A DNA stretch of 64,000 nucleotides from a virus. Under the pieces are notes generated by a model. The model had not been told where the DNA came from. It saw only the letters and a list, made by a program, of their open reading frames with translations, and made no database searches. The position numbers and the translations under genes are program-made. The DNA is taken from the IMG/VR virus record IMGVR_UViG_3300036770_007327, positions 1-64,000 of that record; one strand, given 5' to 3'. How positions within the stretch are numbered: position 1 is the stretch's first letter; each line of letters opens with the position of its first letter. Shown one piece after another: positions 1-64,000 of the stretch.

Positions 1-6
1 GAAGCA

Positions 7-234
7 ATGGCAAGCGATCTCGGCTTCAGAGCAGGAGAGCTTCCCTATTATAGGCTCTTTAACGATTCGATTGATGTTGGGTTGATTCTAAATTCTCCTA
101 AGACAAATCGAGACGAGATCTTCTTCTACAATGAAGAAAAGACTTGCGTGACGTTTGGATATTCTGAAGAGGTAGTCGGTTGGAGTTTTACTACCGCAAA
201 CGGTAGGTATACCTTGACAGTCTTCAACGATTAA
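7..234 (+). CDS. Hypothetical protein, possibly 5'-truncated by window edge
   Basis: A 75-residue protein of mixed charge with no signal peptide or membrane segment. I do not recognise the family. The frame is open to the first base of the window, so the ATG at 7 may be internal and the true start may lie upstream. Its stop lies a few bases before the GGAAC/TATAAT promoter of the lysozyme gene, so it ends the preceding transcription unit. The small size and position fit the set of short accessory genes that follows. Confidence 0.5.
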   Translation: MASDLGFRAGELPYYRLFNDSIDVGLILNSPKTNRDEIFFYNEEKTCVTFGYSEEVVGWSFTTANGRYTLTVFND

Positions 235-236
235 AA

Positions 237-261
237 AAAGGAACACTTGTATAATAATCGT
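237..261 (+). promoter_or_regulatory. GGAAC/TATAAT promoter, copy 1 (lysozyme)
   Basis: AAAGGAAC at 237-244, a 5-nt spacer, TATAAT at 250-255, six bases, then the ATG at 262. If TATAAT is a -10 element (-12 to -7), position +1 is the A of the start codon, so the message would be leaderless. No TTGACA-like -35 element is visible. Six more copies with identical geometry follow within 2 kb. Confidence 0.75.
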
Positions 262-846
262 ATGAGAAATGTTATTGCCATTATTGTTGCTGCGAGCGTT
301 GGAGTCTATCTCTTTGCCGATCTCAATCGCAAGGAAGATCAACCCGCTCTCGATCGTCCAGCTATCCCCAAGCCGGCAGAGCAATATCAAAAGAGGCCCT
401 ATACGCCGATTGAGCGATACATTGATCGATCTCTCAATCTTGCTCTTGATCTTATCAAGCGCTGGGAAGGTTTCTCCTCAACGCCCTACTACTGCGCTGC
501 CGGGGTAAAGACGATCGGGTATGGTGATACCGATCCGGTGATTGTGAATCGAGGTCAAATTACCGAAGAAGAGGCTGAACAATATTTGATTGAGCGCATC
601 AAAGCGGCTAAATATGAGATCGAAATGAAACTACTAGCCCCGGCTACAGATACGCAACTAGCAGCGCTCATAAGTTTTTATTATAACCTGGGCCCATCTA
701 ACTTCGACAACATTGCTGAGAGAATCAATAATGGTCGTGTGAAAGAAGCCGGCGATGCTATCATCCTTTATGATAAATGTAAAGGTAAATCGCTCAAAGG
801 ACTTCGTGATCGCCGACAAGAGGAACAATACCTTTTCAATCTATGA
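262..846 (+). CDS. Endolysin, GH24 lysozyme with N-terminal signal-anchor helix
   Basis: A 194-residue muramidase expected to cut the glycan strands of peptidoglycan for lysis. Residues 3-19 form a hydrophobic helix rich in Ala, Gly and Val, typical of a signal-arrest-release (SAR) anchor that holds the enzyme at the membrane until triggered. A Pro-rich linker follows. The catalytic region has E69, C78 and T84, the E-8-C/D-5-T spacing of GH24 lysozymes; Cys replaces the Asp20 of T4 lysozyme, as in several phage endolysins. A TTG at 247 also opens the frame, but the ATG at 262 lies exactly at the predicted transcription start and begins directly before the membrane helix. The stop overlaps the next gene's start. 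The family call is firm; the SAR mode is inferred from the helix. Confidence 0.88.
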   Translation: MRNVIAIIVAASVGVYLFADLNRKEDQPALDRPAIPKPAEQYQKRPYTPIERYIDRSLNLALDLIKRWEGFSSTPYYCAAGVKTIGYGDTDPVIVNRGQITEEEAEQYLIERIKAAKYEIEMKLLAPATDTQLAALISFYYNLGPSNFDNIAERINNGRVKEAGDAIILYDKCKGKSLKGLRDRRQEEQYLFNL

Positions 847-1034
847 CAACTAACGAAATCAAAGAATTCATTGCCAAATATGAACCTACCCCTTTTGAGG
901 ATAGGGTGCTCATTTCAAACCATTCACTCATCTCTCTGGTAAAGAAAGCATACGAAATGGGTATCCAGGACGGTAAGAACCTTTCCAATCCCCAGCTTCG
1001 AGAGTATCGAATTACCCCTCTCATGCTTAACTAG
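843..1034 (+). CDS. Small hypothetical protein downstream of endolysin
   Basis: A 63-residue soluble protein whose ATG overlaps the endolysin stop (ATGA), so the two genes are probably translationally coupled. It has no membrane segment and I do not recognise it. Its position next to the endolysin allows a lysis-related role, but nothing in the sequence shows one. Confidence 0.6.
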   Translation: MTTNEIKEFIAKYEPTPFEDRVLISNHSLISLVKKAYEMGIQDGKNLSNPQLREYRITPLMLN

Positions 1035-1059
1035 AAAGGAACCCCTATATAATAATAGT
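1035..1059 (+). promoter_or_regulatory. GGAAC/TATAAT promoter, copy 2
   Basis: AAAGGAAC at 1035-1042, spacer CCCTA, TATAAT at 1048-1053, then AATAGT and the ATG at 1060. The geometry matches copy 1 base for base. Confidence 0.75.
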
Positions 1060-1216
1060 ATGAGCAGAACAATTAAAAAGCCTTACACAAAGTCAAAGCG
1101 ATTCGATAAATCTTGCCGTAACCAATGGTTCGTGTAGCTATTGTGTAAACAATAGACGCTATAACTACAATAAGAACATCGAACGCGCTCTTCAAGACCT
1201 TAAGGAGCATCAATAA
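1060..1216 (+). pseudogene. Small basic Cys-rich phage protein, broken by a +1 frameshift
   Basis: Frame 1 from the ATG at 1060 reads MSRTIKKPYTKSKRFDKSC and then stops after 25 codons (TAG 1135-1137). Shifting frame at about 1122, where one C seems to be extra, continues as NGSCSYCVNNRRYN and runs to TAA at 1214-1216. The joined protein of about 51 residues, with SKRFDKSCRN-NGSCxYC, looks like a small Cys-containing protein I recall from many phage genomes (from memory). This is either a real frameshift or a sequencing error. The start is fixed by the promoter directly in front. Confidence 0.6.
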
Positions 1217-1217
1217 A

Positions 1218-1286
1218 ATGACATACTATTGCATCTTTATTATGTGTATGGTTTTACTATTTGTCATAACTGAAATGAGGTCTTAA
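1218..1286 (+). CDS. Micro membrane protein, 22 aa
   Basis: An ATG two bases after the preceding TAA opens a 22-codon reading frame that is almost entirely hydrophobic (FIMCMVLLFVI), enough for one membrane helix. The tight spacing suggests coupling to the upstream gene. It resembles the other very small membrane proteins in this block, but a protein this short could be chance. Confidence 0.4.
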   Translation: MTYYCIFIMCMVLLFVITEMRS

Positions 1287-1299
1287 TACGCTCCCTCAC

Positions 1300-1318
1300 A
1301 AAGGAACTGTGATCTTTT
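1300..1318 (+). promoter_or_regulatory. Degenerate GGAAC box lacking the TATAAT
   Basis: AAAGGAACTGTGA at 1300-1312 matches the upstream part of copy 7 (position 2187 onward), but the hexamer at the expected -10 position is TCTTTT. No good reading frame follows immediately. It is probably a decayed promoter left by loss of a small gene. Confidence 0.4.
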
Positions 1319-1384
1319 GCTCTGCGCCAAATCTGGTCTCGAATGCCAAGAAGACAGTACGATCATTTGCATCAATTCGAACGG

Positions 1385-1409
1385 GAGGGAACACTGATAT
1401 AATATCGGC
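1385..1409 (+). promoter_or_regulatory. GGAAC/TATAAT promoter, copy 3
   Basis: GAGGGAAC ending at 1392, spacer ACTGA, TATAAT at 1398-1403, then ATCGGC and the ATG at 1410. Spacing is the same as in the other copies; the A-run before GGAAC is less well kept. Confidence 0.7.
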
Positions 1410-1616
1410 ATGGAAGATAATGACGATTTTAAATTCTGTCGCTATTACGCCGCTTACGAGCGTAATGGGGATCGAGTGATTTACGCAAAGACTTTTAACC
1501 ACGCCACAATCTTTGGGAACAGACTTTTCGATGTCGACCTGGTCATCGATGAGGGTTGCTTTTTTCACAAAGATGATATTGCCGAGATCGAAAAAAATGG
1601 CTGGTGCTGGGGGTAA
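1410..1616 (+). CDS. Small hypothetical protein, acidic
   Basis: A 68-residue acidic protein with several aromatic and three Cys residues; soluble and unrecognised. The ATG lies exactly six bases after a TATAAT, so the message is predicted to be leaderless. The stop codon overlaps the next promoter (TAAGGAAC), showing how tightly these gene units are packed. Confidence 0.6.
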   Translation: MEDNDDFKFCRYYAAYERNGDRVIYAKTFNHATIFGNRLFDVDLVIDEGCFFHKDDIAEIEKNGWCWG

Positions 1617-1638
1617 GGAACTCAGATATAATAAGAGT
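1614..1638 (+). promoter_or_regulatory. GGAAC/TATAAT promoter, copy 4
   Basis: TAAGGAAC at 1614-1621 (its TAA is the stop of the preceding gene), spacer TCAGA, TATAAT at 1627-1632, then AAGAGT and the ATG at 1639. Confidence 0.75.
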
Positions 1639-1749
1639 ATGAAAGAAGATGATATTGTTGATGTAGTTATTGCGTTTTTAACGTTTATAGGGTTTGTTGT
1701 TTGTTTCAGCATTGGAGCAATTATAGCTACTCTACTTGGATTGGTCTAA
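1639..1749 (+). CDS. Small single-pass membrane protein, 36 aa
   Basis: An acidic N-terminus (MKEDD) is followed by a long hydrophobic stretch over roughly residues 8-35, enough for one membrane helix with the N-terminus probably outside. I do not recognise it. The start is fixed by the promoter six bases upstream; the longer frame from 1513 crosses the preceding gene and the promoter and is rejected. It could act on the host membrane during takeover or lysis, but no function is visible. Confidence 0.6.
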   Translation: MKEDDIVDVVIAFLTFIGFVVCFSIGAIIATLLGLV

Positions 1750-1778
1750 GGAGATCGAATTCCTTACCATGGAGTGCG

Positions 1779-1804
1779 AAAGGAACTCCAATATAATATT
1801 GGAG
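1779..1804 (+). promoter_or_regulatory. GGAAC/TATAAT promoter, copy 5, with transcribed leader
   Basis: AAAGGAAC at 1779-1786, spacer TCCAA, TATAAT at 1792-1797, then ATTGGA and GTAAG at 1804. Here the predicted +1 is the G of GTAAG, not a start codon, so this transcript has a leader of about 30 nt. Confidence 0.72.
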
Positions 1805-1833
1805 TAAGTTAAATTAAACAAATACAAACAAAT
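1804..1833 (+). promoter_or_regulatory. Conserved 5' leader, copy A
   Basis: The leader contains GTAAGTTAAATTAAACAAA, nearly identical to the leader at 2213 onward in front of another gene. It is purine-rich with no clear Shine-Dalgarno sequence. The shared sequence suggests a common role in translation or RNA stability. Confidence 0.5.
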
Positions 1834-1980
1834 ATGGAAAAATTGTGTATTAATAATATTAAAATTGGGGATTGTGTTAATATTGTAGGAAAAGGTTTGG
1901 GAGAAATTGTTGGTATTGATTATAAGTTTAAGGAAATTTATGTTAACTTTAATAAAGTTTTTTATGTTTGTAAACTTTAA
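1834..1980 (+). CDS. Small hypothetical protein, 48 aa, beta-rich
   Basis: ATG at 1834 to TAA at 1978-1980. The protein (I-K-I-G-D-C-V-N-I-V-G then G-x-G-E-I-V-G-I-D) looks like a small barrel, similar in pattern to KOW/SH3-like folds with alternating hydrophobic residues. That is a pattern impression, not a family match. It is expressed from copy 5 of the promoter through a conserved leader. Confidence 0.55.
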   Translation: MEKLCINNIKIGDCVNIVGKGLGEIVGIDYKFKEIYVNFNKVFYVCKL

Positions 1981-2002
1981 TTGTAATAGTTGGTAAAGCA
2001 AA

Positions 2003-2027
2003 AAAGGAACTCAGATATAATATTAGT
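2003..2027 (+). promoter_or_regulatory. GGAAC/TATAAT promoter, copy 6
   Basis: AAAGGAAC at 2003-2010, spacer TCAGA (as in copy 4), TATAAT at 2016-2021, then ATTAGT and the ATG at 2028. Confidence 0.75.
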
Positions 2028-2186
2028 ATGCAAACACCACAAATTATTGTAATCGTTCTAACTGCAGTTAGTTTGGTTGTTAATCTGCTTAAAAATGGCG
2101 AATCTAAAAAGTATAACTTTGTTACTGCTTTGATTGATTCGGCTATTTTGATTGGATTGTTGATTTGGGGAGGATTTTTCGGTTAA
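2028..2186 (+). CDS. Small two-pass membrane protein, 52 aa
   Basis: Two hydrophobic segments (about residues 5-20 and 33-51) flank a short charged loop LKNGESKK, giving a hairpin membrane protein. It resembles small phage membrane proteins in shape only. The message is predicted to be leaderless. The stop TTAAGGAAC overlaps the next promoter. Confidence 0.6.
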   Translation: MQTPQIIVIVLTAVSLVVNLLKNGESKKYNFVTALIDSAILIGLLIWGGFFG

Positions 2187-2209
2187 GGAACTGTGATATA
2201 ATAATAGTG
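2184..2209 (+). promoter_or_regulatory. GGAAC/TATAAT promoter, copy 7, with transcribed leader
   Basis: TAAGGAAC at 2184-2191, spacer TGTGA, TATAAT at 2197-2202, then AATAGT and GTAAG at 2209. As in copy 5, the predicted +1 is a G beginning GTAAG and a leader precedes the gene. Confidence 0.72.
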
Positions 2210-2255
2210 TAAGGTAAGTTAAACTAAACAAAACAAAATAGAAAGTAAATATAAT
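2209..2255 (+). promoter_or_regulatory. Conserved 5' leader, copy B
   Basis: A 47-nt leader containing GTAAGTTAAACTAAACAAA, which differs from copy A at one base in this core. Only the two genes with a leader carry it; the five predicted leaderless genes do not. Confidence 0.5.
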
Positions 2256-2549
2256 ATGGCTACTCAATATCGTTTTAAGACTGTTATGGTGACTGATTCT
2301 GATCGTTCTAACTTCTCTGCTCTTCGTGATAGTTTTGGTGTGAAGGTTTCTGATAAAGAGCTCTTCTCTGCTATTTGGAATAGTATGGATGTTGAGAAGG
2401 TTAAGAAGGAGATTGTTGAGAAGAAGAAGACTGCTGAGAAGAATAAAGAGAAGGAGAAGATTAAGAAGCTTGAGAAGCAGTTGAAAGAGAAGTTGGCGAA
2501 ACTTCAGAATGGCTCTACGGAAGAGAAGAAGGAGAAGAATGTTGCCTGA
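2256..2549 (+). CDS. Lys/Glu-rich coiled-coil protein, 97 aa
   Basis: The first 45 residues form a small domain (MATQYRFKTVMV...KVSDKELFSAIW) that resembles short phage proteins; residues 46-97 are almost all Lys, Glu and hydrophobic heptads, forming a long coiled coil. Expected to oligomerise or bind nucleic acid or a host protein. Last gene of the GGAAC-promoter block and followed by a strong terminator. Family not recognised. Confidence 0.65.
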   Translation: MATQYRFKTVMVTDSDRSNFSALRDSFGVKVSDKELFSAIWNSMDVEKVKKEIVEKKKTAEKNKEKEKIKKLEKQLKEKLAKLQNGSTEEKKEKNVA

Positions 2550-2570
2550 GTAGAGCAGAGATAAATATGA

Positions 2571-2599
2571 GAGGGGTGAGAGAAATCTCACCCCTCTTT
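2571..2599 (+). terminator. Rho-independent terminator closing the small-gene block
   Basis: Perfect 10-bp stem GAGGGGTGAG (2571-2580) / CTCACCCCTC (2587-2596) with a 6-nt loop, followed by TTT. It separates the GGAAC-promoter region from the downstream genes with T4-like late promoters. Confidence 0.85.
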
Positions 2600-2616
2600 C
2601 TATTATGAGATATATC

Positions 2617-2694
2617 TCTAGAATTATAAGGTTCTCTAGAATGATAAGGGTTCTAGAGAGCAAGAGGGGTTCTAGAAAATATGGGGGTTCTAGA
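2617..2694. repeat. Five TCTAGA palindromes spaced about 18 bp (iteron-like)
   Basis: TCTAGA begins at 2617, 2635, 2652, 2671 and 2689, spacings of 18, 17, 19 and 18 bp. The last four units share GGTTCTAGA or GTTCTCTAGA. Even spacing of about 1.7 helical turns with a palindromic core is typical of protein-binding iterons. Confidence 0.75.
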
Positions 2695-2769
2695 AGACTT
2701 AAGCGTGCGAACACTTATAGATATTATGCCGGGGATTGGAAGTGGGAAACTGCATGCTCTACAAAATTT

Positions 2770-2835
2770 TTTTTTTCGCGGAAACCCCTCTATATAGCGA
2801 AAAAAAGCCCCTCCTGTACTCTCAATTTTTTTCGC
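2770..2835. repeat. TTTTTTTCGC repeat, two direct and one inverted copy
   Basis: TTTTTTTCGC at 2770-2779, its reverse complement GCGAAAAAAA at 2797-2806, and a third copy at 2826-2835. The first pair forms a hairpin with a 17-nt loop. It could be a bidirectional terminator-like structure or part of an origin. Confidence 0.5.
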
Positions 2836-2876
2836 TGAGACCCTCTGTATACACGGTAACCTCCCTTTGCCTTATC

Positions 2877-2888
2877 TAAATACTCTAT
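2877..2888 (+). promoter_or_regulatory. TAAATA late-type promoter
   Basis: CTAAATA with TAAATA at 2877-2882, six bases before the ATG at 2889. It matches the 3' part of the T4 late consensus TATAAATA and the 5-9 nt spacing seen throughout this window. Confidence 0.55.
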
Positions 2889-3584
2889 ATGACTTTTGAT
2901 ACATTGGTGAAGAGAGCTCTTATGGAGTCGCAAGGGGATAATAGCATAAGAACACTCGATTCAGGCGCTAAATTTTGGGGAGAGATGGCTATAGCCCCTC
3001 AGACTCCGACGGAGATTTCTGTCGAACAATCCAAAGATTACGGTATATCCCCGTCCTACTATAAGAGAGTTGGGGAGGGTTCCGGGTCTGTTGTGTATTC
3101 CGACGGAGAAACTATAGTCAAACTAAGCAAAGCACGGCTCGGGGGAACATTTGTTAACGGAGCTATACGGGAGACACAATGGACCGATATGCTCGAAAGT
3201 AGAATAAGAGAGCATGAGAGATTAAAGAAGATAGAAGATATACCTCCGTATCTCATACCTCAAGAGGGGACGTTTCTACACTATTCTACTTATAAGAATT
3301 TAGATAAGAAGCCCGTAGAGGGCGCTGTCTATAATAAGGATCATAAGGGATTCGGCATCTTCGATGAATATAAGTTTTCAACAGCTGGCTCACGCATGCT
3401 AGATAATGGCATTATAGAGCAGCAGGTGGTTGACACTGGGCGCTATAAAATTAAGGAAAGAAATTTGCTTCATGGTATAGGCTCTCATATTAAAAAGCAT
3501 GTTGGGTCTCTTGATAATCGCGGCATATCGGGTAATATATTTTTCGATACAGATAATAGGATAGTTTATGTTATTGATAACTAA
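2889..3584 (+). CDS. Kinase-like-fold protein with capsid-targeting-like N-terminus
   Basis: 231 residues. The first 13 residues (MTFDTLVKRALME) match the capsid-targeting pattern seen in its neighbours, with a possible gp21 cut after L-M-E. At about 60-80 there is a glycine-rich loop VGEGSGSVVYSDGETIVKLS, like the nucleotide loop and beta-3 lysine of protein-kinase-like folds; at the C-terminus NRGISGNIFFD followed by VYVIDN resembles the catalytic-loop Asn and metal-binding Asp of APH/kinase-like families. The usual catalytic Asp is not in the standard place and the protein ends at the DFG-like position, so activity is uncertain. If packaged, it would be injected with DNA, as T4 Alt is. Kinase assignment is by motif only. 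Confidence 0.45.
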   Translation: MTFDTLVKRALMESQGDNSIRTLDSGAKFWGEMAIAPQTPTEISVEQSKDYGISPSYYKRVGEGSGSVVYSDGETIVKLSKARLGGTFVNGAIRETQWTDMLESRIREHERLKKIEDIPPYLIPQEGTFLHYSTYKNLDKKPVEGAVYNKDHKGFGIFDEYKFSTAGSRMLDNGIIEQQVVDTGRYKIKERNLLHGIGSHIKKHVGSLDNRGISGNIFFDTDNRIVYVIDN

Positions 3585-3589
3585 AAGAC

Positions 3590-3604
3590 TAAATAGATAC
3601 GAAT
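3590..3604 (+). promoter_or_regulatory. CTAAATA late-type promoter
   Basis: TAAATA at 3590-3595, nine bases before the ATG at 3605. Confidence 0.5.
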
Positions 3605-4033
3605 ATGAGCAAATTTGATAAGATTTATAATAGTATTATTAATGAATATAGCACAACACCTATGATGGGTGATGAGGGCGCAGAAGATTTTCGAGACAGA
3701 AAAGGCGACTATATGGACCTTTATTATAACTTAAAGGATTATCTCGATAAACTCGGAAGGGATCTCGAGAAGGACTACCACTATTTTACCAGTACTGACG
3801 CTCCGGGTCATTCTGAAGCGGCTAATCTAGTTAATAGCATTATTGATACCATTGATGGTTATAATGAACAAGCTCAAGGCGAAGGCACGAGAGAGGAATT
3901 TGTCGAATTAAAAGATAAGGTAGAGGGGTTCATGAGAGAACTCAGTGATGAATATGAGAGCTTTGGACCTGTAGCTCAAAATGTTATTGATAGACTTATG
4001 GACGATCTCGATAGTGAATTAGAAACCTACTAA
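3605..4033 (+). CDS. Acidic helical protein with capsid-targeting-like N-terminus
   Basis: 142 residues, very acidic, predicted mostly helical. The N-terminus MSKFDKIYNSIINE fits the motif F-x-x-[ILF]-x-x-x-I-[ILV]-x-E shared by many small genes here; I-N-E would be a gp21-type cut site ([IL]-x-E). No other domain is recognised. It is probably an internal head protein; the acidic body could balance the strongly basic neighbours. Confidence 0.55.
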   Translation: MSKFDKIYNSIINEYSTTPMMGDEGAEDFRDRKGDYMDLYYNLKDYLDKLGRDLEKDYHYFTSTDAPGHSEAANLVNSIIDTIDGYNEQAQGEGTREEFVELKDKVEGFMRELSDEYESFGPVAQNVIDRLMDDLDSELETY

Positions 4034-4035
4034 CC

Positions 4036-4046
4036 TAAATAACTAT
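4036..4046 (+). promoter_or_regulatory. CTAAATA late-type promoter
   Basis: TAAATA at 4036-4041, five bases before the ATG at 4047. Confidence 0.5.
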
Positions 4047-4334
4047 ATGTTCCAGTTTCAATTTGATCTTTTGGTTGAGCAGCTATTAGAAGAAGCTTCT
4101 AAATGTACTGGGCCTACCAAAAAGGCTTCATCTACTTCTAAAAATAAGAAGTGGATGCAATGCGTTAAGAACCCCTCAGGTGGGGGATATAAGCGCGTCC
4201 ATTGGGGTCAAAAAGGGGTAAAGGTTACTGGAGACTCTGGTAATACGAAGCGTAAGAAGTCCTTTAGAGCGCGACATAAATGTAGCTCTGCAAAGCCAGG
4301 GACTGCTAAGTATCAAGCTTGTAAAGATTGGTAA
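4047..4334 (+). CDS. Small basic Cys-containing protein with capsid-targeting-like N-terminus
   Basis: 95 residues. The N-terminal MFQFQFDLLVEQLLEE helix ends in the L-L-E/L-E-E signature of capsid-targeting peptides. The remainder is strongly basic with four Cys and the segment GGYKRVHWGQKGVKVTG, which I recall from small phage proteins of unknown function. The charge pattern fits DNA-associated internal head proteins such as T4 IPs. Function inferred from charge and targeting motif only. Confidence 0.6.
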   Translation: MFQFQFDLLVEQLLEEASKCTGPTKKASSTSKNKKWMQCVKNPSGGGYKRVHWGQKGVKVTGDSGNTKRKKSFRARHKCSSAKPGTAKYQACKDW

Positions 4335-4344
4335 TATATACATT

Positions 4345-4620
4345 ATGACACCGTTTAATAAATTAGTACAAAATATCATCACAGAAATGCTTGATGATGG
4401 TGAAGAGTATCAGGATATCGGTCCTGATGAAGATCCTGGATCTAAAGGGCATAACTATATGCTTCAATTAAAGGCTGAAATAGAAGAGCTTCACGACAAA
4501 ATAGGATACCCTACTTCTAACCTATCTGGCATGTCTGTTAAGCAGCTTGAGAGAATGGTTAAGATTGCCAGAGAAACCTTAGCTACTCAACGCCGATATG
4601 AAGATGAAAGACCTTATTAA
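4345..4620 (+). CDS. Small acidic protein with capsid-targeting-like N-terminus
   Basis: 91 residues. MTPFNKLVQNIITE at the N-terminus ends in I-T-E, a fitting gp21 cut site, followed by an acidic linker and a helical region (about 35-80) with heptad-like spacing. The downstream gene starts inside its 3' end. No known family recognised. Confidence 0.55.
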   Translation: MTPFNKLVQNIITEMLDDGEEYQDIGPDEDPGSKGHNYMLQLKAEIEELHDKIGYPTSNLSGMSVKQLERMVKIARETLATQRRYEDERPY

Positions 4621-4999
4621 AAATAGATATTTTTATATAGGGTTAATCATATCTGCTTTTGCTGTATTAGGAGTCTCTACTATAACGTTTAACCTATTGG
4701 AAAAAGTAGAACCCTCCCTAGACACTTATGTTGATGGAGCATATATTTCTAAATCAAAGAAATATGTTAAAGAGATACAGCAAGTATGCGAATCTACCCC
4801 AGATAAAGAGTATTTGTTAGTAGCCTTTATAGGATCGACTATGGAAATTATTATTAGAGTCGATAGCTATAAAAATTGGAAAGATGAATATACAGATAAG
4901 TTAGAGAGATGTATAAAACTAACTCTTATGAGAGGCGGTCATAGCTTTGCTCTAATGCCTTTACAAGAACAAGATAAGGGATCTCTCGTTATAAAATGA
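4598..4999 (+). CDS. Single-pass membrane protein, 133 aa
   Basis: A short basic N-terminus (MKMKDLIKNRYF) precedes one hydrophobic helix at about residues 13-33, then a soluble domain of about 100 residues expected outside the cytoplasm. The ATG at 4598 overlaps the preceding gene by 23 bases; an ATG six bases later is equally possible. I do not recognise it. The type II topology would suit an envelope-acting phage protein. Confidence 0.55.
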   Translation: MKMKDLIKNRYFYIGLIISAFAVLGVSTITFNLLEKVEPSLDTYVDGAYISKSKKYVKEIQQVCESTPDKEYLLVAFIGSTMEIIIRVDSYKNWKDEYTDKLERCIKLTLMRGGHSFALMPLQEQDKGSLVIK

Positions 5000-5190
5000 A
5001 AACGTTTTTAAATTTCTTTATTGAGAAATCTGTTCACGATCCAGTAAGGCCTGGTATATTAAAGCGGCAGATAAAGGGCAAGATAACATGCTCAAAAGCG
5101 CGGTCGTTAAAGGGAAAGCAGAAGAATAAAGGAAGCAATACCTCTAAGGCCGCTCAGCGCTTTTGTAATTATAGGGGTTGTAAATGTTAA
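4996..5190 (+). CDS. Small basic protein with capsid-targeting-like N-terminus
   Basis: 64 residues. MKTFLNFFIE closely resembles the T4 internal-protein targeting peptide (MKTYQEFIAE), with F-I-E as the cut site. The remainder is Lys/Arg-rich with four Cys (KITCSKAR, RFCNYRGCKC) and would be a compact cationic peptide after cleavage, suited to binding packaged DNA. Its start overlaps the preceding stop (ATGA). Confidence 0.65.
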   Translation: MKTFLNFFIEKSVHDPVRPGILKRQIKGKITCSKARSLKGKQKNKGSNTSKAAQRFCNYRGCKC

Positions 5191-5900
5191 TGATACATAT
5201 TGTATATAAAACGACAAATATTTTAAATAACAAATATTATATCGGAGTGCACAGTACTCATAATATTAATGATAATTATTTGGGGTGCGGGCATTGGCGT
5301 GGTAGAAAATTAAGAAAAAATTCTAATGTGCCTATATTAAATGCATTTAATAAATATGGGGATATCAATTTTAAAAGAGAGATTCTTTTTATTTTAGATA
5401 CGAGAGAGGAAGCTCTATTAATGGAGGAACAGTTAATTAATATTGATGATCCAATGACATATAATGCTAGAACCGGGGGTAAGTCAGATTATATATTTAC
5501 CGAGAGTGTAAAAAAGAGAATGTCGGAAAAGGCTATTAATAGATCTAAAAGCAATTTATTACAAATAAATATTTTAAAAGAGTATAGCAGACAAAGAAAA
5601 AATAAAACATATGTTCAAATTTATGGGGAGGAAAAAGCAAAAGAAATTTCCCTAAAAAAGTCAAAAGCATTAACAGGTAGAAAATTAACTGAGGATCATA
5701 AGAAAAAAATGAGCAATAACCGTAAAGGGAAGGACTGTGGTAGGTGCAGTGGGAGAGTTAATGTGTGGAATTCTTTAGAGGGCAGACTTATGAGACTTTA
5801 TAAAGAAGATGTTAATACGGGGATAGAAAATGGTTCTATAAAAGAGCAATGCTACATAGTTAATAAATTTCAAAGAGCGCAATTTATAAAAACAAGATAA
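5190..5900 (+). CDS. GIY-YIG homing endonuclease (Seg-like)
   Basis: A free-standing homing endonuclease. The GIY-YIG core is near the N-terminus (IHIVYKTTN...KYYIGVHST), followed by a YLGCG segment, an Asn/Glu-rich catalytic region and a basic DNA-binding tail with a NUMOD-like stretch (TGRKLTEDHKKKMSNNRKGK). An ATG at 5184 also opens the frame, but the ATG at 5190 directly follows the upstream stop. It sits among internal-protein genes with no gene visibly interrupted, so it is probably a free-standing mobile gene. Composition is markedly AT-rich, as usual for these elements. Confidence 0.85.
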   Translation: MIHIVYKTTNILNNKYYIGVHSTHNINDNYLGCGHWRGRKLRKNSNVPILNAFNKYGDINFKREILFILDTREEALLMEEQLINIDDPMTYNARTGGKSDYIFTESVKKRMSEKAINRSKSNLLQINILKEYSRQRKNKTYVQIYGEEKAKEISLKKSKALTGRKLTEDHKKKMSNNRKGKDCGRCSGRVNVWNSLEGRLMRLYKEDVNTGIENGSIKEQCYIVNKFQRAQFIKTR

Positions 5901-5911
5901 TATTTTTTTTA

Positions 5912-6169
5912 TCAGTTTGCGCTTTCTGAACTATCACTGTTAGCAGGCTTTATCTTAACAAGACCTATTGTGAGCTTGATAAACTTTGCGAGCTTATCTA
6001 TATGATGCTGCTTTGCTTTAATGGTCTGAAATCTCCTGAGAAGCGCTGAACAATATATTATCAATTCTTGCTTTCTCTCTTTATCAGCAGATTTATAATC
6101 TTCTACTAATTTTATGAGCGGAGTGGCAAGAATGTATTTAATAAATTCGCGCTTATCATTTTCAGTCAT
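5912..6169 (-). CDS. Small hypothetical helical protein
   Basis: 85 residues, helical and Lys-rich, ending in an acidic Ser/Asn tail (NSDSSESAN). It is the last gene of a minus-strand run of small head-type genes (5912-7703). No membrane segment and no targeting motif is evident. Unrecognised. Confidence 0.5.
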   Translation of the reverse strand: MTENDKREFIKYILATPLIKLVEDYKSADKERKQELIIYCSALLRRFQTIKAKQHHIDKLAKFIKLTIGLVKIKPANSDSSESAN

Positions 6170-6175
6170 CTTAGT

Positions 6176-6628
6176 TTACGTACTCGCCATCGCCGCAGCA
6201 TCTTTTGCAAACTTATTAGCTACTGATTCTACTCCTTTTGCTATTTTATCTCTTGCCCCAGCCATGCGCCTTGTAGCTGCGTTTAGACTCAAATATTTAC
6301 CTTCTGGCATCCTGGAGACAAGTTCAAGAGCAGCGTTGATAGAATTAAATTTGAGATCTTCTGCCTCTTCATCATACTCTTCATCATCCGCTCTTGGATC
6401 ATCGCCATACGGAACATCAGTATTAGGCTTGCCCTCTACATATTTACCTATAAGATCGGCAAGACTTTCTTTCTTCCCCTCTTCAGACTCCATCATATAG
6501 TTCTCTTCGCACTCATCGCAGCCTCTACAGTTACATCCGTGCGCGGCATGAGAGCAATGACCCTCTACCAATAGAGCGGCTTCAAGTAAATTTTCAAAAT
6601 TTGCTTCTGTTCTAGTAAGTTTCCTCAT
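6176..6628 (-). CDS. Acidic protein with Cys/His cluster and possible targeting peptide
   Basis: 150 residues. The N-terminus TEANFENLLEAALLVE resembles the capsid-targeting helix, shifted about nine residues inward, and L-V-E could be a cut site. It is followed by a His/Cys cluster (GHCSHAAHGCNCRGCDEC) that looks able to bind a metal, a strongly acidic middle, and an alanine-rich helical C-terminus. No known family recognised. Context makes it a likely internal head protein. Confidence 0.5.
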   Translation of the reverse strand: MRKLTRTEANFENLLEAALLVEGHCSHAAHGCNCRGCDECEENYMMESEEGKKESLADLIGKYVEGKPNTDVPYGDDPRADDEEYDEEAEDLKFNSINAALELVSRMPEGKYLSLNAATRRMAGARDKIAKGVESVANKFAKDAAAMAST

Positions 6629-6636
6629 AATGTTAT

Positions 6637-6885
6637 TTATTTACCTTTCTTCCAACTGACCCTCTTTGCGCCTTTTTTCTTATACATTCTACCTTTTATG
6701 TTTTTACACTGCGCTCTCGTAGGTCTACAAGCAGGATAAGAGCCTTTTGATGTATCGGAACGCCCGCAAGGCCCTCCTGTTTTACAATTAATCCAGCCTT
6801 TGAAGCTTTTGCCCGTCTTAGGGTCTTTATGAGATTTAAACCAATCTCTCAAATTTTCAAGAATATACTCTTGAAACGTTATCAT
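6637..6885 (-). CDS. Small basic protein with T4-type capsid-targeting peptide
   Basis: 82 residues. MITFQEYILE is very close to the T4 IPIII targeting peptide, with I-L-E as the gp21 cut site. The mature part is strongly basic with five Cys (WINCKTGGPCGRS, GSYPACRPTRAQC) and a KKGAKRVSWKKGK tail; I recall the GGPCGR and YPACRPT motifs from other small phage proteins. Probably an internal DNA-associated protein. Its start overlaps the upstream gene's stop. Confidence 0.65.
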   Translation of the reverse strand: MITFQEYILENLRDWFKSHKDPKTGKSFKGWINCKTGGPCGRSDTSKGSYPACRPTRAQCKNIKGRMYKKKGAKRVSWKKGK

Positions 6886-7178
6886 CCCATTTTACCCCCA
6901 CGCTTAACGCATTTCTGAACATACCCTGACGCATATGCGGATGGCCAAACGTCATATTTTTGTTTTGCTTTCGCCTGGCATTTTGCTCTTGTTTTAGAGA
7001 CTTTTTTCTTTTCCTCAAATAAGGCTCTTTGGACCAAATCTTGAAAGGTGTATCCTTCGTTAGCTGTAGACGCGTATAATGCTTTTACATACTCCTTCGC
7101 TTTAGCAGCGCTCTTCGAGCATCCAACCTTTTTGCCGGTCTTCTTATAGACACATTTACCTTTGCGTTCGTACGGCAT
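6882..7178 (-). CDS. Two-module basic phage protein with an internal targeting-like motif
   Basis: 98 residues. Module one (residues 1-36) is a Cys/Lys-rich motif KCVYKKTGKKVGC with a helical tail. Residues 42-56 (YTFQDLVQRALFEE) match the capsid-targeting pattern although they are internal. Module two ends with KYDVWPSAYASGYVQKC, a motif I recall from many small phage proteins of unknown function. The order suggests fusion of a small gene to the front of a targeted internal protein. Confidence 0.55.
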   Translation of the reverse strand: MPYERKGKCVYKKTGKKVGCSKSAAKAKEYVKALYASTANEGYTFQDLVQRALFEEKKKVSKTRAKCQAKAKQKYDVWPSAYASGYVQKCVKRGGKMG

Positions 7179-7405
7179 TATTTTTCGCTAAGTTCGTGTT
7201 CTATTTTTTTAATCAGATTATTAACATTTATTTGTAGCTTCTTTGCTTTATCTACATTATCTGATAGTTTATTTTTATTGATTTTCATCTCAAAAAAACC
7301 AGACTTATTATATTCATTGCTTAGACTAATATTAAGTTCTGCGATTTCATTTTCGAGATCTACAAGCTTAGCGCATATTTTAGTTGTCATCTTGTTGGGC
7401 TTCAT
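7178..7405 (-). CDS. Small coiled-coil hypothetical protein
   Basis: 75 residues, helical with heptad repeats, soluble. Two starts are possible: ATG at 7405 or ATG at 7390 (MTTKICAK); the second overlaps the upstream stop less and is as plausible. Unrecognised. It overlaps the preceding membrane/coiled-coil gene, so the two may work together. Confidence 0.5.
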   Translation of the reverse strand: MKPNKMTTKICAKLVDLENEIAELNISLSNEYNKSGFFEMKINKNKLSDNVDKAKKLQINVNNLIKKIEHELSEK

Positions 7406-7703
7406 ACTTATTTATACATAACTTGAGCCGATCTACCTCTTTTAGCAGAGTATTATTGATTTTAACCAGCTCTTCTCTTTCTCTCAATAATCTATCTCTT
7501 TCGCCCTGAACATCTTCTAATAGTTTCATAGCTGTTTCAACAATAATTGACGCTTGGTCTATCTTATCGCTCACAACATCCTGCTCGAGTTTCTTTGTTT
7601 CAGCCTTATTCTTATTAAAATTACTTATATAATTTATAAGAGCAGTGAGCGCTGAAGAAGAAACTATAGCAACTAAGATGCTTACCATACTATTATTGTC
7701 CAT
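7380..7703 (-). CDS. Membrane-anchored coiled-coil protein (i-spanin-like shape)
   Basis: 107 residues: one hydrophobic helix (about residues 5-25) followed by a long coiled coil (residues 35-100). This is the shape of inner-membrane spanins such as Rz, and also of various phage membrane proteins, so the lysis role is only suggested. First gene of the minus-strand run; divergent from queE. Confidence 0.45.
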   Translation of the reverse strand: MDNNSMVSILVAIVSSSALTALINYISNFNKNKAETKKLEQDVVSDKIDQASIIVETAMKLLEDVQGERDRLLREREELVKINNTLLKEVDRLKLCINKYEAQQDDN

Positions 7704-7751
7704 CGATTAAATATTTATTGATTTACCTAATTTTTACTATATATTCATTAT

Positions 7752-8579
7752 ATGGACCATCTCACAATTTCAGAAGATTTTTATACGATACAAGGCGAGG
7801 GCTTTTCTACCGGGGTACCTGCTTATTTCGTACGGCTAAAGGATTGTAATTTAACGTGCGGCGCGAGTTTACAGAAGGTAAAAGACGTTAAAGGGGCAGG
7901 AGAAGGCGAGACGGAGTCGGGAAGCTTTCAAGGAGACCTTCATTCAGCCGGCAATGCTACTTGGACTTGCGATACTATTCCGGTATGGATATTCGGCCAT
8001 AAGAAGCCTTTTAGTTATCTTTTCGATAAATGGGATCAAAATAGACTACTATCTGATATTGCGTCAGGGCTAATCCATGTTATATGGACGGGAGGTGAGC
8101 CTACTCTGCCCCGCAATCAAAAGTCTATTGTAAGTTTTGATGCTGCGTTTAAAGACTTCTGTAAGATGAATGATTTGTTTTTCAATCCATATTATGAGAT
8201 TGAGACGAACGGTACTTGTGTAATTCAAGAGGATCTGCTTTTAAAACTTAATCAAATTAACTGTAGTGCTAAATTAGCGAACTCTGGAATGACATTAGAG
8301 CAGCGTGTTGTCGCTGATGCTATCGAATCTATTAAATCGCATCCCTTTCATACTTTTAAGTTTGTTATTTCTAACGAACAAGATTTGATTGAGGCGTTTG
8401 ATACGTTTATTAATCCGTTTAAAATATCTCTACATAATGTGTGTATTATGCCGGGACTTGATGATCAAGATAATTTTCACGAAAGAACTCTCTTCTCTAT
8501 GGAGATGGCGAAGAAGTATAAAGTGAGAGGTCTTACCAGGCTTCATGTGAGTGCCTGGAATAAGACTACTGGAGTTTAA
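7752..8579 (+). CDS. queE: 7-carboxy-7-deazaguanine synthase QueE (radical SAM)
   Basis: 275 residues. Converts 6-carboxy-tetrahydropterin to 7-carboxy-7-deazaguanine, the committed step to preQ0 and preQ1. Motifs: TIQGEGFSTGVPAYFVRL, then C32 and C36 of CNLTC, and C73 in TWTCDT. The three Cys hold the 4Fe-4S cluster; the last is separated by an inserted loop, as in other phage and some bacterial QueE proteins. WTGGEPTLP at 112-120 is the SAM-binding GGEP motif. The gene stands apart from dpdA, queF, queD and the probable folE also in this window, but belongs to the same DNA-modification pathway. The downstream gene follows after one base. Confidence 0.92.
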   Translation: MDHLTISEDFYTIQGEGFSTGVPAYFVRLKDCNLTCGASLQKVKDVKGAGEGETESGSFQGDLHSAGNATWTCDTIPVWIFGHKKPFSYLFDKWDQNRLLSDIASGLIHVIWTGGEPTLPRNQKSIVSFDAAFKDFCKMNDLFFNPYYEIETNGTCVIQEDLLLKLNQINCSAKLANSGMTLEQRVVADAIESIKSHPFHTFKFVISNEQDLIEAFDTFINPFKISLHNVCIMPGLDDQDNFHERTLFSMEMAKKYKVRGLTRLHVSAWNKTTGV

Positions 8580-8580
8580 T

Positions 8581-9243
8581 ATGGCGTATTTAAATCATAA
8601 CATACCGACCATTACGTGTCTTATTCGTAATGAATATCTTTTTAATTTTGAAAAAGGTTATAAAGAGTTTACAAAGGCAGATGTTCATAGTGTCGCTTCT
8701 ATTCAAAAGAGAGTTCCGCTCTTCGAAGCGTTTCTTGAAAACGGAGTGAATTGGACTCGAAGACCTATACATGCTTTCTGCTGGAGAGAGGACGCAGAGA
8801 TTCTACCTCTTAGCGAACATATGTATTGGGATTGCTTCTCATCTTATGTTGATGTTCAAGTAAGGGAAAGAATGTCTGGTCTTCGAGCGGATTTAATTTC
8901 CCTTACCAGTCAGAAGCGTCAAGGCATTTATATGTTTACGCTCGACTGGTCTCATGAAAATAGAAATATGTTAGATACAAATTTCTCCGAGACCCCTGAA
9001 CATAAATGCGGGCATCTGTTTAAAATGGATAATGGCAATTATTTTATATATCCTAATAATAGAATTATTTGGAATGATACTGCTTGGACATTCAATAAAA
9101 TTGATAAAAATCCTGGATATAAAATCGATATGAATGTATATTCAGTGGAAAATAAAAATAATTTTGAAACTGATTATAATTATTTTACAAATTTTAATAA
9201 TGTCGATCAAAAAACAACAGGAAATAATTCATTCAATAAATAA
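8581..9243 (+). CDS. Conserved phage protein of unknown function next to queE
   Basis: 220 residues from the ATG at 8581, chosen over an upstream frame opening inside queE. It contains IRNEYLFN, VASIQKRVPLFEAFLENGVNW, RRPIHAFCW, YMFTLDW and NNRIIW. From memory this pattern belongs to an unnamed conserved family in phages and bacteria. Its placement immediately after queE suggests, but does not show, a link to the modification pathway. Its 3' end overlaps the SET-domain gene by 44 bases. Confidence 0.65.
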   Translation: MAYLNHNIPTITCLIRNEYLFNFEKGYKEFTKADVHSVASIQKRVPLFEAFLENGVNWTRRPIHAFCWREDAEILPLSEHMYWDCFSSYVDVQVRERMSGLRADLISLTSQKRQGIYMFTLDWSHENRNMLDTNFSETPEHKCGHLFKMDNGNYFIYPNNRIIWNDTAWTFNKIDKNPGYKIDMNVYSVENKNNFETDYNYFTNFNNVDQKTTGNNSFNK

Positions 9244-9610
9244 CAATACCAAAACAAGATTAAAGCCATCTACGGTATGTGATGGGGTGGGGGTATTTGC
9301 TTTAATTAATATTAAAGAAGGAGAAAATATTTTTCCAGATATTATTTCCGATAGCAATCTTATTGAATGGGAATATATAGATAACAATGTAGTTAAAAAA
9401 TATTTAAACTCTCTATGTAATACAGATAATAAAGGAATATATCTTTCAAGGCTGCCTAATGAGATTAACATCTCATATTATGTTAATCATTCTGATAACC
9501 CCAACGTTTTTCATAATTTAGACTTGGATCAATATTTCGCTCTCAAGGAAATATATGCGGGGGAAGAAATATTATGTTGTTATACAGAGCAGGAAAAAAA
9601 AGACTTTTAA
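9200..9610 (+). CDS. SET-domain protein (putative lysine methyltransferase)
   Basis: 136 residues from the ATG at 9200. SET signatures are in order: DGVGVFALINIKEGENIF near the N-terminus, then YYVNHSDNPNVF (NHS-x-x-PN) and the C-terminal ALKEIYAGEEILCCY (GEE-x-x-x-x-Y). These bind S-adenosylmethionine and form the lysine channel. The domain is small and nearly complete, without the Cys-rich post-SET region. SET proteins are uncommon in phages; it might methylate a host protein such as a ribosomal or chromatin-like protein. Target unknown. Confidence 0.75.
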   Translation: MSIKKQQEIIHSINNNTKTRLKPSTVCDGVGVFALINIKEGENIFPDIISDSNLIEWEYIDNNVVKKYLNSLCNTDNKGIYLSRLPNEINISYYVNHSDNPNVFHNLDLDQYFALKEIYAGEEILCCYTEQEKKDF

Positions 9611-9624
9611 TATAAATAAGAAAA
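9611..9624 (+). promoter_or_regulatory. Perfect T4-type late promoter TATAAATA (DUF1501 cassette)
   Basis: TATAAATA at 9611-9618, six bases before the ATG at 9625. It is directly in front of the first gene of the DUF1501/DUF1549 cassette, so this cargo is placed under phage late control. Confidence 0.75.
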
Positions 9625-10890
9625 ATGGATAGACGTAATTTTATACAAGTTGGTGGGTTAGGGGCTTTCGGTCTCACCTTCAGCGATATTTTAAGAGCAC
9701 AATCATCGTATGATGGACCTGCTCCAAAAATAAAATCGGTAATCAATATATTCTTACCAGGGGGTATGTCAGTTCAAGAATCATGGGACCCTAAACCGAA
9801 CGCACCGGTAGAATATAAAGGGCCCTATAATGCTATAGATACCTCTGTACCTGGCATTCAACTTTCAGAACTATTTCCTAATGTTGCGAGAATTATGGAT
9901 AAGGCTACAATTATTAGGTCTATGACTCACGGGGAAGCAGCCCATGAGAGAGGCACTCATAATATGTTTACAGGGTGGAAACCTTCCCCCGCGCTCAAAT
10001 ATCCCGCTCTCGGCTCTATTGTATCGCACGAACTTGGTATACGAAATAATTTACCCGCTTATATTTCTATACCCAATCAAGCAAATGAGTTTGATACTAC
10101 AGGGTTTATCTCGTCCAAGCATGGAACATTTAGTCTTGGATCTGATCCTGCTGATCCTAATTTCAAAGTTAGAGATTTAACTTTGCCGGATAATATAACT
10201 ATTGAGAGATTTGATAGGAGAAAAAATATACTCGAAACTGTAGATAACAAATTTAAGAGTATTGCCGCGTCTGATAATGTATCAGCAATTGATGAGTTTT
10301 ATCAAAGAGCATATAGTCTCATATCATCAAAAACTGCTATTGAGGCTTTTGATATTTCAAAAGAAGATGCTAAAGTTAGAGAAAATTATGGAAATAACCA
10401 GGCTGGTCAGAGATTGTTAATGGCGCGGCGGCTTGTAGAAGCAGGTACTCGCTATATTACAGTCACTTACGGTGGTTGGGATCATCATGACGGCATTCAA
10501 GGTGCTATGAAATCAAATGCGCCTGCGCTTGATAAAGCCCTGAGTCAACTTATTGTTGATTTAGAGGAAAGAGGAATGTTAAATGAAACTCTTGTTTTAG
10601 TTACTTCCGAGTTTGGCAGAACCCCTAAGATAAATAATACGGCAGGTAGAGATCACTGGCCGAGAGTGTTTAGCACATTCGTAGCAGGCGGGCCTGTAAA
10701 GCGTGGATTTGTATATGGAGCGTCAGACTCTCTTGGAGGAGAAGTTGAGGATACGCCAGTATCTCCTGGAGATATATCAGCAACTGTTTTTAACCTACTA
10801 GGTATAAATCCAGAGAAGACGCTCATGACTCCAGATCTTAGACCAATTATGATTTCCCCCGGAAAAATCTTAACGGATATTTTCGGATAA
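9625..10890 (+). CDS. DUF1501 family protein, Tat-exported, copy 1
   Basis: 421 residues. An N-terminal twin-arginine signal (RRNFIQVGG then a hydrophobic stretch, about residues 3-25) directs it to the periplasm. The body belongs to DUF1501, distantly related to sulfatases and alkaline phosphatases, abundant in Planctomycetes and Verrucomicrobia and of unknown substrate. Visible signatures: INIFLPGGMSVQESWDPKP, YGGWDHHD, TSEFGRTPKIN and GRDHWP, the last three being family metal-site and core segments. Length matches the family. It shares AFDISKEDAKVREN-type segments with the second DUF1501 gene (13288-14538), so the two are paralogues. First gene of an exported-protein cassette. Family call firm; function unknown. 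Confidence 0.85.
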   Translation: MDRRNFIQVGGLGAFGLTFSDILRAQSSYDGPAPKIKSVINIFLPGGMSVQESWDPKPNAPVEYKGPYNAIDTSVPGIQLSELFPNVARIMDKATIIRSMTHGEAAHERGTHNMFTGWKPSPALKYPALGSIVSHELGIRNNLPAYISIPNQANEFDTTGFISSKHGTFSLGSDPADPNFKVRDLTLPDNITIERFDRRKNILETVDNKFKSIAASDNVSAIDEFYQRAYSLISSKTAIEAFDISKEDAKVRENYGNNQAGQRLLMARRLVEAGTRYITVTYGGWDHHDGIQGAMKSNAPALDKALSQLIVDLEERGMLNETLVLVTSEFGRTPKINNTAGRDHWPRVFSTFVAGGPVKRGFVYGASDSLGGEVEDTPVSPGDISATVFNLLGINPEKTLMTPDLRPIMISPGKILTDIFG

Positions 10891-10898
10891 AAAAAAAC

Positions 10899-11393
10899 AT
10901 GAATAAAAAAACAACCCTAATAGTGATAGCAGCGCTTCTATTTGTTCAAAATAGTCACGCTGATAATAGTAATTTTTTAACTCGGATAGTTAAAAAAATT
11001 GCAGAGGCTTCACAGCCGGCCAATATTAACGGTAACCTAAAAATATATACGGTAGCAAAAAAGCAAGTAGGCACTTATTATAGGCCTGGTGTAAAGGCGC
11101 AATGCGCCAATTTTGTTGGGCATGTTGTCTCAAAAGCCGGTATTGAAAAGCCTGCTTCTGCTAGCATGGCTCGGGCATGGCTCAAGTGGGGAAAACCGGT
11201 TAGTTGGTCCAATAAAAAGCCGGGCGATTTAATTATTACCTGGAGGGGCAGTCGGGGAGGCTCGTATGGCCATATTTTAATATACGCAGGAGACGAAAAA
11301 GCGATACATCGATCTACAAGTGGCAAACTTGTTTCATATGTAGATACGGATCGATATCAATCTAAAGTTCTTGGAGTGCGTCGAGCAGACTAA
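10899..11393 (+). CDS. Secreted NlpC/P60- or CHAP-like peptidase
   Basis: 164 residues with a signal peptide (residues 1-21, MNKKTTLIVIAALLFVQNSHA). The catalytic Cys is in KAQCANFVGHVV and the His in GSYGHILIYAGD, in the order expected for NlpC/P60 and CHAP-type cysteine peptidases; PGDLIITWRG between them matches. Such enzymes cut peptide bonds in peptidoglycan. It lies between the two halves of the DUF1501/DUF1549 cassette and is followed by a terminator, so it could be a second cell-wall hydrolase or a helper of the cassette. Confidence 0.7.
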   Translation: MNKKTTLIVIAALLFVQNSHADNSNFLTRIVKKIAEASQPANINGNLKIYTVAKKQVGTYYRPGVKAQCANFVGHVVSKAGIEKPASASMARAWLKWGKPVSWSNKKPGDLIITWRGSRGGSYGHILIYAGDEKAIHRSTSGKLVSYVDTDRYQSKVLGVRRAD

Positions 11394-11416
11394 AATTAAC
11401 ATTAACAAAAAAATTA

Positions 11417-11450
11417 AACCCTTTCTTCTTTCGAAGGAAGGGTTTTTTTT
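11417..11450 (+). terminator. Rho-independent terminator after the peptidase gene
   Basis: CCCTTTCTTC / GAAGGAAGGG stem with a TTTC loop (one mismatch), followed by eight T at 11443-11450. It separates copy 1 and the peptidase from the DUF1549/DUF1553 gene. Confidence 0.85.
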
Positions 11451-11462
11451 GTGTAAATTGCT

Positions 11463-11477
11463 TAAATAATAATTAGG
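11463..11477 (+). promoter_or_regulatory. TAAATA late-type promoter (DUF1549 gene)
   Basis: TAAATA at 11463-11468, nine bases before the ATG at 11478 and 13 bases after the terminator's T-run. Confidence 0.5.
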
Positions 11478-13283
11478 ATGAAGGCAAAAATTATTATCTT
11501 GTTTGTCGGTCTTTTAGCACTAATGTCAAGTGCTCAAGAATATGCGGAAATTAACAATAGATTAAACCAAATCTATAAAGAAAAAAATATCCAACCCGGA
11601 GGTAGAATATCCGATGAAAAATATATTCGTCGAGCCTATCTACAAATAGCGGGGAGAATCCCAACTATAAATGAATATAATGAATTCATTTTAAACACAG
11701 ACCCAAACAAGCGACACAAACTGGTTGATAAATTGATTGCCAGTGAAGATTATGTTTCTCATTGGTTTAATTATTGGGCAGATATCCTTAGAACAGAAGA
11801 CAGATTTAATGTTAACTATATGGTTGGTGAGCCTTATATTGATTGGATTAAATCTTCAATAAAAGAAAACAAGCCGTATGATACTTTTGTAAAGGAAATT
11901 ATCACCGCTACTGGAACTGTTTATGAGTCTCCCGCGACGGGGTATTTTTGGAAAGATAGAGGAATGCCTCTTGATAATTTAGCAGGTACCTCTGAAATAT
12001 TTTTTGGAACAAATATAAGTTGCGCTCAGTGCCATGATGATCCATTTAATGATTGGACCCAAATGGATTATTATAGATTTGCTGCCTTTTTTGTTCAAAC
12101 TCAGGAAGCGGCAGGCACAAAAGAAGAGAAAGAAAATATTAATAAACTTCGAGACTATGTAATAGAAACTCGAAAAAAATATGAGAGTGAATCTGCCAGT
12201 GAGTCTCCTTCTGTAGAGCCAGATGAGTTGACTAAAAAGATTATTGCTCGGGGAACGGAAAACAATATAACTCAAATATTACGCGCATCTAATATAGCGA
12301 TAGAAGTTAATAAAGATCGCAAAATGAAGTTGCCTCATGATTATAAATATGAAGATGGCGAACCTAATCAAAGTGTTACGCCGGCCTTCTTATTCGGCAG
12401 CAAAGACGTGAAGACTCCTGAAGATTATCGCAAAGATTTTGCTGATTGGGCCGTATCAAAAGATAACCCCTATTTTACAAGGAATATTGTAAACAGGTAT
12501 TGGAACGCTGTATTCGGAGTCCCTATAATAACCCCTATCGAAGAGATATCTACAACAACAAATATTCAAGATGAAAAACTAATATCTCTTTTAGAAAAAA
12601 TATTTAAAGAGCAAAATTATGATACTAAAAAGTTTTTGGCTACTCTTTATAAAACAAATCTATTTGAAAGATTTAGTTATGTTGAGGAAAGTTTAGATAA
12701 GTATAATTTTCAAGGGCCCTTGCTACGAAGGCTCTCTGCGGAACAGGTTTGGGACTCCTTACTTACCTTATCTGTGGATAATGTAAACTATTTTAAATCT
12801 ACATATTCGGCAGAATATAATACTCTAATGAATGTAGACGCATCTAAAATAACTATAGAAGACTCTATTAAAATGGTAGATACCTATAATAAAATACGCA
12901 GCGCAAAATATGAGACGGCCCAAAAATCAAATGGGCTTGTTCTTATTAGAGCATCTGAAATAACTATACCAAACGCAACAACAAATATATTGAGAGAATT
13001 AGGGCAATCAGAAAGATTACTTATACAAGACTCTACCAGAGAAGGGTCAGTAACTCAATCTATAATGTTTATGAACGGGCCCATTTCAAGTATAACAACC
13101 GATAAGAATTCTGCTCTAATGAAGAGTATACAAGGCAAAGAGGCTAAAGATGTAGTAGATATTGTGTTTAAATCCATCCTACAGAGATTGCCATCTATAC
13201 AAGAGAGAGATTTATTCTTACAGTATCCTAAAGAGGATTTAATATGGGCTTTAACCAACTCACACGAATTTAAATTTAACTAA
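11478..13283 (+). CDS. DUF1549/DUF1553 (PSD1-type) protein with CxxCH motif
   Basis: 601 residues with a Sec signal peptide (residues 1-19). The N-terminal half is DUF1549-like: RISDEKYIRRAYLQIAGRIP, a YVSHWFNYWADILR segment, and FFGTNISCAQCHDDPFNDW. The C-A-Q-C-H could bind heme c or a metal, as in planctomycete relatives. The C-terminal half is DUF1553-like: NPYFTRNIVNRYW, LLRRLSAEQVWDSL, LGQSERLLIQDS and FMNGP. It is shorter than typical planctomycete members and lacks extra cytochrome or concanavalin domains. In those bacteria the gene is normally beside DUF1501, exactly as here. Biochemical role unknown in any organism, to my knowledge. Confidence 0.85.
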   Translation: MKAKIIILFVGLLALMSSAQEYAEINNRLNQIYKEKNIQPGGRISDEKYIRRAYLQIAGRIPTINEYNEFILNTDPNKRHKLVDKLIASEDYVSHWFNYWADILRTEDRFNVNYMVGEPYIDWIKSSIKENKPYDTFVKEIITATGTVYESPATGYFWKDRGMPLDNLAGTSEIFFGTNISCAQCHDDPFNDWTQMDYYRFAAFFVQTQEAAGTKEEKENINKLRDYVIETRKKYESESASESPSVEPDELTKKIIARGTENNITQILRASNIAIEVNKDRKMKLPHDYKYEDGEPNQSVTPAFLFGSKDVKTPEDYRKDFADWAVSKDNPYFTRNIVNRYWNAVFGVPIITPIEEISTTTNIQDEKLISLLEKIFKEQNYDTKKFLATLYKTNLFERFSYVEESLDKYNFQGPLLRRLSAEQVWDSLLTLSVDNVNYFKSTYSAEYNTLMNVDASKITIEDSIKMVDTYNKIRSAKYETAQKSNGLVLIRASEITIPNATTNILRELGQSERLLIQDSTREGSVTQSIMFMNGPISSITTDKNSALMKSIQGKEAKDVVDIVFKSILQRLPSIQERDLFLQYPKEDLIWALTNSHEFKFN

Positions 13284-13287
13284 TATT

Positions 13288-14538
13288 ATGAAAGCGCAAA
13301 ATAGACGACAATTCATATCAAATATAGCAAAAGCAGGCCTAGGGGTTTCTGCTCTGTCCTATATACCTAAATCATTTGCTTCCCAAAATACAGGTAAGGC
13401 AAAACATATTATATATATCTATATGGAGGGTGGAATGTCTCATCTTGATACATTCGATCCAAAAGAGCATCCCGAGACAAAAGGTAAGTTTAGTAAAATA
13501 TCTACTTCTGCCGACGGTGTGTATATTTCTGAACACTTAAAAGGTATAGCGAAACATATGGATAAAGCCGCTATTGTGCGGTCTATGGCAGTTACGACTG
13601 GAGACCACGCAGGGGCTCAATATAACGTTAGAACATCTTATAAGCAAATAGGCACTATAATCCACCCCGCTCTAGGCGCTTGGATGGCTAAATTTAACAA
13701 ACAAGACACGACCTTACCAAGCAATGTTCTAATATCTGGGCCTGCTAAACACCCCGGCTCGGGTTGGATGCCTAAAATTTATTCCCCCATACCGGTTATT
13801 GATCCATCTAAAGGTCTTCAATACTCTGATATTAAAGATATAGAAATGTTTAAATCGAGATGGGAGATACTAAACAAACTCAATAAGAACATTAATGAGA
13901 ATGCTAAATCCCCTGAAGTAAGAGCATATGTTGAGTTCTATGATGAAACAATAAAACTTCTACAAAGCAAAGAACTTGAATCGTTTGATATTAGCAAGGA
14001 AGATAAAACCTTACGCGAGACAAAGTATGGTAATAATCGCTTCGGTCAGGGCCTCTTGCTAGCGAGAAGACTAGTAGAAAATGGAGTTTCTTTTGTAGAG
14101 GTCAAATCTGGAGGCTGGGATACTCACGTTAATAACTTTGATGCCTTAGAAACATCCTTGCCTCAGCACGACCAATCAATAACCGCTCTTATAGAGGATT
14201 TACAAGAGAGGGGATTGCTCGAATCTACTCTAATTGTTGTAGCAACAGAGTTTGGTAGAACCCCTATTATAAATGTTAATGATGGAAGAGACCACTGGCC
14301 TGGTGCTTTTTCTTGCGCTCTAATAGGAGCGGGCGTTAAGGGAGGAACAGTCTTTGGTAGCACTGACGAAAAAGGCGCTATTGTCGCTGAGGGTAGTAGA
14401 AAGATAGACCCTAAAGACTTTAACGCTACTATTGCTAAGATTGCCGGGCTACCACTTGAGGAGGAATTCTTCTCACCGAACGGCAGGCCGTTTAAAATAG
14501 CCAGTGATGGTAAGCCTATAGATGAAGTAATTGGATAA
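13288..14538 (+). CDS. DUF1501 family protein, Tat-exported, copy 2
   Basis: 416 residues, four bases after the DUF1549/DUF1553 stop, so co-transcribed. Twin-arginine signal NRRQFISNIAKAGLGVSAL at residues 5-23. Core motifs YMEGGMSHLDTFDPK, SGGWDTH, TEFGRTPIIN and GRDHWPGAF match copy 1 and the family. A DUF1549/1553 plus DUF1501 pair is the standard planctomycete/verrucomicrobial operon; the extra copy 9625-10890 makes this cassette larger than usual. Closed by a strong terminator. Exported by Tat, so folded, probably with metal, in the cytoplasm before transport. Confidence 0.85.
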   Translation: MKAQNRRQFISNIAKAGLGVSALSYIPKSFASQNTGKAKHIIYIYMEGGMSHLDTFDPKEHPETKGKFSKISTSADGVYISEHLKGIAKHMDKAAIVRSMAVTTGDHAGAQYNVRTSYKQIGTIIHPALGAWMAKFNKQDTTLPSNVLISGPAKHPGSGWMPKIYSPIPVIDPSKGLQYSDIKDIEMFKSRWEILNKLNKNINENAKSPEVRAYVEFYDETIKLLQSKELESFDISKEDKTLRETKYGNNRFGQGLLLARRLVENGVSFVEVKSGGWDTHVNNFDALETSLPQHDQSITALIEDLQERGLLESTLIVVATEFGRTPIINVNDGRDHWPGAFSCALIGAGVKGGTVFGSTDEKGAIVAEGSRKIDPKDFNATIAKIAGLPLEEEFFSPNGRPFKIASDGKPIDEVIG

Positions 14539-14540
14539 AA

Positions 14541-14568
14541 AAAGGGCCCCTTAAGGGGCCCTTTTTTC
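14541..14568. terminator. Bidirectional terminator GGGCCCCTT/AAGGGGCCC
   Basis: Perfect 9-bp stem at 14544-14552 / 14553-14561, A-rich on the left and T6 on the right. It can stop the DUF1501 operon (+) and the convergent lipoprotein gene (-), whose stop codon abuts it. Confidence 0.88.
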
Positions 14569-14821
14569 AAGGCACTCTGTTAACTGTTCTCCAGTCCTTT
14601 ACTTTTTCGAGATATCTAGTTTGTTGGATAGACTTTTTTATAAGTTCATCAGAAACTATATAGTTATTTTCCCCATCAGGCAAATTCGTGCTCTCTATTA
14701 CGGGCAATCTAGTATATGCTTCCCATTTAGGCTCAATAGGAAAAATACTATATTTTATGCTCGGGTTAGATGTTTTACATCCTACCGTTAGGAAGGCTAA
14801 AGATAATAAAAGGTATTTCAT
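14567..14821 (-). CDS. Small lipoprotein, possible outer-membrane spanin
   Basis: 84 residues with a lipoprotein signal: MKYLLLSLAFLTVGC, lipobox L-T-V-G-C, lipidated Cys15. The mature part is about 70 residues, Pro-containing and charged, with a helical end. Small lipoproteins of this size in phages are often o-spanins (Rz1-like), but no dedicated motif confirms this. It could instead modify the host surface. Second gene of a minus-strand pair with 14828-15109. Confidence 0.6.
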   Translation of the reverse strand: MKYLLLSLAFLTVGCKTSNPSIKYSIFPIEPKWEAYTRLPVIESTNLPDGENNYIVSDELIKKSIQQTRYLEKVKDWRTVNRVP

Positions 14822-14827
14822 TTTCGC

Positions 14828-15109
14828 TTAGTATTTTTTTTTGGTGGTAATTTTTTTAGGTTGATTCTTCTCTACATTAGCCTTTTTACGGCCTCTCTTT
14901 TTTGGAGCATTAGAAGCAGTATAACCTAATTCCTTATTCAGCTCCTCTATATTTTTTTCTTTTAACTTTATATCAGTAGCATTATCTTCTACTTCGTTAG
15001 TTGTTTGCTGCTCCTTTACTTCGTTAATTGTCAATCGTTCTTTCATAGTACCATATATCTCGCTTAGAAGACTAACAACTTTTTCTATTATAACAATAAT
15101 ACTTTTCAT
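14828..15109 (-). CDS. Small coiled-coil protein with basic tail
   Basis: 93 residues: an amphipathic N-terminus (MKSIIVIIEKVVSLLSEIYG), an acidic coiled-coil middle, and a Lys/Arg-rich C-terminus (KKRGRKKANVEK, ITTKKKY) that could bind DNA or RNA. Not recognised. It is transcribed from a perfect TATAAATA promoter and sits six bases before the lipoprotein gene. Confidence 0.5.
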   Translation of the reverse strand: MKSIIVIIEKVVSLLSEIYGTMKERLTINEVKEQQTTNEVEDNATDIKLKEKNIEELNKELGYTASNAPKKRGRKKANVEKNQPKKITTKKKY

Positions 15110-15124
15110 ATGATTTTATTTATA
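15110..15124 (-). promoter_or_regulatory. Perfect late promoter TATAAATA, minus strand
   Basis: TATTTATA at 15117-15124 reads TATAAATA on the minus strand, seven bases before the start at 15109. It is divergent from the promoter at 15152. Confidence 0.7.
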
Positions 15125-15151
15125 TGTATAGTTGTAAAAGTAAAATGAAAA

Positions 15152-15166
15152 TATAAATAAAATTAT
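15152..15166 (+). promoter_or_regulatory. Perfect late promoter TATAAATA, plus strand
   Basis: TATAAATA at 15152-15159, seven bases before the ATG at 15167. Confidence 0.72.
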
Positions 15167-15394
15167 ATGAGAATACTTAATAATGATACTGTTGTTTTAT
15201 GTTGTGGTGGTAATAAGAAATGCCCGGTTGTGGAGCAACAAACGAATGGAATGGTAAAGATTACCGATGACTACGGTCATTCCATTCTTGTTAAAAAAGA
15301 AGAACTCGAAATGGTGCCTGACGCTTTAAAGCATTTCGATTCTAAAAAGCCCTTACAGGAAGCAACTAATACTGAGCAATTGATTTTAGGATGA
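15167..15394 (+). CDS. Small hypothetical protein with CxGxxxxC motif
   Basis: 75 residues. The N-terminal half contains VVLCCGGNKKCPVVE and a small beta-rich region (MVKITDDYGHSILVKKEELEMV). It resembles short T4-like phage proteins in general pattern, but I cannot name it. Overlaps the start of the next gene (ATGA). Confidence 0.55.
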   Translation: MRILNNDTVVLCCGGNKKCPVVEQQTNGMVKITDDYGHSILVKKEELEMVPDALKHFDSKKPLQEATNTEQLILG

Positions 15395-15690
15395 TTGGCA
15401 TTTCTATAGCTAGTTGCGTCGGGCTTACTTTAATATTAAAATACGGCAAGCCTACCAAGCCTATTAGAGATTTTTTCAAAACCAAGGTAGAGGGGCTATT
15501 TGAATGCTCTCTCTGCCTTGGTTTTTGGTCTGGCATAATACATTGTATTCTGCTATCTATTATAGCGCCATCAATATGGCTCTTAATGCTACCATTCGCA
15601 TCCGCAGCCTTATCATGGCTTACAGATACTATTATATTATGTGTAGAAATGGTAGAGATTTATTTAAAGGAAAAACTTAAATCTCCTTAA
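15391..15690 (+). CDS. Small phage membrane protein with CSLCLGFWSG motif
   Basis: 99 residues with about three hydrophobic segments (residues 2-17, 42-62, 65-85). The motif LFECSLCLGFWSGI between the first two is like the C-x-x-C-x-GFW-x-G signature of a small phage and bacterial membrane family (DUF1360-like, from memory). Role unknown. Coupled to 15167-15394 by a 4-base overlap. Confidence 0.6.
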   Translation: MIGISIASCVGLTLILKYGKPTKPIRDFFKTKVEGLFECSLCLGFWSGIIHCILLSIIAPSIWLLMLPFASAALSWLTDTIILCVEMVEIYLKEKLKSP

Positions 15691-16021
15691 GAACTCTAGA
15701 TAATTTAGATATGGGGATCTTAATCACTGCCCCTACTCGCTTATCCTTTAAGTAGGCGACTTCATCTACAACTTTCATAAGGCTAAAAACATTGCCTTGA
15801 TCGTCCCTGTATTTGAATTTAGATTCACCCTCCTCCTGCTCTGGAGTCAATCTATCAGGCTTTGCTGGCCCGGTAATTCCGCGCCATGTGCCAGAAGTTG
15901 ATAAATGAGGGGAATAATTAGGGTGTTGAACATTGGCTAAATTTGCACTAGGCTGCGTTGTTTCGATATTTCTAAAATTTTCATAAAGTTGATATATTTC
16001 TTCTTGATCCTTTGTATTCAT
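15677..16021 (-). CDS. Hypothetical protein, 114 aa
   Basis: Starts at the ATG 16021 behind a TATAAATA on the minus strand; the longer frame reaching 16345 runs under the opposite lipoprotein gene and is rejected. N-terminal helix (DQEEIYQLYENF), a Pro/Ser-rich linker, and a C-terminal region with FKYRDDQGNVFSLMKVVDEVAYL, probably a small beta-barrel. Unrecognised; convergent with 15391-15690. Confidence 0.55.
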   Translation of the reverse strand: MNTKDQEEIYQLYENFRNIETTQPSANLANVQHPNYSPHLSTSGTWRGITGPAKPDRLTPEQEEGESKFKYRDDQGNVFSLMKVVDEVAYLKDKRVGAVIKIPISKLSRVLKEI

Positions 16022-16040
16022 GTTATATATTATATTTATA
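16022..16040 (-). promoter_or_regulatory. Perfect late promoter TATAAATA in an 18-bp divergent gap
   Basis: TATTTATA at 16033-16040 is TATAAATA on the minus strand, 11 bases before the start at 16021. It lies in the only 18 bp between two divergent genes and touches the ATG at 16040. Confidence 0.6.
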
Positions 16041-16558
16041 TGAAACAAAAAAATAAGTTCATTGTTGGGGCGATTATCGGAAGTATTCTTCCTTTTCTCG
16101 CTGTGTCGTGTAAAACTACCGGGGTGTTGTCTGATGAGACTAAGGTGGAGTCTATTGCTGGAGTTCTTAAGGCTGGAACGCAAATTAGTGTTTCCGCTGT
16201 AGTTGCTTCTAGACCTGAAACTCGAAAATATTTCGAGGCTGCCGCGGTTGCTATTGATGTAGCCTTGGGAGGCAAAGATCTTACTCCCGAAACGGTTGCG
16301 AGTATCATTAAGAGTAATGTAGCGGCTCTTGATAATTTCGGTCAATATGGCGGCCTAGTTGAAGGAGGTATTAGCCTCGCTCTCGGCGCCTATAAGACGT
16401 TCTATCAAGTTAATATTGAAAAGTCTATTCAGCCATATCTCGTAACCCTGCTTAAAGGCATTCAAGGGGGTATTCGTGTGGGTGTTGATTCTAGCGGTCC
16501 AGCGCCGCAAGGAACCAATCCTATTACTACTCTAACCAAGGAAGCCCTTACCCTGTAA
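16040..16558 (+). CDS. Lipoprotein of unknown function
   Basis: 172 residues. Signal peptide with lipobox L-A-V-S-C (Cys22) directs lipidation. The mature protein is Ala/Val/Gly-rich and predicted helical, with several amphipathic segments. I do not recognise it. Together with the lipoprotein at 14567 it shows the phage invests in host envelope proteins. Ends at a strong terminator. Confidence 0.65.
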   Translation: MKQKNKFIVGAIIGSILPFLAVSCKTTGVLSDETKVESIAGVLKAGTQISVSAVVASRPETRKYFEAAAVAIDVALGGKDLTPETVASIIKSNVAALDNFGQYGGLVEGGISLALGAYKTFYQVNIEKSIQPYLVTLLKGIQGGIRVGVDSSGPAPQGTNPITTLTKEALTL

Positions 16559-16573
16559 TCAATTCAACCTTAT

Positions 16574-16611
16574 GCCCCGTGGGAAATTAAATTTCCCACG
16601 GGGCTTTTTTT
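16574..16611 (+). terminator. Rho-independent terminator, 15-bp stem
   Basis: GCCCCGTGGGAAATT (16574-16588) / AATTTCCCACGGGGC (16590-16604) followed by seven T. Its left arm contains an in-frame ATG (16572) for the next gene, which is therefore not the real start. Confidence 0.9.
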
Positions 16612-16616
16612 ATTTT

Positions 16617-17051
16617 ATGTATACGGTAAATCTAAGTTGGCAGGAGATTGAAGATGGCTGCGATCATATCGCTGACTATTTTTTAAATAAAAATATTTCA
16701 ACTGTTGTAGGTATTGCTCGGGGAGGTATTATTCCCGCATCTATTATTGCTCGAAGACTTAAAGCAAACTTTATAGCAATAAGCGCAAAATCTTATAATG
16801 AACAAAATGTGAGAGAAACTTTACAGATACAGACTGTTAGTTCTATTGAAGATTTAGATAATGTTTTATTTGTAGATGATATTTGCGACTCTGGGCACAC
16901 CCTAAAAGAGATTAAAAAAATATACAGCCATATTCCTAATTTATATACAGCCGCTATTGTATATAAACAGAACGATAATGTAATCCCGGATCGTTATTAC
17001 ATGCCCGTGTTTAATGATAACTGGATAGTCTTTCCTTGGGAGAAGGACTAA
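16617..17051 (+). CDS. Purine phosphoribosyltransferase (xanthine-guanine type)
   Basis: 144 residues from the ATG at 16617, beyond the terminator. Transfers a ribose-phosphate from PRPP to a purine base. Motifs: VVGIARGGIIPASIIARRL near the N-terminus and VLFVDDICDSGHTL, the 13-residue PRPP-binding motif, at about residues 80-95. Length is close to E. coli Gpt. The likely substrate, guanine or xanthine, fits the guanine-centred pathway encoded around it; base specificity is not certain. Confidence 0.8.
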   Translation: MYTVNLSWQEIEDGCDHIADYFLNKNISTVVGIARGGIIPASIIARRLKANFIAISAKSYNEQNVRETLQIQTVSSIEDLDNVLFVDDICDSGHTLKEIKKIYSHIPNLYTAAIVYKQNDNVIPDRYYMPVFNDNWIVFPWEKD

Positions 17052-17060
17052 ATATAATTA
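17049..17060 (+). promoter_or_regulatory. CTAAATA late-type promoter
   Basis: TAAATA at 17049-17054 overlaps the preceding stop and lies six bases before the ATG at 17061. Confidence 0.5.
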
Positions 17061-17459
17061 ATGATATCATTCAAACGTTTCTGCGAAGAGTTTATACACT
17101 ACGATTCTCAAGTAGCGAGAACAGGGGGCGGTCCTAGCGTATCTAATGCTGCTAGCACTGGTATCTTGAGAAAGCCTAGCCAGGTATCAACCCCGATTGT
17201 AGGAGATACTACATCATTTTCCGGCAATAACGTTTATCTTGTTAAAAATGCTAAGATACCTTTTGAATTAAAACTAAAGGAAAAGGATGGTATGTATAGC
17301 ATTATAATACGAACCAAGGGAGACGATAAGTTTATACCTCTAGCCAGAACCGAATTTAGTAAACAAACAGAGTGCGATTTCGATGATAGAGAAGAAGCAG
17401 TACGAGCAGTAAGAGAATTAATTTTTAGAATTTCTCAAGTTGAAACTCCCCAAGCCTAG
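17061..17459 (+). CDS. Putative capsid-targeted protein, 132 aa
   Basis: MISFKRFCEEFIHYD begins like the targeting peptides (F-x-x-[FL]...E-E), followed by a low-complexity Ser/Thr/Gly linker and a beta-rich C-terminal domain of about 70 residues. The cut-site match is weaker than in the 2.9-7.2 kb genes because Cys-Glu-Glu replaces the usual [IL]-x-E. Unrecognised otherwise. Confidence 0.5.
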   Translation: MISFKRFCEEFIHYDSQVARTGGGPSVSNAASTGILRKPSQVSTPIVGDTTSFSGNNVYLVKNAKIPFELKLKEKDGMYSIIIRTKGDDKFIPLARTEFSKQTECDFDDREEAVRAVRELIFRISQVETPQA

Positions 17460-17472
17460 ATTATATTGATAT

Positions 17473-17826
17473 ATGCCAAGATTAACTTGTAATATTACTG
17501 GTCATTCCTATTACGCTACAAATGGTCAAATAGAATCAAAAGCAAAGGCTGTTGAATTGCCGGTAGAAGAGTTTCTCGATATTTATGTAAGTAAAAAGGC
17601 TGCTTCCCTTCTTCAAAAGGGTCATACAATACAAGACATTAGACATCTTGTAGAGTGCGCTGAAGATATTCCAGAACTAAACGATTCCAGAATAGAAAAG
17701 ATAACTTCTATTTATGTTCAATCTAACGTTAGACGAGTGCTTTCTAACTTTACTACAATCTCCTCTCTAGCCATCGACGAGAGCGACTCTTCAGTTTCAA
17801 AGTATATTGCTTTCCTAAAAAAATAA
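17473..17826 (+). CDS. Hypothetical protein, 117 aa
   Basis: MPRLTCNITG opens a small protein with a probable beta N-terminus and a helical remainder; no membrane segment or signal. I have no family to offer. It lies just upstream of the terminator and promoter that set off the nrd operon. Confidence 0.5.
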   Translation: MPRLTCNITGHSYYATNGQIESKAKAVELPVEEFLDIYVSKKAASLLQKGHTIQDIRHLVECAEDIPELNDSRIEKITSIYVQSNVRRVLSNFTTISSLAIDESDSSVSKYIAFLKK

Positions 17827-17854
17827 TAAAAAAACCTTTTTAAGCGGTTATTTT

Positions 17855-17899
17855 AACATAATGGGTTTCAATAAGTTATCCATTATGTTTTTTATTTTT
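17855..17899 (+). terminator. Rho-independent terminator before nrdA
   Basis: AACATAATGG (17855-17864) / CCATTATGTT (17880-17889) with a 15-nt loop, then a T-rich run. It isolates the nrd operon from upstream transcription. Confidence 0.75.
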
Positions 17900-17924
17900 A
17901 ACCTTTCATTACCCTACCATACTT

Positions 17925-17942
17925 TATAAATAGAAATACTAT
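17925..17942 (+). promoter_or_regulatory. Perfect late promoter TATAAATA (nrdA)
   Basis: TATAAATA at 17925-17932, ten bases before the nrdA ATG at 17943. Confidence 0.7.
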
Positions 17943-20900
17943 ATGAACAATACTATCAGCGTTATTAAGCGAAACGGCGACAAGGCCAAATTTGACGAGA
18001 AAAAGATTAGAGACACTGTAAAGCGCGCCTGTAAGAACCTTAAAAGCGTAGATTCAAAGTTAGTTATATATAACGCAGAGGTTAAACTATACGACGGGGT
18101 CACCACAAAGGAAATTGATGAGTCCTTGATTAAATCTGCGCGTGCATTGGTCGAGGAAGACCCTGAATATAAGTATGTTGCTGCTCGATTGCTTCTTTTT
18201 ACTATCTATAAATCCTGCTTCGGTCAAAGCACTGACGAGTCTGTGTTTGATATGCAATATAAGGCTTGCTTTAAAACAAATCTCGATTCGCTTATTAAGG
18301 AAGGTATAGTAAATCCTGAGCTTAAGAAGTTTGATTTTAAACGTATCGTAGAAGCTCTTGACCCTTCTAGGGATGAGCTATTTGCGTTCGAAGGCCTTGC
18401 TGCTGTCGCTGAAAGATATCTCTTTAAAGTTAAGAATCGTATTCTTGAAACCCCGCAAGCTTGGCTTATGCGAGTCGCTATGGGACTTTCTATTGGAGAG
18501 AAAGAAGAAGAAAGAACAGATAGAGCCATTGAGTTCTATGAGATGCTTTCTACTTTCTCTTATATGTGTTCTACCCCGACTCTTTTCTATTCCGGGTCGA
18601 CTAAGAACCAGCTTAGTTCTTGCTTCTTAAATACCTTTGAAGATTCTATTTTTGGTATCTTTGATGGCTTACATCAAGAGGCTCAAAAGTCTAAGTTTGC
18701 TGGCGGTCTTGGTATGGATTTGACTCCATTCAGAGCAGGTAATGCGTACATTAACGGTACCAATGGATATACCCAGGGAGCTGTTTTCTTCTGGAAACTT
18801 TTCAATGATATGCTTGTAGCGGTAAACCAATGCTTTCCAGGCAATACAAAAGCAATTACACGAAATGGTATTAAATCTCTACAAAATATTGAAGCAGGTA
18901 ATGATTATGTCTTAACAAAGAATGGGTGGCGGTTAGTAGAAGAATTATATTATTACCCTAAAGATGGTAAGGAGCTTGTCGATATTAAGCTTAGACACGG
19001 ATACGAGCCAGTGACTTCAACCAAGGGACATCCTTTCTATACCATTACTGGCCATCGAAGCGATGTCACTGGTCTTTGTAACAAAGAAGTACTTAAATTA
19101 TTAGAGCGGGGAGAACAGAAAGTTGAATGGGTTGAAGCTAAAGATTTAAAGATCAATCAATATATCGGTTTTCCTATCCCAACAGATACAGAACCTCATC
19201 GAGATTGGAAAGTTGAGGATGCTAAATTATACGGCCTCATACTTGGCGATGGCTGGGTAACTGAATCGAAGTCTGAGATGGGAATTTGTTTTAACTCTGA
19301 AACGAATATAGAGACAATTGAATTTGTTTTGAACTATTTAGATAAAAGGAAAATTAATTATTGGGTTAATGATGGCAAACAGATTGAAGGTCTTAGTGAT
19401 AAATATGTATCGTTTGTATGGTCCTATAAAAAGCATATTGATAAGATGCCTTTTAAATACGACGATATTTATTGCGAAAAAAGAAAAAAACGCATTAGCG
19501 GTAGATTATTAACTATGAGAAATGAGTTAATTCACCATATTATTGAGGGCTTAGTACTATCTGACGGTCATGTTCATTTTAATAAAGAAATAACGTTTTA
19601 TAATAATAGCGAAGAACTTATAGACACAGTAAGATATCTCCTACTTAAAGTAGGGGTATTGTGTAGTGGAAATATAAACAAGGGTAAAATAAATGGTAAT
19701 GCAAAATTAAAAGGTATCTGTAAGGTTAATTCTGATGATAGCTTTGTACTTAGAATACCTGCTTATGAAGAATTGGCCACGATTCTAGATATAACCCCCG
19801 TAACTAAAAAACATTGGCTAACATATAACGGAATGGTCTTTACTAGAATAAAAAGTATTTCATATTCTGCCCGAGATTTTCCTATTGATTTATACGATTT
19901 AAAGGTTAATGGTGAACCAAATTATACGTTAATATCGGGAGGATTAGTTCATAATGGCGGCAAGCGTCGTGGGGCTGGTTGCGGCTATCTTGAAACTTGG
20001 CACTATGATATCGAAGACTTTATTGTTCTTAGAAAGAATGTGGGAGACGAAAGACGTCGAACCCATGATATGAATACCGCTAACTGGATTCCAGACTTGT
20101 TTATGAAGCAGGTAAACGTCGACGGGCCGTGGTATCTTTTCTCGCCTGACGAAACTCCTGACTTACACTCTCTCTTCGGTGCTGCGTTTGAAGCGAGATA
20201 TTGGGATTATGTTGAGAAGGGCAAGCGCGGTGAGCTTAATCTCTTCAAAGAAGTAAAGGCTAAAGATCTTTGGAAAAAGATGCTCGCTATGCTTTTTGAA
20301 ACCGGTCATCCCTGGATTACGTTTAAAGATCCTTGTAATGTAAGATATACTAATCAGCATGTCGGGGTTGTTAACAGCTCGAACCTTTGCACTGAAATAA
20401 CTCTCCATTCAAAGGCTACTCAATATGAGCCAAATAATAATAGAGCGATTAAAGAGTATGGTGAAACTGCTGTTTGTAATTTAGGTTCTATTAACTTAAA
20501 AGAGCATCTAATCAAGTTAGATGGAAAATATACAATCGATTATAATAAACTCGCTAAGACTATCAAAGCGGGCACGAGAATGCTTGATAACGTTATAGAT
20601 ATTAACTTCTACCCGACCCAAGAAGCTAAAAACTCTAACGTCAGGCATCGCCCGATCGGGATGGGGTCTATGGGCTGGCATGATTTGTTTATTGCTCTTG
20701 ATATTAACTACGATTCAAACGAAGCAGTTGAGCTTAGTGATAAATTGTACGAATTTATTTCTTATCATACTATTCTTGCGAGTAGTGAATTAGCTAAAGA
20801 GCGTGGCAAGTATAGCACTTATGAAGGGTCTCTTTGGAGCAAGAACATATTGCCGATTGATACATATAAGGAATTGGTAGCCTCGAGAATTAATAAAGCG

Positions 20901-21560
20901 GAAGATGACTACTTTATTAACAGAGGAGAAGAACTTGATTGGTCAGTTGTTAGGAATCATATTGAAGAATACGGTATGCGTAATTCGAATACAATGGCTA
21001 TTGCCCCGACCGCTACTATTTCTCAAATCGTAGGATGTTCTTCTTGTACCGAGCCATACTTTAACGTATTGTTTGTTCGCTCTGTTTTAGGAGGAGACTT
21101 TACAGTTATTAACGAATGGTTTGTTAATGATATGAAGTCGAGAAATATCTGGAATCACAATATGATTACTAAGATTAAGCAGGTCGATGGAGACCTTTCC
21201 AGAATACCTGAGATACCAGCAGACATTGCTTCTAAGTATCGCGACGCATTTAATATGGACCAGTTCCAATTGCTTAAAGCTGCGACAGCGAGAGGTAAAT
21301 GGATTGATATGGGAATGTCGGTCAATCTTTTCAATAATAAAACTAGCACAAAGTATCTACACGAGCTTTATACCACTGCCTGGAATATTGGATTGAAGAC
21401 CACCTACTACTTGAGAAATAAGAGTGCTTCTCAGGTAGAGAAGGCTTCTACTACTTCTGTATCTAGCTTTGAACCTATGGCATTAGAATCTCTATCCGAA
21501 AGCGAGCTTGAAAGTAAGGTATGCCGCTTAGACGATCCAACTTGTGAATCTTGCCAATGA
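17943..21560 (+). CDS. nrdA: Ribonucleoside-diphosphate reductase alpha subunit with intein
   Basis: 1205 residues including a 375-residue intein; the exteins together give about 830 residues. Reduces ribonucleotides to deoxyribonucleotides. An ATP-cone (residues 1-95) gives allosteric control. Active-site parts are visible: LSSCFL, SSNLCTEI and TAVCNLGSINL; the C-terminal C-x-x-C (PTCESCQ) re-reduces the site. The sequence around GGKRRGAGCGYLETWH and RRRTHDMNTANWIPDLF is the bacterial/eukaryotic class I subtype also found in Chlamydia rather than the T4 NrdA type. The stop overlaps a small gene before nrdB. The intein +1 residue is Gly, so correct splicing is uncertain. Confidence 0.93.
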   Translation: MNNTISVIKRNGDKAKFDEKKIRDTVKRACKNLKSVDSKLVIYNAEVKLYDGVTTKEIDESLIKSARALVEEDPEYKYVAARLLLFTIYKSCFGQSTDESVFDMQYKACFKTNLDSLIKEGIVNPELKKFDFKRIVEALDPSRDELFAFEGLAAVAERYLFKVKNRILETPQAWLMRVAMGLSIGEKEEERTDRAIEFYEMLSTFSYMCSTPTLFYSGSTKNQLSSCFLNTFEDSIFGIFDGLHQEAQKSKFAGGLGMDLTPFRAGNAYINGTNGYTQGAVFFWKLFNDMLVAVNQCFPGNTKAITRNGIKSLQNIEAGNDYVLTKNGWRLVEELYYYPKDGKELVDIKLRHGYEPVTSTKGHPFYTITGHRSDVTGLCNKEVLKLLERGEQKVEWVEAKDLKINQYIGFPIPTDTEPHRDWKVEDAKLYGLILGDGWVTESKSEMGICFNSETNIETIEFVLNYLDKRKINYWVNDGKQIEGLSDKYVSFVWSYKKHIDKMPFKYDDIYCEKRKKRISGRLLTMRNELIHHIIEGLVLSDGHVHFNKEITFYNNSEELIDTVRYLLLKVGVLCSGNINKGKINGNAKLKGICKVNSDDSFVLRIPAYEELATILDITPVTKKHWLTYNGMVFTRIKSISYSARDFPIDLYDLKVNGEPNYTLISGGLVHNGGKRRGAGCGYLETWHYDIEDFIVLRKNVGDERRRTHDMNTANWIPDLFMKQVNVDGPWYLFSPDETPDLHSLFGAAFEARYWDYVEKGKRGELNLFKEVKAKDLWKKMLAMLFETGHPWITFKDPCNVRYTNQHVGVVNSSNLCTEITLHSKATQYEPNNNRAIKEYGETAVCNLGSINLKEHLIKLDGKYTIDYNKLAKTIKAGTRMLDNVIDINFYPTQEAKNSNVRHRPIGMGSMGWHDLFIALDINYDSNEAVELSDKLYEFISYHTILASSELAKERGKYSTYEGSLWSKNILPIDTYKELVASRINKAEDDYFINRGEELDWSVVRNHIEEYGMRNSNTMAIAPTATISQIVGCSSCTEPYFNVLFVRSVLGGDFTVINEWFVNDMKSRNIWNHNMITKIKQVDGDLSRIPEIPADIASKYRDAFNMDQFQLLKAATARGKWIDMGMSVNLFNNKTSTKYLHELYTTAWNIGLKTTYYLRNKSASQVEKASTTSVSSFEPMALESLSESELESKVCRLDDPTCESCQ
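18831..19955 (+). mobile_element. Intein with LAGLIDADG endonuclease in nrdA
   Basis: In-frame insertion, NrdA residues 297-671. It starts at Cys297 (CFPGNTKAITRNG, splicing block A), has a TKGHPFYTI block B, and ends with LISGGLVHN (blocks F/G, terminal His-Asn). Two LAGLIDADG motifs lie between (LYGLILGDG at about 429-437 and IIEGLVLSDG at about 532-541). The insertion splits VNQ|GGKRRGAG, a conserved active-site-proximal segment typical of homing targets. The first residue after the intein is Gly, not Cys, Ser or Thr. Confidence 0.9.
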
Positions 21561-21781
21561 AAACTTTTCACAAACATGAACTAAATAAGCTTACAGATTT
21601 GCAAAAAGCATTTCTATTATTAATCGTTGAAAAATATACTGGTAATAAATATTCAGATTTATCCTTTATAAGACGAGATGTACTAGGAGCAATGCTTAAT
21701 GATGTTCAGGATAAGATAACAAAAAAAGGCTTTAAACAATTACAAAATATAATCAAAAAATTAAATTATGAAAACAGGTAA
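21557..21781 (+). CDS. Small hypothetical protein between nrdA and nrdB
   Basis: 74 residues from the ATG at 21557 (ATGA overlap with the nrdA stop); the upstream TTG is unnecessary. Helical, basic, with a C-terminal KKGFKQLQNIIKKLNYE. It overlaps the nrdB start by 14 bases. Not a glutaredoxin or thioredoxin; no C-x-x-C. Unknown role, but its coupling suggests it is expressed with the reductase. Confidence 0.55.
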   Translation: MKTFHKHELNKLTDLQKAFLLLIVEKYTGNKYSDLSFIRRDVLGAMLNDVQDKITKKGFKQLQNIIKKLNYENR

Positions 21782-22769
21782 ACTATTCGGAGATGTAAAA
21801 GAGGGGGTAAATCAAATTTTACCACACGTAAATAAATGGGCTTGGGACCTTTACAAGAAGGGCAAAAATAACCATTGGAATCCAGAAGATATCGCAATGA
21901 CCAGAGATATTCAAAACTGGTCTAACGGGACGCTCAGTGAGGATGAAAAACTCGTTGTAAAGCGTTGTCTCGGCTTCTTTGCCGGGTCTGAATCACTAGT
22001 AGGTAATAATCTTGTTACTCTTTTCGGATATATTACTGATCCGGAATGTAGGCAATATTTATCACGTCAAATATGGGAAGAGTGTCTACACAATGATACC
22101 ATTGTATATATGTGTGATTCTATTCAAGATTTAAAGATTGAAGAAATCTATGAAGCATATAGCAATATACCTGCTATTGCCGCTAAGGATAACTTCTTGA
22201 TGGAAGTGACAAGACGTATCAATACCAAGAATATTGATTCTTCTACTATCAGAGGCAAGCAAGATATTATTAGAACAAGCTTTCTTTATTGGATTATCTG
22301 TGAAGGGACCTTTTTCTTCTCTGGATTTGCTATGCTCCTCGCTCTTAAAAATAAGCTTCCCGGCATTGGGGAACAAATTGAATATACATTGAGAGATGAA
22401 TCATTACATATTCAATTTGGAACACAGCTTATTAGAACGGCTATCGAGCAATACCCGGAGATATGGACCGAAGAGTTTCAAGAAGAGTTAATTGGATACG
22501 TTAAGCAGGCTGTTGAGTTAGAAGTTCAATACGCTAAAGATGTTCTTCCTCGCGGCATCTTGGGGTTAAATTCTAAGATGTTCTTAGAATACATGCAATA
22601 TATCGGCAATCGTAGATTAGAAGCGGTTGGATTGAATTATAGATTTGAAAACGATAAGAATCCTTTTGATTTCTTGTCTGAAGTTCAAGACCTTATTAAA
22701 GCTAAGAACTTTTTTGAAACTAGAGTTATTGATTATCAGTCCGCTGGTGCCCTGGATGACGATTTCTAA
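21768..22769 (+). CDS. nrdB: Ribonucleotide reductase beta subunit, class Ic-like
   Basis: 333 residues. Carries the metal cofactor for the NrdA reaction. All six ligands are present: E75, E105, H108, E179, E211 and H214. At the position of the E. coli radical Tyr122 (four residues after the second-ligand His) there is Ile112; the motif is EECLHNDTIVY. Chlamydia-type R2c proteins have Phe at this place and use a Mn/Fe centre instead of a tyrosyl radical. NrdB here probably belongs with that radical-free type. A nearby Tyr114 is two residues off. A late promoter was not seen; it is co-transcribed with nrdA. Confidence 0.9.
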   Translation: MKTGKLFGDVKEGVNQILPHVNKWAWDLYKKGKNNHWNPEDIAMTRDIQNWSNGTLSEDEKLVVKRCLGFFAGSESLVGNNLVTLFGYITDPECRQYLSRQIWEECLHNDTIVYMCDSIQDLKIEEIYEAYSNIPAIAAKDNFLMEVTRRINTKNIDSSTIRGKQDIIRTSFLYWIICEGTFFFSGFAMLLALKNKLPGIGEQIEYTLRDESLHIQFGTQLIRTAIEQYPEIWTEEFQEELIGYVKQAVELEVQYAKDVLPRGILGLNSKMFLEYMQYIGNRRLEAVGLNYRFENDKNPFDFLSEVQDLIKAKNFFETRVIDYQSAGALDDDF

Positions 22770-22780
22770 TACAAAATGAC

Positions 22781-22791
22781 TAAATATATAT
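22781..22791 (+). promoter_or_regulatory. CTAAATA late-type promoter
   Basis: TAAATA at 22781-22786, five bases before the ATG at 22792. Confidence 0.5.
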
Positions 22792-23025
22792 ATGAACTCC
22801 GGTGTAGCATCTAAACTTACATTATATATACTTATATCATGTATAACAGCATATATAAGCGAGTTTAACAATATTACATTAGTAGACTTGCAAATGCTTG
22901 ATCCCCTACAATGGACAACTAAAGTAATCAGTATACTCCTACCCGGCCTCATTACATGGCGAGCATTTATAGACCAATCCATCACAACCAGCGATATCAT
23001 TAACGATAAAAGCGACAACCTTTAA
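22792..23025 (+). CDS. Holin-like small membrane protein
   Basis: 77 residues with two hydrophobic segments (about 7-22 and 41-58) and a short charged C-terminus. WTTKVISILLPGLITWRAFIDQS resembles a phage small-membrane family I recall from other phage genomes, sometimes annotated as holin-like. No direct evidence of holin function. Sits between nrdB and clpP. Confidence 0.5.
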   Translation: MNSGVASKLTLYILISCITAYISEFNNITLVDLQMLDPLQWTTKVISILLPGLITWRAFIDQSITTSDIINDKSDNL

Positions 23026-23031
23026 TTTTTT

Positions 23032-23649
23032 ATGGCAAATCCAATAGAAGACAAACAAGCTAAGCAATCTGAGCCCAATATCAAAATATTCTTAGATGAT
23101 TTAGATAATAAAACTATACTCTTTTATGAGGAGATAGATGACATTTCAGCTCTACATGCAAATAGATTGTTGTTGAGTATTGATAAAAAGCTTTACAAAA
23201 AGTATTTGAATAAGCAATCTGAAGTCGATAGGTATAACGGCAAGGTTAGCCGCCCTATTATTAACCTTAGGATTCACTCTCAAGGGGGAGATGTTTTTTC
23301 TGCTCTATCTATTATTGATGTAATCAACCAACTTAACTGCGACGTTCATACGTATATCGATGGATGCGCTGCCTCTGGAGCAGCGATGATTGCCCTCCAT
23401 GGCAAAAAGCGATTTATAGGGAAGAATAGTTTTATGCTTCTACACCAACTTCGCGGTTCTCAGTCTGGCAAATTTGAGGACATGCAAGATGAAATCAAGA
23501 ATAGTGAAAAAATAATGCAACTTATTCGCGAAATGGTTAAGGAGAAGAGCAAGATTGAGCCAAAAGAAATTGATGAAATCTTAAAACACGAATGGTGGCT
23601 TACCTCTAAAGAATGTCTCGAATATGGTCTTATTGATGTAATAAAATAA
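23032..23649 (+). CDS. clpP: ClpP-like serine protease
   Basis: 205 residues. ClpP fold with the nucleophile S115 in GCAASGAAM and His138 in FMLLHQL; the IHSQGGDVFSALSIIDVI segment is the conserved G-G-D region of the oxyanion strand. In bacteria ClpP forms a barrel fed by ClpX or ClpA. T4-like phages of marine hosts carry similar genes, proposed to process head proteins or modify host proteolysis. It lacks an obvious pro-peptide. Separated by six bases from the upstream gene, so probably in one operon. Confidence 0.88.
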   Translation: MANPIEDKQAKQSEPNIKIFLDDLDNKTILFYEEIDDISALHANRLLLSIDKKLYKKYLNKQSEVDRYNGKVSRPIINLRIHSQGGDVFSALSIIDVINQLNCDVHTYIDGCAASGAAMIALHGKKRFIGKNSFMLLHQLRGSQSGKFEDMQDEIKNSEKIMQLIREMVKEKSKIEPKEIDEILKHEWWLTSKECLEYGLIDVIK

Positions 23650-23683
23650 TTTGATTTTATTTTTTTATATCATATATTAGTAT

Positions 23684-24646
23684 ATGCCTAGATACTATTG
23701 TTATAGAGATATTAGTCTTATACCCAGCCTTGGTAATATTGGTTCCCGTTCTGAAGCGGATACCTGGCAAACTTTTCTTGATAGAGAGTTTAGAATGCCA
23801 GTGTGCCCTTCGAATATGAAATGCACCATTGACGCAGATATTGCTAAAAGGCTTTCTGCTGATGGCTATTTCTATATAATGCATCGATTCGACCACGATC
23901 AATTTGATTTTGTGGAAAAGGCGCAGAACTGGGATTTTATTTCTATATCAATAGGGGTAAAGCCTGAAGACATTGACCTTATTAAAAAAATAGCAGCCAC
24001 ATCTCTAAAGGTACACGCTATCACGATTGATGTCGCTCACGGTCATCACCCCTGGGTGAGGCAAATGGTTAAAACTATTAACTCTCATTTAGGATCGCGA
24101 GGCGTAAAAATAATCGCGGGAAATGTCGCTACAGCAGAGGGGGCTAAATATCTCTATGATTCAGGGGCAGATGCTGTAAAGGTTGGTATCGGTCAAGGAA
24201 TGGCTTGTACTACAAAAGATAAAACCGGTTTTACATTGCCTATGTTTTCCTGTATTCGTAATATCTACGAGCAATATCCCCAGATACCTCTCATTGCTGA
24301 TGGCGGTGTTAGATGTAATGGAGATATTGCCAAGGCATTGGTCGCGGGAGCGGATATGATAATGGCGGGAGGTACTTTTGCTCAATTATCTGATAGCCCT
24401 GCTAAGTTAATAACTGGCGCGGATGGTAAAAAATATAAAGAGTATTATGGTTCAGCTTCTTATCACAACAAAGGCCATATGAAAAATATTGAAGGCACCT
24501 TAGTATGTATTCCCGCAGAGTTTGCTTCATATAAAGATAAACTCGAAGAAATGAAACAAGACTTACAGAGTTCGATATCTTATAGCGGCAAAAAGAATAT
24601 AAAAAATAAGTCCCTTGCTTCTACTAAGTGGGCTGTTGTTAGGTAG
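23684..24646 (+). CDS. GMP reductase / IMP dehydrogenase family enzyme
   Basis: 320 residues, a TIM barrel without the CBS domains of bacterial IMPDH. Motifs: SIGVKPED, DVAHGHH, IIAGNVATAEGAKYLYDSGADAVKVGIGQG, the catalytic Cys in ACTTKDKTGF, and ADGGVRCNGDIAKALVAGADMIMAGG. The C-terminal YYGSASYHN...SSISYSGKK matches the flap region and is nearest GMP reductase in length. The usual G-P-G-S before C-T-T is G-Q-G-M-A, an unusual change. Whether it makes IMP from GMP or XMP from IMP cannot be told. It fits the guanine metabolism theme. Confidence 0.8.
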   Translation: MPRYYCYRDISLIPSLGNIGSRSEADTWQTFLDREFRMPVCPSNMKCTIDADIAKRLSADGYFYIMHRFDHDQFDFVEKAQNWDFISISIGVKPEDIDLIKKIAATSLKVHAITIDVAHGHHPWVRQMVKTINSHLGSRGVKIIAGNVATAEGAKYLYDSGADAVKVGIGQGMACTTKDKTGFTLPMFSCIRNIYEQYPQIPLIADGGVRCNGDIAKALVAGADMIMAGGTFAQLSDSPAKLITGADGKKYKEYYGSASYHNKGHMKNIEGTLVCIPAEFASYKDKLEEMKQDLQSSISYSGKKNIKNKSLASTKWAVVR

Positions 24647-27401
24647 TAGCAGAGCGTATATCGTCTTGATTACCGACCCCGTCTCCTGTTATATTCGGGT
24701 GAGACGAGTTATTATTTGAGATTTTTCTCGCTTCCTGTTGGGCGTATTGTTGAATAACTTTATGGCTTTTCGATTCACCATACTCCTTAACTAATACCTT
24801 CGCGGGCCTTGATCCTTTTGATATGCCTCTTACCTCAGGGTAATTCTCTACATCTCTTGCTTCTGCTATAACATCTTGAGGGGTAGATCGTAACGATAGG
24901 GGTAAATTCTTAAATTGGTGAGCGTGTGCTTCGAGCTCCACAGCGGTAATTCTATTAGTACCTTTAACGGGCACATCTGAATTTGGTACGCCCGTTACCG
25001 CGGATACGTCTCGCGATGCCCCGAAGCCAGTGAACGGCTTTTGTACATATTCATCGATATCTGGATTGTATTCATATTCCGGCGGCACTCCGTAAGATAC
25101 CCCGCTCGGATTCCAAGCCTTAACTCTAACGAACAGTTCGCCGAGAGATGAGGGCGCCTGGCCCTGACCGGAATACCCAGCAGCAATATTAACTATATCC
25201 ACACAATCCTGTACCGTAAGCTTAGCCAACACCCTACCTTCAGGAATTGAACCTACTGTATCTTGCTCTCTCGACCAGCCTCTTAGTTGATACGTTTGGT
25301 CTGTAGTTTGAATTTCCGCGGGAGCGGTAACGTGCTGAAGATATAACTCTCCATTTACTATAGCACTGCCCCCAACGGTGATATTATTCTCCACCCCTAC
25401 AGAGCCCCCCAGAGCGATTTGCTTACTCTTAGATTGTCTTAACGATAATATGTCAGCTGTTATAGTTAGAGACTTGCCCGCGTCAATAGACATACTACCT
25501 GCGGTTGTAAGTTCTACCAAATGTAGCCCGGATACCTTTGTTGTGACTCCAGCAATTTCACTTACCCCTGTTGTCCTTAAAATAATGCCCCCAGACCCCG
25601 CATCAATATTAAACTTATTACCGCAAGATATGGTATAGTTACCGCAAGGAAAATTACTGTCATTACCAGTATATTCTACGAGATTGGTTTGTTTATATAT
25701 AGACGATGCCCCATTATCTCCTTGAACAACTCCAGCAAAGACTATACCCCCAATTGGGTCAACGCGAACAGCGGGAAAATCATTACTCACAGCGCCCACC
25801 CGCATATAATAATCTTTTGTTATTTCTACGCTTTGGTCTCCTCCGTTGCCTTCATTTTTCAATACATCGTCGAGTTTTTTATTTATCTCGATTAGTTTAT
25901 TTTTAATTTCCGTAACAGATGTACCTTCGGTACGATTAAACGACCCCCCAGCGGTCGAAGGGCTTCTATCGACGGACGATCTTGTATCCCATCCAACCTT
26001 ATTGGCATTCGTTCTATAGTTTCCACTCGAAGACCACGCTTGCTTATTTTCCTTTATCGGAGGACGCTCGCCGCCCTTGAGGCCAAGTTGACCCTTTACA
26101 TTAAGTTGTTTTATATTGCTATACGATGCTGTTTCTGGGGGTATTGCGAGGCCGGTAGGATTGCTTTTTGCCGCGGCTCTAACCTCCTTAGGGGTAAGAG
26201 TTTTAATAGATTTTATCGACGTTGATGTCTTACTACCCCCACCTGCTGTATATAAGTTTGGATTTGGTCTGCGTTGACTCTCATCTATTTTTTCTCTATG
26301 ATTACCATATATAGAGTTAGTAAGGTCGGTCCCAAGAGTTCTCTCTGTCTTAAATTTGGATAGGATAGCCGCCCTTTCTGCTATTACCTCTTTCGCTTTT
26401 TTATATACCTCATGATTTCTACTGCCTGTTCTAACAGAGAAAGATTGGTCGCATACAATATTATAATTTTTATACGACCTTATTATAGTATCCCCTTTTA
26501 TGGTTTTAAATTCATCCCCTAATATAAATTCACTACTCTTGCCATGTATCATTTGTTTATACCCGGAATTATCCATTTGTATAAACGAGCCGTCGCGGTG
26601 AGATATATTTATCTTGGGAAAATAGTCTGTACCGGTAAATGATAAAGCGCCTGCTCTACTATTAAATATGAGTTTTTCTCTAAGTAGTTGCTCACCTTCT
26701 TCCTTATTATTTTCAAAATTATTAGGATAATCTATCCCGCGGAATCCCTCATTATCGGCCCCGTAAAGACTTTTCCACTCAGATGAACTATAGTGATATC
26801 CGAAATATACCGGAAGGTCCCATTCCCCGTTTTCAAAAAATACCCAAACAAGAGAGCCCACGCTTGGTATAGAAAACATCCCCTTAGCCTGATTAGAGTA
26901 TAACTCAGGCATCATCGCGTTATTATCAGGGTCAGTAGTCGGGGTAACAGGTATATTATTTATTGTTTCATCCTTAGTATGTCCCGCGGAGAGTATAAAA
27001 TCACTTTGCTGTAAAGTAAATCCAGCAGACTTAGGATCATTTATTGGCTGCTCCCCGGCTTTTAACTTTTCAGCAAACTCTAATCTCTGTATAGGATTAT
27101 CTACTGTGGTTACTGTATGGTTTTGAGGATTATATGAAGAACTTGCCCCAGATCCAATAAGAGGGGATATTTGCCGAGCCCAAGGAAGTATATTCTTTAA
27201 TTTTTGTATAACTTGCGCAGGTAATGTAGAAAAATCTTTGAAATCTATTTTTATGTTTGCGTCTTCTTTATCTATCTCCTCAGGGATTCCCGCGAGGGTA
27301 GGCATTAAAGTTGGGATGAATATCTTTACTTTGCCTGCTCTGTCCGGGTCATTATTTTGAACAACGTACCCTAAGTAAAATCCTGTGTATTTTTTGTGCA
27401 T
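24639..27401 (-). CDS. gp5-like baseplate hub / tail-spike protein
   Basis: 920 residues. N-terminal OB-fold segment YTGFYLGYVVQNNDPDRAGKVKIFI is the T4 gp5 signature; MFSIPSVGSLVWVFFENGEWDLPVYFGYHY resembles the VgrG/gp5 core. No lysozyme domain is seen, unlike T4. The middle is a long low-complexity Lys/Ser/Gly/Asn region, followed by a beta-rich C-terminus (VEYTGNDSNFPCGNYTISCGNKFNID) that probably forms the needle. It is at the tail tip, puncturing the host envelope. The 3' end overlaps the convergent guanine enzyme gene by eight bases. Confidence 0.75.
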   Translation of the reverse strand: MHKKYTGFYLGYVVQNNDPDRAGKVKIFIPTLMPTLAGIPEEIDKEDANIKIDFKDFSTLPAQVIQKLKNILPWARQISPLIGSGASSSYNPQNHTVTTVDNPIQRLEFAEKLKAGEQPINDPKSAGFTLQQSDFILSAGHTKDETINNIPVTPTTDPDNNAMMPELYSNQAKGMFSIPSVGSLVWVFFENGEWDLPVYFGYHYSSSEWKSLYGADNEGFRGIDYPNNFENNKEEGEQLLREKLIFNSRAGALSFTGTDYFPKINISHRDGSFIQMDNSGYKQMIHGKSSEFILGDEFKTIKGDTIIRSYKNYNIVCDQSFSVRTGSRNHEVYKKAKEVIAERAAILSKFKTERTLGTDLTNSIYGNHREKIDESQRRPNPNLYTAGGGSKTSTSIKSIKTLTPKEVRAAAKSNPTGLAIPPETASYSNIKQLNVKGQLGLKGGERPPIKENKQAWSSSGNYRTNANKVGWDTRSSVDRSPSTAGGSFNRTEGTSVTEIKNKLIEINKKLDDVLKNEGNGGDQSVEITKDYYMRVGAVSNDFPAVRVDPIGGIVFAGVVQGDNGASSIYKQTNLVEYTGNDSNFPCGNYTISCGNKFNIDAGSGGIILRTTGVSEIAGVTTKVSGLHLVELTTAGSMSIDAGKSLTITADILSLRQSKSKQIALGGSVGVENNITVGGSAIVNGELYLQHVTAPAEIQTTDQTYQLRGWSREQDTVGSIPEGRVLAKLTVQDCVDIVNIAAGYSGQGQAPSSLGELFVRVKAWNPSGVSYGVPPEYEYNPDIDEYVQKPFTGFGASRDVSAVTGVPNSDVPVKGTNRITAVELEAHAHQFKNLPLSLRSTPQDVIAEARDVENYPEVRGISKGSRPAKVLVKEYGESKSHKVIQQYAQQEARKISNNNSSHPNITGDGVGNQDDIRSATT

Positions 27402-27402
27402 T

Positions 27403-27945
27403 TTATTTCAAAAGTTCTTTTACTGTCTGTAAATTTTTTGACGCGCTTTCATTAGTATTATTGATATAATTGGTAATATTGGAATACCGCTCAGCCTCTT
27501 CTTGTAATATTTTATATATATCTGTTTTACTTTCTACTGCGTTTGGGTCTCTCTTGAAGCTATATATTTCTTTTGCTGTAGATCCCGCATATACATTATC
27601 TATTTCTTTTGATACTCTATATTCTACTCTACTCGCTGCGGAAGATATAGCGTCTCGCTGTTTAGTGCTTGATATATACTCGCTAGTGCTCAGAGATGCT
27701 TCTTGAGAGCTTTTTACTAAATTACTAGCAATTACATCCTCTTTAATATTTTCAACAGCGTTCTTTTTTACCGCTACATATACTACAGCTTCTTTTGCTG
27801 TAGGGTCAATATTATTTTTGTTTTTAATAATTTTAGAGACTATTCTGGTTGACTCATCAGCCTGCTCGTTAAGAGGCTTCTCGTTTGTAAAAACGAGCAG
27901 TTTATTATTTTCCTGAACTAGTTGCTCAAAAATATTATTTGACAT
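27403..27945 (-). CDS. Hypothetical protein upstream of the gp5-like gene
   Basis: 180 residues, helical, Ser/Asn-rich, without a membrane segment. MSNNIFEQLVQE at the N-terminus fits the capsid-targeting motif (F-x-x-L-V-Q-E) with V-Q-E as an imperfect cut site. It is transcribed just before the baseplate hub gene, so it may alternatively be a baseplate assembly factor. A TTAAATA element precedes the ATG by seven to eight bases. Confidence 0.5.
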   Translation of the reverse strand: MSNNIFEQLVQENNKLLVFTNEKPLNEQADESTRIVSKIIKNKNNIDPTAKEAVVYVAVKKNAVENIKEDVIASNLVKSSQEASLSTSEYISSTKQRDAISSAASRVEYRVSKEIDNVYAGSTAKEIYSFKRDPNAVESKTDIYKILQEEAERYSNITNYINNTNESASKNLQTVKELLK

Positions 27946-27993
27946 TTATTATATTTAATGTTGAAATCCTCGTTTTCCAGTATATATTGTATT

Positions 27994-28797
27994 ATGAATA
28001 TATTGATCGCTCATGAAGCGCCCATCGCTCTTATGGAAGAAGTGCAACAGCATACTGACTATGATTATGCTCTTGTTCATCATTTTGAACACTACGAAAA
28101 CTATTTTAACTTCTTTAAGAGAGGTATTGCTAACGGTAGAGAGGTAATTCTTGATAATAGTATATTTGAACTCAAGACTGCATTTAATCCTGAAAAATAT
28201 ATAGAATGGATTGAAAAACTCCAACCGACCTTTTATATTGTACCTGATGTTCTTGAAGATGGTTATCAAACTATCGATAACTATATGAACTGGGTTGATA
28301 ATCATAGCAACTTACCTGGCATCGCTATGGGTACTATCCAGGGTAATAATTATCATGAAATTGCGGATTGCTATAGGGCAATGTCTCTTCATTGCCCGTA
28401 TATTGCCATTTCTTTTGATATGGAGTATTATGATATTACCGGGGTCGGTAGACAGAGAGCGGAGCGTAGATGTGATGGCAGAAAGAGACTTGTAAAGCAA
28501 TTGATCGCAGATGGTTTATGGAATTGGGATAAACCTCACCATTTACTAGGCTGCTCTCTCGCAAAAGAATTCTCTTTCTACAAGCATAATAATATTTACA
28601 ATATTCGTTCTATCGATACCTCTAACCCGGTAATCGCTGGTATCCAAGGAATGAAATATACTAGCGATTTTGGCTTACCTGAGGAGATTCATCTTGCTGA
28701 TAAGGCAAACGAGATTTTTAATAAGGAAGATTTTAGTGTAGATCAGATACAACTAATTAAAGAGAATATTTGGTCGTTCTTAGATATTGTTAAATGA
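27994..28797 (+). CDS. dpdA: DpdA-like 7-deazaguanine DNA transglycosylase
   Basis: 267 residues from the ATG at 27994 (the longer frame adds an unlikely leader). It belongs to the tRNA-guanine transglycosylase superfamily, recognised by REVILDNSIFEL, IVPDVLEDGYQTIDNY, AMGTIQGNNYHEI, AISFDMEYYD, HHLLGCSLAKEFSFYK and IRSIDTSNPVIAG. The DpdA branch exchanges guanine in DNA for a 7-deazaguanine. The gene begins a four-gene operon with overlapping ends: dpdA, a formyltransferase, a P-loop kinase and queF, which together would make and insert a modified base. Compared with bacterial Tgt (about 380 residues) it is short, as phage DpdA proteins are. Confidence 0.8.
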   Translation: MNILIAHEAPIALMEEVQQHTDYDYALVHHFEHYENYFNFFKRGIANGREVILDNSIFELKTAFNPEKYIEWIEKLQPTFYIVPDVLEDGYQTIDNYMNWVDNHSNLPGIAMGTIQGNNYHEIADCYRAMSLHCPYIAISFDMEYYDITGVGRQRAERRCDGRKRLVKQLIADGLWNWDKPHHLLGCSLAKEFSFYKHNNIYNIRSIDTSNPVIAGIQGMKYTSDFGLPEEIHLADKANEIFNKEDFSVDQIQLIKENIWSFLDIVK

Positions 28798-29348
28798 AGA
28801 AAAAGTGGATAGCATGTTGTAGTCAAACAGGCAGTGAAATTTTAAATATATCGAGAGCAATAGGCAACTTTCCAGATATTTTACTTACTAATAATTCGTT
28901 TGATAAATTAAATCCGAGCATTATAGACTACTATAAGGATTGTGAAGAAAAGACTCTTCTACAGGTTGATGTAAAAGTCACAAGCAGGATATATAATGAG
29001 GTCTTCTCTAAATTTAAATCTCCTATAATAACTCTTAACGGCTGGTTAAAAATTATACCTCCTGATATTTGTGATAAATTTACTATCTATAACGGTCATC
29101 CTGGACTGATTTCTAAATATCCTGAGCTCAAGGGTAAAGACCCGGTTGAGCGTGTCTGGGAAAATAAACATCAATACACTCACTTCGGTAGCGTTATTCA
29201 TGTCGTAACTCCTGAAGTAGATGAAGGTAAAATTATATTAGAGAATAGTGATACTCTTAACTTCGATACATTTGAAGAACTTGATACTGCTCAGAGAAGT
29301 ATATCTTTAAATTTGTGGATTAATTTTTTAAAGAAATATATTAAGTAA
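28794..29348 (+). CDS. dpdN: Formyltransferase, DpdN-like (dPreQ1 N-formylation)
   Basis: 184 residues. Formyltransferase fold of the PurN/Fmt type: catalytic N100-G-H102-P103 (YNGHPGL, as N-I-H-P in PurN) and D143 in VVTPEVDEGKII; HFGSVIHVV is the matching central strand. In PurN these bind formyl-tetrahydrofolate. Overlapping dpdA by 4 bp and followed by a kinase and queF, it is far more likely to act on preQ1-modified DNA than on glycinamide ribonucleotide. A dPreQ1 formyltransferase, DpdN, has been proposed for phages making (formylamino)methyl-7-deazaguanine (recalled from literature). Family clear; substrate inferred from context. Confidence 0.72.
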   Translation: MKKKWIACCSQTGSEILNISRAIGNFPDILLTNNSFDKLNPSIIDYYKDCEEKTLLQVDVKVTSRIYNEVFSKFKSPIITLNGWLKIIPPDICDKFTIYNGHPGLISKYPELKGKDPVERVWENKHQYTHFGSVIHVVTPEVDEGKIILENSDTLNFDTFEELDTAQRSISLNLWINFLKKYIK

Positions 29349-29914
29349 TGGGAAAAATAATTTCATTTAGCGGTGCTCAATCTTCGGGTAAAACTACTTT
29401 GTTGAATATTTGTCAGCGTCAGAGTTGCGAAGTACTCAGTCCTTTCAACGGGTATGAGTTTGTTCCTGAGGTGACGAGATTGATTAAAAATAAATATAAC
29501 TTACCAATAAACGAAAGTGGTACAGATATAACTCAACTTTGTATTATCAATCAGCATATTGATAACTATCTTACCTACCAATATAAGAATGTAATAATGG
29601 ATAGATGTATACTGGATGGTTTAGTTTATACGGAATATCTTGTAGAAAATAATCAGGTAGATAGTCGCGTCTTAGATTTTGCTCGGTATATCTATGATAT
29701 GCTTATATCAAAGATAGATGTAATTTTCTATACTGATCCAGCTATACCGCTTATCGACGACGGCGAGAGAAGCATAGATGTAGATTTTAGAAATAGTATT
29801 ATTGATAAATTTAATTTCTATATTAAAAGTCTAAATAATGTAATAAAATTAGCTGGATCTGTAGAAGATAGGCTTGATAAAATCAAACGAACACTTATAT
29901 TAAACAATGAATAA
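29348..29914 (+). CDS. P-loop kinase (AAA/NadR-like) in the dpdA-queF operon
   Basis: 188 residues. Walker A is GAQSSGKTT at residues 8-16; VIMDRCILDGLVYTEYL supplies the Asp-Arg of nucleotide-kinase-like P-loop proteins. Starts on the formyltransferase stop (TAATG) and overlaps queF by 8 bases. A similar but longer protein is at 60724-61431. Substrate unknown; a nucleoside-phosphate or small-molecule kinase step in the modification pathway is possible. Confidence 0.7.
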   Translation: MGKIISFSGAQSSGKTTLLNICQRQSCEVLSPFNGYEFVPEVTRLIKNKYNLPINESGTDITQLCIINQHIDNYLTYQYKNVIMDRCILDGLVYTEYLVENNQVDSRVLDFARYIYDMLISKIDVIFYTDPAIPLIDDGERSIDVDFRNSIIDKFNFYIKSLNNVIKLAGSVEDRLDKIKRTLILNNE

Positions 29915-30845
29915 ACTAGATAACTCCAACATCTCCGTTCACCTCGGTCAAACCTCGCAATATAAAAGCCAGTACGATCCTAAACTCTTGGTTAGAGAGC
30001 CGAGAGAGAATAATAGAAAGCACCTTAAAATTAAAGATCATAATCTACCTTTTGTAGGGTATGATACCTGGAATGCTTACGAAATTTCAGCATTGACTGA
30101 TGACGGTTTACCTGTTACTGGTGTTGCTAAGATCGTCTACCCTTGTTCTAGTAAGTATATTGTTGAGTCTAAGTCTATCAAGTTATATTTTAACTCATTT
30201 AATATGACCAAACTTGGCAACTCTGCTGATCAAGTATTGGATAGTATTGCTGCTATCGCAAGTAAAGACTTGTCTGATTATCTTGAGACTACTGTAAAGG
30301 TCTGTGTTCTTAGCAACGCTTTGTGTTTAGATACAGATGGAGCGGAAGCTAGTAATGAGTGGGGACATGTTAAAGAGCACTTTACTAATCAAAGTTATAC
30401 TACTCTAGAAGATGAATATAATCTTGACGGTGTAGTTTTTAAGGTATATGAGGAAACTCCTAAACTTCTTGAAGTTGTAGAGTCTGTGTTCGATACTGTC
30501 CGATATCATAGCTCTCTCTTAAAATCTAACTGCCGCGTAACTTCTCAGCCCGATTTCGGGGATGTATATATACATATTAAGAAGGAAGGTAAGACGATTG
30601 ATCCTATCTCACTTCTAAAGTATATTGTGTCGTTCAGAGATGAGTGCCATTTTCATGAAGAGATTTGTGAAACTATATATAACTCCTTGTGGAAAAAATT
30701 ACAGCCTGAGGAGCTTCACGTAATGTGCTTGTATACTCGTCGAGGAGGTATTGATATATGCCCACAGAGAGCCTCTCATGAGCATCTACTTCATAAAGGT
30801 CTTGCAAATCATAAGAGACTTCATATTAAGACTCCCCGACAATAA
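29907..30845 (+). CDS. queF: NADPH-dependent 7-cyano-7-deazaguanine reductase QueF
   Basis: 312 residues, two-domain E. coli-type QueF. Reduces the nitrile of preQ0 to the aminomethyl of preQ1. Evidence: GQTSQYKSQYDPKLL near the N-terminus, the NADPH motif ESKSIKLYFNSFN (87-99), catalytic Cys209 in LLKSNCRVTSQPDFG, and CHFHEEICE later. YTRRGGIDICPQRAS matches the C-terminus. It is slightly longer than E. coli QueF (about 282) because of a C-terminal HEHLLHKGL...KTPRQ extension. Its last 27 codons are duplicated beyond the neighbouring homing endonuclease. Confidence 0.93.
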   Translation: MNKLDNSNISVHLGQTSQYKSQYDPKLLVREPRENNRKHLKIKDHNLPFVGYDTWNAYEISALTDDGLPVTGVAKIVYPCSSKYIVESKSIKLYFNSFNMTKLGNSADQVLDSIAAIASKDLSDYLETTVKVCVLSNALCLDTDGAEASNEWGHVKEHFTNQSYTTLEDEYNLDGVVFKVYEETPKLLEVVESVFDTVRYHSSLLKSNCRVTSQPDFGDVYIHIKKEGKTIDPISLLKYIVSFRDECHFHEEICETIYNSLWKKLQPEELHVMCLYTRRGGIDICPQRASHEHLLHKGLANHKRLHIKTPRQ

Positions 30846-30847
30846 AA

Positions 30848-31582
30848 TTATAAAATCGCCCACCCGTGGGAGCTTTTTTGGAGCCCACGGGTGAGGTGAT
30901 AAACATCTACTTTGTATTGCTTTTTCCACTCTACGAAGTAGAGCGTTTTAATCTCTCCTGATTGCTTATTTATTAGAGTGTACAGCTCTTTCTTTAGAGT
31001 ATTACTAATCTTATCGTTAATTTGCTTTTTTTGCTCTTCTGTTCTTAATTGATGTACGCTCTTAACTACATTTGAATGATGTTGCTTGCGCATATTTTTT
31101 TCGTCCGTCGTAAGGGAGAGCTTTTTTAACTGCCTTGCCTCTAGAGATTTTTCTATTCTATCACGATTTATAGCGTCTCTCTCTTCAGCCGGCCTCGATA
31201 GAAATGTTTCTCGAGCCTTTATGGCCGCAGCCTTCATTATTTCTGGATTTTGTTGCTTGGTGAGTAATTCCTTTCTCTTCTTTAACTGTACTTGCTCGCT
31301 TGTCATTTTTTTAGTAGTATTCCCCCCATCTCCTCCTTCTGTAAAATTAAAGCAGGTTGTATCGGTAAATGTATTGTAAAATTTTATATAAAAAATTTCT
31401 TTTTCATTAAGTAATAATTCCTCTTTAACTATCTCTATAATTTTATATTCAAATCTGCTAGGATATTTCTTAAACAACTTAACTATATGTTTACCGTGGG
31501 GTAAGAAATCATTTTCATTTTTTGTCTTACCAATATATACAAATTTACTTCTTTCATTATCAAAAATGCCGTATATTCTCAT
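30848..31582 (-). CDS. GIY-YIG homing endonuclease beside queF
   Basis: 244 residues from the ATG at 31582 (MRIYGIFDNERSKFVYIGKTKN), chosen because a perfect TATAAATA lies five bases upstream. The nuclease core is N-terminal; the middle is Lys/Arg-rich with Glu, and the C-terminal WKKQYKVDVYHL region looks like a NUMOD/helix-turn-helix DNA-binding tail. It is convergent with queF, with which it is separated by two bases. The flanking duplicated queF end indicates it inserted here. Seg-like free-standing mobile gene. Confidence 0.85.
   Translation of the reverse strand: MRIYGIFDNERSKFVYIGKTKNENDFLPHGKHIVKLFKKYPSRFEYKIIEIVKEELLLNEKEIFYIKFYNTFTDTTCFNFTEGGDGGNTTKKMTSEQVQLKKRKELLTKQQNPEIMKAAAIKARETFLSRPAEERDAINRDRIEKSLEARQLKKLSLTTDEKNMRKQHHSNVVKSVHQLRTEEQKKQINDKISNTLKKELYTLINKQSGEIKTLYFVEWKKQYKVDVYHLTRGLQKSSHGWAIL
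30861..30893. other. 10-bp inverted repeat at the queF/GIY-YIG convergence
   Basis: CACCCGTGGG (30861-30870) / CCCACGGGTG (30884-30893) with a 13-nt loop that includes six T. It lies inside the endonuclease C-terminal codons. No T-run follows on either strand, so it is not a standard terminator; it could still pause or protect transcripts. Confidence 0.5.
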
Positions 31583-31595
31583 AATATTATTTATA
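31583..31595 (-). promoter_or_regulatory. Perfect late promoter TATAAATA for the endonuclease
   Basis: TATTTATA at 31588-31595 (TATAAATA on the minus strand), five bases before the start at 31582. Confidence 0.7.
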
Positions 31596-31643
31596 TCACT
31601 TCGCAACCTGATTGGAAGTTTTTTTAATTAAAATAAAATTAAC

Positions 31644-31727
31644 CCTCAGAGAGCCTCTCACGATTACTTACTTCATAAAGGCCTTATGAATCATAAGAGA
31701 CTTCATATTAAGACTCCTAAGCAGTAA
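31644..31727 (+). pseudogene. Second copy of the queF 3' end (27 codons)
   Basis: PQRASHDYLLHKGLMNHKR continuing to ...KTPKQ and a TAA at 31725-31727, differing from the true queF end at only four positions. The DNA is also highly similar over about 80 bases. It has no start codon and no upstream queF body. It lies just past the start of the GIY-YIG gene, as if the element brought its own queF end and displaced the original. Confidence 0.85.
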
Positions 31728-31731
31728 AAGA

Positions 31732-32262
31732 TTAGCTTATATAAGACTCTTCATCGAAGACTCCGCCGTCCATCCTATCCTTATACCATCTCACATCATC
31801 GAGAGATATAGGGTAATAGTGATGGACGTCCACCCCTACATTAATAAGGTTCTTTCGTATCTTCCAGGCATCATGAACATGCCCAGTTAAGGAAAATTTA
31901 GACTTGGGGCACTTTGAGGGTATGTGATTCATATAGATGCTAGTACCATCTATATCACCATCCCACTTATCTAATATCTTTCTAAAATGCAAATCTAGAA
32001 CAGGCATTCTCTCGTCAGTATCGTGATTACCTCTTATTAGTATTTTATTTTTACATTTTATTTTGCTTAATAGCTCCCTGGCTTTATCGTAATAATCGGT
32101 TAAAAAGACATCACCGATAACCCATAGAATATCCTCGTCTCCTACACGCTCATTAATGTTCTCTATAAGAGTATAATAATACTCATTGGGAGATCTAAAA
32201 GGTTTGTGATGCCTTTTAATGTCATTATCAAGGAAATGTAAATCAGATGTAAACCAATGCAT
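31732..32262 (-). CDS. Calcineurin-like metallophosphoesterase
   Basis: 176 residues starting MHWFTSDLHF. Metal motifs in order: SDLHF, GDVF, RGNHD and GHVH, the full set for two-metal phosphoesterases. The ATG at 32262 is preferred to 32268 because the TATAAATA at 32268-32275 would start transcription about there. Substrate unknown: phosphoprotein, cyclic nucleotide or nucleic acid end. Just downstream of the capsid terminator. Confidence 0.85.
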   Translation of the reverse strand: MHWFTSDLHFLDNDIKRHHKPFRSPNEYYYTLIENINERVGDEDILWVIGDVFLTDYYDKARELLSKIKCKNKILIRGNHDTDERMPVLDLHFRKILDKWDGDIDGTSIYMNHIPSKCPKSKFSLTGHVHDAWKIRKNLINVGVDVHHYYPISLDDVRWYKDRMDGGVFDEESYIS

Positions 32263-32275
32263 ATTCATATTTATA
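32263..32275 (-). promoter_or_regulatory. Perfect late promoter TATAAATA (metallophosphoesterase)
   Basis: TATTTATA at 32268-32275; TATAAATA on the minus strand, five bases before the ATG at 32262. Confidence 0.7.
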
Positions 32276-32280
32276 TATAA

Positions 32281-32314
32281 ACAAAAAGAAAGCCCTGGGG
32301 ATTAAATCCCCAGG
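32281..32314 (-). terminator. Terminator after the major capsid gene
   Basis: CCTGGGGATT (32294-32303) / AATCCCCAGG (32305-32314) stem. On the minus strand it is followed by GCTTTCTTTTTGT, a U-rich tail, placed 36 bases after the gp23 stop. Confidence 0.8.
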
Positions 32315-32349
32315 ACTTCTTTAGATCATCCTTTGTCGTTTTCAGTATA

Positions 32350-33843
32350 TCAAAAATATACTGATTGGCTCGCCGGCGAAAACGCCGCACCGAGTCCCTG
32401 AAGAATAATAACGTGGTAGTAGAGATTAGCACCGAAGATATTATCAACAACACCGTATCTGGTCAAGAGACCGACACGAGGCGCGAAATCATTCGGACCA
32501 ATCGTACGCTGTACCATGACCGGAATGTACGGGCAGTAGATAATACCAGTATCGTAGAACTCAGGACCCTTATAGCCAAGGAGCGCATATTCAACGCCCT
32601 TGGAGTAGGTATTAGCAGAGCCATCCGGGAGAGTGCCATTGCTATAACCAGGTTCAGTTCCATAAATGCCGGTATTTTGAACTTCCGTACGAGTGTCACG
32701 ATAAACATTGAAACGACCACCAAGATTACCTACCTTAGCAACACCGACGGGCTGAGTATTCACGTTGCCTTGGACCGGAACCCATTGGAATTCCGGAAGC
32801 ATTTCGAGAATAGCGGCAACACGCGGGGTACAAACAATAAAGTTCGCAGCACCACGACGGTTACGTACAGCAATACGGTTAGCTTCGATAATAAGTCTTT
32901 GATAGAAGTCTCTGTTGCGTTCTACAAGCCAGCGACCATCGGCAGAAGCAGGGGACCAGACGGAGTACCCAACACCATAAGAGGTGTTAAGACAGGTCTG
33001 AATCATACGAACAATCATCTCACGGTCGATTTCCGCTTGGATCTCATACGCCATGGCGTTAGTGATCTCAGCATCAACATCGATACCGTTCATGTTCTTA
33101 AGGTCCTGCTCAAGTTCGACGGACCAGCGCGCGCCAAGACGTCTCGTACCAGCTTCAACAGCGGTCTTCTCGAACGAAATGTCGACTTGAGGGATGTTAT
33201 TATTGATTTCCCAGTTCTTAAGGATCTCGGCGACGCCTTGATCCTGAGCTGCGAAGTTCCAATAAGTAGACTCCCCGGAAAGTCTCGAGGACGAGGTACC
33301 GGTAAAGCGAGTATCGATGAACTGATAGCCAAGCTCTTTGCTGTTAGCGTTACTAACGTTGGTGTGAGTACCAACGGTACCGCCACCATCAATACCACCA
33401 GTACCAAGACCAGTAGTATTGTATTTATAACGCAACGCGAAAGCAAGGCCAACAGGGCCACTCATGGGCTGAACGCCAACGATCTCGTTACTTATTAATT
33501 CAGGGAAAGTACGACGAATCATCGGAATAAGAATCTTCGGAAGACGAGCATCGCCAGTAGCATAACCGTCATTGCTAGTAATCGTGCCGGGAGGGCTATA
33601 AACCCCACCAACAGAAGACCCGGACCCAAAAGAGCCCCCATTCCCGCCGTAGCTGTTCTCCATAAGGAGACCACCTTCGGGGTTACGGCACCAGGCCTCT
33701 TGGTTCTCAAGCATGATAGCAGTATTGATACGAGTCCGCTCATCTTCAATTGGAGCGATAGACTTCGAAGAGTAGTTGAGCACTGGTGCCCACTTCTCAA
33801 GAAGAGTTTTCGCTTTATTTTGATCGATATAGTTTCTATTCAT
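32350..33843 (-). CDS. gp23: Major capsid protein gp23
   Basis: 497 residues forming the hexameric capsid shell. N-terminal KAKTLLEKWAPVLN and LENQEAW follow the T4 gp23 propeptide pattern; L-L-M-E at 59-62 is the likely gp21 cut (compare T4 F-L-T-E), leaving a mature protein of about 435 residues. IRRTFPELISNEIVGVQPM and GPVGLAFALRYKY are diagnostic. The gene is unusual here in having a leader of about 55 nt between promoter and ATG, with a small hairpin. Followed by a strong terminator. Folding probably needs the co-chaperonin at 43732. Confidence 0.95.
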   Translation of the reverse strand: MNRNYIDQNKAKTLLEKWAPVLNYSSKSIAPIEDERTRINTAIMLENQEAWCRNPEGGLLMENSYGGNGGSFGSGSSVGGVYSPPGTITSNDGYATGDARLPKILIPMIRRTFPELISNEIVGVQPMSGPVGLAFALRYKYNTTGLGTGGIDGGGTVGTHTNVSNANSKELGYQFIDTRFTGTSSSRLSGESTYWNFAAQDQGVAEILKNWEINNNIPQVDISFEKTAVEAGTRRLGARWSVELEQDLKNMNGIDVDAEITNAMAYEIQAEIDREMIVRMIQTCLNTSYGVGYSVWSPASADGRWLVERNRDFYQRLIIEANRIAVRNRRGAANFIVCTPRVAAILEMLPEFQWVPVQGNVNTQPVGVAKVGNLGGRFNVYRDTRTEVQNTGIYGTEPGYSNGTLPDGSANTYSKGVEYALLGYKGPEFYDTGIIYCPYIPVMVQRTIGPNDFAPRVGLLTRYGVVDNIFGANLYYHVIILQGLGAAFSPASQSVYF

Positions 33844-33867
33844 AATTCATTTTCTTTCACTAAGTTC

Positions 33868-33882
33868 AGGCTTCGCGAGCCT
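33868..33882 (-). promoter_or_regulatory. Hairpin in the gp23 mRNA leader
   Basis: AGGCT (33868-33872) / AGCCT (33878-33882) with loop TCGCG, in the leader of the major capsid gene. It could stabilise the most abundant message. Confidence 0.5.
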
Positions 33883-33902
33883 CGACAAAAGGGGTTAAAA
33901 AG

Positions 33903-33910
33903 TATTTATT
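33903..33910 (-). promoter_or_regulatory. Late-type promoter AATAAATA for gp23
   Basis: TATTTATT at 33903-33910 reads AATAAATA on the minus strand, overlapping the gp22 stop and 59 bases before the gp23 start at 33843. Confidence 0.55.
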
Positions 33911-34835
33911 ACATGTATTTATCCAACTGCTCAAGATACCCATCAGTAGGGGTTCTTTGAGGGCGGGGTTGGGGAACTCTGTTTACTTGTTCGTTAATAA
34001 TAAGATCGTCTATAGAAGGAGATTTAACTTTGACCTTTCTGGTCTCCATTGCTTCTTCTCTAAGGTTTTGAAGTTGCTCTTTTTCTTTCTTATCGTAAAG
34101 CTTGAGAGTATATTCAAAATTCTCGTTAATAAATTCAGGGGATCTGCTACCAAGAACCTTCTTAAGGTATTCTTTCTTCTTGGTAGGAAGGCCAGCGCTC
34201 TTCTGCTCAAGGAGAAGATTAGCAGCAACTACCCGGTAATGCTCAGTGAGATTTTCAATTTGCTTATTTTTCTCATCTAACTGATCTTGAAGAGCGTCGA
34301 TTTGCTGCTTACCGTCAATAACTGCGGTACGAACAGACTCATCGAGAAGAGAACTTCCAATAGACAATTGGTTTCTCAAACCAGCAAGCACGGAGTAAGC
34401 TTTCTTATTTTTAACCGCTTCGTTAATCGCTTGCTGAGGAACTAATTCCTCAAGATAAACTTCTAAGTAATCACTGATATGCTTAACAACAGACTCTTTA
34501 AATGCGCGAGCATCCCCATGAAGAGCATTGTTATACTTTCTGATAACTTTCTTGAGCTTAAGAGCGTTATTCCTGTCAATAGCTTCAACAACTTTTACAA
34601 GCTTTTTCGTCTTATCGCGATCAATAGCTTCTAAAACTTGAACTAACTTATCGGAATATTCTTGATCTTGTAATTCTAAAGCAGCTTGCTCTCTAAGAAC
34701 GGCTCTCTTCTCGACCTCTTCATTAAAAGCGGATTCGATAATTTCAAGAGATTGTTCATTGAGAAGCCCGTTTGTAGCTTCTCTAAGAACAGTCGCTATA
34801 TTACTGTTGGAGGATGTTTTCTGTTGCTTACTCAT
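33909..34835 (-). CDS. gp22: Prohead core scaffold protein gp22
   Basis: 308 residues, almost entirely helical and Lys/Glu-rich, between gp21 and gp23 as in T4. It contains many [IL]-x-E tripeptides (for example LLNE, AINE, IINE), the sites where gp21 would cut the scaffold into small peptides during maturation. An unusual middle repeat, LVQVLEAIDRD then LVKVVEAIDRN, is seen at about 67-95. Forms the inner core around which the shell assembles. Confidence 0.85.
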   Translation of the reverse strand: MSKQQKTSSNSNIATVLREATNGLLNEQSLEIIESAFNEEVEKRAVLREQAALELQDQEYSDKLVQVLEAIDRDKTKKLVKVVEAIDRNNALKLKKVIRKYNNALHGDARAFKESVVKHISDYLEVYLEELVPQQAINEAVKNKKAYSVLAGLRNQLSIGSSLLDESVRTAVIDGKQQIDALQDQLDEKNKQIENLTEHYRVVAANLLLEQKSAGLPTKKKEYLKKVLGSRSPEFINENFEYTLKLYDKKEKEQLQNLREEAMETRKVKVKSPSIDDLIINEQVNRVPQPRPQRTPTDGYLEQLDKYM

Positions 34836-34990
34836 GGGTTAAAAATTTTATGTTGTCCAGCGGATTTAATGCGGTCTTTAATTTTTAATTCTACCGCCTT
34901 CTCTAAAAAGAGATTAGCGAATTTGTAATCCTCCGCGATGATGGATGCTACAAATCCCTTTATACATTTTTTCTGAATACGCTTATTCAT
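34832..34990 (-). CDS. Small basic prohead protein between gp21 and gp22
   Basis: 52 residues (MNKRIQKKCIKGFVASIIAEDYKFANLF...). Ends in an ATGA overlap with gp22 and sits where T4-like phages have very small core proteins (gp67/gp68), although I cannot show homology. Helical; the central S-I-I-A-E could be a gp21 cut site. Confidence 0.65.
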   Translation of the reverse strand: MNKRIQKKCIKGFVASIIAEDYKFANLFLEKAVELKIKDRIKSAGQHKIFNP

Positions 34991-35014
34991 TTATAATAAA
35001 TATATTTAATCAAC

Positions 35015-35692
35015 TTAGTAGATATTTCTTAAAAATTTGATAATTTGTTCTGTTAAATATTGCTCTTTTTCTTTAGAAGGCAGATTTACAAATGCTTTTT
35101 CAAATACTTCATAGTTTTCTTGAAAATGCCCATCATCTTTTAATACCCATTCCTTAGATTCAAGAATGCCATTTACAAACGCTTCACTAAAAGAGGGGTC
35201 AGCGACACAGTCAATAGCGACGAGTCTCATATTCTGAACTTCATTATACGAAGTCTTTTCAGTGAGTTGACCGAGAGCGCGAGAAGACATACCAACCGTT
35301 ACACCGTCATTAACAAGAGAATGAACGATTTTGCCGCAGGGTGTAGTTAAAACTTTAGACCTGCCAACAAACACATATCTATCTCCTTCTTTTTCTTCTT
35401 TGAGGAATTCAACCAAGTGGCAGGCTCTTTCGAGATCTACATCGGCAGAAGAAGGGTGATTGAGTTCTCCCATGGCTCTTTTCTTGCCGATCATTTCCTT
35501 GGTATATCTATCTACCTCTGAGCGCATCTCTTCAATAGGATAGCGGCGCTTATTTCTATTGACTGCCTCAGCAAGCATATAAGGGCCCTGAATATATAGA
35601 GACCTTGGCTGATTGCGATCCTTCTCTTCAAAAATATATTCGAATTCATCCAGAGATGAAGCTGCCTCGTCTGTAATTAGTCGGAATCCCAT
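35015..35692 (-). CDS. gp21: Prohead maturation protease gp21
   Basis: 225 residues, U9/S77 serine protease. His79 in GELNHPSSADVDL and Ser136/137 in VGMSSRALGQL are the catalytic signatures; N-R-N-K-R-R-Y precedes them as in the family. It cuts after [IL]-x-E in gp22, gp23 and targeted internal proteins, the motif found at the N-termini of many small genes in this window. A perfect late promoter lies five bases upstream. No sign of a large C-terminal propeptide beyond family norms. Confidence 0.92.
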   Translation of the reverse strand: MGFRLITDEAASSLDEFEYIFEEKDRNQPRSLYIQGPYMLAEAVNRNKRRYPIEEMRSEVDRYTKEMIGKKRAMGELNHPSSADVDLERACHLVEFLKEEKEGDRYVFVGRSKVLTTPCGKIVHSLVNDGVTVGMSSRALGQLTEKTSYNEVQNMRLVAIDCVADPSFSEAFVNGILESKEWVLKDDGHFQENYEVFEKAFVNLPSKEKEQYLTEQIIKFLRNIY

Positions 35693-35705
35693 GTATATAT
35701 TTATA
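35693..35705 (-). promoter_or_regulatory. Perfect late promoter TATAAATA (gp21)
   Basis: TATTTATA at 35698-35705; TATAAATA on the minus strand, five bases before the gp21 ATG at 35692. Confidence 0.72.
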
Positions 35706-35744
35706 TGTACTTATCTAAAAAAGGTAAAAATATTAACATTTTTT

Positions 35745-36203
35745 TTATATATTTAATTCTTTTTCTGTAAGAATAACAAATTCTGCCCCGTGTCTCTTGG
35801 ACCATTCCTCAGCAGCCGCCCATTTTGCCTGGTTTTGATTAAACATAGCCTGCTCGTAAAGTAGATTATTTCTATTGCGATAGCGTTTAGGATCTGGCGG
35901 GCTTGTATGTTTCTTAGGTTTAATCTCTATTAAATACCTTTTTATCTTATCACCTTCTTTGAGAATAATAAAGTTATCTACAAAATAGCGAGATGGTTTA
36001 TTATTATTGGGATTTACATATGGTATAATAATATTTTCGCTTCCCCATTTAACTACATTCGGATTTTCATCGCACCATCTAAAAAACTTTAACTCATACG
36101 AAGACCTATAAACAGCAGCTGTGCCCTCGAACTTGAGATTATTCTTTGGCTTAAAAACACCTTGTTTATATGGTCTTGATGGTTTTTTTCTGTTAAGTGG
36201 CAT
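35745..36203 (-). CDS. gp4: Head completion protein gp4 (TnsA-like fold)
   Basis: 152 residues. YRSSYELKFFRWCDENPNVVKWGSE, IIPYVNP and YLIEIKPKKHTSPP are the T4 gp4 (gp50) signature; this fold is shared with TnsA-type nucleases. It finishes DNA-filled heads before tail joining. Same length as T4 gp4. Its ATG lies inside the 3' end of the upstream homing endonuclease gene, with a TTAAATA just ahead. Confidence 0.85.
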   Translation of the reverse strand: MPLNRKKPSRPYKQGVFKPKNNLKFEGTAAVYRSSYELKFFRWCDENPNVVKWGSENIIIPYVNPNNNKPSRYFVDNFIILKEGDKIKRYLIEIKPKKHTSPPDPKRYRNRNNLLYEQAMFNQNQAKWAAAEEWSKRHGAEFVILTEKELNI

Positions 36204-37113
36204 TTATATATTTAATAAAAATCGTTTCCCCGTGAGTATAAGGATGTCGAGTATTTTTTTGGCGCTTAATAGTATATTTTCCAGATATTTTTAATTTCGA
36301 TAGTTGTGGGCTGGAAAAATTAGTCTTTGATATAAAGTCCGCCTCACCCTTATACACTATATCGCCTAAACTAGATGTAACTGTAAATGGTTTAGCACGC
36401 GGATCAATATAACCGTCTCCGCGGATTTCAGACATTTTTTTACCAGTATTCCACGCTGGCTTATTTGTCTTTCTACCCTTCCGCGGATCGATATAACCCT
36501 CGCCTAGACGCTCCTTCATTGTTTTACCTTTCTGTCTCTCTGAGCATTTTTTATGGGCCTCTAATTCTTTTTCGGTATATTCTCCAGATCCGCGTCTTTC
36601 ATGGGATAATTTTAGAGAATCTCTTAGCTTTTGATTTTTTTCAGGATTTGACCACGTCGAAAGTAGGGATTTTGCTGCTTTTTCACGAGAATCAGCTGAT
36701 TGCATGGCAACAACTCCTTTTTTTCTTGATGATTTTTCTCTCTCGGTTAACCCATCCTCTTTAATTCGTCGCTTAAACGATTTAATACGACGCAGCACAA
36801 CTTCTGGTCGCTTAAGAGGTTCAGCAGTAGTTTGACAGCATTCTACTGTTAAATTTGCAAAGTCTTTTGAATTAACTACATCCCACAATTCCGAATATTT
36901 AAGACCACATTCTGTAGCTTGATCTTTATTTTCTGTTTCTAGCAGGATTATAGTAGTAATATCCTTACCGTGTTTTCTTAGATGGTTAGTCCAATACGAT
37001 CCAGATCCTTTGTATATAAACGCGTTCTCATGTGTGCCAAAATGATAGCAGAGATATTTTAAGCCGGTTGACTTGTGCTGCTTAAGCATAACTATATGTC
37101 TTTTTCTTTCCAT
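36193..37113 (-). CDS. Homing endonuclease (Seg/Hef-like with NUMOD repeats)
   Basis: 306 residues from the ATG at 37113, chosen over 37173 because TAAATA stands five bases upstream. N-terminal TGLKYLCYHFGTHENAFIYKGSGSYWTNHLRKHG and ECGLKYSELWDVVNSKDFANLT match a family of T4-like phage homing endonucleases. The C-terminus carries two copies of a R-G/G-E-GYIDPR element and KPAWNTGKKMSE, NUMOD-like DNA-binding modules. It sits between the neck gene and gp4 without visibly breaking either. Confidence 0.75.
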   Translation of the reverse strand: MERKRHIVMLKQHKSTGLKYLCYHFGTHENAFIYKGSGSYWTNHLRKHGKDITTIILLETENKDQATECGLKYSELWDVVNSKDFANLTVECCQTTAEPLKRPEVVLRRIKSFKRRIKEDGLTEREKSSRKKGVVAMQSADSREKAAKSLLSTWSNPEKNQKLRDSLKLSHERRGSGEYTEKELEAHKKCSERQKGKTMKERLGEGYIDPRKGRKTNKPAWNTGKKMSEIRGDGYIDPRAKPFTVTSSLGDIVYKGEADFISKTNFSSPQLSKLKISGKYTIKRQKNTRHPYTHGETIFIKYINAT

Positions 37114-37124
37114 ATAGTTATTTA
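37114..37124 (-). promoter_or_regulatory. TTAAATA late-type promoter
   Basis: TATTTA at 37119-37124 is TAAATA on the minus strand, five bases before the ATG at 37113. Confidence 0.5.
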
Positions 37125-37154
37125 AGATTACACCCAGGTTTATCGACACCGACC

Positions 37155-38336
37155 CTAGCCGACGAAAAAACAAATTGGGTCCGCATCGCCCATTCCTGGA
37201 GCAACTTGTTCATAAAGCATTGTTTCGAGTTTTTCTTTCTCCTGCGAGCCCTGAGTCATTAAATCTGTAGCATTAAAGGTCTGCCCACCGAATAGAGTAA
37301 GATTGCCATATTTGCCTCTTACTTGAGCGAGCGTAATCTTACAAAGAGCGAGAGTATATTGATATACCCAAGGCTCTTTAATAACATCTCTGATAGGCCT
37401 CTCTACATAGCATGATAAGACTCCATAAAATCTTGAGTTTGGAGTAGGTTCAGGATACATTTGTAGCATCTGAGTGCGGTCATTAAAAGTATAAGTTCTT
37501 CGAATAGCGAGAAGTTTTTCTCTCATCTCGAGCCATTCTTTTAGAGTATACCAGGATACCAAGTCAAACCCATAATTGCCCATAGCATATGAGAAATATG
37601 TTTGCTGGGCTAGGGTTTGTTCTATAGTAAATAGAGTGTTGATACCAGTAGAAGAACCTTCCTCAAAATCACTAACAGCCATTACTTTGCGATAATCTAA
37701 TATGTCATAATCAAACATATTGTTAGTCTTATAACTATCATCTCTTGTTTTAGTTTCGCCTCCGAGAGTTGGCTCATTGATGAATGATTCTAAAAACATC
37801 GAACTTACCGCTATAGCACTCAATGTATTGCTTGCTTGGAAAGATGTTAAAATTTCCGTGTATGTGGACCTATCAAATATTTGATTTTGAAACACCCCAT
37901 TTTCAAATATAGAACTTAAATTTACAAGAGAAGTAAAATTACTACCCGCTATCGCAGAAGTAGCGATATACATTGTCTTTGGCTCTGTAATGTAAAACGC
38001 TGCCTCAGGAGATTGTATTGTATGATCGGCTTTTTGCTCAAGAGTTAGGGTCGGGTTAGATAGGGTAAAAAGATAATCCAATCGCAGACCTTTATTCTTC
38101 TCATAAAGATTTGAATCGAAAACCAAATACTCTGAGGTATATCCTGCGAATTTTGTAAACATTTCTATCGCTATAGAAATGTTTTCGAATATCTGGTCTT
38201 GATGTAATTCAACCTGTATGAGAGGTGCTCCCAGCGCTCTAACTACCCGGTCTCCCAATCTATTAAAGGTGTTAATCCTACTGTTTAGATTGGTCGTCTG
38301 GAACGCAGAAATCGGGGTAATATTACAGGAAGCCAT
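37155..38336 (-). CDS. Neck / head-tail connector structural protein (gp13/gp14-like)
   Basis: 393 residues. The region LGDRVVRALGAPLIQVELHQDQIFENISIAIEMFTKFAGYT resembles neck/connector proteins of T4-like marine phages, and the gene lies just after the portal gene in transcription order. Later parts (FDLVSWYTLKEWLEMREKLL, YTFNDRTQMLQMYPEP) are typical structural-protein sequence. I cannot say whether it stands for gp13 or gp14. A CTAAATA element is about nine bases before the ATG. Confidence 0.55.
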   Translation of the reverse strand: MASCNITPISAFQTTNLNSRINTFNRLGDRVVRALGAPLIQVELHQDQIFENISIAIEMFTKFAGYTSEYLVFDSNLYEKNKGLRLDYLFTLSNPTLTLEQKADHTIQSPEAAFYITEPKTMYIATSAIAGSNFTSLVNLSSIFENGVFQNQIFDRSTYTEILTSFQASNTLSAIAVSSMFLESFINEPTLGGETKTRDDSYKTNNMFDYDILDYRKVMAVSDFEEGSSTGINTLFTIEQTLAQQTYFSYAMGNYGFDLVSWYTLKEWLEMREKLLAIRRTYTFNDRTQMLQMYPEPTPNSRFYGVLSCYVERPIRDVIKEPWVYQYTLALCKITLAQVRGKYGNLTLFGGQTFNATDLMTQGSQEKEKLETMLYEQVAPGMGDADPICFFVG

Positions 38337-38361
38337 AAATATATTTAGGCCGTTGTGCTAT

Positions 38362-40182
38362 CTATGCCGGCGCTTCGGGTGCTGGCGGCGCCCCCTCTGC
38401 GGGGGGCTCGGCCGTCTCGGCTGGGACCGGCTCTTCAAGACCGGTAGCGGCTGGTCCTCCGCTAAATGCTGGAGGCCCTCCCGCGCCGAGGTCTAATCCC
38501 CCGCCTCCCATATCTCCTCCCATATCACCGCCGCCAGCAGCTCCTGCTGTTGCTTCAGCGCTCGCCGCTACCTGTTCGCGCCAGTTTGGCCCCATATTGG
38601 TAATTTGCGCAAGCTCCCACTCGAGCTCTTTATCAACACGAAGATACTGTCTATTTGCCAATATAGCATGGTCATCCCATCCAAGATATTTCTTCTGGCA
38701 ATATGTTTTCGATATAAGTTCGTTCTGCGATAAGTTAGTATAATTATCAAGCTTAAGTCCTAATTTCTGAGCTTCTCTCAACTCGTAATAGTTGGACGGG
38801 GGATTAAAATCAAAGTCAAAATCCGTCTCTTTAATCTCTAAGTTATTCCAAAGTTTGGTCATTTTGAGATGGGTAATAAACCCTTGCTTCAAACTCGTCG
38901 CGAAGTGTTGTTGAATTCTAACAATGAACTTAGCAAATTTAAGTTCTTCGCGAAGCATTGATTTCGGGTCCTGGAGAGCCGACTCTTCACTCAATCTATT
39001 AACAGGGACCTTTAATGCTTTATATAACTTCTTAACAAAATACATTAGGTCAGTCAACTCTCCAAGATTCGCGCCGCCGGCGAGCTGAGTTACGGAAGTT
39101 CCCTCAGCGCCTTGCCTCTTAGCAAACCAGAACGCATCAAGCATTGATTGAGGGTTAAACTTATTAACAATATCTCCTTGACCGGAATCAAATGTCTTTG
39201 TAGACCAATATTGAGACATTAGTTTGCGGAGATATTGCTCAGCCTTTGGAGGGGCCATATTGCCTACATCTACATTGAATACTAATCTTTCTGGCGCTCT
39301 CACCATTCTATAAATAAGAATAGCATCTTCAATTAAAGATAACTGTCTATAAGCGCGGCGAGCGTTTTCAATAAAAGGCAGTCTAACATTTTTAGTTTCG
39401 TTCCATATACCACTATCAAAATAAACTACCTGATTTTCATTGAGTGGTATATAATCAAAATTATCTTCAGCCTTATTAGGCTTGTTGGGATCAAGAATCG
39501 GCTTTCTATATAAGTATCCTTTAATTAAAAGGTTTTGTATATTATTATAAATTGGATCTATTAACTCTGTAGGCACTCTCACTACACCTAATACACCCTT
39601 ATCCGCGTGCTTAGAGTGTATAATATGCTCGAAGTATACTTCACCTTCAATAAGAATATCCCTAAAATATCCCCATCCTTTTCTTTCAAGTTCAAAATAA
39701 TTTATATATTTCTTATACTCCTCAAGAAGTTGCTGCTTATCATCAAACGAAAGTTCTTCTTCGAAGGCTCTATCAAATCGTAATTTTACAATATCCCCAT
39801 TATCATCTTTATTGATAATCTCGTCACATATCTCATCAAGAGCATCAGCAATTTCCGCGAACGCAGCCATTACTCTATAATCATTTATTCTAGCATGCTT
39901 GTTCTTCTGAACGTTAGCATACATCATCTCGCTGAACTTGCCAGCGGCATCAACCATCCCAATGCCCTCGTTATTGAATTCGTTCGACTGAGATATAGAA
40001 TATTTGGCAAGAACTTCTGGTCTTCTTACTCCTTTGTTTTCAAAGTGCTTAAACTTAGGGTTAGATTCGTGCGTTGTATCTATTGCCTCAAATCCCGAAT
40101 AGGGTAATTTCGAAGCAACATAGTTCATTAAGTTGCGACCGAAAGTAGATTGTTTGCCCTCGCCTGTAAAGTTTTTTGCCAT
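38362..40182 (-). CDS. gp20: Portal vertex protein gp20
   Basis: 606 residues forming the dodecameric portal for DNA packaging and the nucleus for head assembly. Recognised by its length and by EICDEIINKDDNGDIVKL, RDILIEGEVYFEHIIH, IEDAILIYRMVRAPERLVFNVDVGNM, ETDFDFDFNPPSNYYELREA and WDDHAI. It has a Gly/Ala/Pro-rich C-terminal tail of about 60 residues (GGDMGGDMGGGGLDLGAGG, then PAPE repeats) that looks disordered. A TTAAATA element precedes the start. Confidence 0.93.
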   Translation of the reverse strand: MAKNFTGEGKQSTFGRNLMNYVASKLPYSGFEAIDTTHESNPKFKHFENKGVRRPEVLAKYSISQSNEFNNEGIGMVDAAGKFSEMMYANVQKNKHARINDYRVMAAFAEIADALDEICDEIINKDDNGDIVKLRFDRAFEEELSFDDKQQLLEEYKKYINYFELERKGWGYFRDILIEGEVYFEHIIHSKHADKGVLGVVRVPTELIDPIYNNIQNLLIKGYLYRKPILDPNKPNKAEDNFDYIPLNENQVVYFDSGIWNETKNVRLPFIENARRAYRQLSLIEDAILIYRMVRAPERLVFNVDVGNMAPPKAEQYLRKLMSQYWSTKTFDSGQGDIVNKFNPQSMLDAFWFAKRQGAEGTSVTQLAGGANLGELTDLMYFVKKLYKALKVPVNRLSEESALQDPKSMLREELKFAKFIVRIQQHFATSLKQGFITHLKMTKLWNNLEIKETDFDFDFNPPSNYYELREAQKLGLKLDNYTNLSQNELISKTYCQKKYLGWDDHAILANRQYLRVDKELEWELAQITNMGPNWREQVAASAEATAGAAGGGDMGGDMGGGGLDLGAGGPPAFSGGPAATGLEEPVPAETAEPPAEGAPPAPEAPA

Positions 40183-40228
40183 CTATATCTAGTATTTAAT
40201 AAAAATAATGAAAATTACAATGCTCTAT

Positions 40229-41383
40229 TTATAGAATAAAGTTTCCGGACATAGCGCTATATGTAGTATCCCATCCTACTATAGTATCAATAATAATATT
40301 AAAATTACCGCTACCTGTTAACGATGGTAAGACAATTTCCATAATGTTTTCTGTTACGACCCTATACGAATTTTCCGGAATAATAGACGCTGTAAATGAT
40401 GGGTAATAAGTAAAATTAGCAGCAGTTAAATTATTATATATAGAGCTACCGCTACTCACATACACATTTCTTGTATGGTTAAATCGCTTACCATATATTA
40501 TAATACTACCGGGATTAGCAATATCGTAGTTAGTATCAATGAGAGGAAATGAGCCACGACCGCTGCCAGACGGAGCATAAAATACATTTGTGATGGTAGG
40601 CGACCCTGATATACTTACAGTATCGATCTCTGTTATTTTTATCTGACCTTCACTGTAAGAATAATCTGCTCCCGAGAGAGTAGCATAGTCATCATATGTA
40701 ATAAAATTGCCAGCAGATAAAATTCTTGTATTATGGAAATTGGCATCAATAAAGAATATGTTATTTATAGGGTCTACGACGTCCTTAAACAACCACCCTT
40801 CAATCGTAAAAGAAGCATCAGCCGTTATAACAGTTCTGCTCGAATGGTTAATATCGACAGGGTAACTGAGTGATATACCACCGTCCCATTCTACTTTAGA
40901 ATTGAGAGGCATTGATGCGGGGAGGCCAAACTCTTCAGGAACCTTCCAGGAAATTATAATATATGGATTGGCATATGCGGCAAAATTGGAAATTAACTGG
41001 TCAATATCAGTCTGATATGTAGCTAATAGCGATAACTTTACCTTTATATCTACCGGAACAACAGAGGGAATCTTTACTGTTGTTTTTGAGAAGCGATCCT
41101 GCCTTCTCGCTGGATATGTAAACCCCTCAATCTTATTAAACGCTCTATTATTATTTCTTGATACGCTCTCAATAACAACCGCTCCAATAGGTAGTTTTAA
41201 ATTTTGCGCCCTGTTTTCAATATCATGTAGAACTCGCGCTTTAGGTTGATAGACATAAGCAACCTCTATCCTGTCCTTTTCTTCTCTATTGCGATTAAAG
41301 CGCCCGATAACAACATCATCAAATGCTGCTATAAATTGGCCAACAAGGTCATGTATCTCCCAACTGAACGCTCTACTCTTCAC
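40229..41383 (-). CDS. gp15: gp15-like tail sheath stabiliser with Ig-like C-terminus
   Basis: 384 residues with a GTG start at 41383 and a TAAATA just before it. The first 190 residues follow T4 gp15 (tail terminator): FDDVVIGRFNRN, RIEVAYVYQPKARVLHDIE, a R-x-DRFSKTTVKIPSVVPVDIKVKLSLLATYQTD region and DASFTIEGWLFK. The remaining 160 residues, absent in T4, look like an IPT/TIG beta-sandwich (SPTITNVFYAPSG, IIIYGKRFNHTRNVYVSSG). Gene order beside gp20 supports a tail-joining role. Confidence 0.65.
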   Translation of the reverse strand: MKSRAFSWEIHDLVGQFIAAFDDVVIGRFNRNREEKDRIEVAYVYQPKARVLHDIENRAQNLKLPIGAVVIESVSRNNNRAFNKIEGFTYPARRQDRFSKTTVKIPSVVPVDIKVKLSLLATYQTDIDQLISNFAAYANPYIIISWKVPEEFGLPASMPLNSKVEWDGGISLSYPVDINHSSRTVITADASFTIEGWLFKDVVDPINNIFFIDANFHNTRILSAGNFITYDDYATLSGADYSYSEGQIKITEIDTVSISGSPTITNVFYAPSGSGRGSFPLIDTNYDIANPGSIIIYGKRFNHTRNVYVSSGSSIYNNLTAANFTYYPSFTASIIPENSYRVVTENIMEIVLPSLTGSGNFNIIIDTIVGWDTTYSAMSGNFIL

Positions 41384-41395
41384 AATATTATTTAT

Positions 41396-42979
41396 TTACT
41401 GTACCCTATCTACAAAGAATTTAGGCAATTTAGTCTTGCTTCTTTGTATCACGCTTGATGCGCCCCCGTCAAGAATATAAGTAATGCACCAATCATCTTG
41501 ACTTCTCACTCCTCGACCGCAAGCCTGAACGAGATTAGAAAGCATCTTATTAGTATACCAATTTGAATCTTCTTCAAACAATGTTTTAATTCTCTCGTCT
41601 CCTAAAGGCATATATGGTAGTTTTACAATAATTTGAAATCTAGCTAAATCATCCTTTAGGTCTACCCCATGAGTAATAGAAGGGCTTACAAGAACGCTTG
41701 GATAATCTGCTACAATGTGTTCTTGTATTAACTTTTCATTATTTACCTCTTCATACCTATACTGAAATCTATTACCAGATAGTTTATTTTTTAAGAACTC
41801 TGTAATATAGCTAGTATGGGTATGGATTACTCCTTTTTCGTCTCCATGCTCGTCGCATATCTGTTGAATTAGGTTAGCGACTTTAGGCAAGTTCTCTTGA
41901 AGACTCTTATAATTGAGTTTATATTTTGAAGAAATATAGATAGGAGATTTATCAGCACTAAACGGAGACTTTGTTTCTATAAATTTATATCTTTCAATTC
42001 CCAAGGTCTTCGCAAAGTTTTGAGGGTCAATAATAGTAGCAGACATTAAAAGTATTTTTTTGCCATACTTAAATATCTTCGATGATAGCGTTGATATATA
42101 AAGCGGTGTTACAGTAATGTTATCATCCTTTTTAGTAATTACATACTTACAAGTATTCCACGATTCAATAATAAGTTTAACTTTATCATTTAACCTAGTT
42201 AATGCTTTATATTTGGTAATATCCTTTTCAGTCTTTTTGTTAGAAGAAATAGTATTTTTCAATTCAACAACCAAATCCGACATTAAGGAATCTAAATCAG
42301 TAAGCCATTTAAAGAATGTATTATAGTTAGAAACATTAGGTAGTTTAGTTTTTATATCCAGAAACTTTAAAGCTCTACTTGTAATAGAAAGGGTAAAATG
42401 CTTTACAAGTTGGTCTTCAATTTCACTTGCCTCATCGCAAATCAGATATTCTTTTTGCTTGAGACCAGAAGGAAGAGCAAAGAACATATCATAACTATAA
42501 GCAGAGAATTTATTAGTTAGCGCTTTATTGCGTTGCTCATAATAAGGGCACTTATGTTGCGACCAACATTCCTTCTTTAGCTTAGGCAAATACATGCAAG
42601 GGGCTACCTCTACATCGCAGTTCGTATCTACCGCGCACATATAATTGCTCTTACCTTTTAGAGACTCACAATCGTCGAAAAGAGACGTATATTGGTCTTG
42701 AAGCGCTTTGGTAATCGTCAAAACAGCAGCGCCCTGATCGGGCCAAACTTCCTCATAGTCCTGACGAAACGCCTTAAACGTTGTTACATCGTCTATAAAG
42801 TCCGGGTCAATATCTCTACTGGCATTGCCGAGAGTTTTAGATAAAAACGACTTACCAGTTCCTGTAGGAGCACTACAAATAACAAAGTCGTACTCCTCAA
42901 ACGCTTTTTCTATTTGCTCAATAAGTTCAATCTGAGCCGCCCGAGGCTGTATATTGGCAGGAAATTTTGATATAAGCAT
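41396..42979 (-). CDS. DinG/XPD-like DNA helicase
   Basis: 527 residues, SF2 helicase. Walker A SAPTGTGKS (36-44 approx.), DEAS box in LICDEASEIED, then SATIID and QACGRGVRSQDD (motif VI). Between motifs I and II four or more Cys (CESLKG..., CAVDTNC, C-M-Y-L-P, ECWSQHKC) suggest a 4Fe-4S cluster as in XPD and DinG. It would unwind DNA during phage replication or repair; T4 has Dda and UvsW instead. Confidence 0.85.
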   Translation of the reverse strand: MLISKFPANIQPRAAQIELIEQIEKAFEEYDFVICSAPTGTGKSFLSKTLGNASRDIDPDFIDDVTTFKAFRQDYEEVWPDQGAAVLTITKALQDQYTSLFDDCESLKGKSNYMCAVDTNCDVEVAPCMYLPKLKKECWSQHKCPYYEQRNKALTNKFSAYSYDMFFALPSGLKQKEYLICDEASEIEDQLVKHFTLSITSRALKFLDIKTKLPNVSNYNTFFKWLTDLDSLMSDLVVELKNTISSNKKTEKDITKYKALTRLNDKVKLIIESWNTCKYVITKKDDNITVTPLYISTLSSKIFKYGKKILLMSATIIDPQNFAKTLGIERYKFIETKSPFSADKSPIYISSKYKLNYKSLQENLPKVANLIQQICDEHGDEKGVIHTHTSYITEFLKNKLSGNRFQYRYEEVNNEKLIQEHIVADYPSVLVSPSITHGVDLKDDLARFQIIVKLPYMPLGDERIKTLFEEDSNWYTNKMLSNLVQACGRGVRSQDDWCITYILDGGASSVIQRSKTKLPKFFVDRVQ

Positions 42980-43008
42980 AATACAATATAATGTATGATT
43001 TCAAAAAA

Positions 43009-43356
43009 TCAAATATCATATTGAATCTTAACCTTATTATCAAACATTTTATTCTTCTTTACCCTATTCAAAACCTTTAATTTATACATGAGCATCTTAT
43101 TGCCCTTCGATAAGGTATCGAGTGTATAGTCAAACTCGATACCGTCTTCGAGAATGTTTACAGAGAAGGGATAAGGAAGCTCGTAAACTTTATTGTCGCG
43201 ATTACTACCCCCAGAAATTGTAAACGTAGTATAGAAGTCTTTTATATTAAAAATAATTAACCTCCCGCTGCGTATTACTTTATTATTAATAATAAACTTT
43301 ACATTACGTTGAAGTAAATGCGAAATCTTCTTTTCTATTGCTTCCCTGTTTATCAT
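43009..43356 (-). CDS. Hypothetical protein, 115 aa, basic
   Basis: Basic, beta-rich middle and Lys-rich end. In a run of replication and assembly accessory genes, overlapping the next gene by four bases. Unrecognised. Confidence 0.5.
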   Translation of the reverse strand: MINREAIEKKISHLLQRNVKFIINNKVIRSGRLIIFNIKDFYTTFTISGGSNRDNKVYELPYPFSVNILEDGIEFDYTLDTLSKGNKMLMYKLKVLNRVKKNKMFDNKVKIQYDI

Positions 43357-43730
43357 GTGTTCATATAGAGGACTTTTTGCGCTGGAGACATTATGAAAAA
43401 CTTTTCATTAAAGACTTTCCAGAACTCGTCATTCGCTGGATATTTATTAAGCAATTCGCAATCATCCATAGATACTGCTCTAAATTCTTGCATTAAAATA
43501 TCCCACGTCATAACGATATTTTTACCCGCTGGGCTGAACTTCAAACCCTGTTTTGGTGGTTTAAAGTTTAAGGTAATTCTACCATTGACGCTTTGAAGTA
43601 GAGCATCACTATTCGTACAGAGCATTGTTCGATAAGGCGCGCGGGTAGGGTCATTAACCCTTCTCCTGAATCTTATTTCAGCAACATTATCGAGCAAGAG
43701 ATTCTGCAGCTGCGCTCTACCGACTTTCAT
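43353..43730 (-). CDS. Conserved phage protein (SH3-like pattern, DUF2693-like)
   Basis: 125 residues. VGRAQLQNLLLDNVAEIRFRRR and YRTMLCTNSDALLQSVNGR resemble an uncharacterised T4-like phage family that I recall from marine phages. The C-terminus (MTWDILMQEFRAVSMDDCELL) is also shared with that family. Role unknown; small, basic and possibly nucleic-acid binding. Confidence 0.5.
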   Translation of the reverse strand: MKVGRAQLQNLLLDNVAEIRFRRRVNDPTRAPYRTMLCTNSDALLQSVNGRITLNFKPPKQGLKFSPAGKNIVMTWDILMQEFRAVSMDDCELLNKYPANDEFWKVFNEKFFIMSPAQKVLYMNT

Positions 43731-43731
43731 A

Positions 43732-44127
43732 TTATTCAGCCTCTACGCAGACCCCAAATATTCTCGATTCATTTAAAAAGACGCCATGTTTAATTTTGCC
43801 TTTTCCATCAATCTCAAGATTTTCAATAGCAACCCCATAGTTATTTGGAAATAAGACTATCTCATCCTCTTTAGTCCATTTAGCATCTACCCCAGCGATG
43901 ACAACGCGAGCCTTTCTCCAAGCCTTTGTTTGGACATGCAAGGGTACAAAGATACCATTGCGTAAAATGGATTCCCCATCTTCCGACATATCAATAAATT
44001 CACACAACAAAACATCCCCGTGGAGTCTTTTTAATTTAAAATTATCAACATCCATATCGACGATAGTGTCGGATGAAAGTTGTATTAGCCCTCGTTCGGG
44101 TAGAAGTTTATCAATATCGGCTCGCAT
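43732..44127 (-). CDS. GroES/gp31-like co-chaperonin
   Basis: 131 residues. Follows the GroES pattern: HGDVLLCEFIDMS at the start, NGIFVPLHVQTKAWRKARVVIAGVD in the middle, FPNNYGVAIENLEIDG and VFLNESRIFGVCVEAE at the end (compare E. coli GroES D-G-Y-G-V and S-E-S-D-I-L-A). It would cap host GroEL to fold gp23, as gp31 does in T4. The mobile loop region is not clearly typical. Confidence 0.65.
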   Translation of the reverse strand: MRADIDKLLPERGLIQLSSDTIVDMDVDNFKLKRLHGDVLLCEFIDMSEDGESILRNGIFVPLHVQTKAWRKARVVIAGVDAKWTKEDEIVLFPNNYGVAIENLEIDGKGKIKHGVFLNESRIFGVCVEAE

Positions 44128-44157
44128 ATAACTTATATATTAAATAATAATTTTATT

Positions 44158-44523
44158 TCAACTATCAAAAAGGTCTTTATATAGTTTTAATTCTCTAACG
44201 CTTATCTCTTTATTAGCAGCAATAATATTAAGATTGTCTTCTTTAATCTCTTCCTTTACCGCTTTGTTCTTTTTGATGTATTGAATTTTTTTAAAGCGAA
44301 GTTTAGGGAAGAGATGATAATACCAGTTATATTGCTGGTCTTTTGTATTAAAAAGATTTCCATACTTATTTGAGGTATTGTTTATAACTTCTACCATGTC
44401 ATCAGAATACATCGATACCCATCTATTAATCATAAACGGACTAAATGTTGCCTCATTATCGAGAGACAAGTCTATTTTCTTTTTACTAAAAAAGATTGAA
44501 TTAATAATATTGAAAATAGTCAT
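44158..44523 (-). CDS. Putative clamp-loader small subunit (gp62-like)
   Basis: 121 residues. NIINSIFFSKKKIDL followed by FSPFMINRWVSMYSDDMVEVINNTSNKY matches the pattern of small clamp-loader subunits of T4-like marine phages, in which PF-x-INR and a conserved Asn-rich helix follow a short N-terminal motif. The end is Lys-rich. Neighbours are replication accessory genes. Moderate confidence because it is shorter and divergent. Confidence 0.5.
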   Translation of the reverse strand: MTIFNIINSIFFSKKKIDLSLDNEATFSPFMINRWVSMYSDDMVEVINNTSNKYGNLFNTKDQQYNWYYHLFPKLRFKKIQYIKKNKAVKEEIKEDNLNIIAANKEISVRELKLYKDLFDS

Positions 44524-44705
44524 CTAATAATTTTATTTGGATACGTATGGTACTCACGCTTTTCGCAATGCTTGCATTTAACGAATCGGTATTGATCGCT
44601 ACCTATATGAATTTTTACGGAACCCTTTACCGGTTCCCAATTATGCTGACCCATCGAGCATAAAAAATCAAAAATCCACTTTCGAAGACGCAATAAAAAT
44701 TTCAT
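44520..44705 (-). CDS. Small zinc-ribbon-like protein
   Basis: 61 residues with a basic N-terminus (MKFLLRLRKWIFDFLCSMGQHNW) and a VKCKHCEKREYH segment; the two Cys plus two His could bind zinc. Overlaps both neighbours by a few bases. Function unknown. Confidence 0.5.
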   Translation of the reverse strand: MKFLLRLRKWIFDFLCSMGQHNWEPVKGSVKIHIGSDQYRFVKCKHCEKREYHTYPNKIIR

Positions 44706-45258
44706 CGTTAATAGAATAAAAAATTTGAATTACTGCATTCATAAATTCAACGCACTCTTCATTACTAAGATTAGTTGAATAAGCAAACGGAGGCGCCTTT
44801 CTACCAGCGGATACGTTAATGCCAGTATGACCGATAGCAACATTATCTTTAGAGTAGGTGATAGACACACTACACTTTCCCTTGTCTCTCAGTTGGTTAT
44901 CGCTCCCATTAAATTCATCTACAACCATTAAGTCATCCCCCTTCACTTCAATAGGCTTTTTAATAAAGTCGAGAGATAATACATTGGCAATTTGAGTATT
45001 AAAAAGACGCTGAAATGCTACAGCGCCCTTCGGACAAAGGTTAGGAATTTCCCAGCAGAAGTTAATAGCATCATCGCTAACAATAGTATCATTTTGCAAA
45101 ACATCCTCCTGGTCAATCATATTGTCAATAGAGACATCCATAGGCGCTCTAAACGCAACAATATTACCGATAGGTAGAGTATGGTTCCGGAAAAAGTTAT
45201 ATGCGAATCTCTTATGAATTAGAGAACCATCGTAGAGTTTTATGTCTTTAATAATCAT
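44668..45258 (-). CDS. DUF366-like protein
   Basis: 196 residues. The order IVAFRAPMDVSIDNMIDQEDVL, a W-E-I-P segment, FQRLF, KGDDLMV and CSVSITYSKDNVAIGHTGINVSAGRKAPPFA follows the pattern of DUF366 (from memory; archaeal and bacterial, unknown function). Uncommon in phages, so the match deserves testing. Located at the end of the head-gene block on the minus strand. Confidence 0.5.
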   Translation of the reverse strand: MIIKDIKLYDGSLIHKRFAYNFFRNHTLPIGNIVAFRAPMDVSIDNMIDQEDVLQNDTIVSDDAINFCWEIPNLCPKGAVAFQRLFNTQIANVLSLDFIKKPIEVKGDDLMVVDEFNGSDNQLRDKGKCSVSITYSKDNVAIGHTGINVSAGRKAPPFAYSTNLSNEECVEFMNAVIQIFYSINDEIFIASSKVDF

Positions 45259-45346
45259 ATTTTATAATATAAAATAAAATATAACAATATCAACTATATT
45301 ATACATTAGCATAAACCTTTAACCAGCGCCCATATTAACACTAGCG

Positions 45347-45961
45347 TTATTTTTCTCCCCACTTATTTTTTAATACATCGATACTGCCATGGGTCATACT
45401 ATAAATATCCTCTACCATACAATGACTCTTCGATCCTTCATGGTGAGCGATAGCGTCTCCTATTAAGGCATGTGTAAAATTTTTTTCTCTTATAAAACTA
45501 CAATAATCGTTATCTTGATACCAAAATGTAAACCGCTCATCCCACTCGCCCATCGCTTCATATACCTTACTTGTTAACCCTATACACCAGCCTTTTACAT
45601 GATGACCGACCTTATTGCCAATTTGGGTTTCTTGTAAACTCTCAGAAGGAGATACTGAGTCATAATTATCTAGTTCATCAAAAAGTTTTTTAATACATCC
45701 CGACTCATATACAACATCGTTATTAGATATAATAACTTTTTCTTTTTTACCTATATTTTGAAATCCTATATTAAGAAATCTATTGTAGTTAAATTTTTCT
45801 TCCGGAAAGATAAACCTTGCAGGTAACATCATATCCTTACTCTTTAACTTACTATTGGTTTCAACTACTAGTATCTCGTAATCACCTATAGAATTTATAC
45901 AATTCTTAAGCATTGTATAGTAAGCGGGGTTTTTTGTATATGATAATATTATTATAGTCAT
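45347..45961 (-). CDS. Family 2-like glycosyltransferase
   Basis: 204 residues from the ATG at 45961. TIIILSYTKNPAYYTMLKNCINSI, EILVVETNS and VIISNNDVVY are the GT-A core (donor binding), followed by GWCIGLTSKVYEAMGEWDERFTFWYQDNDYC, typical of family 2. Last gene of the glycosyltransferase operon, two bases after its neighbour. Sugar donor and acceptor unknown. Confidence 0.8.
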   Translation of the reverse strand: MTIIILSYTKNPAYYTMLKNCINSIGDYEILVVETNSKLKSKDMMLPARFIFPEEKFNYNRFLNIGFQNIGKKEKVIISNNDVVYESGCIKKLFDELDNYDSVSPSESLQETQIGNKVGHHVKGWCIGLTSKVYEAMGEWDERFTFWYQDNDYCSFIREKNFTHALIGDAIAHHEGSKSHCMVEDIYSMTHGSIDVLKNKWGEK

Positions 45962-45962
45962 A

Positions 45963-46613
45963 TTATAATTGTAAAAGCTTTTTAATTGTACCCCAAATCC
46001 CCTTATCGATTGTATCGCGGTCAAAATCATTTCTGATCCGTATTTGAGGATATGCCAATGCCTTTTCTATCTCACTCTCTGCAGGAATACATTTTCTATC
46101 TGATATATTATATCGCTCTAAGTATGTTTTTTTCACCCCTCTAGATTTAAGATAATTGCCTATAGACAAATCATCTTCTATATTATAAGATAGAAAGTCC
46201 TTACCTTCAACTATTCTATCAATAACACTCTTTGAAAAAATATTCAAAGCACCAGAACAAAAGTTCCAATCTTTCTCAAAAAAACCCATATAAAGATCTT
46301 TTTCATTTTGATGTTGCAATAATTCTATTATTTTATCTATATTAATAAATGTCGAGCTATTAACTCTGATAACGTAATCATAATCTCTGTTCTGTTTTAT
46401 AAAATCAATAAATTTTTTTAGCATAGCAGGTATAGGGCCTTCATCTGTATAATAATTTATTTTATTAGCTTTCAAATCATTTAACGACATATCCACACTA
46501 TTATACAAAAATTTGAACTCAATATTTTTACTCTTTAGATATTTTTCTTTGATTCTATCAAAGAAGTTGTAAAGTGGGTCATTATGTGTTAAAACTAAAA
46601 CTATTATTTTCAT
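45963..46613 (-). CDS. Glycosyltransferase, GT31/fringe-like pattern
   Basis: 216 residues. MKIIVLVLTHND opens a GT-A fold; YDYVIRVNSSTFINIDKIIELL and SYNIEDDLSIGNYLKSRGV resemble galactosyl-/fucosyl-type enzymes in which a D-D follows the acceptor loop. No signal peptide or membrane anchor, so cytoplasmic. Part of the minus-strand cluster. Confidence 0.6.
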   Translation of the reverse strand: MKIIVLVLTHNDPLYNFFDRIKEKYLKSKNIEFKFLYNSVDMSLNDLKANKINYYTDEGPIPAMLKKFIDFIKQNRDYDYVIRVNSSTFINIDKIIELLQHQNEKDLYMGFFEKDWNFCSGALNIFSKSVIDRIVEGKDFLSYNIEDDLSIGNYLKSRGVKKTYLERYNISDRKCIPAESEIEKALAYPQIRIRNDFDRDTIDKGIWGTIKKLLQL

Positions 46614-47441
46614 TTATTTTAAAATTTTTTTCCAGTAATTAATATCTAGCATGTCTATATTATTAAACATTTTATTATGGTCGTGTTTTTTTGGTATACT
46701 GTCAATCAAAAACTGCTGAGTGACTTCCTCCCAGCTATCTACAAATATAATAGGCAAATGCTTAAATTGTTCTAAAGCTTCATGCTTTAGAACAATGGGC
46801 ATACTTTTGAGATACAAGCATTCCCATATCCGATGACAATCAATACCGTTGCCTGGTGGAGATATAACAAACACACTATTTGCAATATTTGTCCAGTATT
46901 GCAAATTAGATGTTCTTTGCGACATCATAATGTTATTATGCGAAGTTATCTCATCACATAGACGTCTCGCATTTATATTTGTACTACAGTCGAAATTTTT
47001 AAATACTAAATTATTTTTTAATATCGAAGTGTTTCTCACGCTCTTAATAAGCTGTTGATCTCCGTGCTGCCATTGACTATTCGCTAGCCCTATAGGCAAT
47101 GAAATTAGCTTTGGATGGCTTACTAACCTATTCTGACAATACCATTTACTAATTTTATTTCCTTCAAGATATTTTATAAATGTGTCATCAACGCAATGAT
47201 CGGAGTTATGAGATATTATAATTGTATCGTCGCTGAGATGATCATAAAACTTATTAAAGAAATCCATTAAAAAATGGGTATAAATAAATATTTTTTTATA
47301 TTGCTTTATATGTGAGGTCTCAAGATCATTTAAGTTTACTAAGTTTTGCTTTAAGTGCCTATTTTGATCCTCAATAATGCAATTAAGCTCGCCATACAAA
47401 CTTATATCAGCTAGTTTTTGAAATTGTTCGCCTGATATCAT
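46614..47441 (-). CDS. Exostosin-like glycosyltransferase
   Basis: 275 residues. The stretch NSVFVISPPGNGIDCHRIWECLYLKSMPIVLKH is the exostosin/GT47-type donor-binding signature. Ends with one base between it and the next gene. Substrate unknown. Sequence is AT-rich like the rest of the cluster. Confidence 0.75.
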   Translation of the reverse strand: MISGEQFQKLADISLYGELNCIIEDQNRHLKQNLVNLNDLETSHIKQYKKIFIYTHFLMDFFNKFYDHLSDDTIIISHNSDHCVDDTFIKYLEGNKISKWYCQNRLVSHPKLISLPIGLANSQWQHGDQQLIKSVRNTSILKNNLVFKNFDCSTNINARRLCDEITSHNNIMMSQRTSNLQYWTNIANSVFVISPPGNGIDCHRIWECLYLKSMPIVLKHEALEQFKHLPIIFVDSWEEVTQQFLIDSIPKKHDHNKMFNNIDMLDINYWKKILK

Positions 47442-47488
47442 TTTTTATGAGAAATTAATAAGCGGTTTTATTGTAAGTTTTAACCATA

Positions 47489-48217
47489 TTAATTATGTCT
47501 ACGCCATTCGTGATTAGCGATGTAATGATAGTTTGCTTTGTCTATATTTTTATAATCATCGACATCTGCATATTCTAAATATCTAATAATATAATTATTA
47601 GGATATTTTTTAAAAATATAATGAAAGTAAAGTTCATATTCTGAAAATCCATGATGCCAATTTTTAACTGATCGTATTATCGTTTCATACACTTCCTCGC
47701 CTCCTCTTTTAATTAAATTAAAAATTTCAGCTAGAATCTCTTTTTCAAATACCATGTGATGGCAAATACCAGATTTATTTACGCTCCTTTCAAAAAAAGG
47801 ATTTAATATATTCATACATTCAAAATAATCAGGTGTAAATTCAGACGAATAATTATACAATAACTTGCCTTGATCTATAAAGTTTACATCTCGCAAAAAT
47901 ATTACATCCGAATCTAATACTAAAAATTTATCGCTTATATTAGGTATAATAAAGCTATACAGCTTTAATAGTTGCTGAAAATACCAACCAGCGCGACTAG
48001 CTGGTATTGCGCTATTTATTCTAATAATATCATTTTTTTTGAAAGGGAATATATGTTCATCTATCCATTTATAATTTATATTAGACCTACACTGCGGATT
48101 ATGATCAGCTAAAATATATACATTACCTCTATCTCTAACGTGGACTAGAGAGTTTAAACAAGATTCGATCGTATAATTATCTTTCGCACTATACGGTATT
48201 ACCACATCGATACTCAT
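47489..48217 (-). CDS. Glycosyltransferase, DUF6492-like
   Basis: 242 residues. SIDVVIPYSAKDNYTIESCLNSL and SDKFLVLDSDVIFLRD carry the GT-A D-x-D; WYFQQLLKLYSF is like the DUF6492 family. The 5' end overlaps the upstream gene by 29 bases. Confidence 0.7.
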   Translation of the reverse strand: MSIDVVIPYSAKDNYTIESCLNSLVHVRDRGNVYILADHNPQCRSNINYKWIDEHIFPFKKNDIIRINSAIPASRAGWYFQQLLKLYSFIIPNISDKFLVLDSDVIFLRDVNFIDQGKLLYNYSSEFTPDYFECMNILNPFFERSVNKSGICHHMVFEKEILAEIFNLIKRGGEEVYETIIRSVKNWHHGFSEYELYFHYIFKKYPNNYIIRYLEYADVDDYKNIDKANYHYIANHEWRRHN

Positions 48218-49007
48218 ATTTTGATAAATTTTTTGAATGTATATGTAGGTTAAAAATATTATATTTTTTGTTATTAGCTATTATATACGGCGCGCCGTCA
48301 AATATAATTTGGATATCGTTGGTTAATTTACTACCGACGTATTGATCTCTATCTATAAATCCTGGAGCATGGCCGTTTGGTGTACCGCCAATATATTGGC
48401 CGTAGGAGGAAGGATCGAATATAAAATTAAACTCGTTTAGCTCATCTGGTAAAACAGGCAGTTTCGTTATTATACCATCATCTATATGACCCAATAATCT
48501 CATTTCATGAATTTCGTCACCGGTAATAGATCTCGCTACATCTTCTCCTAGCCGTACAATATCAAAAACACGCTCTGTAATGTTTGACATTTTTTCTTTA
48601 TTATTTATAATGCTAAACCCAAATGCATACTCTGTTTGCTTATGAGGTGTAATATATATTTCTTTCTTTATTTTATCTTTTAATATTTCAGGATCATTAT
48701 AATATAACACATCATTATCGAAATGTATTAAAGGTTCATCGTCACAATAATTCTGATAATATTCATTTAAATAAAAAATCCTTAGTAGGGAGGTAATCCA
48801 TAAAGGATTAGATTCGTAATGAAAATAGTTTTTTATTAGAGCAGGTCGGAATTTATTTACATTTATATTATTAACCCTATCATTATTATATACAATAGAT
48901 TGATCTGTACACAATAATACCTTGTTATTTGGATATTTAAGTATACTTTTAATACACGTATATAGGTGATTAGGTATAGGCCCTAAATGAAATAAGAAAT
49001 GTTTCAC
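48189..49007 (-). CDS. Glycosyltransferase-like protein
   Basis: 272 residues with a GTG start at 49007 overlapping the upstream stop. LIHFDNDVLYYND is a D-x-D-like site; FLFHLGPIPNHLYTCIKSI at the N-terminus fits a GT-A sugar transferase. The C-terminal INLHIHSKNL-like end (FNLHIHSKNLSKY) is seen in capsule-type enzymes. Donor unknown. Confidence 0.6.
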   Translation of the reverse strand: MKHFLFHLGPIPNHLYTCIKSILKYPNNKVLLCTDQSIVYNNDRVNNINVNKFRPALIKNYFHYESNPLWITSLLRIFYLNEYYQNYCDDEPLIHFDNDVLYYNDPEILKDKIKKEIYITPHKQTEYAFGFSIINNKEKMSNITERVFDIVRLGEDVARSITGDEIHEMRLLGHIDDGIITKLPVLPDELNEFNFIFDPSSYGQYIGGTPNGHAPGFIDRDQYVGSKLTNDIQIIFDGAPYIIANNKKYNIFNLHIHSKNLSKYEYRCGNTV

Positions 49008-49768
49008 AATATATACTTACCGCAAGTATCTCCAAAATCAAAATATAAATCAATATCATCTCTTTGCGGTTCAATTGGCCACCAGCTCATATCTCTTCTA
49101 TAAGGAAATATAATCTTTTTATGATTACCTAAAAAGGCTGACCACCACGAAAAGCTTGATTGAGATATAGCTATATTTTCACTATATAAAAGGGTATTAA
49201 AATCTTTTATAGCTCTTTTATCACCGCTAACGCTAAACTCTACAACAACGCCCTCTGAATTTAAGCTACATCCATCAGCTATTAATTTCTGAACCGTTTC
49301 GCATTTCGAGTTATCAGTTACGATAATGATATCAGTAAACCCGCTATCTTTAATTAGGTTTTTATAGAAATTGTAGCCTAAAAAGGCATTAACTTGTATA
49401 TAATCAGTTTCACGTACATGAATTACTAATTTGCCTTGATTTATAATATTATCTCTTATGTTAAATATTGATCGTAAATCATCTCTCTGACTTAGATAAT
49501 AAGTGCTTTTCTGCACAAATGAATCAACTATAATATCTCCATTATGTCTTATTAGCTCGTTTATATCTACATATTGGTTGCCGAAACTTTTAGTATTGAT
49601 AATGTTATTGAGCGTACCTAAAAACTCCCTTTTTTCTATATTAAAGTCCGGCAATTCATCATGATAAAAATCATGATGCTTAAGTTTGGATATAACATAT
49701 CCAAACGCATATTGAAACATTCTATTGCCCATTCTGCTCCAAGGATCATATTTTACACATATACTCAT
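49004..49768 (-). CDS. Fucosyltransferase, GT11 family
   Basis: 254 residues from the ATG at 49768 (ATGA overlap). GNRMFQYAFGYVIS at the N-terminus and VIHVRETDYI, ISQSSFSWWSAFLG and PWWPIEP-like MSWWPIEPQ are GT11 (alpha-1,2-fucosyltransferase) signatures; the H-x-R motif binds GDP-fucose. This is the most specific substrate clue in the cluster: fucose or a related 6-deoxyhexose is added. Confidence 0.82.
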   Translation of the reverse strand: MSICVKYDPWSRMGNRMFQYAFGYVISKLKHHDFYHDELPDFNIEKREFLGTLNNIINTKSFGNQYVDINELIRHNGDIIVDSFVQKSTYYLSQRDDLRSIFNIRDNIINQGKLVIHVRETDYIQVNAFLGYNFYKNLIKDSGFTDIIIVTDNSKCETVQKLIADGCSLNSEGVVVEFSVSGDKRAIKDFNTLLYSENIAISQSSFSWWSAFLGNHKKIIFPYRRDMSWWPIEPQRDDIDLYFDFGDTCGKYIL

Positions 49769-50583
49769 CCCCAGTAGCATCCCCCCTCTACAACCTCTAT
49801 TCCTGCAGGAGTTTCTTCGGAAAGAGGATATGTCCAATTTTCGTTGAAGAATTTAAAAAAATCTGGCATATTATCCCAGCGCTTGCCCCTTATTCCGAAT
49901 AGAATTTGAGTGGCTCCTCCTAAATGTATTCCTATTTTTCCCATTTTTTTAACTTCGTTAGCAAACATTAGGCCAGTAAATCCAGTACTAAAAATTGCAA
50001 TGTCAAAATTTATTTGTGATATTTGTTCTAAAAATTTGTAAAAAATTTGTTTACAATCTGTAAATTCGTCGTTATTAGATAATGGCAAAGCCGTAGGATA
50101 TGTAAGGGTTTTGAGATTAAAATCAAAAGCTAATTTATTTCCCCAAATTTTATTAATATTTTTAAAATTGTTTTCAATAGATTTTGCGAATGGAGAGACT
50201 ACAAGAACAACCTTATCTTTAATTTTATTAATCCAGGGATATTCATGAAAATATGGCTCTAAATCTTGCAATTGGCATTTGTACGAATTATTGCTTATAA
50301 CCTCTTGCTCAAACGCAGGTATTACCTTGTTCCAAGCTGCAACTAGATCGACATTAGAAATATTTTCAAATATATAGCTAGAAAACCATTTTATATTTTC
50401 CTCGTTGCAAGGACTTAGTCCTGCAACATGCTCACTTTCAAACAAAAACCGACTCCCCCAGGGATTTGCCCCGTATTTGTACAGATATAATAATTGGAGT
50501 TCATTCCCCCCAATTTTACCAGCGCAGAAACTTCTACCATTTTTTATATAATGGCTAATAAAATTATTACCGTCAATAATCAT
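49765..50583 (-). CDS. GT-D fold glycosyltransferase-like protein
   Basis: 272 residues. FCAGKIGGNELQLLYLYKYG near the N-terminus and KIGIHLGGATQILFGIRGKRWD near the end follow a GT-D (DUF1792-like) pattern common in phage and capsule loci. No membrane segment. Confidence 0.6.
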   Translation of the reverse strand: MIIDGNNFISHYIKNGRSFCAGKIGGNELQLLYLYKYGANPWGSRFLFESEHVAGLSPCNEENIKWFSSYIFENISNVDLVAAWNKVIPAFEQEVISNNSYKCQLQDLEPYFHEYPWINKIKDKVVLVVSPFAKSIENNFKNINKIWGNKLAFDFNLKTLTYPTALPLSNNDEFTDCKQIFYKFLEQISQINFDIAIFSTGFTGLMFANEVKKMGKIGIHLGGATQILFGIRGKRWDNMPDFFKFFNENWTYPLSEETPAGIEVVEGGCYWG

Positions 50584-50588
50584 ACACT

Positions 50589-51380
50589 TTATAATATATC
50601 TTTACCTACATATTTTATTATAGTATTAGTATAGCTCCACCTTATATTAGGGCCTAATAAATCTATAACAGGTATTATTCCTTTATTATCTTGAATATTT
50701 TTCCATCTCTCATACAGGCCATCATATCCGCTGTAATATCTTTCTTTGAATATAACATCCTTATCGAAGTAATACGAATAGTGTATAAATCGTTGCGGTA
50801 ATAAATATCCTGGGCCGTTTTTACCGATTAGTGTCGGTGGCTCATGAGCTGCAAATTCTTCTCCCTCCCATATCCACAGTCTCCTCCATGTATCATTTAT
50901 ACATTCGCCCCATTCGCCAAAAACTTGCTGATTTTTACCTACAAAATAATCACATAAAAAGCATCCTGTTTTACCTTTATACTCTAATAACATTTCTTCT
51001 GCTTCTTTTAGTTGCTGCTCTTCCCAATGTTCATCTACGTCTACTTGCCATAAAAAACATTTTTTATGTCTCTTTTTAATTTCAGCAATTCCTGCATTTA
51101 CTTGCTCATCTTTACTAATCCACGGTCTATTGTGCGGTCTTACAACGACCATTTTGGAATTTTTATTTGCATCTAAAAATTCTGTTGTACCATCTAAAGA
51201 TAAAAAATTTTTGTGAAATTTCTCATTTATATCTTTACACCATGATGTTGACCCTCCAGGCTTTGCCACTCCCTCAATTATAACCCATAAATCAAACTGC
51301 TGTAACATTTTGTTAAAGAAGTTTTTATGATTTAAATGGTGCAGACCGTTTAAAATTATTGTTAAAGCAATTCTTTTCAT
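50589..51380 (-). CDS. GT17-like glycosyltransferase
   Basis: 263 residues from the ATG at 51380 (MKRIALTII); the upstream ATG overlaps the neighbour. CFLWQVDVDEHWEEQQLKEAEEML holds a D-V-D metal site; the preceding VIIEGVAKPGGSTSW is typical of a family-17-like N-acetylglucosaminyltransferase. Assignment tentative. Confidence 0.6.
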   Translation of the reverse strand: MKRIALTIILNGLHHLNHKNFFNKMLQQFDLWVIIEGVAKPGGSTSWCKDINEKFHKNFLSLDGTTEFLDANKNSKMVVVRPHNRPWISKDEQVNAGIAEIKKRHKKCFLWQVDVDEHWEEQQLKEAEEMLLEYKGKTGCFLCDYFVGKNQQVFGEWGECINDTWRRLWIWEGEEFAAHEPPTLIGKNGPGYLLPQRFIHYSYYFDKDVIFKERYYSGYDGLYERWKNIQDNKGIIPVIDLLGPNIRWSYTNTIIKYVGKDIL

Positions 51381-51381
51381 T

Positions 51382-52149
51382 TTATAAAAGAGCATGTCTG
51401 CTCATTTTTTTCATATTAACAAATTTAGGGTTTATATAAACATTATCAATTGATTTGCAAAAATGTACCCACTCGCAATCGATATCGCCTTCGGCATCGT
51501 AGGGAGAAAATGAACTATTAATTGCAGCTTCTGTTTTTATAAAAGCTGATCCTCCAAAAGCAGATTTAACCTTTATTAGGGGATGATCGCTAGGTATATG
51601 TAAAAACCTGCTTCTTACATATATATTTTTAGCTTCATTTTCCGACATAAATGTTGGTCTATTTCCAATCATTTTCCAACAATTAAACGGCATCCATATA
51701 TCATGTCTTAGTGCATATAAATCATAATATAATTGCTCCTGATTCGCGCAAATCATATCCCACTCTTTTTCTGTGCTAAAACACGACATTATACTTTCAA
51801 GATTATATGGCTCAACGTTGGTCTCGTTAAAATCGAGCATATAAATATAATCAAAAGTAGAATATTTTTCTTTAATTATATCTAGATAATAATTCCGTGC
51901 ATATGATATTTTCTCCATTCTAGTCTCAAATGAGACATTATTTAAAGATACACACGTTAAGCTGCAAGATAATTTATCTCTATATTGCTTAATAGCATTT
52001 AATGTATTATCTGTACTATTAGATTCTATTAATATGCAGCGAACCTCATCAAATTGAGTCGCGAGTTTATTTATATTTAAAAAAATAGGATCAATTATTT
52101 TTTCTATATTATTAATTGCTGCAGCAATTATTAAATTTTTTTTAGACAT
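51382..52149 (-). CDS. Glycosyltransferase, GT69-like
   Basis: 255 residues. CILIESNSTDNTLNAIKQY and SYARNYYLDIIKE with YIYMLDFNE are typical of a mannosyl-/capsule-type GT-A family. Overlaps the upstream methyltransferase by eight bases. Confidence 0.65.
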   Translation of the reverse strand: MSKKNLIIAAAINNIEKIIDPIFLNINKLATQFDEVRCILIESNSTDNTLNAIKQYRDKLSCSLTCVSLNNVSFETRMEKISYARNYYLDIIKEKYSTFDYIYMLDFNETNVEPYNLESIMSCFSTEKEWDMICANQEQLYYDLYALRHDIWMPFNCWKMIGNRPTFMSENEAKNIYVRSRFLHIPSDHPLIKVKSAFGGSAFIKTEAAINSSFSPYDAEGDIDCEWVHFCKSIDNVYINPKFVNMKKMSRHALL

Positions 52150-52777
52150 TTTTTACATATATTGCGTATCCATTTCTTTTTGTATTAGAAAAGCTTTCTA
52201 GTTTCCATTCCGGATCTATACTTAGTTCATACGAGGCTTGCCTCGTCTTAAAAGCATTATATGCATCATCTAGAAAAAAAACTCTAGTTCGGTTCTTTAA
52301 TAGTTTGAATTCTTCAAAACCGGTAAATTCACTACCATCAATTAAAACTCCGTCAAAAGAATCTTTAGTACTTTCTAGAAAACCTTTTCCAAAAATCATC
52401 ATTAAATTTTTATCATCATCATACCACTTTTTTACCAATTCTCTCGACGAACTTGTATTATTTTTTATACCGTTAAATTTACTATCCCAAACACTATCAA
52501 AATCAGGTAGCTTTGTTATATTAACTGATGTAGTATTATGACAGCTTATCCAACTATAAAACTGTGTATTCGTACATAAATCTTTATACCGTGATTCATT
52601 AATTTCTATACAATGCAAATGAATTGGTTCGGGTAGTTTAAGCATTCCCTCTATAAAACATTGTGTAGACCCTGTACCGTCCCACGACCCGATTTCCAAA
52701 TTATTTGCTAGATTATATTTTACAATACAATCTATAATAGCTTTTCCGAATTCATCATTGCTTGTTATTTCTGCCAT
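52142..52777 (-). CDS. Class I SAM-dependent methyltransferase-like protein
   Basis: 211 residues. LEIGSWDGTGSTQCF is the SAM-binding motif I and LHCIEIN the second acidic motif; DGVLIDGSEF follows. Located inside the sugar-transferase operon, so an O-methylation of the glycan is a reasonable guess; FkbM-like or sugar O-methyltransferase alternatives remain open. Confidence 0.65.
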   Translation of the reverse strand: MAEITSNDEFGKAIIDCIVKYNLANNLEIGSWDGTGSTQCFIEGMLKLPEPIHLHCIEINESRYKDLCTNTQFYSWISCHNTTSVNITKLPDFDSVWDSKFNGIKNNTSSSRELVKKWYDDDKNLMMIFGKGFLESTKDSFDGVLIDGSEFTGFEEFKLLKNRTRVFFLDDAYNAFKTRQASYELSIDPEWKLESFSNTKRNGYAIYVKNV

Positions 52778-52782
52778 ATTTT

Positions 52783-53529
52783 TTAATCTACTACGTTAAA
52801 ATTAGGAGTAATATTTAAATATCTTCCTAACTTATTAATATCATTAATACGCTCCTTTGATAGGTCAATCCACATCTGATCGCTAATTTTATCCTTGTTA
52901 TCCGAAAGCATTCTATCCGCAACTTTATCTTTCTTTCTTTGACCGAAAACCCAATGATTATGTTGAATATGAATATCGGGTCTATATTTAACTCTATTAA
53001 AAGCTTTGAATGTCTGATAGAGCCATCTATCAGACCAGTTTATTAAAAATTCCTCCCTACACATATAACCAATTACCTCGGTATATTTCTTATGGAAAAA
53101 TGCATTTACACATATTTCGTCTCTTGTTCTATAACCATCATAACAATGCACAAGCTTAATATTATCTGCCCAGCCATCTTTTATTTCTTTAATAATTTCT
53201 GTGTCCCAGCCTCTAGTCATAAAGACCATATCATCTCCGATATACCCTAATATATCGTTTTTTGCGTGAGGATAAAGTAGGTTCCAGATTTTGTTTATAC
53301 CGATAAATTTACCGTCATTTGCAATATCAACAATTTTAACAAACGGTATAGCATCAGCTATTTTATAAGCGATATCGCGGGTAGGGTCATCTTCGTCAAT
53401 TCCAAATATTAGTTCTACATTATTAATATCATCTACACTCGTAATTATAGATGATATTAACGTGAGTTTTAGATTAAGCCTCTCCCTACTTGGGACAAGA
53501 AGACTTATCTTATTCCGTTGTGTCCCCAT
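52783..53529 (-). CDS. Family 2-like glycosyltransferase
   Basis: 248 residues from the ATG at 53529. ISLLVPSRERLNLKLTLISSI, LIFGIDEDDPT and GYIGDDMVFMTRGWD are the GT-A metal and donor sites. Overlaps the preceding gene by 20 bases. Sugar unknown. Confidence 0.72.
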   Translation of the reverse strand: MGTQRNKISLLVPSRERLNLKLTLISSIITSVDDINNVELIFGIDEDDPTRDIAYKIADAIPFVKIVDIANDGKFIGINKIWNLLYPHAKNDILGYIGDDMVFMTRGWDTEIIKEIKDGWADNIKLVHCYDGYRTRDEICVNAFFHKKYTEVIGYMCREEFLINWSDRWLYQTFKAFNRVKYRPDIHIQHNHWVFGQRKKDKVADRMLSDNKDKISDQMWIDLSKERINDINKLGRYLNITPNFNVVD

Positions 53530-53821
53530 ATTTGTTTTTAAGTCGGGTAATAGTCCCCTTGAGCCCTCCAATCGCCTGAGCATCGCGAATCTTTTGCTCG
53601 CGCAATTCATTCAACTCTTCTGTAATTACAGCGCTACTACCTGCTTCCAATGCTCCCCATTTATAGGAGCTGGTTAGTAATGCCACAAAGCCATCTACAA
53701 TTTGACCAGGCAAGCCCTTCACTGTAAATTGTGTTTTATTATCGCATGAATGTATTGTCGCGTCAACAATACCGTTTTCATACTGCTTATCCATTCTCCA
53801 AGTCCAAGGTAATTCTTCCAT
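53510..53821 (-). CDS. Small hypothetical protein in the glycosyltransferase cluster
   Basis: 103 residues: N-terminal beta-rich part (MEELPWTWRMDKQY, TIHSCDNKTQFTVKG) and a C-terminal coiled coil (ITEELNELREQKIRDAQ). No GT motif. It could be an adapter or a virion accessory protein. Located between two glycosyltransferase genes. Confidence 0.5.
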   Translation of the reverse strand: MEELPWTWRMDKQYENGIVDATIHSCDNKTQFTVKGLPGQIVDGFVALLTSSYKWGALEAGSSAVITEELNELREQKIRDAQAIGGLKGTITRLKNKYGDTTE

Positions 53822-53830
53822 ATTCTCTAT

Positions 53831-54673
53831 TTAATCACGGTATAAATTCAAATCAACACTGTATTTTTTAAATATATCAATAAGGCGCTCTTTTATTTTT
53901 TGCTCAGATTGGTCTGGGACAAAGTTATCCCAAGCAGGTCTGTATCCATGCTTCTTATAGAAATATTCCGCGCCCTTCATAATATTTTCCTTCCAATCAC
54001 TTCTAGGTCTTATAGTAGATGATTCTTCACTACATTTTATTTCATCAAGCAATTCATAGCTCTTATCAATATCTGGCCACCACCAATAGCCTGGTATCAT
54101 ATCTGCCTTAGCGACCATATAGGAGTGATCGACATGCTCGAAAGCATTATTGTAGTTATCATCCATATAGCCAACCCTGCTTATACAGCGCGCCGAATAA
54201 TAGCAAAACGCTCCTACACAATGAAGATTCAAAAGAACTCTTATATCGTCTGAGTATTCAAATATAGAACGCGGTAAAGGAGAGCCCTTAGATATATTTC
54301 CTTTATTTGCAGGGCCGTGATATCCAAACATAAAATGCTGAATACCGGTTGATCGGCTATACTTTATATATTCCTCAAAAACATTCTTATTGCTTCCTTT
54401 ATTCTTTATAATATCATCCTCAATTATAAAAATATGGTCGCATCCTTTTTTATAAAGTTTTTTAATAGCAATATTTTTCGTTTTACCGACGCCTAGATTT
54501 TTTTTATTAGTAAAAACATTCTTAAAGTCTCCCTGTAGCGGCTTTCCATCGTTTACAATGATAACATAAGGATCATCAAGATTTAAAATATCCTCGCTAA
54601 AGGAATCTACTGATTGTTTTAAAAAGTCTTCCCTATTACAAGTAATAAACGCAATTCCTACCTTATCTGTCAT
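53831..54673 (-). CDS. Family 2 glycosyltransferase, first gene of the cluster
   Basis: 280 residues. VGIAFITCNREDFLKQSVDSF, VIIVNDGKPL and HIFIIEDDIIKNKG are the donor site and E-D-D metal motif. First transcribed gene of the minus-strand sugar operon, divergent from the adhesin operon. Typical soluble GT2 length. Confidence 0.78.
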   Translation of the reverse strand: MTDKVGIAFITCNREDFLKQSVDSFSEDILNLDDPYVIIVNDGKPLQGDFKNVFTNKKNLGVGKTKNIAIKKLYKKGCDHIFIIEDDIIKNKGSNKNVFEEYIKYSRSTGIQHFMFGYHGPANKGNISKGSPLPRSIFEYSDDIRVLLNLHCVGAFCYYSARCISRVGYMDDNYNNAFEHVDHSYMVAKADMIPGYWWWPDIDKSYELLDEIKCSEESSTIRPRSDWKENIMKGAEYFYKKHGYRPAWDNFVPDQSEQKIKERLIDIFKKYSVDLNLYRD

Positions 54674-54715
54674 ACAAATATAGTAATATAGTAAGTATAT
54701 ATATCAACTTTTTTG

Positions 54716-54729
54716 TATAAATAAAATTG
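54716..54729 (+). promoter_or_regulatory. Perfect late promoter TATAAATA (adhesin operon)
   Basis: TATAAATA at 54716-54723, six bases before the ATG at 54730, in the divergent gap with the glycosyltransferase cluster. Confidence 0.75.
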
Positions 54730-56682
54730 ATGTCTGATGCAAATTTAAGACGAATTCTACCTGAAAGTGAGTCTATTATTAGATCCACTGACAAAATTAT
54801 TATTGAATCGCCTGAAACTAAAACAACTGTATCAGAATTCGGTAATATAATTTTTGATAGAAGCAATTTCGAACTCTCAAATACACTCGAAAGCAATCTT
54901 ACATTAGCTCAGCAAATTTCAAGTGATATACATAATTATGTTGACGAAAAAATAAATACTATTGTAGTCCCGGAAGTATTATGTTTATATTTTAAAGAAT
55001 TCACAAATAGTACTGGAGTTGTAATAGGGCAGCAAAGTATTGCTACAACCAATTTATCCCTAAACTACTTTCAAGTTAGTACTATAAAGCCATTCGATCC
55101 AGTAGAGGGGGTAGAATTTAGCGTTGACGCGTCCGGTCTTCAAAATGTTTTACAGGATAATGGTATTATTCTCTCGCCTGGAATTTATAAAATTGAATGT
55201 GTTGGGGCATTTACCCTAACAGGACCAGCTGGTTCCTTTAATCAGGACGGTACCTCGGTTGGCAATGGGGATAGAGGGTATATAAATCTCGAATTATATA
55301 AGGATACGGAACCTAACGAATCCTTACTCGTAAGTACCCCTATAATCGACTACGCTCCAGCAGTAAAAATAACTACAAAGCCAGCAACCTGGTGCGGTAC
55401 TCAAGAAGAGTGGGAATTTTATCTTAGAACTAATTATGAAACATCTACTACACATAACACCTATATGTATGGGTTTATATCTATATGTAAGACCTCAAAT
55501 ATAAAACTTAAAGCCCATACAGCGGGCTCCTATACAATTGGCTACCCAAATCCAGATAGTGAGAGTGAGCTTCCCCCTTCGCTATACAACCCTATACAAA
55601 TTATATTTGAAAAAATTACAGATAATCCTTTTGAATTTGATATTACATCCCCCGAAGTAGATATTTTATCGACCGTTCCACAAACACGCGTAATTACCTC
55701 GACTACTACAACTACCACATCCTCAGTATCCACGACTCCTACCTCAACGACTCCGCTATCAAGCCCTCCCCCCTCGTCAGCAGTGAGGTCTGGAGATAGA
55801 ATAATAACCGGAGTAGGACCGACATCCTGGATTGTACCTAGCGGGGTAACCTCTATATCAGTTGTAGCGGTCGGTGCTGGCGGAGGCGGCGCAGCAACAA
55901 ATGATAAAATACCAAATGGCGGCAACGGAGGGGATCTAAGATGGCGCAATAATATAAGTGTTACCCCTGGCTCGAGAATCTGGGTAGATATTGGAGCTGG
56001 GGGGACCTCTTTTGCGTCTAATATCGACGGTCGAGATACACAAGGCACTGACGGAGGCGATACTGAAGTAAGATTTTCAAATAATAACGGTAATTTAATA
56101 TTGAAGGCAACTGGAGGTCGTGGAGGCCGGGTAGGTAACATAGCTCAACCCCCAAACAAAAGCGCGAGTACAGATATTAACACTGCGAGACAAATTGGCG
56201 GGGGCAACGGAGGCCTCGGGGGCCGCGGAGCAACACCTGAAGGTGCAACTGCTGGCGGGGGAGGAGGCGGCGCTGGGGGATACACCGATGATGGCGGCAA
56301 TGGAGGAAACTGGCAAGCCGGGGGAAAAAATGGTAAAGGTGGTGCGGGCGGTGGAGGATCTGGGGGCCGGGGAACTGGCACTGCAGGCGGTGGCGGCGGG
56401 GGAGTAGGTTTATTCGGTAAGGGAATAAACGGAGACGGTGGAAATACACCCTCATCTCGCGGCAATGGTAGACCTGGCAGTACTGGCTCTAAAAATCTCC
56501 ATAAAGGAATTGATCTTAATGAAAGAGATTCATTTGGATTTGATTACGGCGGCGGTGGCGGAGGTAAGGGTGAATTTATGGGCCAAGTAATCGGTCGCAA
56601 TAAATCAGTCAAACATGGGGGCAATGGAGCTGTTAGAATAATATGGGGTCCAGGGAGAAGTTTTCCAAATAACGCAGAATGA
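54730..56682 (+). CDS. Tail-fibre adhesin with glycine-rich C-terminus, copy 1
   Basis: 650 residues. The first 75 residues contain STDKIIIESPETKTTV, similar to the start of the other adhesin genes. The middle is beta-rich, followed by a Thr/Ser/Pro linker. The last 300 residues are a Gly-rich domain (repeated GGNGG, GGGGG and GAGG) ending in GNGAVRIIWGPGRSF, a signature of phage receptor-binding tips such as the gp38-type and related glycine-rich adhesins. It probably recognises the host surface. The start is fixed by the late promoter and not the TTG three bases upstream. Confidence 0.8.
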   Translation: MSDANLRRILPESESIIRSTDKIIIESPETKTTVSEFGNIIFDRSNFELSNTLESNLTLAQQISSDIHNYVDEKINTIVVPEVLCLYFKEFTNSTGVVIGQQSIATTNLSLNYFQVSTIKPFDPVEGVEFSVDASGLQNVLQDNGIILSPGIYKIECVGAFTLTGPAGSFNQDGTSVGNGDRGYINLELYKDTEPNESLLVSTPIIDYAPAVKITTKPATWCGTQEEWEFYLRTNYETSTTHNTYMYGFISICKTSNIKLKAHTAGSYTIGYPNPDSESELPPSLYNPIQIIFEKITDNPFEFDITSPEVDILSTVPQTRVITSTTTTTTSSVSTTPTSTTPLSSPPPSSAVRSGDRIITGVGPTSWIVPSGVTSISVVAVGAGGGGAATNDKIPNGGNGGDLRWRNNISVTPGSRIWVDIGAGGTSFASNIDGRDTQGTDGGDTEVRFSNNNGNLILKATGGRGGRVGNIAQPPNKSASTDINTARQIGGGNGGLGGRGATPEGATAGGGGGGAGGYTDDGGNGGNWQAGGKNGKGGAGGGGSGGRGTGTAGGGGGGVGLFGKGINGDGGNTPSSRGNGRPGSTGSKNLHKGIDLNERDSFGFDYGGGGGGKGEFMGQVIGRNKSVKHGGNGAVRIIWGPGRSFPNNAE

Positions 56683-57539
56683 GTCAGCAAAATTACATAC
56701 AGGATATAGATGTTCCAGAATCAAACGATTTATTACCAAATCAATTATTTTATTTTTCCGGATTTTTATTCTATGTAGAGGGTTGGAGCTGGGACAATAT
56801 TACTGTGGATAGTAATATACAATATGAAGGGGTCAAAGATAATTTAAACGATACTGTTGATAGTTTTGCGGTAAATCCGTTTAAAGCGATTAGAGATATA
56901 AAAAATAATTCCTCGCGTATAATTCCCGACGATTCATCCTTCGATGCCGGGGATAGTTATAGATTTCCTGAATTATACACTGTAGCAGCGACGTGTAGGC
57001 GCTTTCAAATATATAACACTTGGCGACAGAAATATAATGATATTATAACTCCAGAATTTTTTGAAAGCTATAGCCAGGACATACCCACAAAAACCCCTCT
57101 TCAGGAGGGAGAGCTTACTTGGTCGTTATGGGCTGGGGACGTACAATCATATACTAATCTGCCAGGGGGTAGATTAGAAATCGGTAGTTATATATATACA
57201 AAAAAATTATCTCTACAAAAATATACCCCAGCCTCTATACAGAACAGTTCAAAAAATTTAAAAACCGATAGAGGCTTTGGTGAAATAAACGGCAATTATA
57301 TTACTAACTATTATAACCCTGTTGATGCGTATGTAGATGAATTATCCACTCTAAAGAACGGGTGGTATGGCGTCGTCTCCCTTGAGAGTACTCCATATAC
57401 CTTTGAGGCGGGCAGAGGCATAAATTTTGATACATTTATAAAAATAAAATCAAATAAAATAACCGACTTTCACGACGACTATCCTCAAAACAATATATCA
57501 GCATATGGGCAAAAGCAAAAACAATATATTGATAGTTAA
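56679..57539 (+). CDS. Tail-fibre accessory protein of the adhesin operon
   Basis: 286 residues, overlapping copy 1 by 4 bp. Beta-rich without glycine repeats. NPVDAYVDELSTLKNGWYGVVSLESTPYTFEAG shares a GWYG module with the next gene. A chaperone or fibre-subunit role is plausible; not recognised. Confidence 0.55.
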   Translation: MSQQNYIQDIDVPESNDLLPNQLFYFSGFLFYVEGWSWDNITVDSNIQYEGVKDNLNDTVDSFAVNPFKAIRDIKNNSSRIIPDDSSFDAGDSYRFPELYTVAATCRRFQIYNTWRQKYNDIITPEFFESYSQDIPTKTPLQEGELTWSLWAGDVQSYTNLPGGRLEIGSYIYTKKLSLQKYTPASIQNSSKNLKTDRGFGEINGNYITNYYNPVDAYVDELSTLKNGWYGVVSLESTPYTFEAGRGINFDTFIKIKSNKITDFHDDYPQNNISAYGQKQKQYIDS

Positions 57540-57540
57540 A

Positions 57541-57551
57541 TAAATAATAGT
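57541..57551 (+). promoter_or_regulatory. TAAATA late-type promoter (second adhesin)
   Basis: TAAATAAATAATAGT ends five bases before the ATG at 57552, giving two overlapping TAAATA cores at 57537 and 57541. Confidence 0.55.
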
Positions 57552-59870
57552 ATGTCGTCGCAGGGTATCCCAAAAATAAATGAACTTCCCTTAAGTCAGG
57601 ATTTTATCCCCGGCGACAAGATTATTATAGATAGAGACAAAAAGGCATATCTTGTTGATTATGATAATATATTCGTACAGACAAATCAAATATCCTTTCA
57701 ACAGGATATTATAAATGATACTAATGAAGTAACTAATCTACAGCAATATTCTACAGATAAATATAATGAACTTGTAGTAGAGTTGACTGAAAAAAGTATA
57801 GGTAGGTCTACTGCTCATCTCATTGATTTAACTAATACTACATCCACGGGGACATTAAGTTCAGCGAGTTATAGAGAATTTATAACGTCTACCGACGCTC
57901 CCTTTATAGGGCCTAATAATCTTGTAGTTTTTGACACAGCGCTCGTAGATAAGCTGTCTCTTAGCATCGACGGCGTAGAGACGGAATCGACAGAGTGCGA
58001 TGTAGATCGTGTGGTTTTCGGGCAGGGGACTATATCGATACCTAAGGGGACTTATAGGGTGCGAGCGAGTATTAGTCTGTCTCCGGAAATAAATCTAGAT
58101 TTAGATCAAGACTCCCTTGACGAATATATTAGGAGAAAGCAGCAAGTATGGTCCTATCTATCTTTTGTACAACTAACAAACCCGGAGAGAACAATACTTA
58201 ATGGGTCTGGTGCATCTACTTATAATAATATAGGTCAAAGTATCACTCTGACTTTAAATGGATATTTCTATACGGATAAAACAAAACAATACGGGCTTAA
58301 AGTTCATACTTTAGGAAAATTATACCCAGGAGTAGTTACTGGGACATATACTCAAAATACAGACAGCGGAGTTGTTGACAATAAATATCTCAGTATAAGT
58401 GATTTATTTGGGAGAGAGCAATTCAATCAATCAAGAATAATAATAGAAAGAATTTCCGATACAGATACCTTAACACCTCTCGAAGATTCTCCTCAAGGTT
58501 TTAGATCCCAGGCTCTCACTCTTCAGCCGCGGATACCGCTTACATACAACGCTGGATGGCTTCAAAAAATTAACGCTCAAGATACAAGTGTAACACCAGC
58601 TTCTTCTTTATTCGTTATAACAACATTACCTTTCAATAAAATAGGAGACAAGTATGTTGGCGATTTAAGAGGTTATATTACAGAACCTAAATCCTATCAA
58701 GGATATATTAAAATCGGGGATACTGTAAGATATCGAAAACAACAACCTAATTCAGAAGGAATTTTACCTCAAGTATTTAACAAATATGACATAAGAGATA
58801 GTGAGCTAAAAAGCCCCCAGCCTGGGTGGTATGGTCTAATTATAGATGAAACTACAAAGAAAGTAGGGGAAAAATACGATACAATTTTTAGGGTAGATAT
58901 AAACGGAGTAGTATCTCAAAGACAATATATTATTGACCCGGGTGAATATTATCTTAAATGTGCCGCTGGCAGTATATCTCAATCTGTATCTGCTGCTTCC
59001 ACATCCTCATCGACTAACACTACAACGGGTAGCGGAACAATAACAACTCCTCCCCCGGTAGTGCCGCGCGGTGAGGTTACGGCAATAAATAGTACTATCG
59101 AATATACTATACCTGATGGCGTTAACTTTATACACGCTATATGCGTAGGTGGGGGAGAGGGAGGTTATAGATCTGAATTAAAGAACTTTGATTATAATTC
59201 CGGCAACGCAGGAGAGGGAGGTACCCTTTCTTATATTAATAATATAAGCGTCAAGCCTGGTGACAGGCTTGAGCTCATCCCCGGGTCTGCTGGCGAGGGA
59301 ACTAGCTATAGCAATAGATCGCAAGATCGACGTAAGGGGGGTAATTCTCTACTCTATATAAATAGAACAGACGGTAGCAGAGATTTATTATTAAGAGGGA
59401 CCGGCGGAGGCAGATCTGCGAACCCGATTGCAGGCGCTATCAACGGGTCAGGTGGTAAGGGAGCTCAAAACAAATATATTACTGGCGGAGGTAAAGATGG
59501 ACGCAAACTTAGAGAATATATAGGAGGCGGTGGTGGCGCTGGAGGATATGGAGGCCCGGGAGGTAAGGGGGGTCGAGATTCAAAAGGCGAAAATGGCACT
59601 CAAGGCGGCGGTGGAGGCGGTGGGAGCAAAGACGGGGTGGGAGGACCAGCCGGCGGGGTAGGTATATATGGTAAAGGAACTAACGGTCAAGGAGGCGCGC
59701 CGGGTGAAAGCGGTACACCAGGATCTGGAGGCTCCAGTAGAAATTATGGCGGCGGTGGGAGAAGTATTTATTACGACAACCCAAATATAGACTCGATGGA
59801 CGGTGGTAGAGGCGCTGTGAGAGTTATATGGGGTACTGGCCGGTCATTTCCAACTAATGCGAGTTCATGA
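57552..59870 (+). CDS. Tail-fibre adhesin with glycine-rich C-terminus, copy 2
   Basis: 772 residues. N-terminal PGDKIIIDRDKKAYLVDYD matches the other adhesins; a YRVRASISLSP module and a GWYGLI module follow. The last 260 residues are Gly-rich and end in GRGAVRVIWGTGRSF, like copy 1. Two such tips in one operon suggest alternative or combined receptor recognition. Its stop overlaps the next start. Confidence 0.8.
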   Translation: MSSQGIPKINELPLSQDFIPGDKIIIDRDKKAYLVDYDNIFVQTNQISFQQDIINDTNEVTNLQQYSTDKYNELVVELTEKSIGRSTAHLIDLTNTTSTGTLSSASYREFITSTDAPFIGPNNLVVFDTALVDKLSLSIDGVETESTECDVDRVVFGQGTISIPKGTYRVRASISLSPEINLDLDQDSLDEYIRRKQQVWSYLSFVQLTNPERTILNGSGASTYNNIGQSITLTLNGYFYTDKTKQYGLKVHTLGKLYPGVVTGTYTQNTDSGVVDNKYLSISDLFGREQFNQSRIIIERISDTDTLTPLEDSPQGFRSQALTLQPRIPLTYNAGWLQKINAQDTSVTPASSLFVITTLPFNKIGDKYVGDLRGYITEPKSYQGYIKIGDTVRYRKQQPNSEGILPQVFNKYDIRDSELKSPQPGWYGLIIDETTKKVGEKYDTIFRVDINGVVSQRQYIIDPGEYYLKCAAGSISQSVSAASTSSSTNTTTGSGTITTPPPVVPRGEVTAINSTIEYTIPDGVNFIHAICVGGGEGGYRSELKNFDYNSGNAGEGGTLSYINNISVKPGDRLELIPGSAGEGTSYSNRSQDRRKGGNSLLYINRTDGSRDLLLRGTGGGRSANPIAGAINGSGGKGAQNKYITGGGKDGRKLREYIGGGGGAGGYGGPGGKGGRDSKGENGTQGGGGGGGSKDGVGGPAGGVGIYGKGTNGQGGAPGESGTPGSGGSSRNYGGGGRSIYYDNPNIDSMDGGRGAVRVIWGTGRSFPTNASS

Positions 59871-60727
59871 GCAATCACACTACAGAGATAAATTTCGGTA
59901 ATATACCTGAAACTAAAATAGTAGACAATAGTAGCAAAATTATTATTGATACTGAAGATGGCTTACGTTTAATTGCAATAGACGATATAATATATAAGAA
60001 CTATAACGCTGAATTCGGCCCTACAGTTGAAAATAATACTGCAAATCTCAATACAATAAACGATAACTTCTTTATTGCTGCGAGTGCTCTAAATATTAAC
60101 ACAGAACTAAAAGGTTCGATTGCTCTCTATTATAAAATGAGGCCTTCCGATTTAAGGGAGATAATTGTTAAGAATGCTGTAGACTACACAATACCTTTTA
60201 ATTTTATAGGAGCCAATTCTCTCAATAATCTCTATACTAATTCAGATCAAATTCTCGCAAATGATGGTAGTATATTATTGCCTCCCGGTACTTATCGCGT
60301 CAGAGCAGCTACTACATTTAGTATTAGAAATCCTGGCAAATATTATGAGGAAGCTGGAGTTTTCGTAGGAGAGCCTTATGGATGTAATTTATATACAAAT
60401 ATAGCTCAAATTGACACCCCGACAAGAACCATGCTCGTCGGGGATATTAAATACGCTCCGGTTAGAGCATTAAAAGGTAAGACGTGTATTACCTCCACAA
60501 TAGATGGATTTTTCTATATATGTAAAACAGCTCGTATTGCTTTGCGAGTCTCAACCGATGGTAATCTCGTACTCGGCGACGGCTCCTTAGATAACAATGT
60601 TATACCTAAGCCTCCTCTTATAAATTACGCGCACTATAACGGAACTACCTACCCGGCTCAAATTATGTTAGAGAGAGTATCTCAAGATGATATCTACAGC
60701 CTATTAGGGGTGAATCTTGACGTTTAA
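59867..60727 (+). CDS. Tail-fibre protein related to the adhesins, lacking the Gly-rich tip
   Basis: 286 residues. SSKIIIDTEDGLRLIAIDDII and LPPGTYRVRAATTFS are shared with the two Gly-rich adhesins. It ends where the glycine domain would begin, so it looks like the shaft or base without a tip: a truncated paralogue or a separate fibre segment. Confidence 0.65.
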   Translation: MSNHTTEINFGNIPETKIVDNSSKIIIDTEDGLRLIAIDDIIYKNYNAEFGPTVENNTANLNTINDNFFIAASALNINTELKGSIALYYKMRPSDLREIIVKNAVDYTIPFNFIGANSLNNLYTNSDQILANDGSILLPPGTYRVRAATTFSIRNPGKYYEEAGVFVGEPYGCNLYTNIAQIDTPTRTMLVGDIKYAPVRALKGKTCITSTIDGFFYICKTARIALRVSTDGNLVLGDGSLDNNVIPKPPLINYAHYNGTTYPAQIMLERVSQDDIYSLLGVNLDV

Positions 60728-61431
60728 GTAAAGATAATATTATCTTTCTTAAACAACTCCTCCTTCTGAGACTTAAAGAGTTCTTCCATCGCATCTTTAC
60801 CGATTATAGACTCCATATCCCCATCAATAGCGTCTCCATCGTTATCAATATAAAGACCTGCCATATAGAGCCTTTCCTGTCTACTACCAAAGATTTCAAT
60901 TATAGCAGGAGAATCATCTTGAGGAAAGAAAGGCTCCAGCGATTGATGATTATATCGTCTTTGAAATTCCTTGAATAGAAAATCTACTTCCTTAATATAC
61001 TGCTCATTTACTTGACGCATTCCATCATCCTCAATAGCAATAGGAGCTGCTTTTGTAATAGGTATAAAGAAAATAATATCAAGATTCTTCATTGACTCTC
61101 TAACAAGAGGGATACACTCGTCAATAAATTTTTCATTTATATCTCCCTCGCCCTGGTTTAGAGCCCACATAGAGTATACAAGATTGTCAAACGGACATCT
61201 ATCAAAAATTACATTATCTGTTTTCTTATATTGAGATTGGGTTAATACTTGATGGTCCAGAATCGCTCTCTGGGTTGCTATAGTAGTTTTATCGCTATGA
61301 GCTAAATTACCTTCAGCAATAACATCGCGATAAGTTTTCTCAGGGGTAGTGTAGTTTTTCCATTTACCAAGAAAATCCTTGATAAAAGTAGATTTGCCCG
61401 TATTTGCTGTGCCTGAAACTGCTATTCTCAT
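60724..61431 (-). CDS. P-loop kinase, NadR/AAA_28-like
   Basis: 235 residues. Walker A SGTANTGKSTF (6-16) and VIFDRCPFDNLVYSMWAL (D-R-x-P/S-x-D), an arrangement of small-molecule or nucleotide kinases. Related in plan to the kinase of the dpdA operon. Convergent with the adhesin operon. Substrate unknown. Confidence 0.75.
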   Translation of the reverse strand: MRIAVSGTANTGKSTFIKDFLGKWKNYTTPEKTYRDVIAEGNLAHSDKTTIATQRAILDHQVLTQSQYKKTDNVIFDRCPFDNLVYSMWALNQGEGDINEKFIDECIPLVRESMKNLDIIFFIPITKAAPIAIEDDGMRQVNEQYIKEVDFLFKEFQRRYNHQSLEPFFPQDDSPAIIEIFGSRQERLYMAGLYIDNDGDAIDGDMESIIGKDAMEELFKSQKEELFKKDNIIFT

Positions 61432-61478
61432 ATTGGTTATTTACTTTAGATAAACTGTAAATCCAAGCGAAATATGAC

Positions 61479-61491
61479 TAAATATTAGTAT
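61479..61491 (+). promoter_or_regulatory. CTAAATA late-type promoter (phoH)
   Basis: TAAATA at 61479-61484, seven bases before the ATG at 61492. Confidence 0.5.
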
Positions 61492-62232
61492 ATGCCAAGA
61501 AAAGCAAGGCCTAAGTCGGACTCTGTCAATGTTGTTGAAACAAGTCTAGAGAAACAATGGAATAATAAATATGACATAATAAATGAATATCCCCTAAGTG
61601 ATACTCATAAACAGTTCCTAAATCATATATTATCCCCGGACACTAATATGTGTATAGTAAACGGCCCGGCGGGCAGTGCCAAGACATTTATAGCAACTCT
61701 AGGCGCTCTATTACTTTTACGTAAATCTCAGGTAGAGGACATTGTATATATTCGAAGTGTAGTAGAATCTGCGAGCCAAAAACTCGGCCACCTTCCCGGG
61801 GACTTACATGAAAAGTTCCACCCATGGTCAATGCCTCTAATGGACAAACTAAATGAACTTTTATCTCCAACTAATGTTCACCACATTACTAAATCTGGAG
61901 TAATCCATTGTGTGCCGGTTAACTTAGTTAGAGGCTTAACATTCAAAAATAGTATTGTAATCGTTGATGAATGTCAAAATATGACTAAATCTGAACTTAT
62001 TACTGTATTAACACGATTCGGTATTGGGTCGAAGTATGTCCTCCTCGGTGATAGCAGACAGAGCGATATCGGTAATAAGACAGGATTTATGAGTGTTCAT
62101 GGGGCTTTCAATACAGAAAAAAGTAAAGATATGGGAATCCATACCTTTACCTTTACTAATAATGAGATTGTTAGGCACCCATTACTCGCTTATATTTGCG
62201 AAGTAGTCGAAGGAATATCACCTACCGGCTAA
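61492..62232 (+). CDS. phoH: PhoH-like P-loop ATPase
   Basis: 246 residues. Walker A VNGPAGSAKTF and Walker B SIVIVDECQNM (PhoH family), plus YIRSVVESASQKLGHLPGDLHEKF, KSGVIHCVPVNLVRG and VLLGDSRQSD, as in PhoH of marine phages. PhoH is a common phage gene with possible RNA-helicase or nucleotide-binding function; regulation by phosphate is not shown here. Convergent with queD, overlapping by 15 bases. Confidence 0.88.
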   Translation: MPRKARPKSDSVNVVETSLEKQWNNKYDIINEYPLSDTHKQFLNHILSPDTNMCIVNGPAGSAKTFIATLGALLLLRKSQVEDIVYIRSVVESASQKLGHLPGDLHEKFHPWSMPLMDKLNELLSPTNVHHITKSGVIHCVPVNLVRGLTFKNSIVIVDECQNMTKSELITVLTRFGIGSKYVLLGDSRQSDIGNKTGFMSVHGAFNTEKSKDMGIHTFTFTNNEIVRHPLLAYICEVVEGISPTG

Positions 62233-62796
62233 GATATCCGCAAGCGACTTATCTGTTTTACAATACAAAGGCGCTGCTCTATCTCGAGCAACCGCTGGCA
62301 CTTCAACCTGTTGGACTGCTGCTGGGTGTTCAATAACTTCAACAGCAGGTCTTACTGCGGAATAGATAGCAGAGTTGTCCTCATGCTCAAACACCTCTAC
62401 TCTTTCTACCCATACTCGCTCGCCATATTTTTCTTTAATAAACTCAGAAGCAGTATTAAAACAATATTCCGCTGCCCTCTCAATACCTACACCATTTTCA
62501 AATATAGATAACTGGACCGCCCCCTTCTTCTCGAGAAGAATAAACTCATCCAGGCATGGGTCGTCTGACGCAATAAGCAGTTTATGGTCAAACGTATTAT
62601 GTAAAATAGACTTGAGTTCTTTTAAGCCTCCAAAGTCAGCAGCCCAGTTCTTTTCATCCAGTTCTGAGCATCCAAACCAAAACTTAGCCTTTAACTGATA
62701 TCCGTGAACATATTGACAATGACTATGCGATGCTCTCCACTGTCTAAATGCTGCTGAACCTAACTCGATTACTTTTGTACTTTGAAACTTACTCAT
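62218..62796 (-). CDS. queD: 6-carboxytetrahydropterin synthase QueD
   Basis: 192 residues. Converts dihydroneopterin triphosphate to 6-carboxytetrahydropterin, the step before QueE. FRQWRASHSHCQYVHGYQLKAKFWFG has the catalytic Cys followed by H-G-Y; the usual zinc triad ends H-G-H, so one His ligand is Tyr, a variant I recall from other phages. NWAADFGGLKELKSILHNTFDHKLL is the second signature. About 45 extra residues extend the C-terminus. Its partner genes are queE (7752), queF (29907) and the probable folE at the window end. Confidence 0.82.
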   Translation of the reverse strand: MSKFQSTKVIELGSAAFRQWRASHSHCQYVHGYQLKAKFWFGCSELDEKNWAADFGGLKELKSILHNTFDHKLLIASDDPCLDEFILLEKKGAVQLSIFENGVGIERAAEYCFNTASEFIKEKYGERVWVERVEVFEHEDNSAIYSAVRPAVEVIEHPAAVQQVEVPAVARDRAAPLYCKTDKSLADILAGR

Positions 62797-62825
62797 ACCA
62801 TAATATATGGTAAGTTTTTATTTTA

Positions 62826-63836
62826 TCAACCAAGATTCGATAGAGATTTATTCAAAAACCATATATTACCGGTAGGCATTTCATTATAAAGTTTGGTATC
62901 AAAATAATTTTTAGATTTAGCTGGATCTGGCGCACTACCATATAAATTAGCGAGACGGACTAAAATATATCGCTGATCTGAAAGATGAGGAGCAATTTTT
63001 ATTATATCATTAGTTTTTGTATTATGAAAATACCAACTATTATCATTAGTATTTTTATATACTTTAAAAATATTAGAGATTCTCCCGCTATTAAAATACC
63101 CCATTATACTATCAGTTTTACTATATGATGTTGGCGAGATACCATCCACCCTAGAGGTAACCTGATGCGGTGGTTTAGGGTAGCTAATATTGCCCTGAGG
63201 TTTATCGGCCTGAGACTCATCCTTATCCGTCTCGTCGCTTTCCCAGTCCTGTTTAATTTTGCCTTTTATCTCATCAAATTTCTTTGTTACTTTCTCCCGA
63301 CCCTTGTTTATCAAACCCGCTATAGCATAATCAGGCTGTAAGACGGTACCTAATACCTTGCCCGTGCCTCTCACTATTTTGCCCGCTGCTCTTAAAGCGT
63401 TTTCATTTATTGTATCACTTAAAAGAGCCTTTTTATAAACATCCTTTATTTCGCTGTCATTAAGACCCTCTTCTTTTAGATACTGCTCGAGAAAATCAAT
63501 ACTATTACACGCTTGAATTTTATTTATTATTTCCATCGTCAGACCCTTTCTCTCCTCAATAGCCTTGAGCCCAAACATCCTAACATTATTAAATGTTTCA
63601 TCGCAAGGAATATCAACTACCTTAATAACAGAGAAAGGAACATCCATAACAGGTATATCTATATTCTCAAATAACACAGACCATTTGTTATTATTCTCCT
63701 TTAATATATACCCTTCGTATCCGTCAAAATCTCTATAGTCCTTATTTACGCTATTAGCCGGATCGACCTTGAGCATTATTTTTGTTAACGCTTCACTCTC
63801 CTTTACATATTGCTCAAGTATCCTATTAAATTTCAT
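62826..63836 (-). CDS. Putative capsid-targeted internal protein, 336 aa
   Basis: MKFNRILEQYVKE matches the targeting pattern with Y-V-K-E as cut site (V instead of I/L). Acidic and basic segments alternate (EIKGKIKQDWESDETDKDESQADKPQ region); the N-terminal 120 residues are beta-rich and the last 100 may be a small domain. Unrecognised. If the motif is real it is the largest packaged protein here. Confidence 0.5.
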   Translation of the reverse strand: MKFNRILEQYVKESEALTKIMLKVDPANSVNKDYRDFDGYEGYILKENNNKWSVLFENIDIPVMDVPFSVIKVVDIPCDETFNNVRMFGLKAIEERKGLTMEIINKIQACNSIDFLEQYLKEEGLNDSEIKDVYKKALLSDTINENALRAAGKIVRGTGKVLGTVLQPDYAIAGLINKGREKVTKKFDEIKGKIKQDWESDETDKDESQADKPQGNISYPKPPHQVTSRVDGISPTSYSKTDSIMGYFNSGRISNIFKVYKNTNDNSWYFHNTKTNDIIKIAPHLSDQRYILVRLANLYGSAPDPAKSKNYFDTKLYNEMPTGNIWFLNKSLSNLG

Positions 63837-63886
63837 TTTTATACATTTATTTATTGATTTTTACCAAAATAACATTATTTTATATT

Positions 63887-64000
63887 ATGCTAAAATACGC
63901 TAACTTAAATATACCACGGTCCGAAGAAGAGAAGCAAATCATCATTACTAACGCTGCTAAAGCATATGAGTCCTATCTCGATGCTCTTGGATTTGACTGG
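63887..64000 (+). CDS. folE: Probable GTP cyclohydrolase I FolE, 3' end beyond the window
   Basis: The first 38 residues, MLKYANLNIPRSEEE followed by AAKAYESYLDALGFDW, match the start of T4-like marine phage FolE proteins (from memory). GTP cyclohydrolase I opens the 7-deazaguanine pathway. Only the N-terminus is inside the window; the zinc and catalytic residues are not visible, so the call rests on the short match and on the queD neighbour. Confidence 0.55.
   Translation, partial: MLKYANLNIPRSEEEKQIIITNAAKAYESYLDALGFDW

What the first reader, a model, noticed from the sequence alone, without database searches (positions are those of the whole stretch)
9611..14568. DUF1501-NlpC/P60-DUF1549/1553-DUF1501 cassette carried by a T4-like phage under a phage late promoter
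Four exported proteins (two Tat, two Sec signals) form a cassette: two DUF1501 paralogues, one DUF1549/DUF1553 protein with CAQCH, and a peptidase between them. The DUF1549/1553 plus DUF1501 pair is a hallmark operon of Planctomycetes and Verrucomicrobia and is not known to me from phages. A perfect TATAAATA lies six bases before the first ATG, the same geometry as gp21 and the adhesin genes, and strong terminators divide the cassette. Base composition is like that of the neighbours, so it has been resident for some time. The phage appears to use periplasmic proteins of unknown enzymology late in infection, perhaps to alter or open the host surface.
Basis: partly seen in the sequence, partly recalled or inferred. 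Interest (0 to 1): 0.92.

Follow-up and report, generated by a model that had tools for sequence, protein, structure and literature searches.

The report
Verrucomicrobial secreted-protein pair in T4-like phages
A clade of uncultured T4-like phages carries a pair of exported proteins otherwise known from Planctomycetes and Verrucomicrobia, keeps it under strong purifying selection and often places it beside its cell-lysis genes, which gives a first functional lead on two very large bacterial protein families whose job is unknown.

Summary
Window 9625-14538 encodes DUF1501, NlpC/P60, DUF1549+DUF1553 ("PSD") and a second DUF1501, all above Pfam cut-offs, inside a T4-like phage contig. It is not a chimera and not a one-off. 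IMG/VR holds 45 further contigs with the PSD gene, followed by DUF1501 within 400 bp in 36 of 36 testable cases, including 171-kb and 197-kb genomes. The window region is syntenic with that of the 171-kb phage; their portals are 56% identical. Sixteen of 17 phage PSD representatives form one clade, sister to Verrucomicrobiales: apparently one old capture. dN/dS is 0.02-0.07, and CXXCH and putative active-site motifs are nearly always kept, so the genes work for the phage. The DUF1501 model has the alkaline-phosphatase/sulfatase fold with a non-canonical metal site. In the largest group the pair lies near the endolysin and PSD usually has a late-promoter-like motif before its ATG; other groups have it beside gp44 or the portal gene. 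No INPHARED phage and no PHROG family has the pair. Best reading: an exported, late, envelope-acting module that helps lysis or egress; receptor alteration and periplasmic metabolism remain open. No biochemistry exists and the host is inferred.

The parts
9611..9618 (+). TATAAATA, T4-late-promoter-like motif, 6 nt before the ATG of the first DUF1501 gene
   Evidence: geometry shared across the clade
9625..10890 (+). DUF1501, a-type, 421 aa, Tat-like N-terminus MDRRNFIQ; alkaline-phosphatase-superfamily fold
   Evidence: Pfam E=9e-108; AlphaFold2 pLDDT 87.8; fold matches; tree
10899..11393 (+). NlpC/P60 peptidase with Sec-like N-terminus; probable peptidoglycan hydrolase, candidate endolysin of this phage
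   Evidence: Pfam E=3e-8; PDB matches MepS/Spr; Cys69, His125, His137 present
11416..11445 (+). intrinsic terminator, 13-pair stem then T run, separating NlpC from PSD
11478..13283 (+). PSD: DUF1549 (PSCyt2) + DUF1553 (PSD1), 601 aa, Sec-like N-terminus, CAQCH c-type haem motif
   Evidence: Pfam E=9e-44 and 5e-27; trees; CXXCH
13288..14538 (+). DUF1501, b-type, 416 aa, Tat-like NRRQFI; constant neighbour of PSD in relatives
   Evidence: Pfam E=9e-100; adjacency 36/36; tree
14567..14821 (-). 84-aa lipoprotein-like ORF (MKYLLLSLAFLTVGC); possible outer spanin by position only
   Evidence: no PHROG or Pfam hit
15167..15690 (+). two small genes homologous to the genes beside the amidase endolysin in the cassette relatives (40% and 43% to G021); TATAAATA 7 nt before the first
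16572..28797 (.). syntenic flank: PRTase, nrdA (with intein domain), nrdB, Clp-like protease, baseplate gene; same neighbours as in the 171-kb relative G021
32350..40182 (-). T4-type head genes: gp23, gp21, head closure, Ad2, gp20 portal (56% to cassette relatives)

Best explanation
Shown: a Verrucomicrobiota-type operon (PSD + DUF1501) was captured by an ancestor of a T4-like phage clade, has diversified with the phages under strong purifying selection, and is optional and movable within them; the window phage also carries an a-type DUF1501 and an NlpC/P60 protein beside it. Inferred: the proteins are made in the late phase and exported, DUF1501 through Tat as a folded metalloenzyme and PSD through Sec, possibly with a c-type haem. 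They act together in the periplasm or on the surface of a PVC (most likely verrucomicrobial) host on an envelope polymer or lipid ester, as an alkaline-phosphatase/sulfatase-type hydrolase with a redox or carrier partner, and weaken the envelope so that the endolysin can finish lysis and progeny can leave.
For: Residence: 45 IMG/VR contigs with PSD, DUF1501 within 400 bp in 36/36; T4 portal on some of the same contigs; 16 of 17 phage PSDs one clade, 95/88, sister to Verrucomicrobiales at 100/98; b-type DUF1501 phage clade 91/92. Function: dN/dS 0.017-0.072 at dS 0.3-3 for PSD and b-type; CXXCH in 53/53 phage PSDs, WDxH 47/48, GRDH 46/48 and an RR/KR-type Tat-like motif in 48/48 phage DUF1501. 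Enzyme type: AF2 model Z about 20 to nucleotide pyrophosphatases/PafA, Foldseek E about 1e-8 to LtaP and sulfatases. Lysis link: selecting by the clade's amidase endolysin, 10 of 11 contigs with enough flank carry the pair; a Phage_lysozyme2 ORF abuts PSD in six records; in L287 the amidase and DUF1501 genes overlap tail to tail; the L004 a-type lies beside a PG_binding endolysin-like gene; NlpC/P60 sits in the window cassette. Late: ATAAATA 3-8 nt before PSD in 14 of 25, and just before PSD also in L323, L325, L331.
Against: A second group has the pair beside the clamp loader gp44, without the motif and without a known hydrolase nearby, and L325/L326 have it beside the portal gene. One lysis-locus phage, L249, lacks it cleanly, so it is dispensable. 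The canonical Asp-His metal motif reads Glu-Phe in DUF1501, so hydrolase activity is not assured. No substrate, activity or host is known; 388 Verrucomicrobiota genomes held no portal relative. Most lysis-group contigs are close relatives, so the linkage counts as few independent events.
Confidence: 0.42

Rival explanations
1. Receptor or surface alteration: the pair strips or modifies a surface glycan late in infection, so that released virions do not re-adsorb to debris or to infected siblings, or so that competitors are excluded.
For: Exported enzymes with sulfatase/phosphodiesterase fold; late-type motif; dispensable and movable. The host families lie near sulfatase and CBM genes (PMC5615132).
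Against: Repeated proximity to peptidoglycan hydrolases is not needed for it; no link to tail-fibre genes was seen.
Confidence: 0.25
2. Auxiliary metabolism: the pair keeps a host periplasmic pathway running (phosphate, sulfate or sugar release, or redox) to feed phage production.
For: Host-derived genes; many host paralogues near polysaccharide-degradation genes, and PSD suggested to act in redox (PMC5615132; PMC2754498); the gp44-linked group lies with a replication gene and lacks the late motif.
Against: In other groups expression looks late and the locus is the lysis region.
Confidence: 0.22
3. Contig chimera or bacterial contamination in the viral collection.
For: Families are hallmarks of PVC chromosomes; one collection entry (MT837425) was indeed mis-filed actinobacterial DNA.
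Against: Synteny with a 171-kb phage through the cassette, phage genes on both sides, 36/36 paired occurrences in phage contexts, phage-specific clade, empty site in L249.
Confidence: 0.02
4. Virion component or internal scaffold with only an accidental signal-like N-terminus.
For: Pair sits beside tail-sheath-stabiliser and portal genes in L325/L326.
Against: Tat-like and Sec-like N-termini kept in essentially all copies; homologues in cells have signal peptides according to the literature (PMC4452313).
Confidence: 0.05

Closest known systems
PSCyt2-PSD1 (DUF1549/DUF1553) + DUF1501 pair of Planctomycetota and Verrucomicrobiota
   Same: Pfam matches, CXXCH motif, gene order PSD then b-type DUF1501, 35-41% identity of PSD to Verrucomicrobiales copies
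   Different: Phage PSD lacks the N-terminal extension with SHD1 seen in Verrucomicrobiales copies and is shorter (about 570-600 aa against about 700); lies among phage genes; forms its own clade
Alkaline-phosphatase superfamily (NPP, PafA, LtaS/LtaP, sulfatases)
   Same: Fold over residues 33-421, Z about 18-20
   Different: Asp-His motif replaced by Glu-Phe; no detectable full-length sequence similarity to solved members
Phage auxiliary genes for lysis or host-surface change (endolysins, spanins, depolymerases)
   Same: Exported, late-type motif, near amidase/lysozyme2/NlpC in several lineages
   Different: No known lysis family; two-gene unit of unknown chemistry; not in PHROGs
UniProt A0A6J5M742, 'DUF1501 domain-containing protein [uncultured Caudovirales phage]'
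   Same: DUF1501 in a phage, closest viral fold match
   Different: 13% identity over the alignment; its partner genes and function were not looked up

Membership tests
DUF1501 (PF07394) | score above Pfam gathering cut-off over the full domain | tested here: met
   361 and 335 bits against cut-off 27
Alkaline-phosphatase superfamily | core fold | tested here: met
   AF2 pLDDT 87.8, pTM 0.85; Z about 20 over about 245 residues
Alkaline-phosphatase superfamily, canonical two-metal enzymes | Asp-His metal motif after the central strand | tested here: not met
   aligned residues are Glu-Phe (EFGR) in the window copies and relatives
Alkaline-phosphatase superfamily, canonical two-metal enzymes | Ser/Thr/Cys nucleophile | tested here: inconclusive
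   by motif spacing the place seems to hold invariant His107; no residue-level structural alignment was at hand
PSCyt2-PSD1 (PF07583 + PF07587) | both domains above cut-off in one protein | tested here: met
   150 and 95 bits against 29.8 and 28.5
c-type cytochrome | CXXCH motif | tested here: met
   CAQCH at residues 182-186; 53/53 phage copies have CXXCH
c-type cytochrome | covalently bound haem | not testable with these tools
   needs protein
NlpC/P60 | Pfam cut-off | tested here: met
   34 bits against cut-off 23
NlpC/P60 | Cys-His-His catalytic residues | tested here: inconclusive
   Cys69, His125, His137 present; not checked against a structure
T4-like phage | gp20, gp21, gp23-type head module | tested here: met
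   PHROG hits E 5e-98, 8e-53, 2e-82
T4 late promoter | TATAAATA as -10 element with a leader before the start codon | tested here: inconclusive
   motif present but 5-6 nt from ATG; in T4 and S-RIM8 the motif lies 14 nt or more away; transcription starts were not measured
Lysis gene | removal changes lysis | not testable with these tools
   needs a phage isolate

The most novel reading that the evidence does not exclude
PSD + DUF1501 is a new kind of phage lysis or egress factor: a host-derived, two-protein envelope-disassembly system that T4-like phages of PVC bacteria use to break an envelope layer that holin, endolysin and spanin cannot; by extension the dozens of PSD/DUF1501 paralogues in PVC bacteria would be envelope-polymer remodelling enzymes.
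Probability: 0.25. Interest if true: 0.92.

Novelty: new variant of a known kind. Interest (0 to 1): 0.72.

Why it matters
DUF1501 and PSCyt2/PSD1 proteins fill PVC genomes (each PSD/PSC domain 41 times in Rhodopirellula baltica, PMC2754498; 27-75 matching stretches per genome) and have no known function. A phage clade that keeps just one pair under dN/dS below 0.1, often next to its endolysin, reduces the problem to one small, expressible, testable unit. It also suggests, if the host inference holds, that T4-like phages of Verrucomicrobiota are common in IMG/VR although no isolate carries the pair.

Tried and rejected
Chimera/contamination: rejected. MT837425 as phage precedent: rejected, actinobacterial chromosome. 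First AlphaFold2 run with two sequences: useless, pLDDT 38. Single-sequence scans of IMG/VR found nothing; profiles were needed. Prevalence from portal-selected contigs (4 of 43) was discarded as an estimate: the 154.6-kb genome G081 ends at this locus, so absence there is an assembly break. One clade for all 17 phage PSDs: rejected by AU test because of L357, which sits with cellular copies and may be a separate capture or host DNA. Host link through portal genes in 388 Verrucomicrobiota genomes: nothing found, and the tool warns that this shows nothing. Papers: no functional study of these families found, and no account of the pair in phages in the held library.

Full report
WHAT IS THERE. 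Four ORFs fill 9625-14538 on the + strand: DUF1501 (421 aa), NlpC/P60 (164 aa), DUF1549+DUF1553, here called PSD (601 aa), and DUF1501 (416 aa), all over Pfam's cut-offs. The two DUF1501 copies are 39% identical. The window is 64.0 of 65.65 kb of an IMG/VR virus record with a T4-type head module: portal E=5e-98, major head protein E=2e-82, gp21-type protease E=8e-53, head closure, Ad2, sheath stabiliser. The nearest isolate portals are 31% identical (cyanophages).

IS IT KNOWN FROM PHAGES. PHROGs has no family for either protein. In 50,697 phage records tblastn finds no PSD and no b-type DUF1501; the only a-type hit is a mis-filed actinobacterial chromosome piece. BFVD holds one distant 'DUF1501' protein from an uncultured phage. 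A held paper lists a DUF1501 domain note for a short Pseudomonas phage protein (PMC5418858).

HOW WIDESPREAD. Profile scans of IMG/VR give 44 contigs with DUF1501 and 45 with PSD, overlapping sets. Where at least 1 kb follows PSD, a DUF1501 gene starts within 400 bp in 36 of 36. Six PSD contigs also hold a T4 portal, one of them 171 kb long; a further PSD contig found through its portal is 197 kb. Window and relatives share 56% portal identity. From PSD to a baseplate gene the window (11.5-28.8 kb) and the 171-kb G021 (145.7-162.5 kb) share the same set of genes in largely the same order, apart from inserted genes and local rearrangement of the lysis genes. L249, a 53-kb relative, has the flanking genes and no pair: a clean empty site.

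PHYLOGENY. In cells the short PSD is followed by a b-type DUF1501, as in phages. With 34 cellular rows, 16 of 17 phage PSDs form one clade (95/88), sister to four Verrucomicrobiales sequences (100/98) within PVC diversity; L357 falls elsewhere. The b-type DUF1501 tree agrees (91/92; window with the lysis group 96/89). The a-type shows several separate phage groups: window+L004+L095+L098, L120+L123, L090+L096, L100+L101, L089. Some of these last contigs could include host flank; I did not prove each one viral.

SELECTION AND MOTIFS. Pairwise dN/dS is 0.017-0.072 for PSD and b-type; for a-type 0.19 in the one pair measured. CXXCH is kept in 53/53 phage PSDs; WDxH in 47/48, GRDH 46/48, EFGR 42/48 and RR/KR-type N-terminal motifs 48/48 in phage DUF1501. 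Signal peptides were judged by eye and motif, not by a predictor.

STRUCTURE. The model of the first DUF1501 (56 sequences, pLDDT 87.8) matches the alkaline-phosphatase superfamily: Z about 20 to nucleotide pyrophosphatases and PafA, also sulfatases and LtaP/LtaS. The Asp-His metal motif reads Glu-Phe. Asp286, His288, His344 and His107 are invariant in the 56-row alignment; that His107 takes the nucleophile's place is my inference from motif spacing. It may be a mononuclear or otherwise non-canonical enzyme.

LOCUS. In the largest group PSD lies about 0.9-4.5 kb from the only Amidase_2 gene of contigs up to 197 kb (with coordinates); in L287/L331 the amidase lies on the other side, tail to tail with DUF1501. 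Selecting by that amidase, 10 of 11 contigs with enough flank have the pair. Phage_lysozyme2 ORFs abut PSD in six records. In the window no Amidase_2 exists and an NlpC/P60 stands in the cassette, so it may be this phage's endolysin (inference). Other contexts: beside gp44, and beside sheath stabiliser plus portal. So the lysis link is strong in one large group and suggestive in the window and L004, not universal.

EXPRESSION. ATAAATA lies 5 nt before the start codon with striking precision in the relatives (46 of 67 occurrences in the 60-nt upstream stretches; 16 cases in G081, a genome not chosen for the pair), and within 3-11 nt in the window. In T4 and S-RIM8 the distances are 14 nt and more, mostly 24-38. 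If this is the late promoter -10 box, late messages would be leaderless. PSD has the motif in 14 of 25 cases, not in the gp44 group. In the window cassette only the a-type DUF1501 has it.

MECHANISM. Taken together: exported, conserved, mostly late, often lysis-linked, host-derived from a PVC bacterium, with a hydrolase fold. I favour an envelope-acting aid to lysis or egress (0.42), then surface/receptor alteration (0.25), then periplasmic auxiliary metabolism (0.22). Capture, residence, selection and linkage are shown; export, timing, substrate and effect are inferred.

NOVELTY. Phage capture of host genes is a known kind; this gene pair, its clade-wide residence and its tie to lysis loci are not described in the papers I could search.

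Noticed in passing
clade-wide; window e.g. 9611, 15152, 35698; G081, G021 and relatives: Late-promoter-like ATAAATA sits 5 nt before the start codon (T4/S-RIM8: 14 nt and more), which predicts leaderless late mRNAs in this T4-like clade.
   Followed up: partly
window 17943-21560: nrdA (1205 aa) carries a LAGLIDADG domain at residues 533-574, most likely an intein.
   Followed up: no
window 9134-9610: SET-domain protein (E=6e-11) directly upstream of the cassette, unusual in a phage.
   Followed up: no
G021 143468-145525 (L242:3468-5525): CHASE2 + adenylate/guanylate cyclase protein (E=1e-35 and 7e-21) in a T4-like phage, 83% identical in G081.
   Followed up: no
G099/L232 14028-16703 and counterparts: The lysis-locus island also codes for a small outer-membrane-barrel-like protein (weak hit) and an exported-looking EF-hand protein.
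   Followed up: no
window 46614-54673, - strand: Run of about ten 210-280-aa ORFs in a low-GC stretch (about 0.28-0.36); looks like an array, relationship not tested.
   Followed up: no
window 7752-9243 and 29907-30845: 7752 looks QueE-like by eye but has no Pfam hit; 29907 is a GTP cyclohydrolase (phrog_5949); possibly a deazaguanine pathway.
   Followed up: no
GenBank MT837425.1 (L003): Filed as 'Bacteriophage sp.' but by its gene content and high GC it reads as an actinobacterial chromosome piece.
   Followed up: partly
L092-L094, L102, L103: One virus group carries three DUF1501 copies of different types.
   Followed up: no
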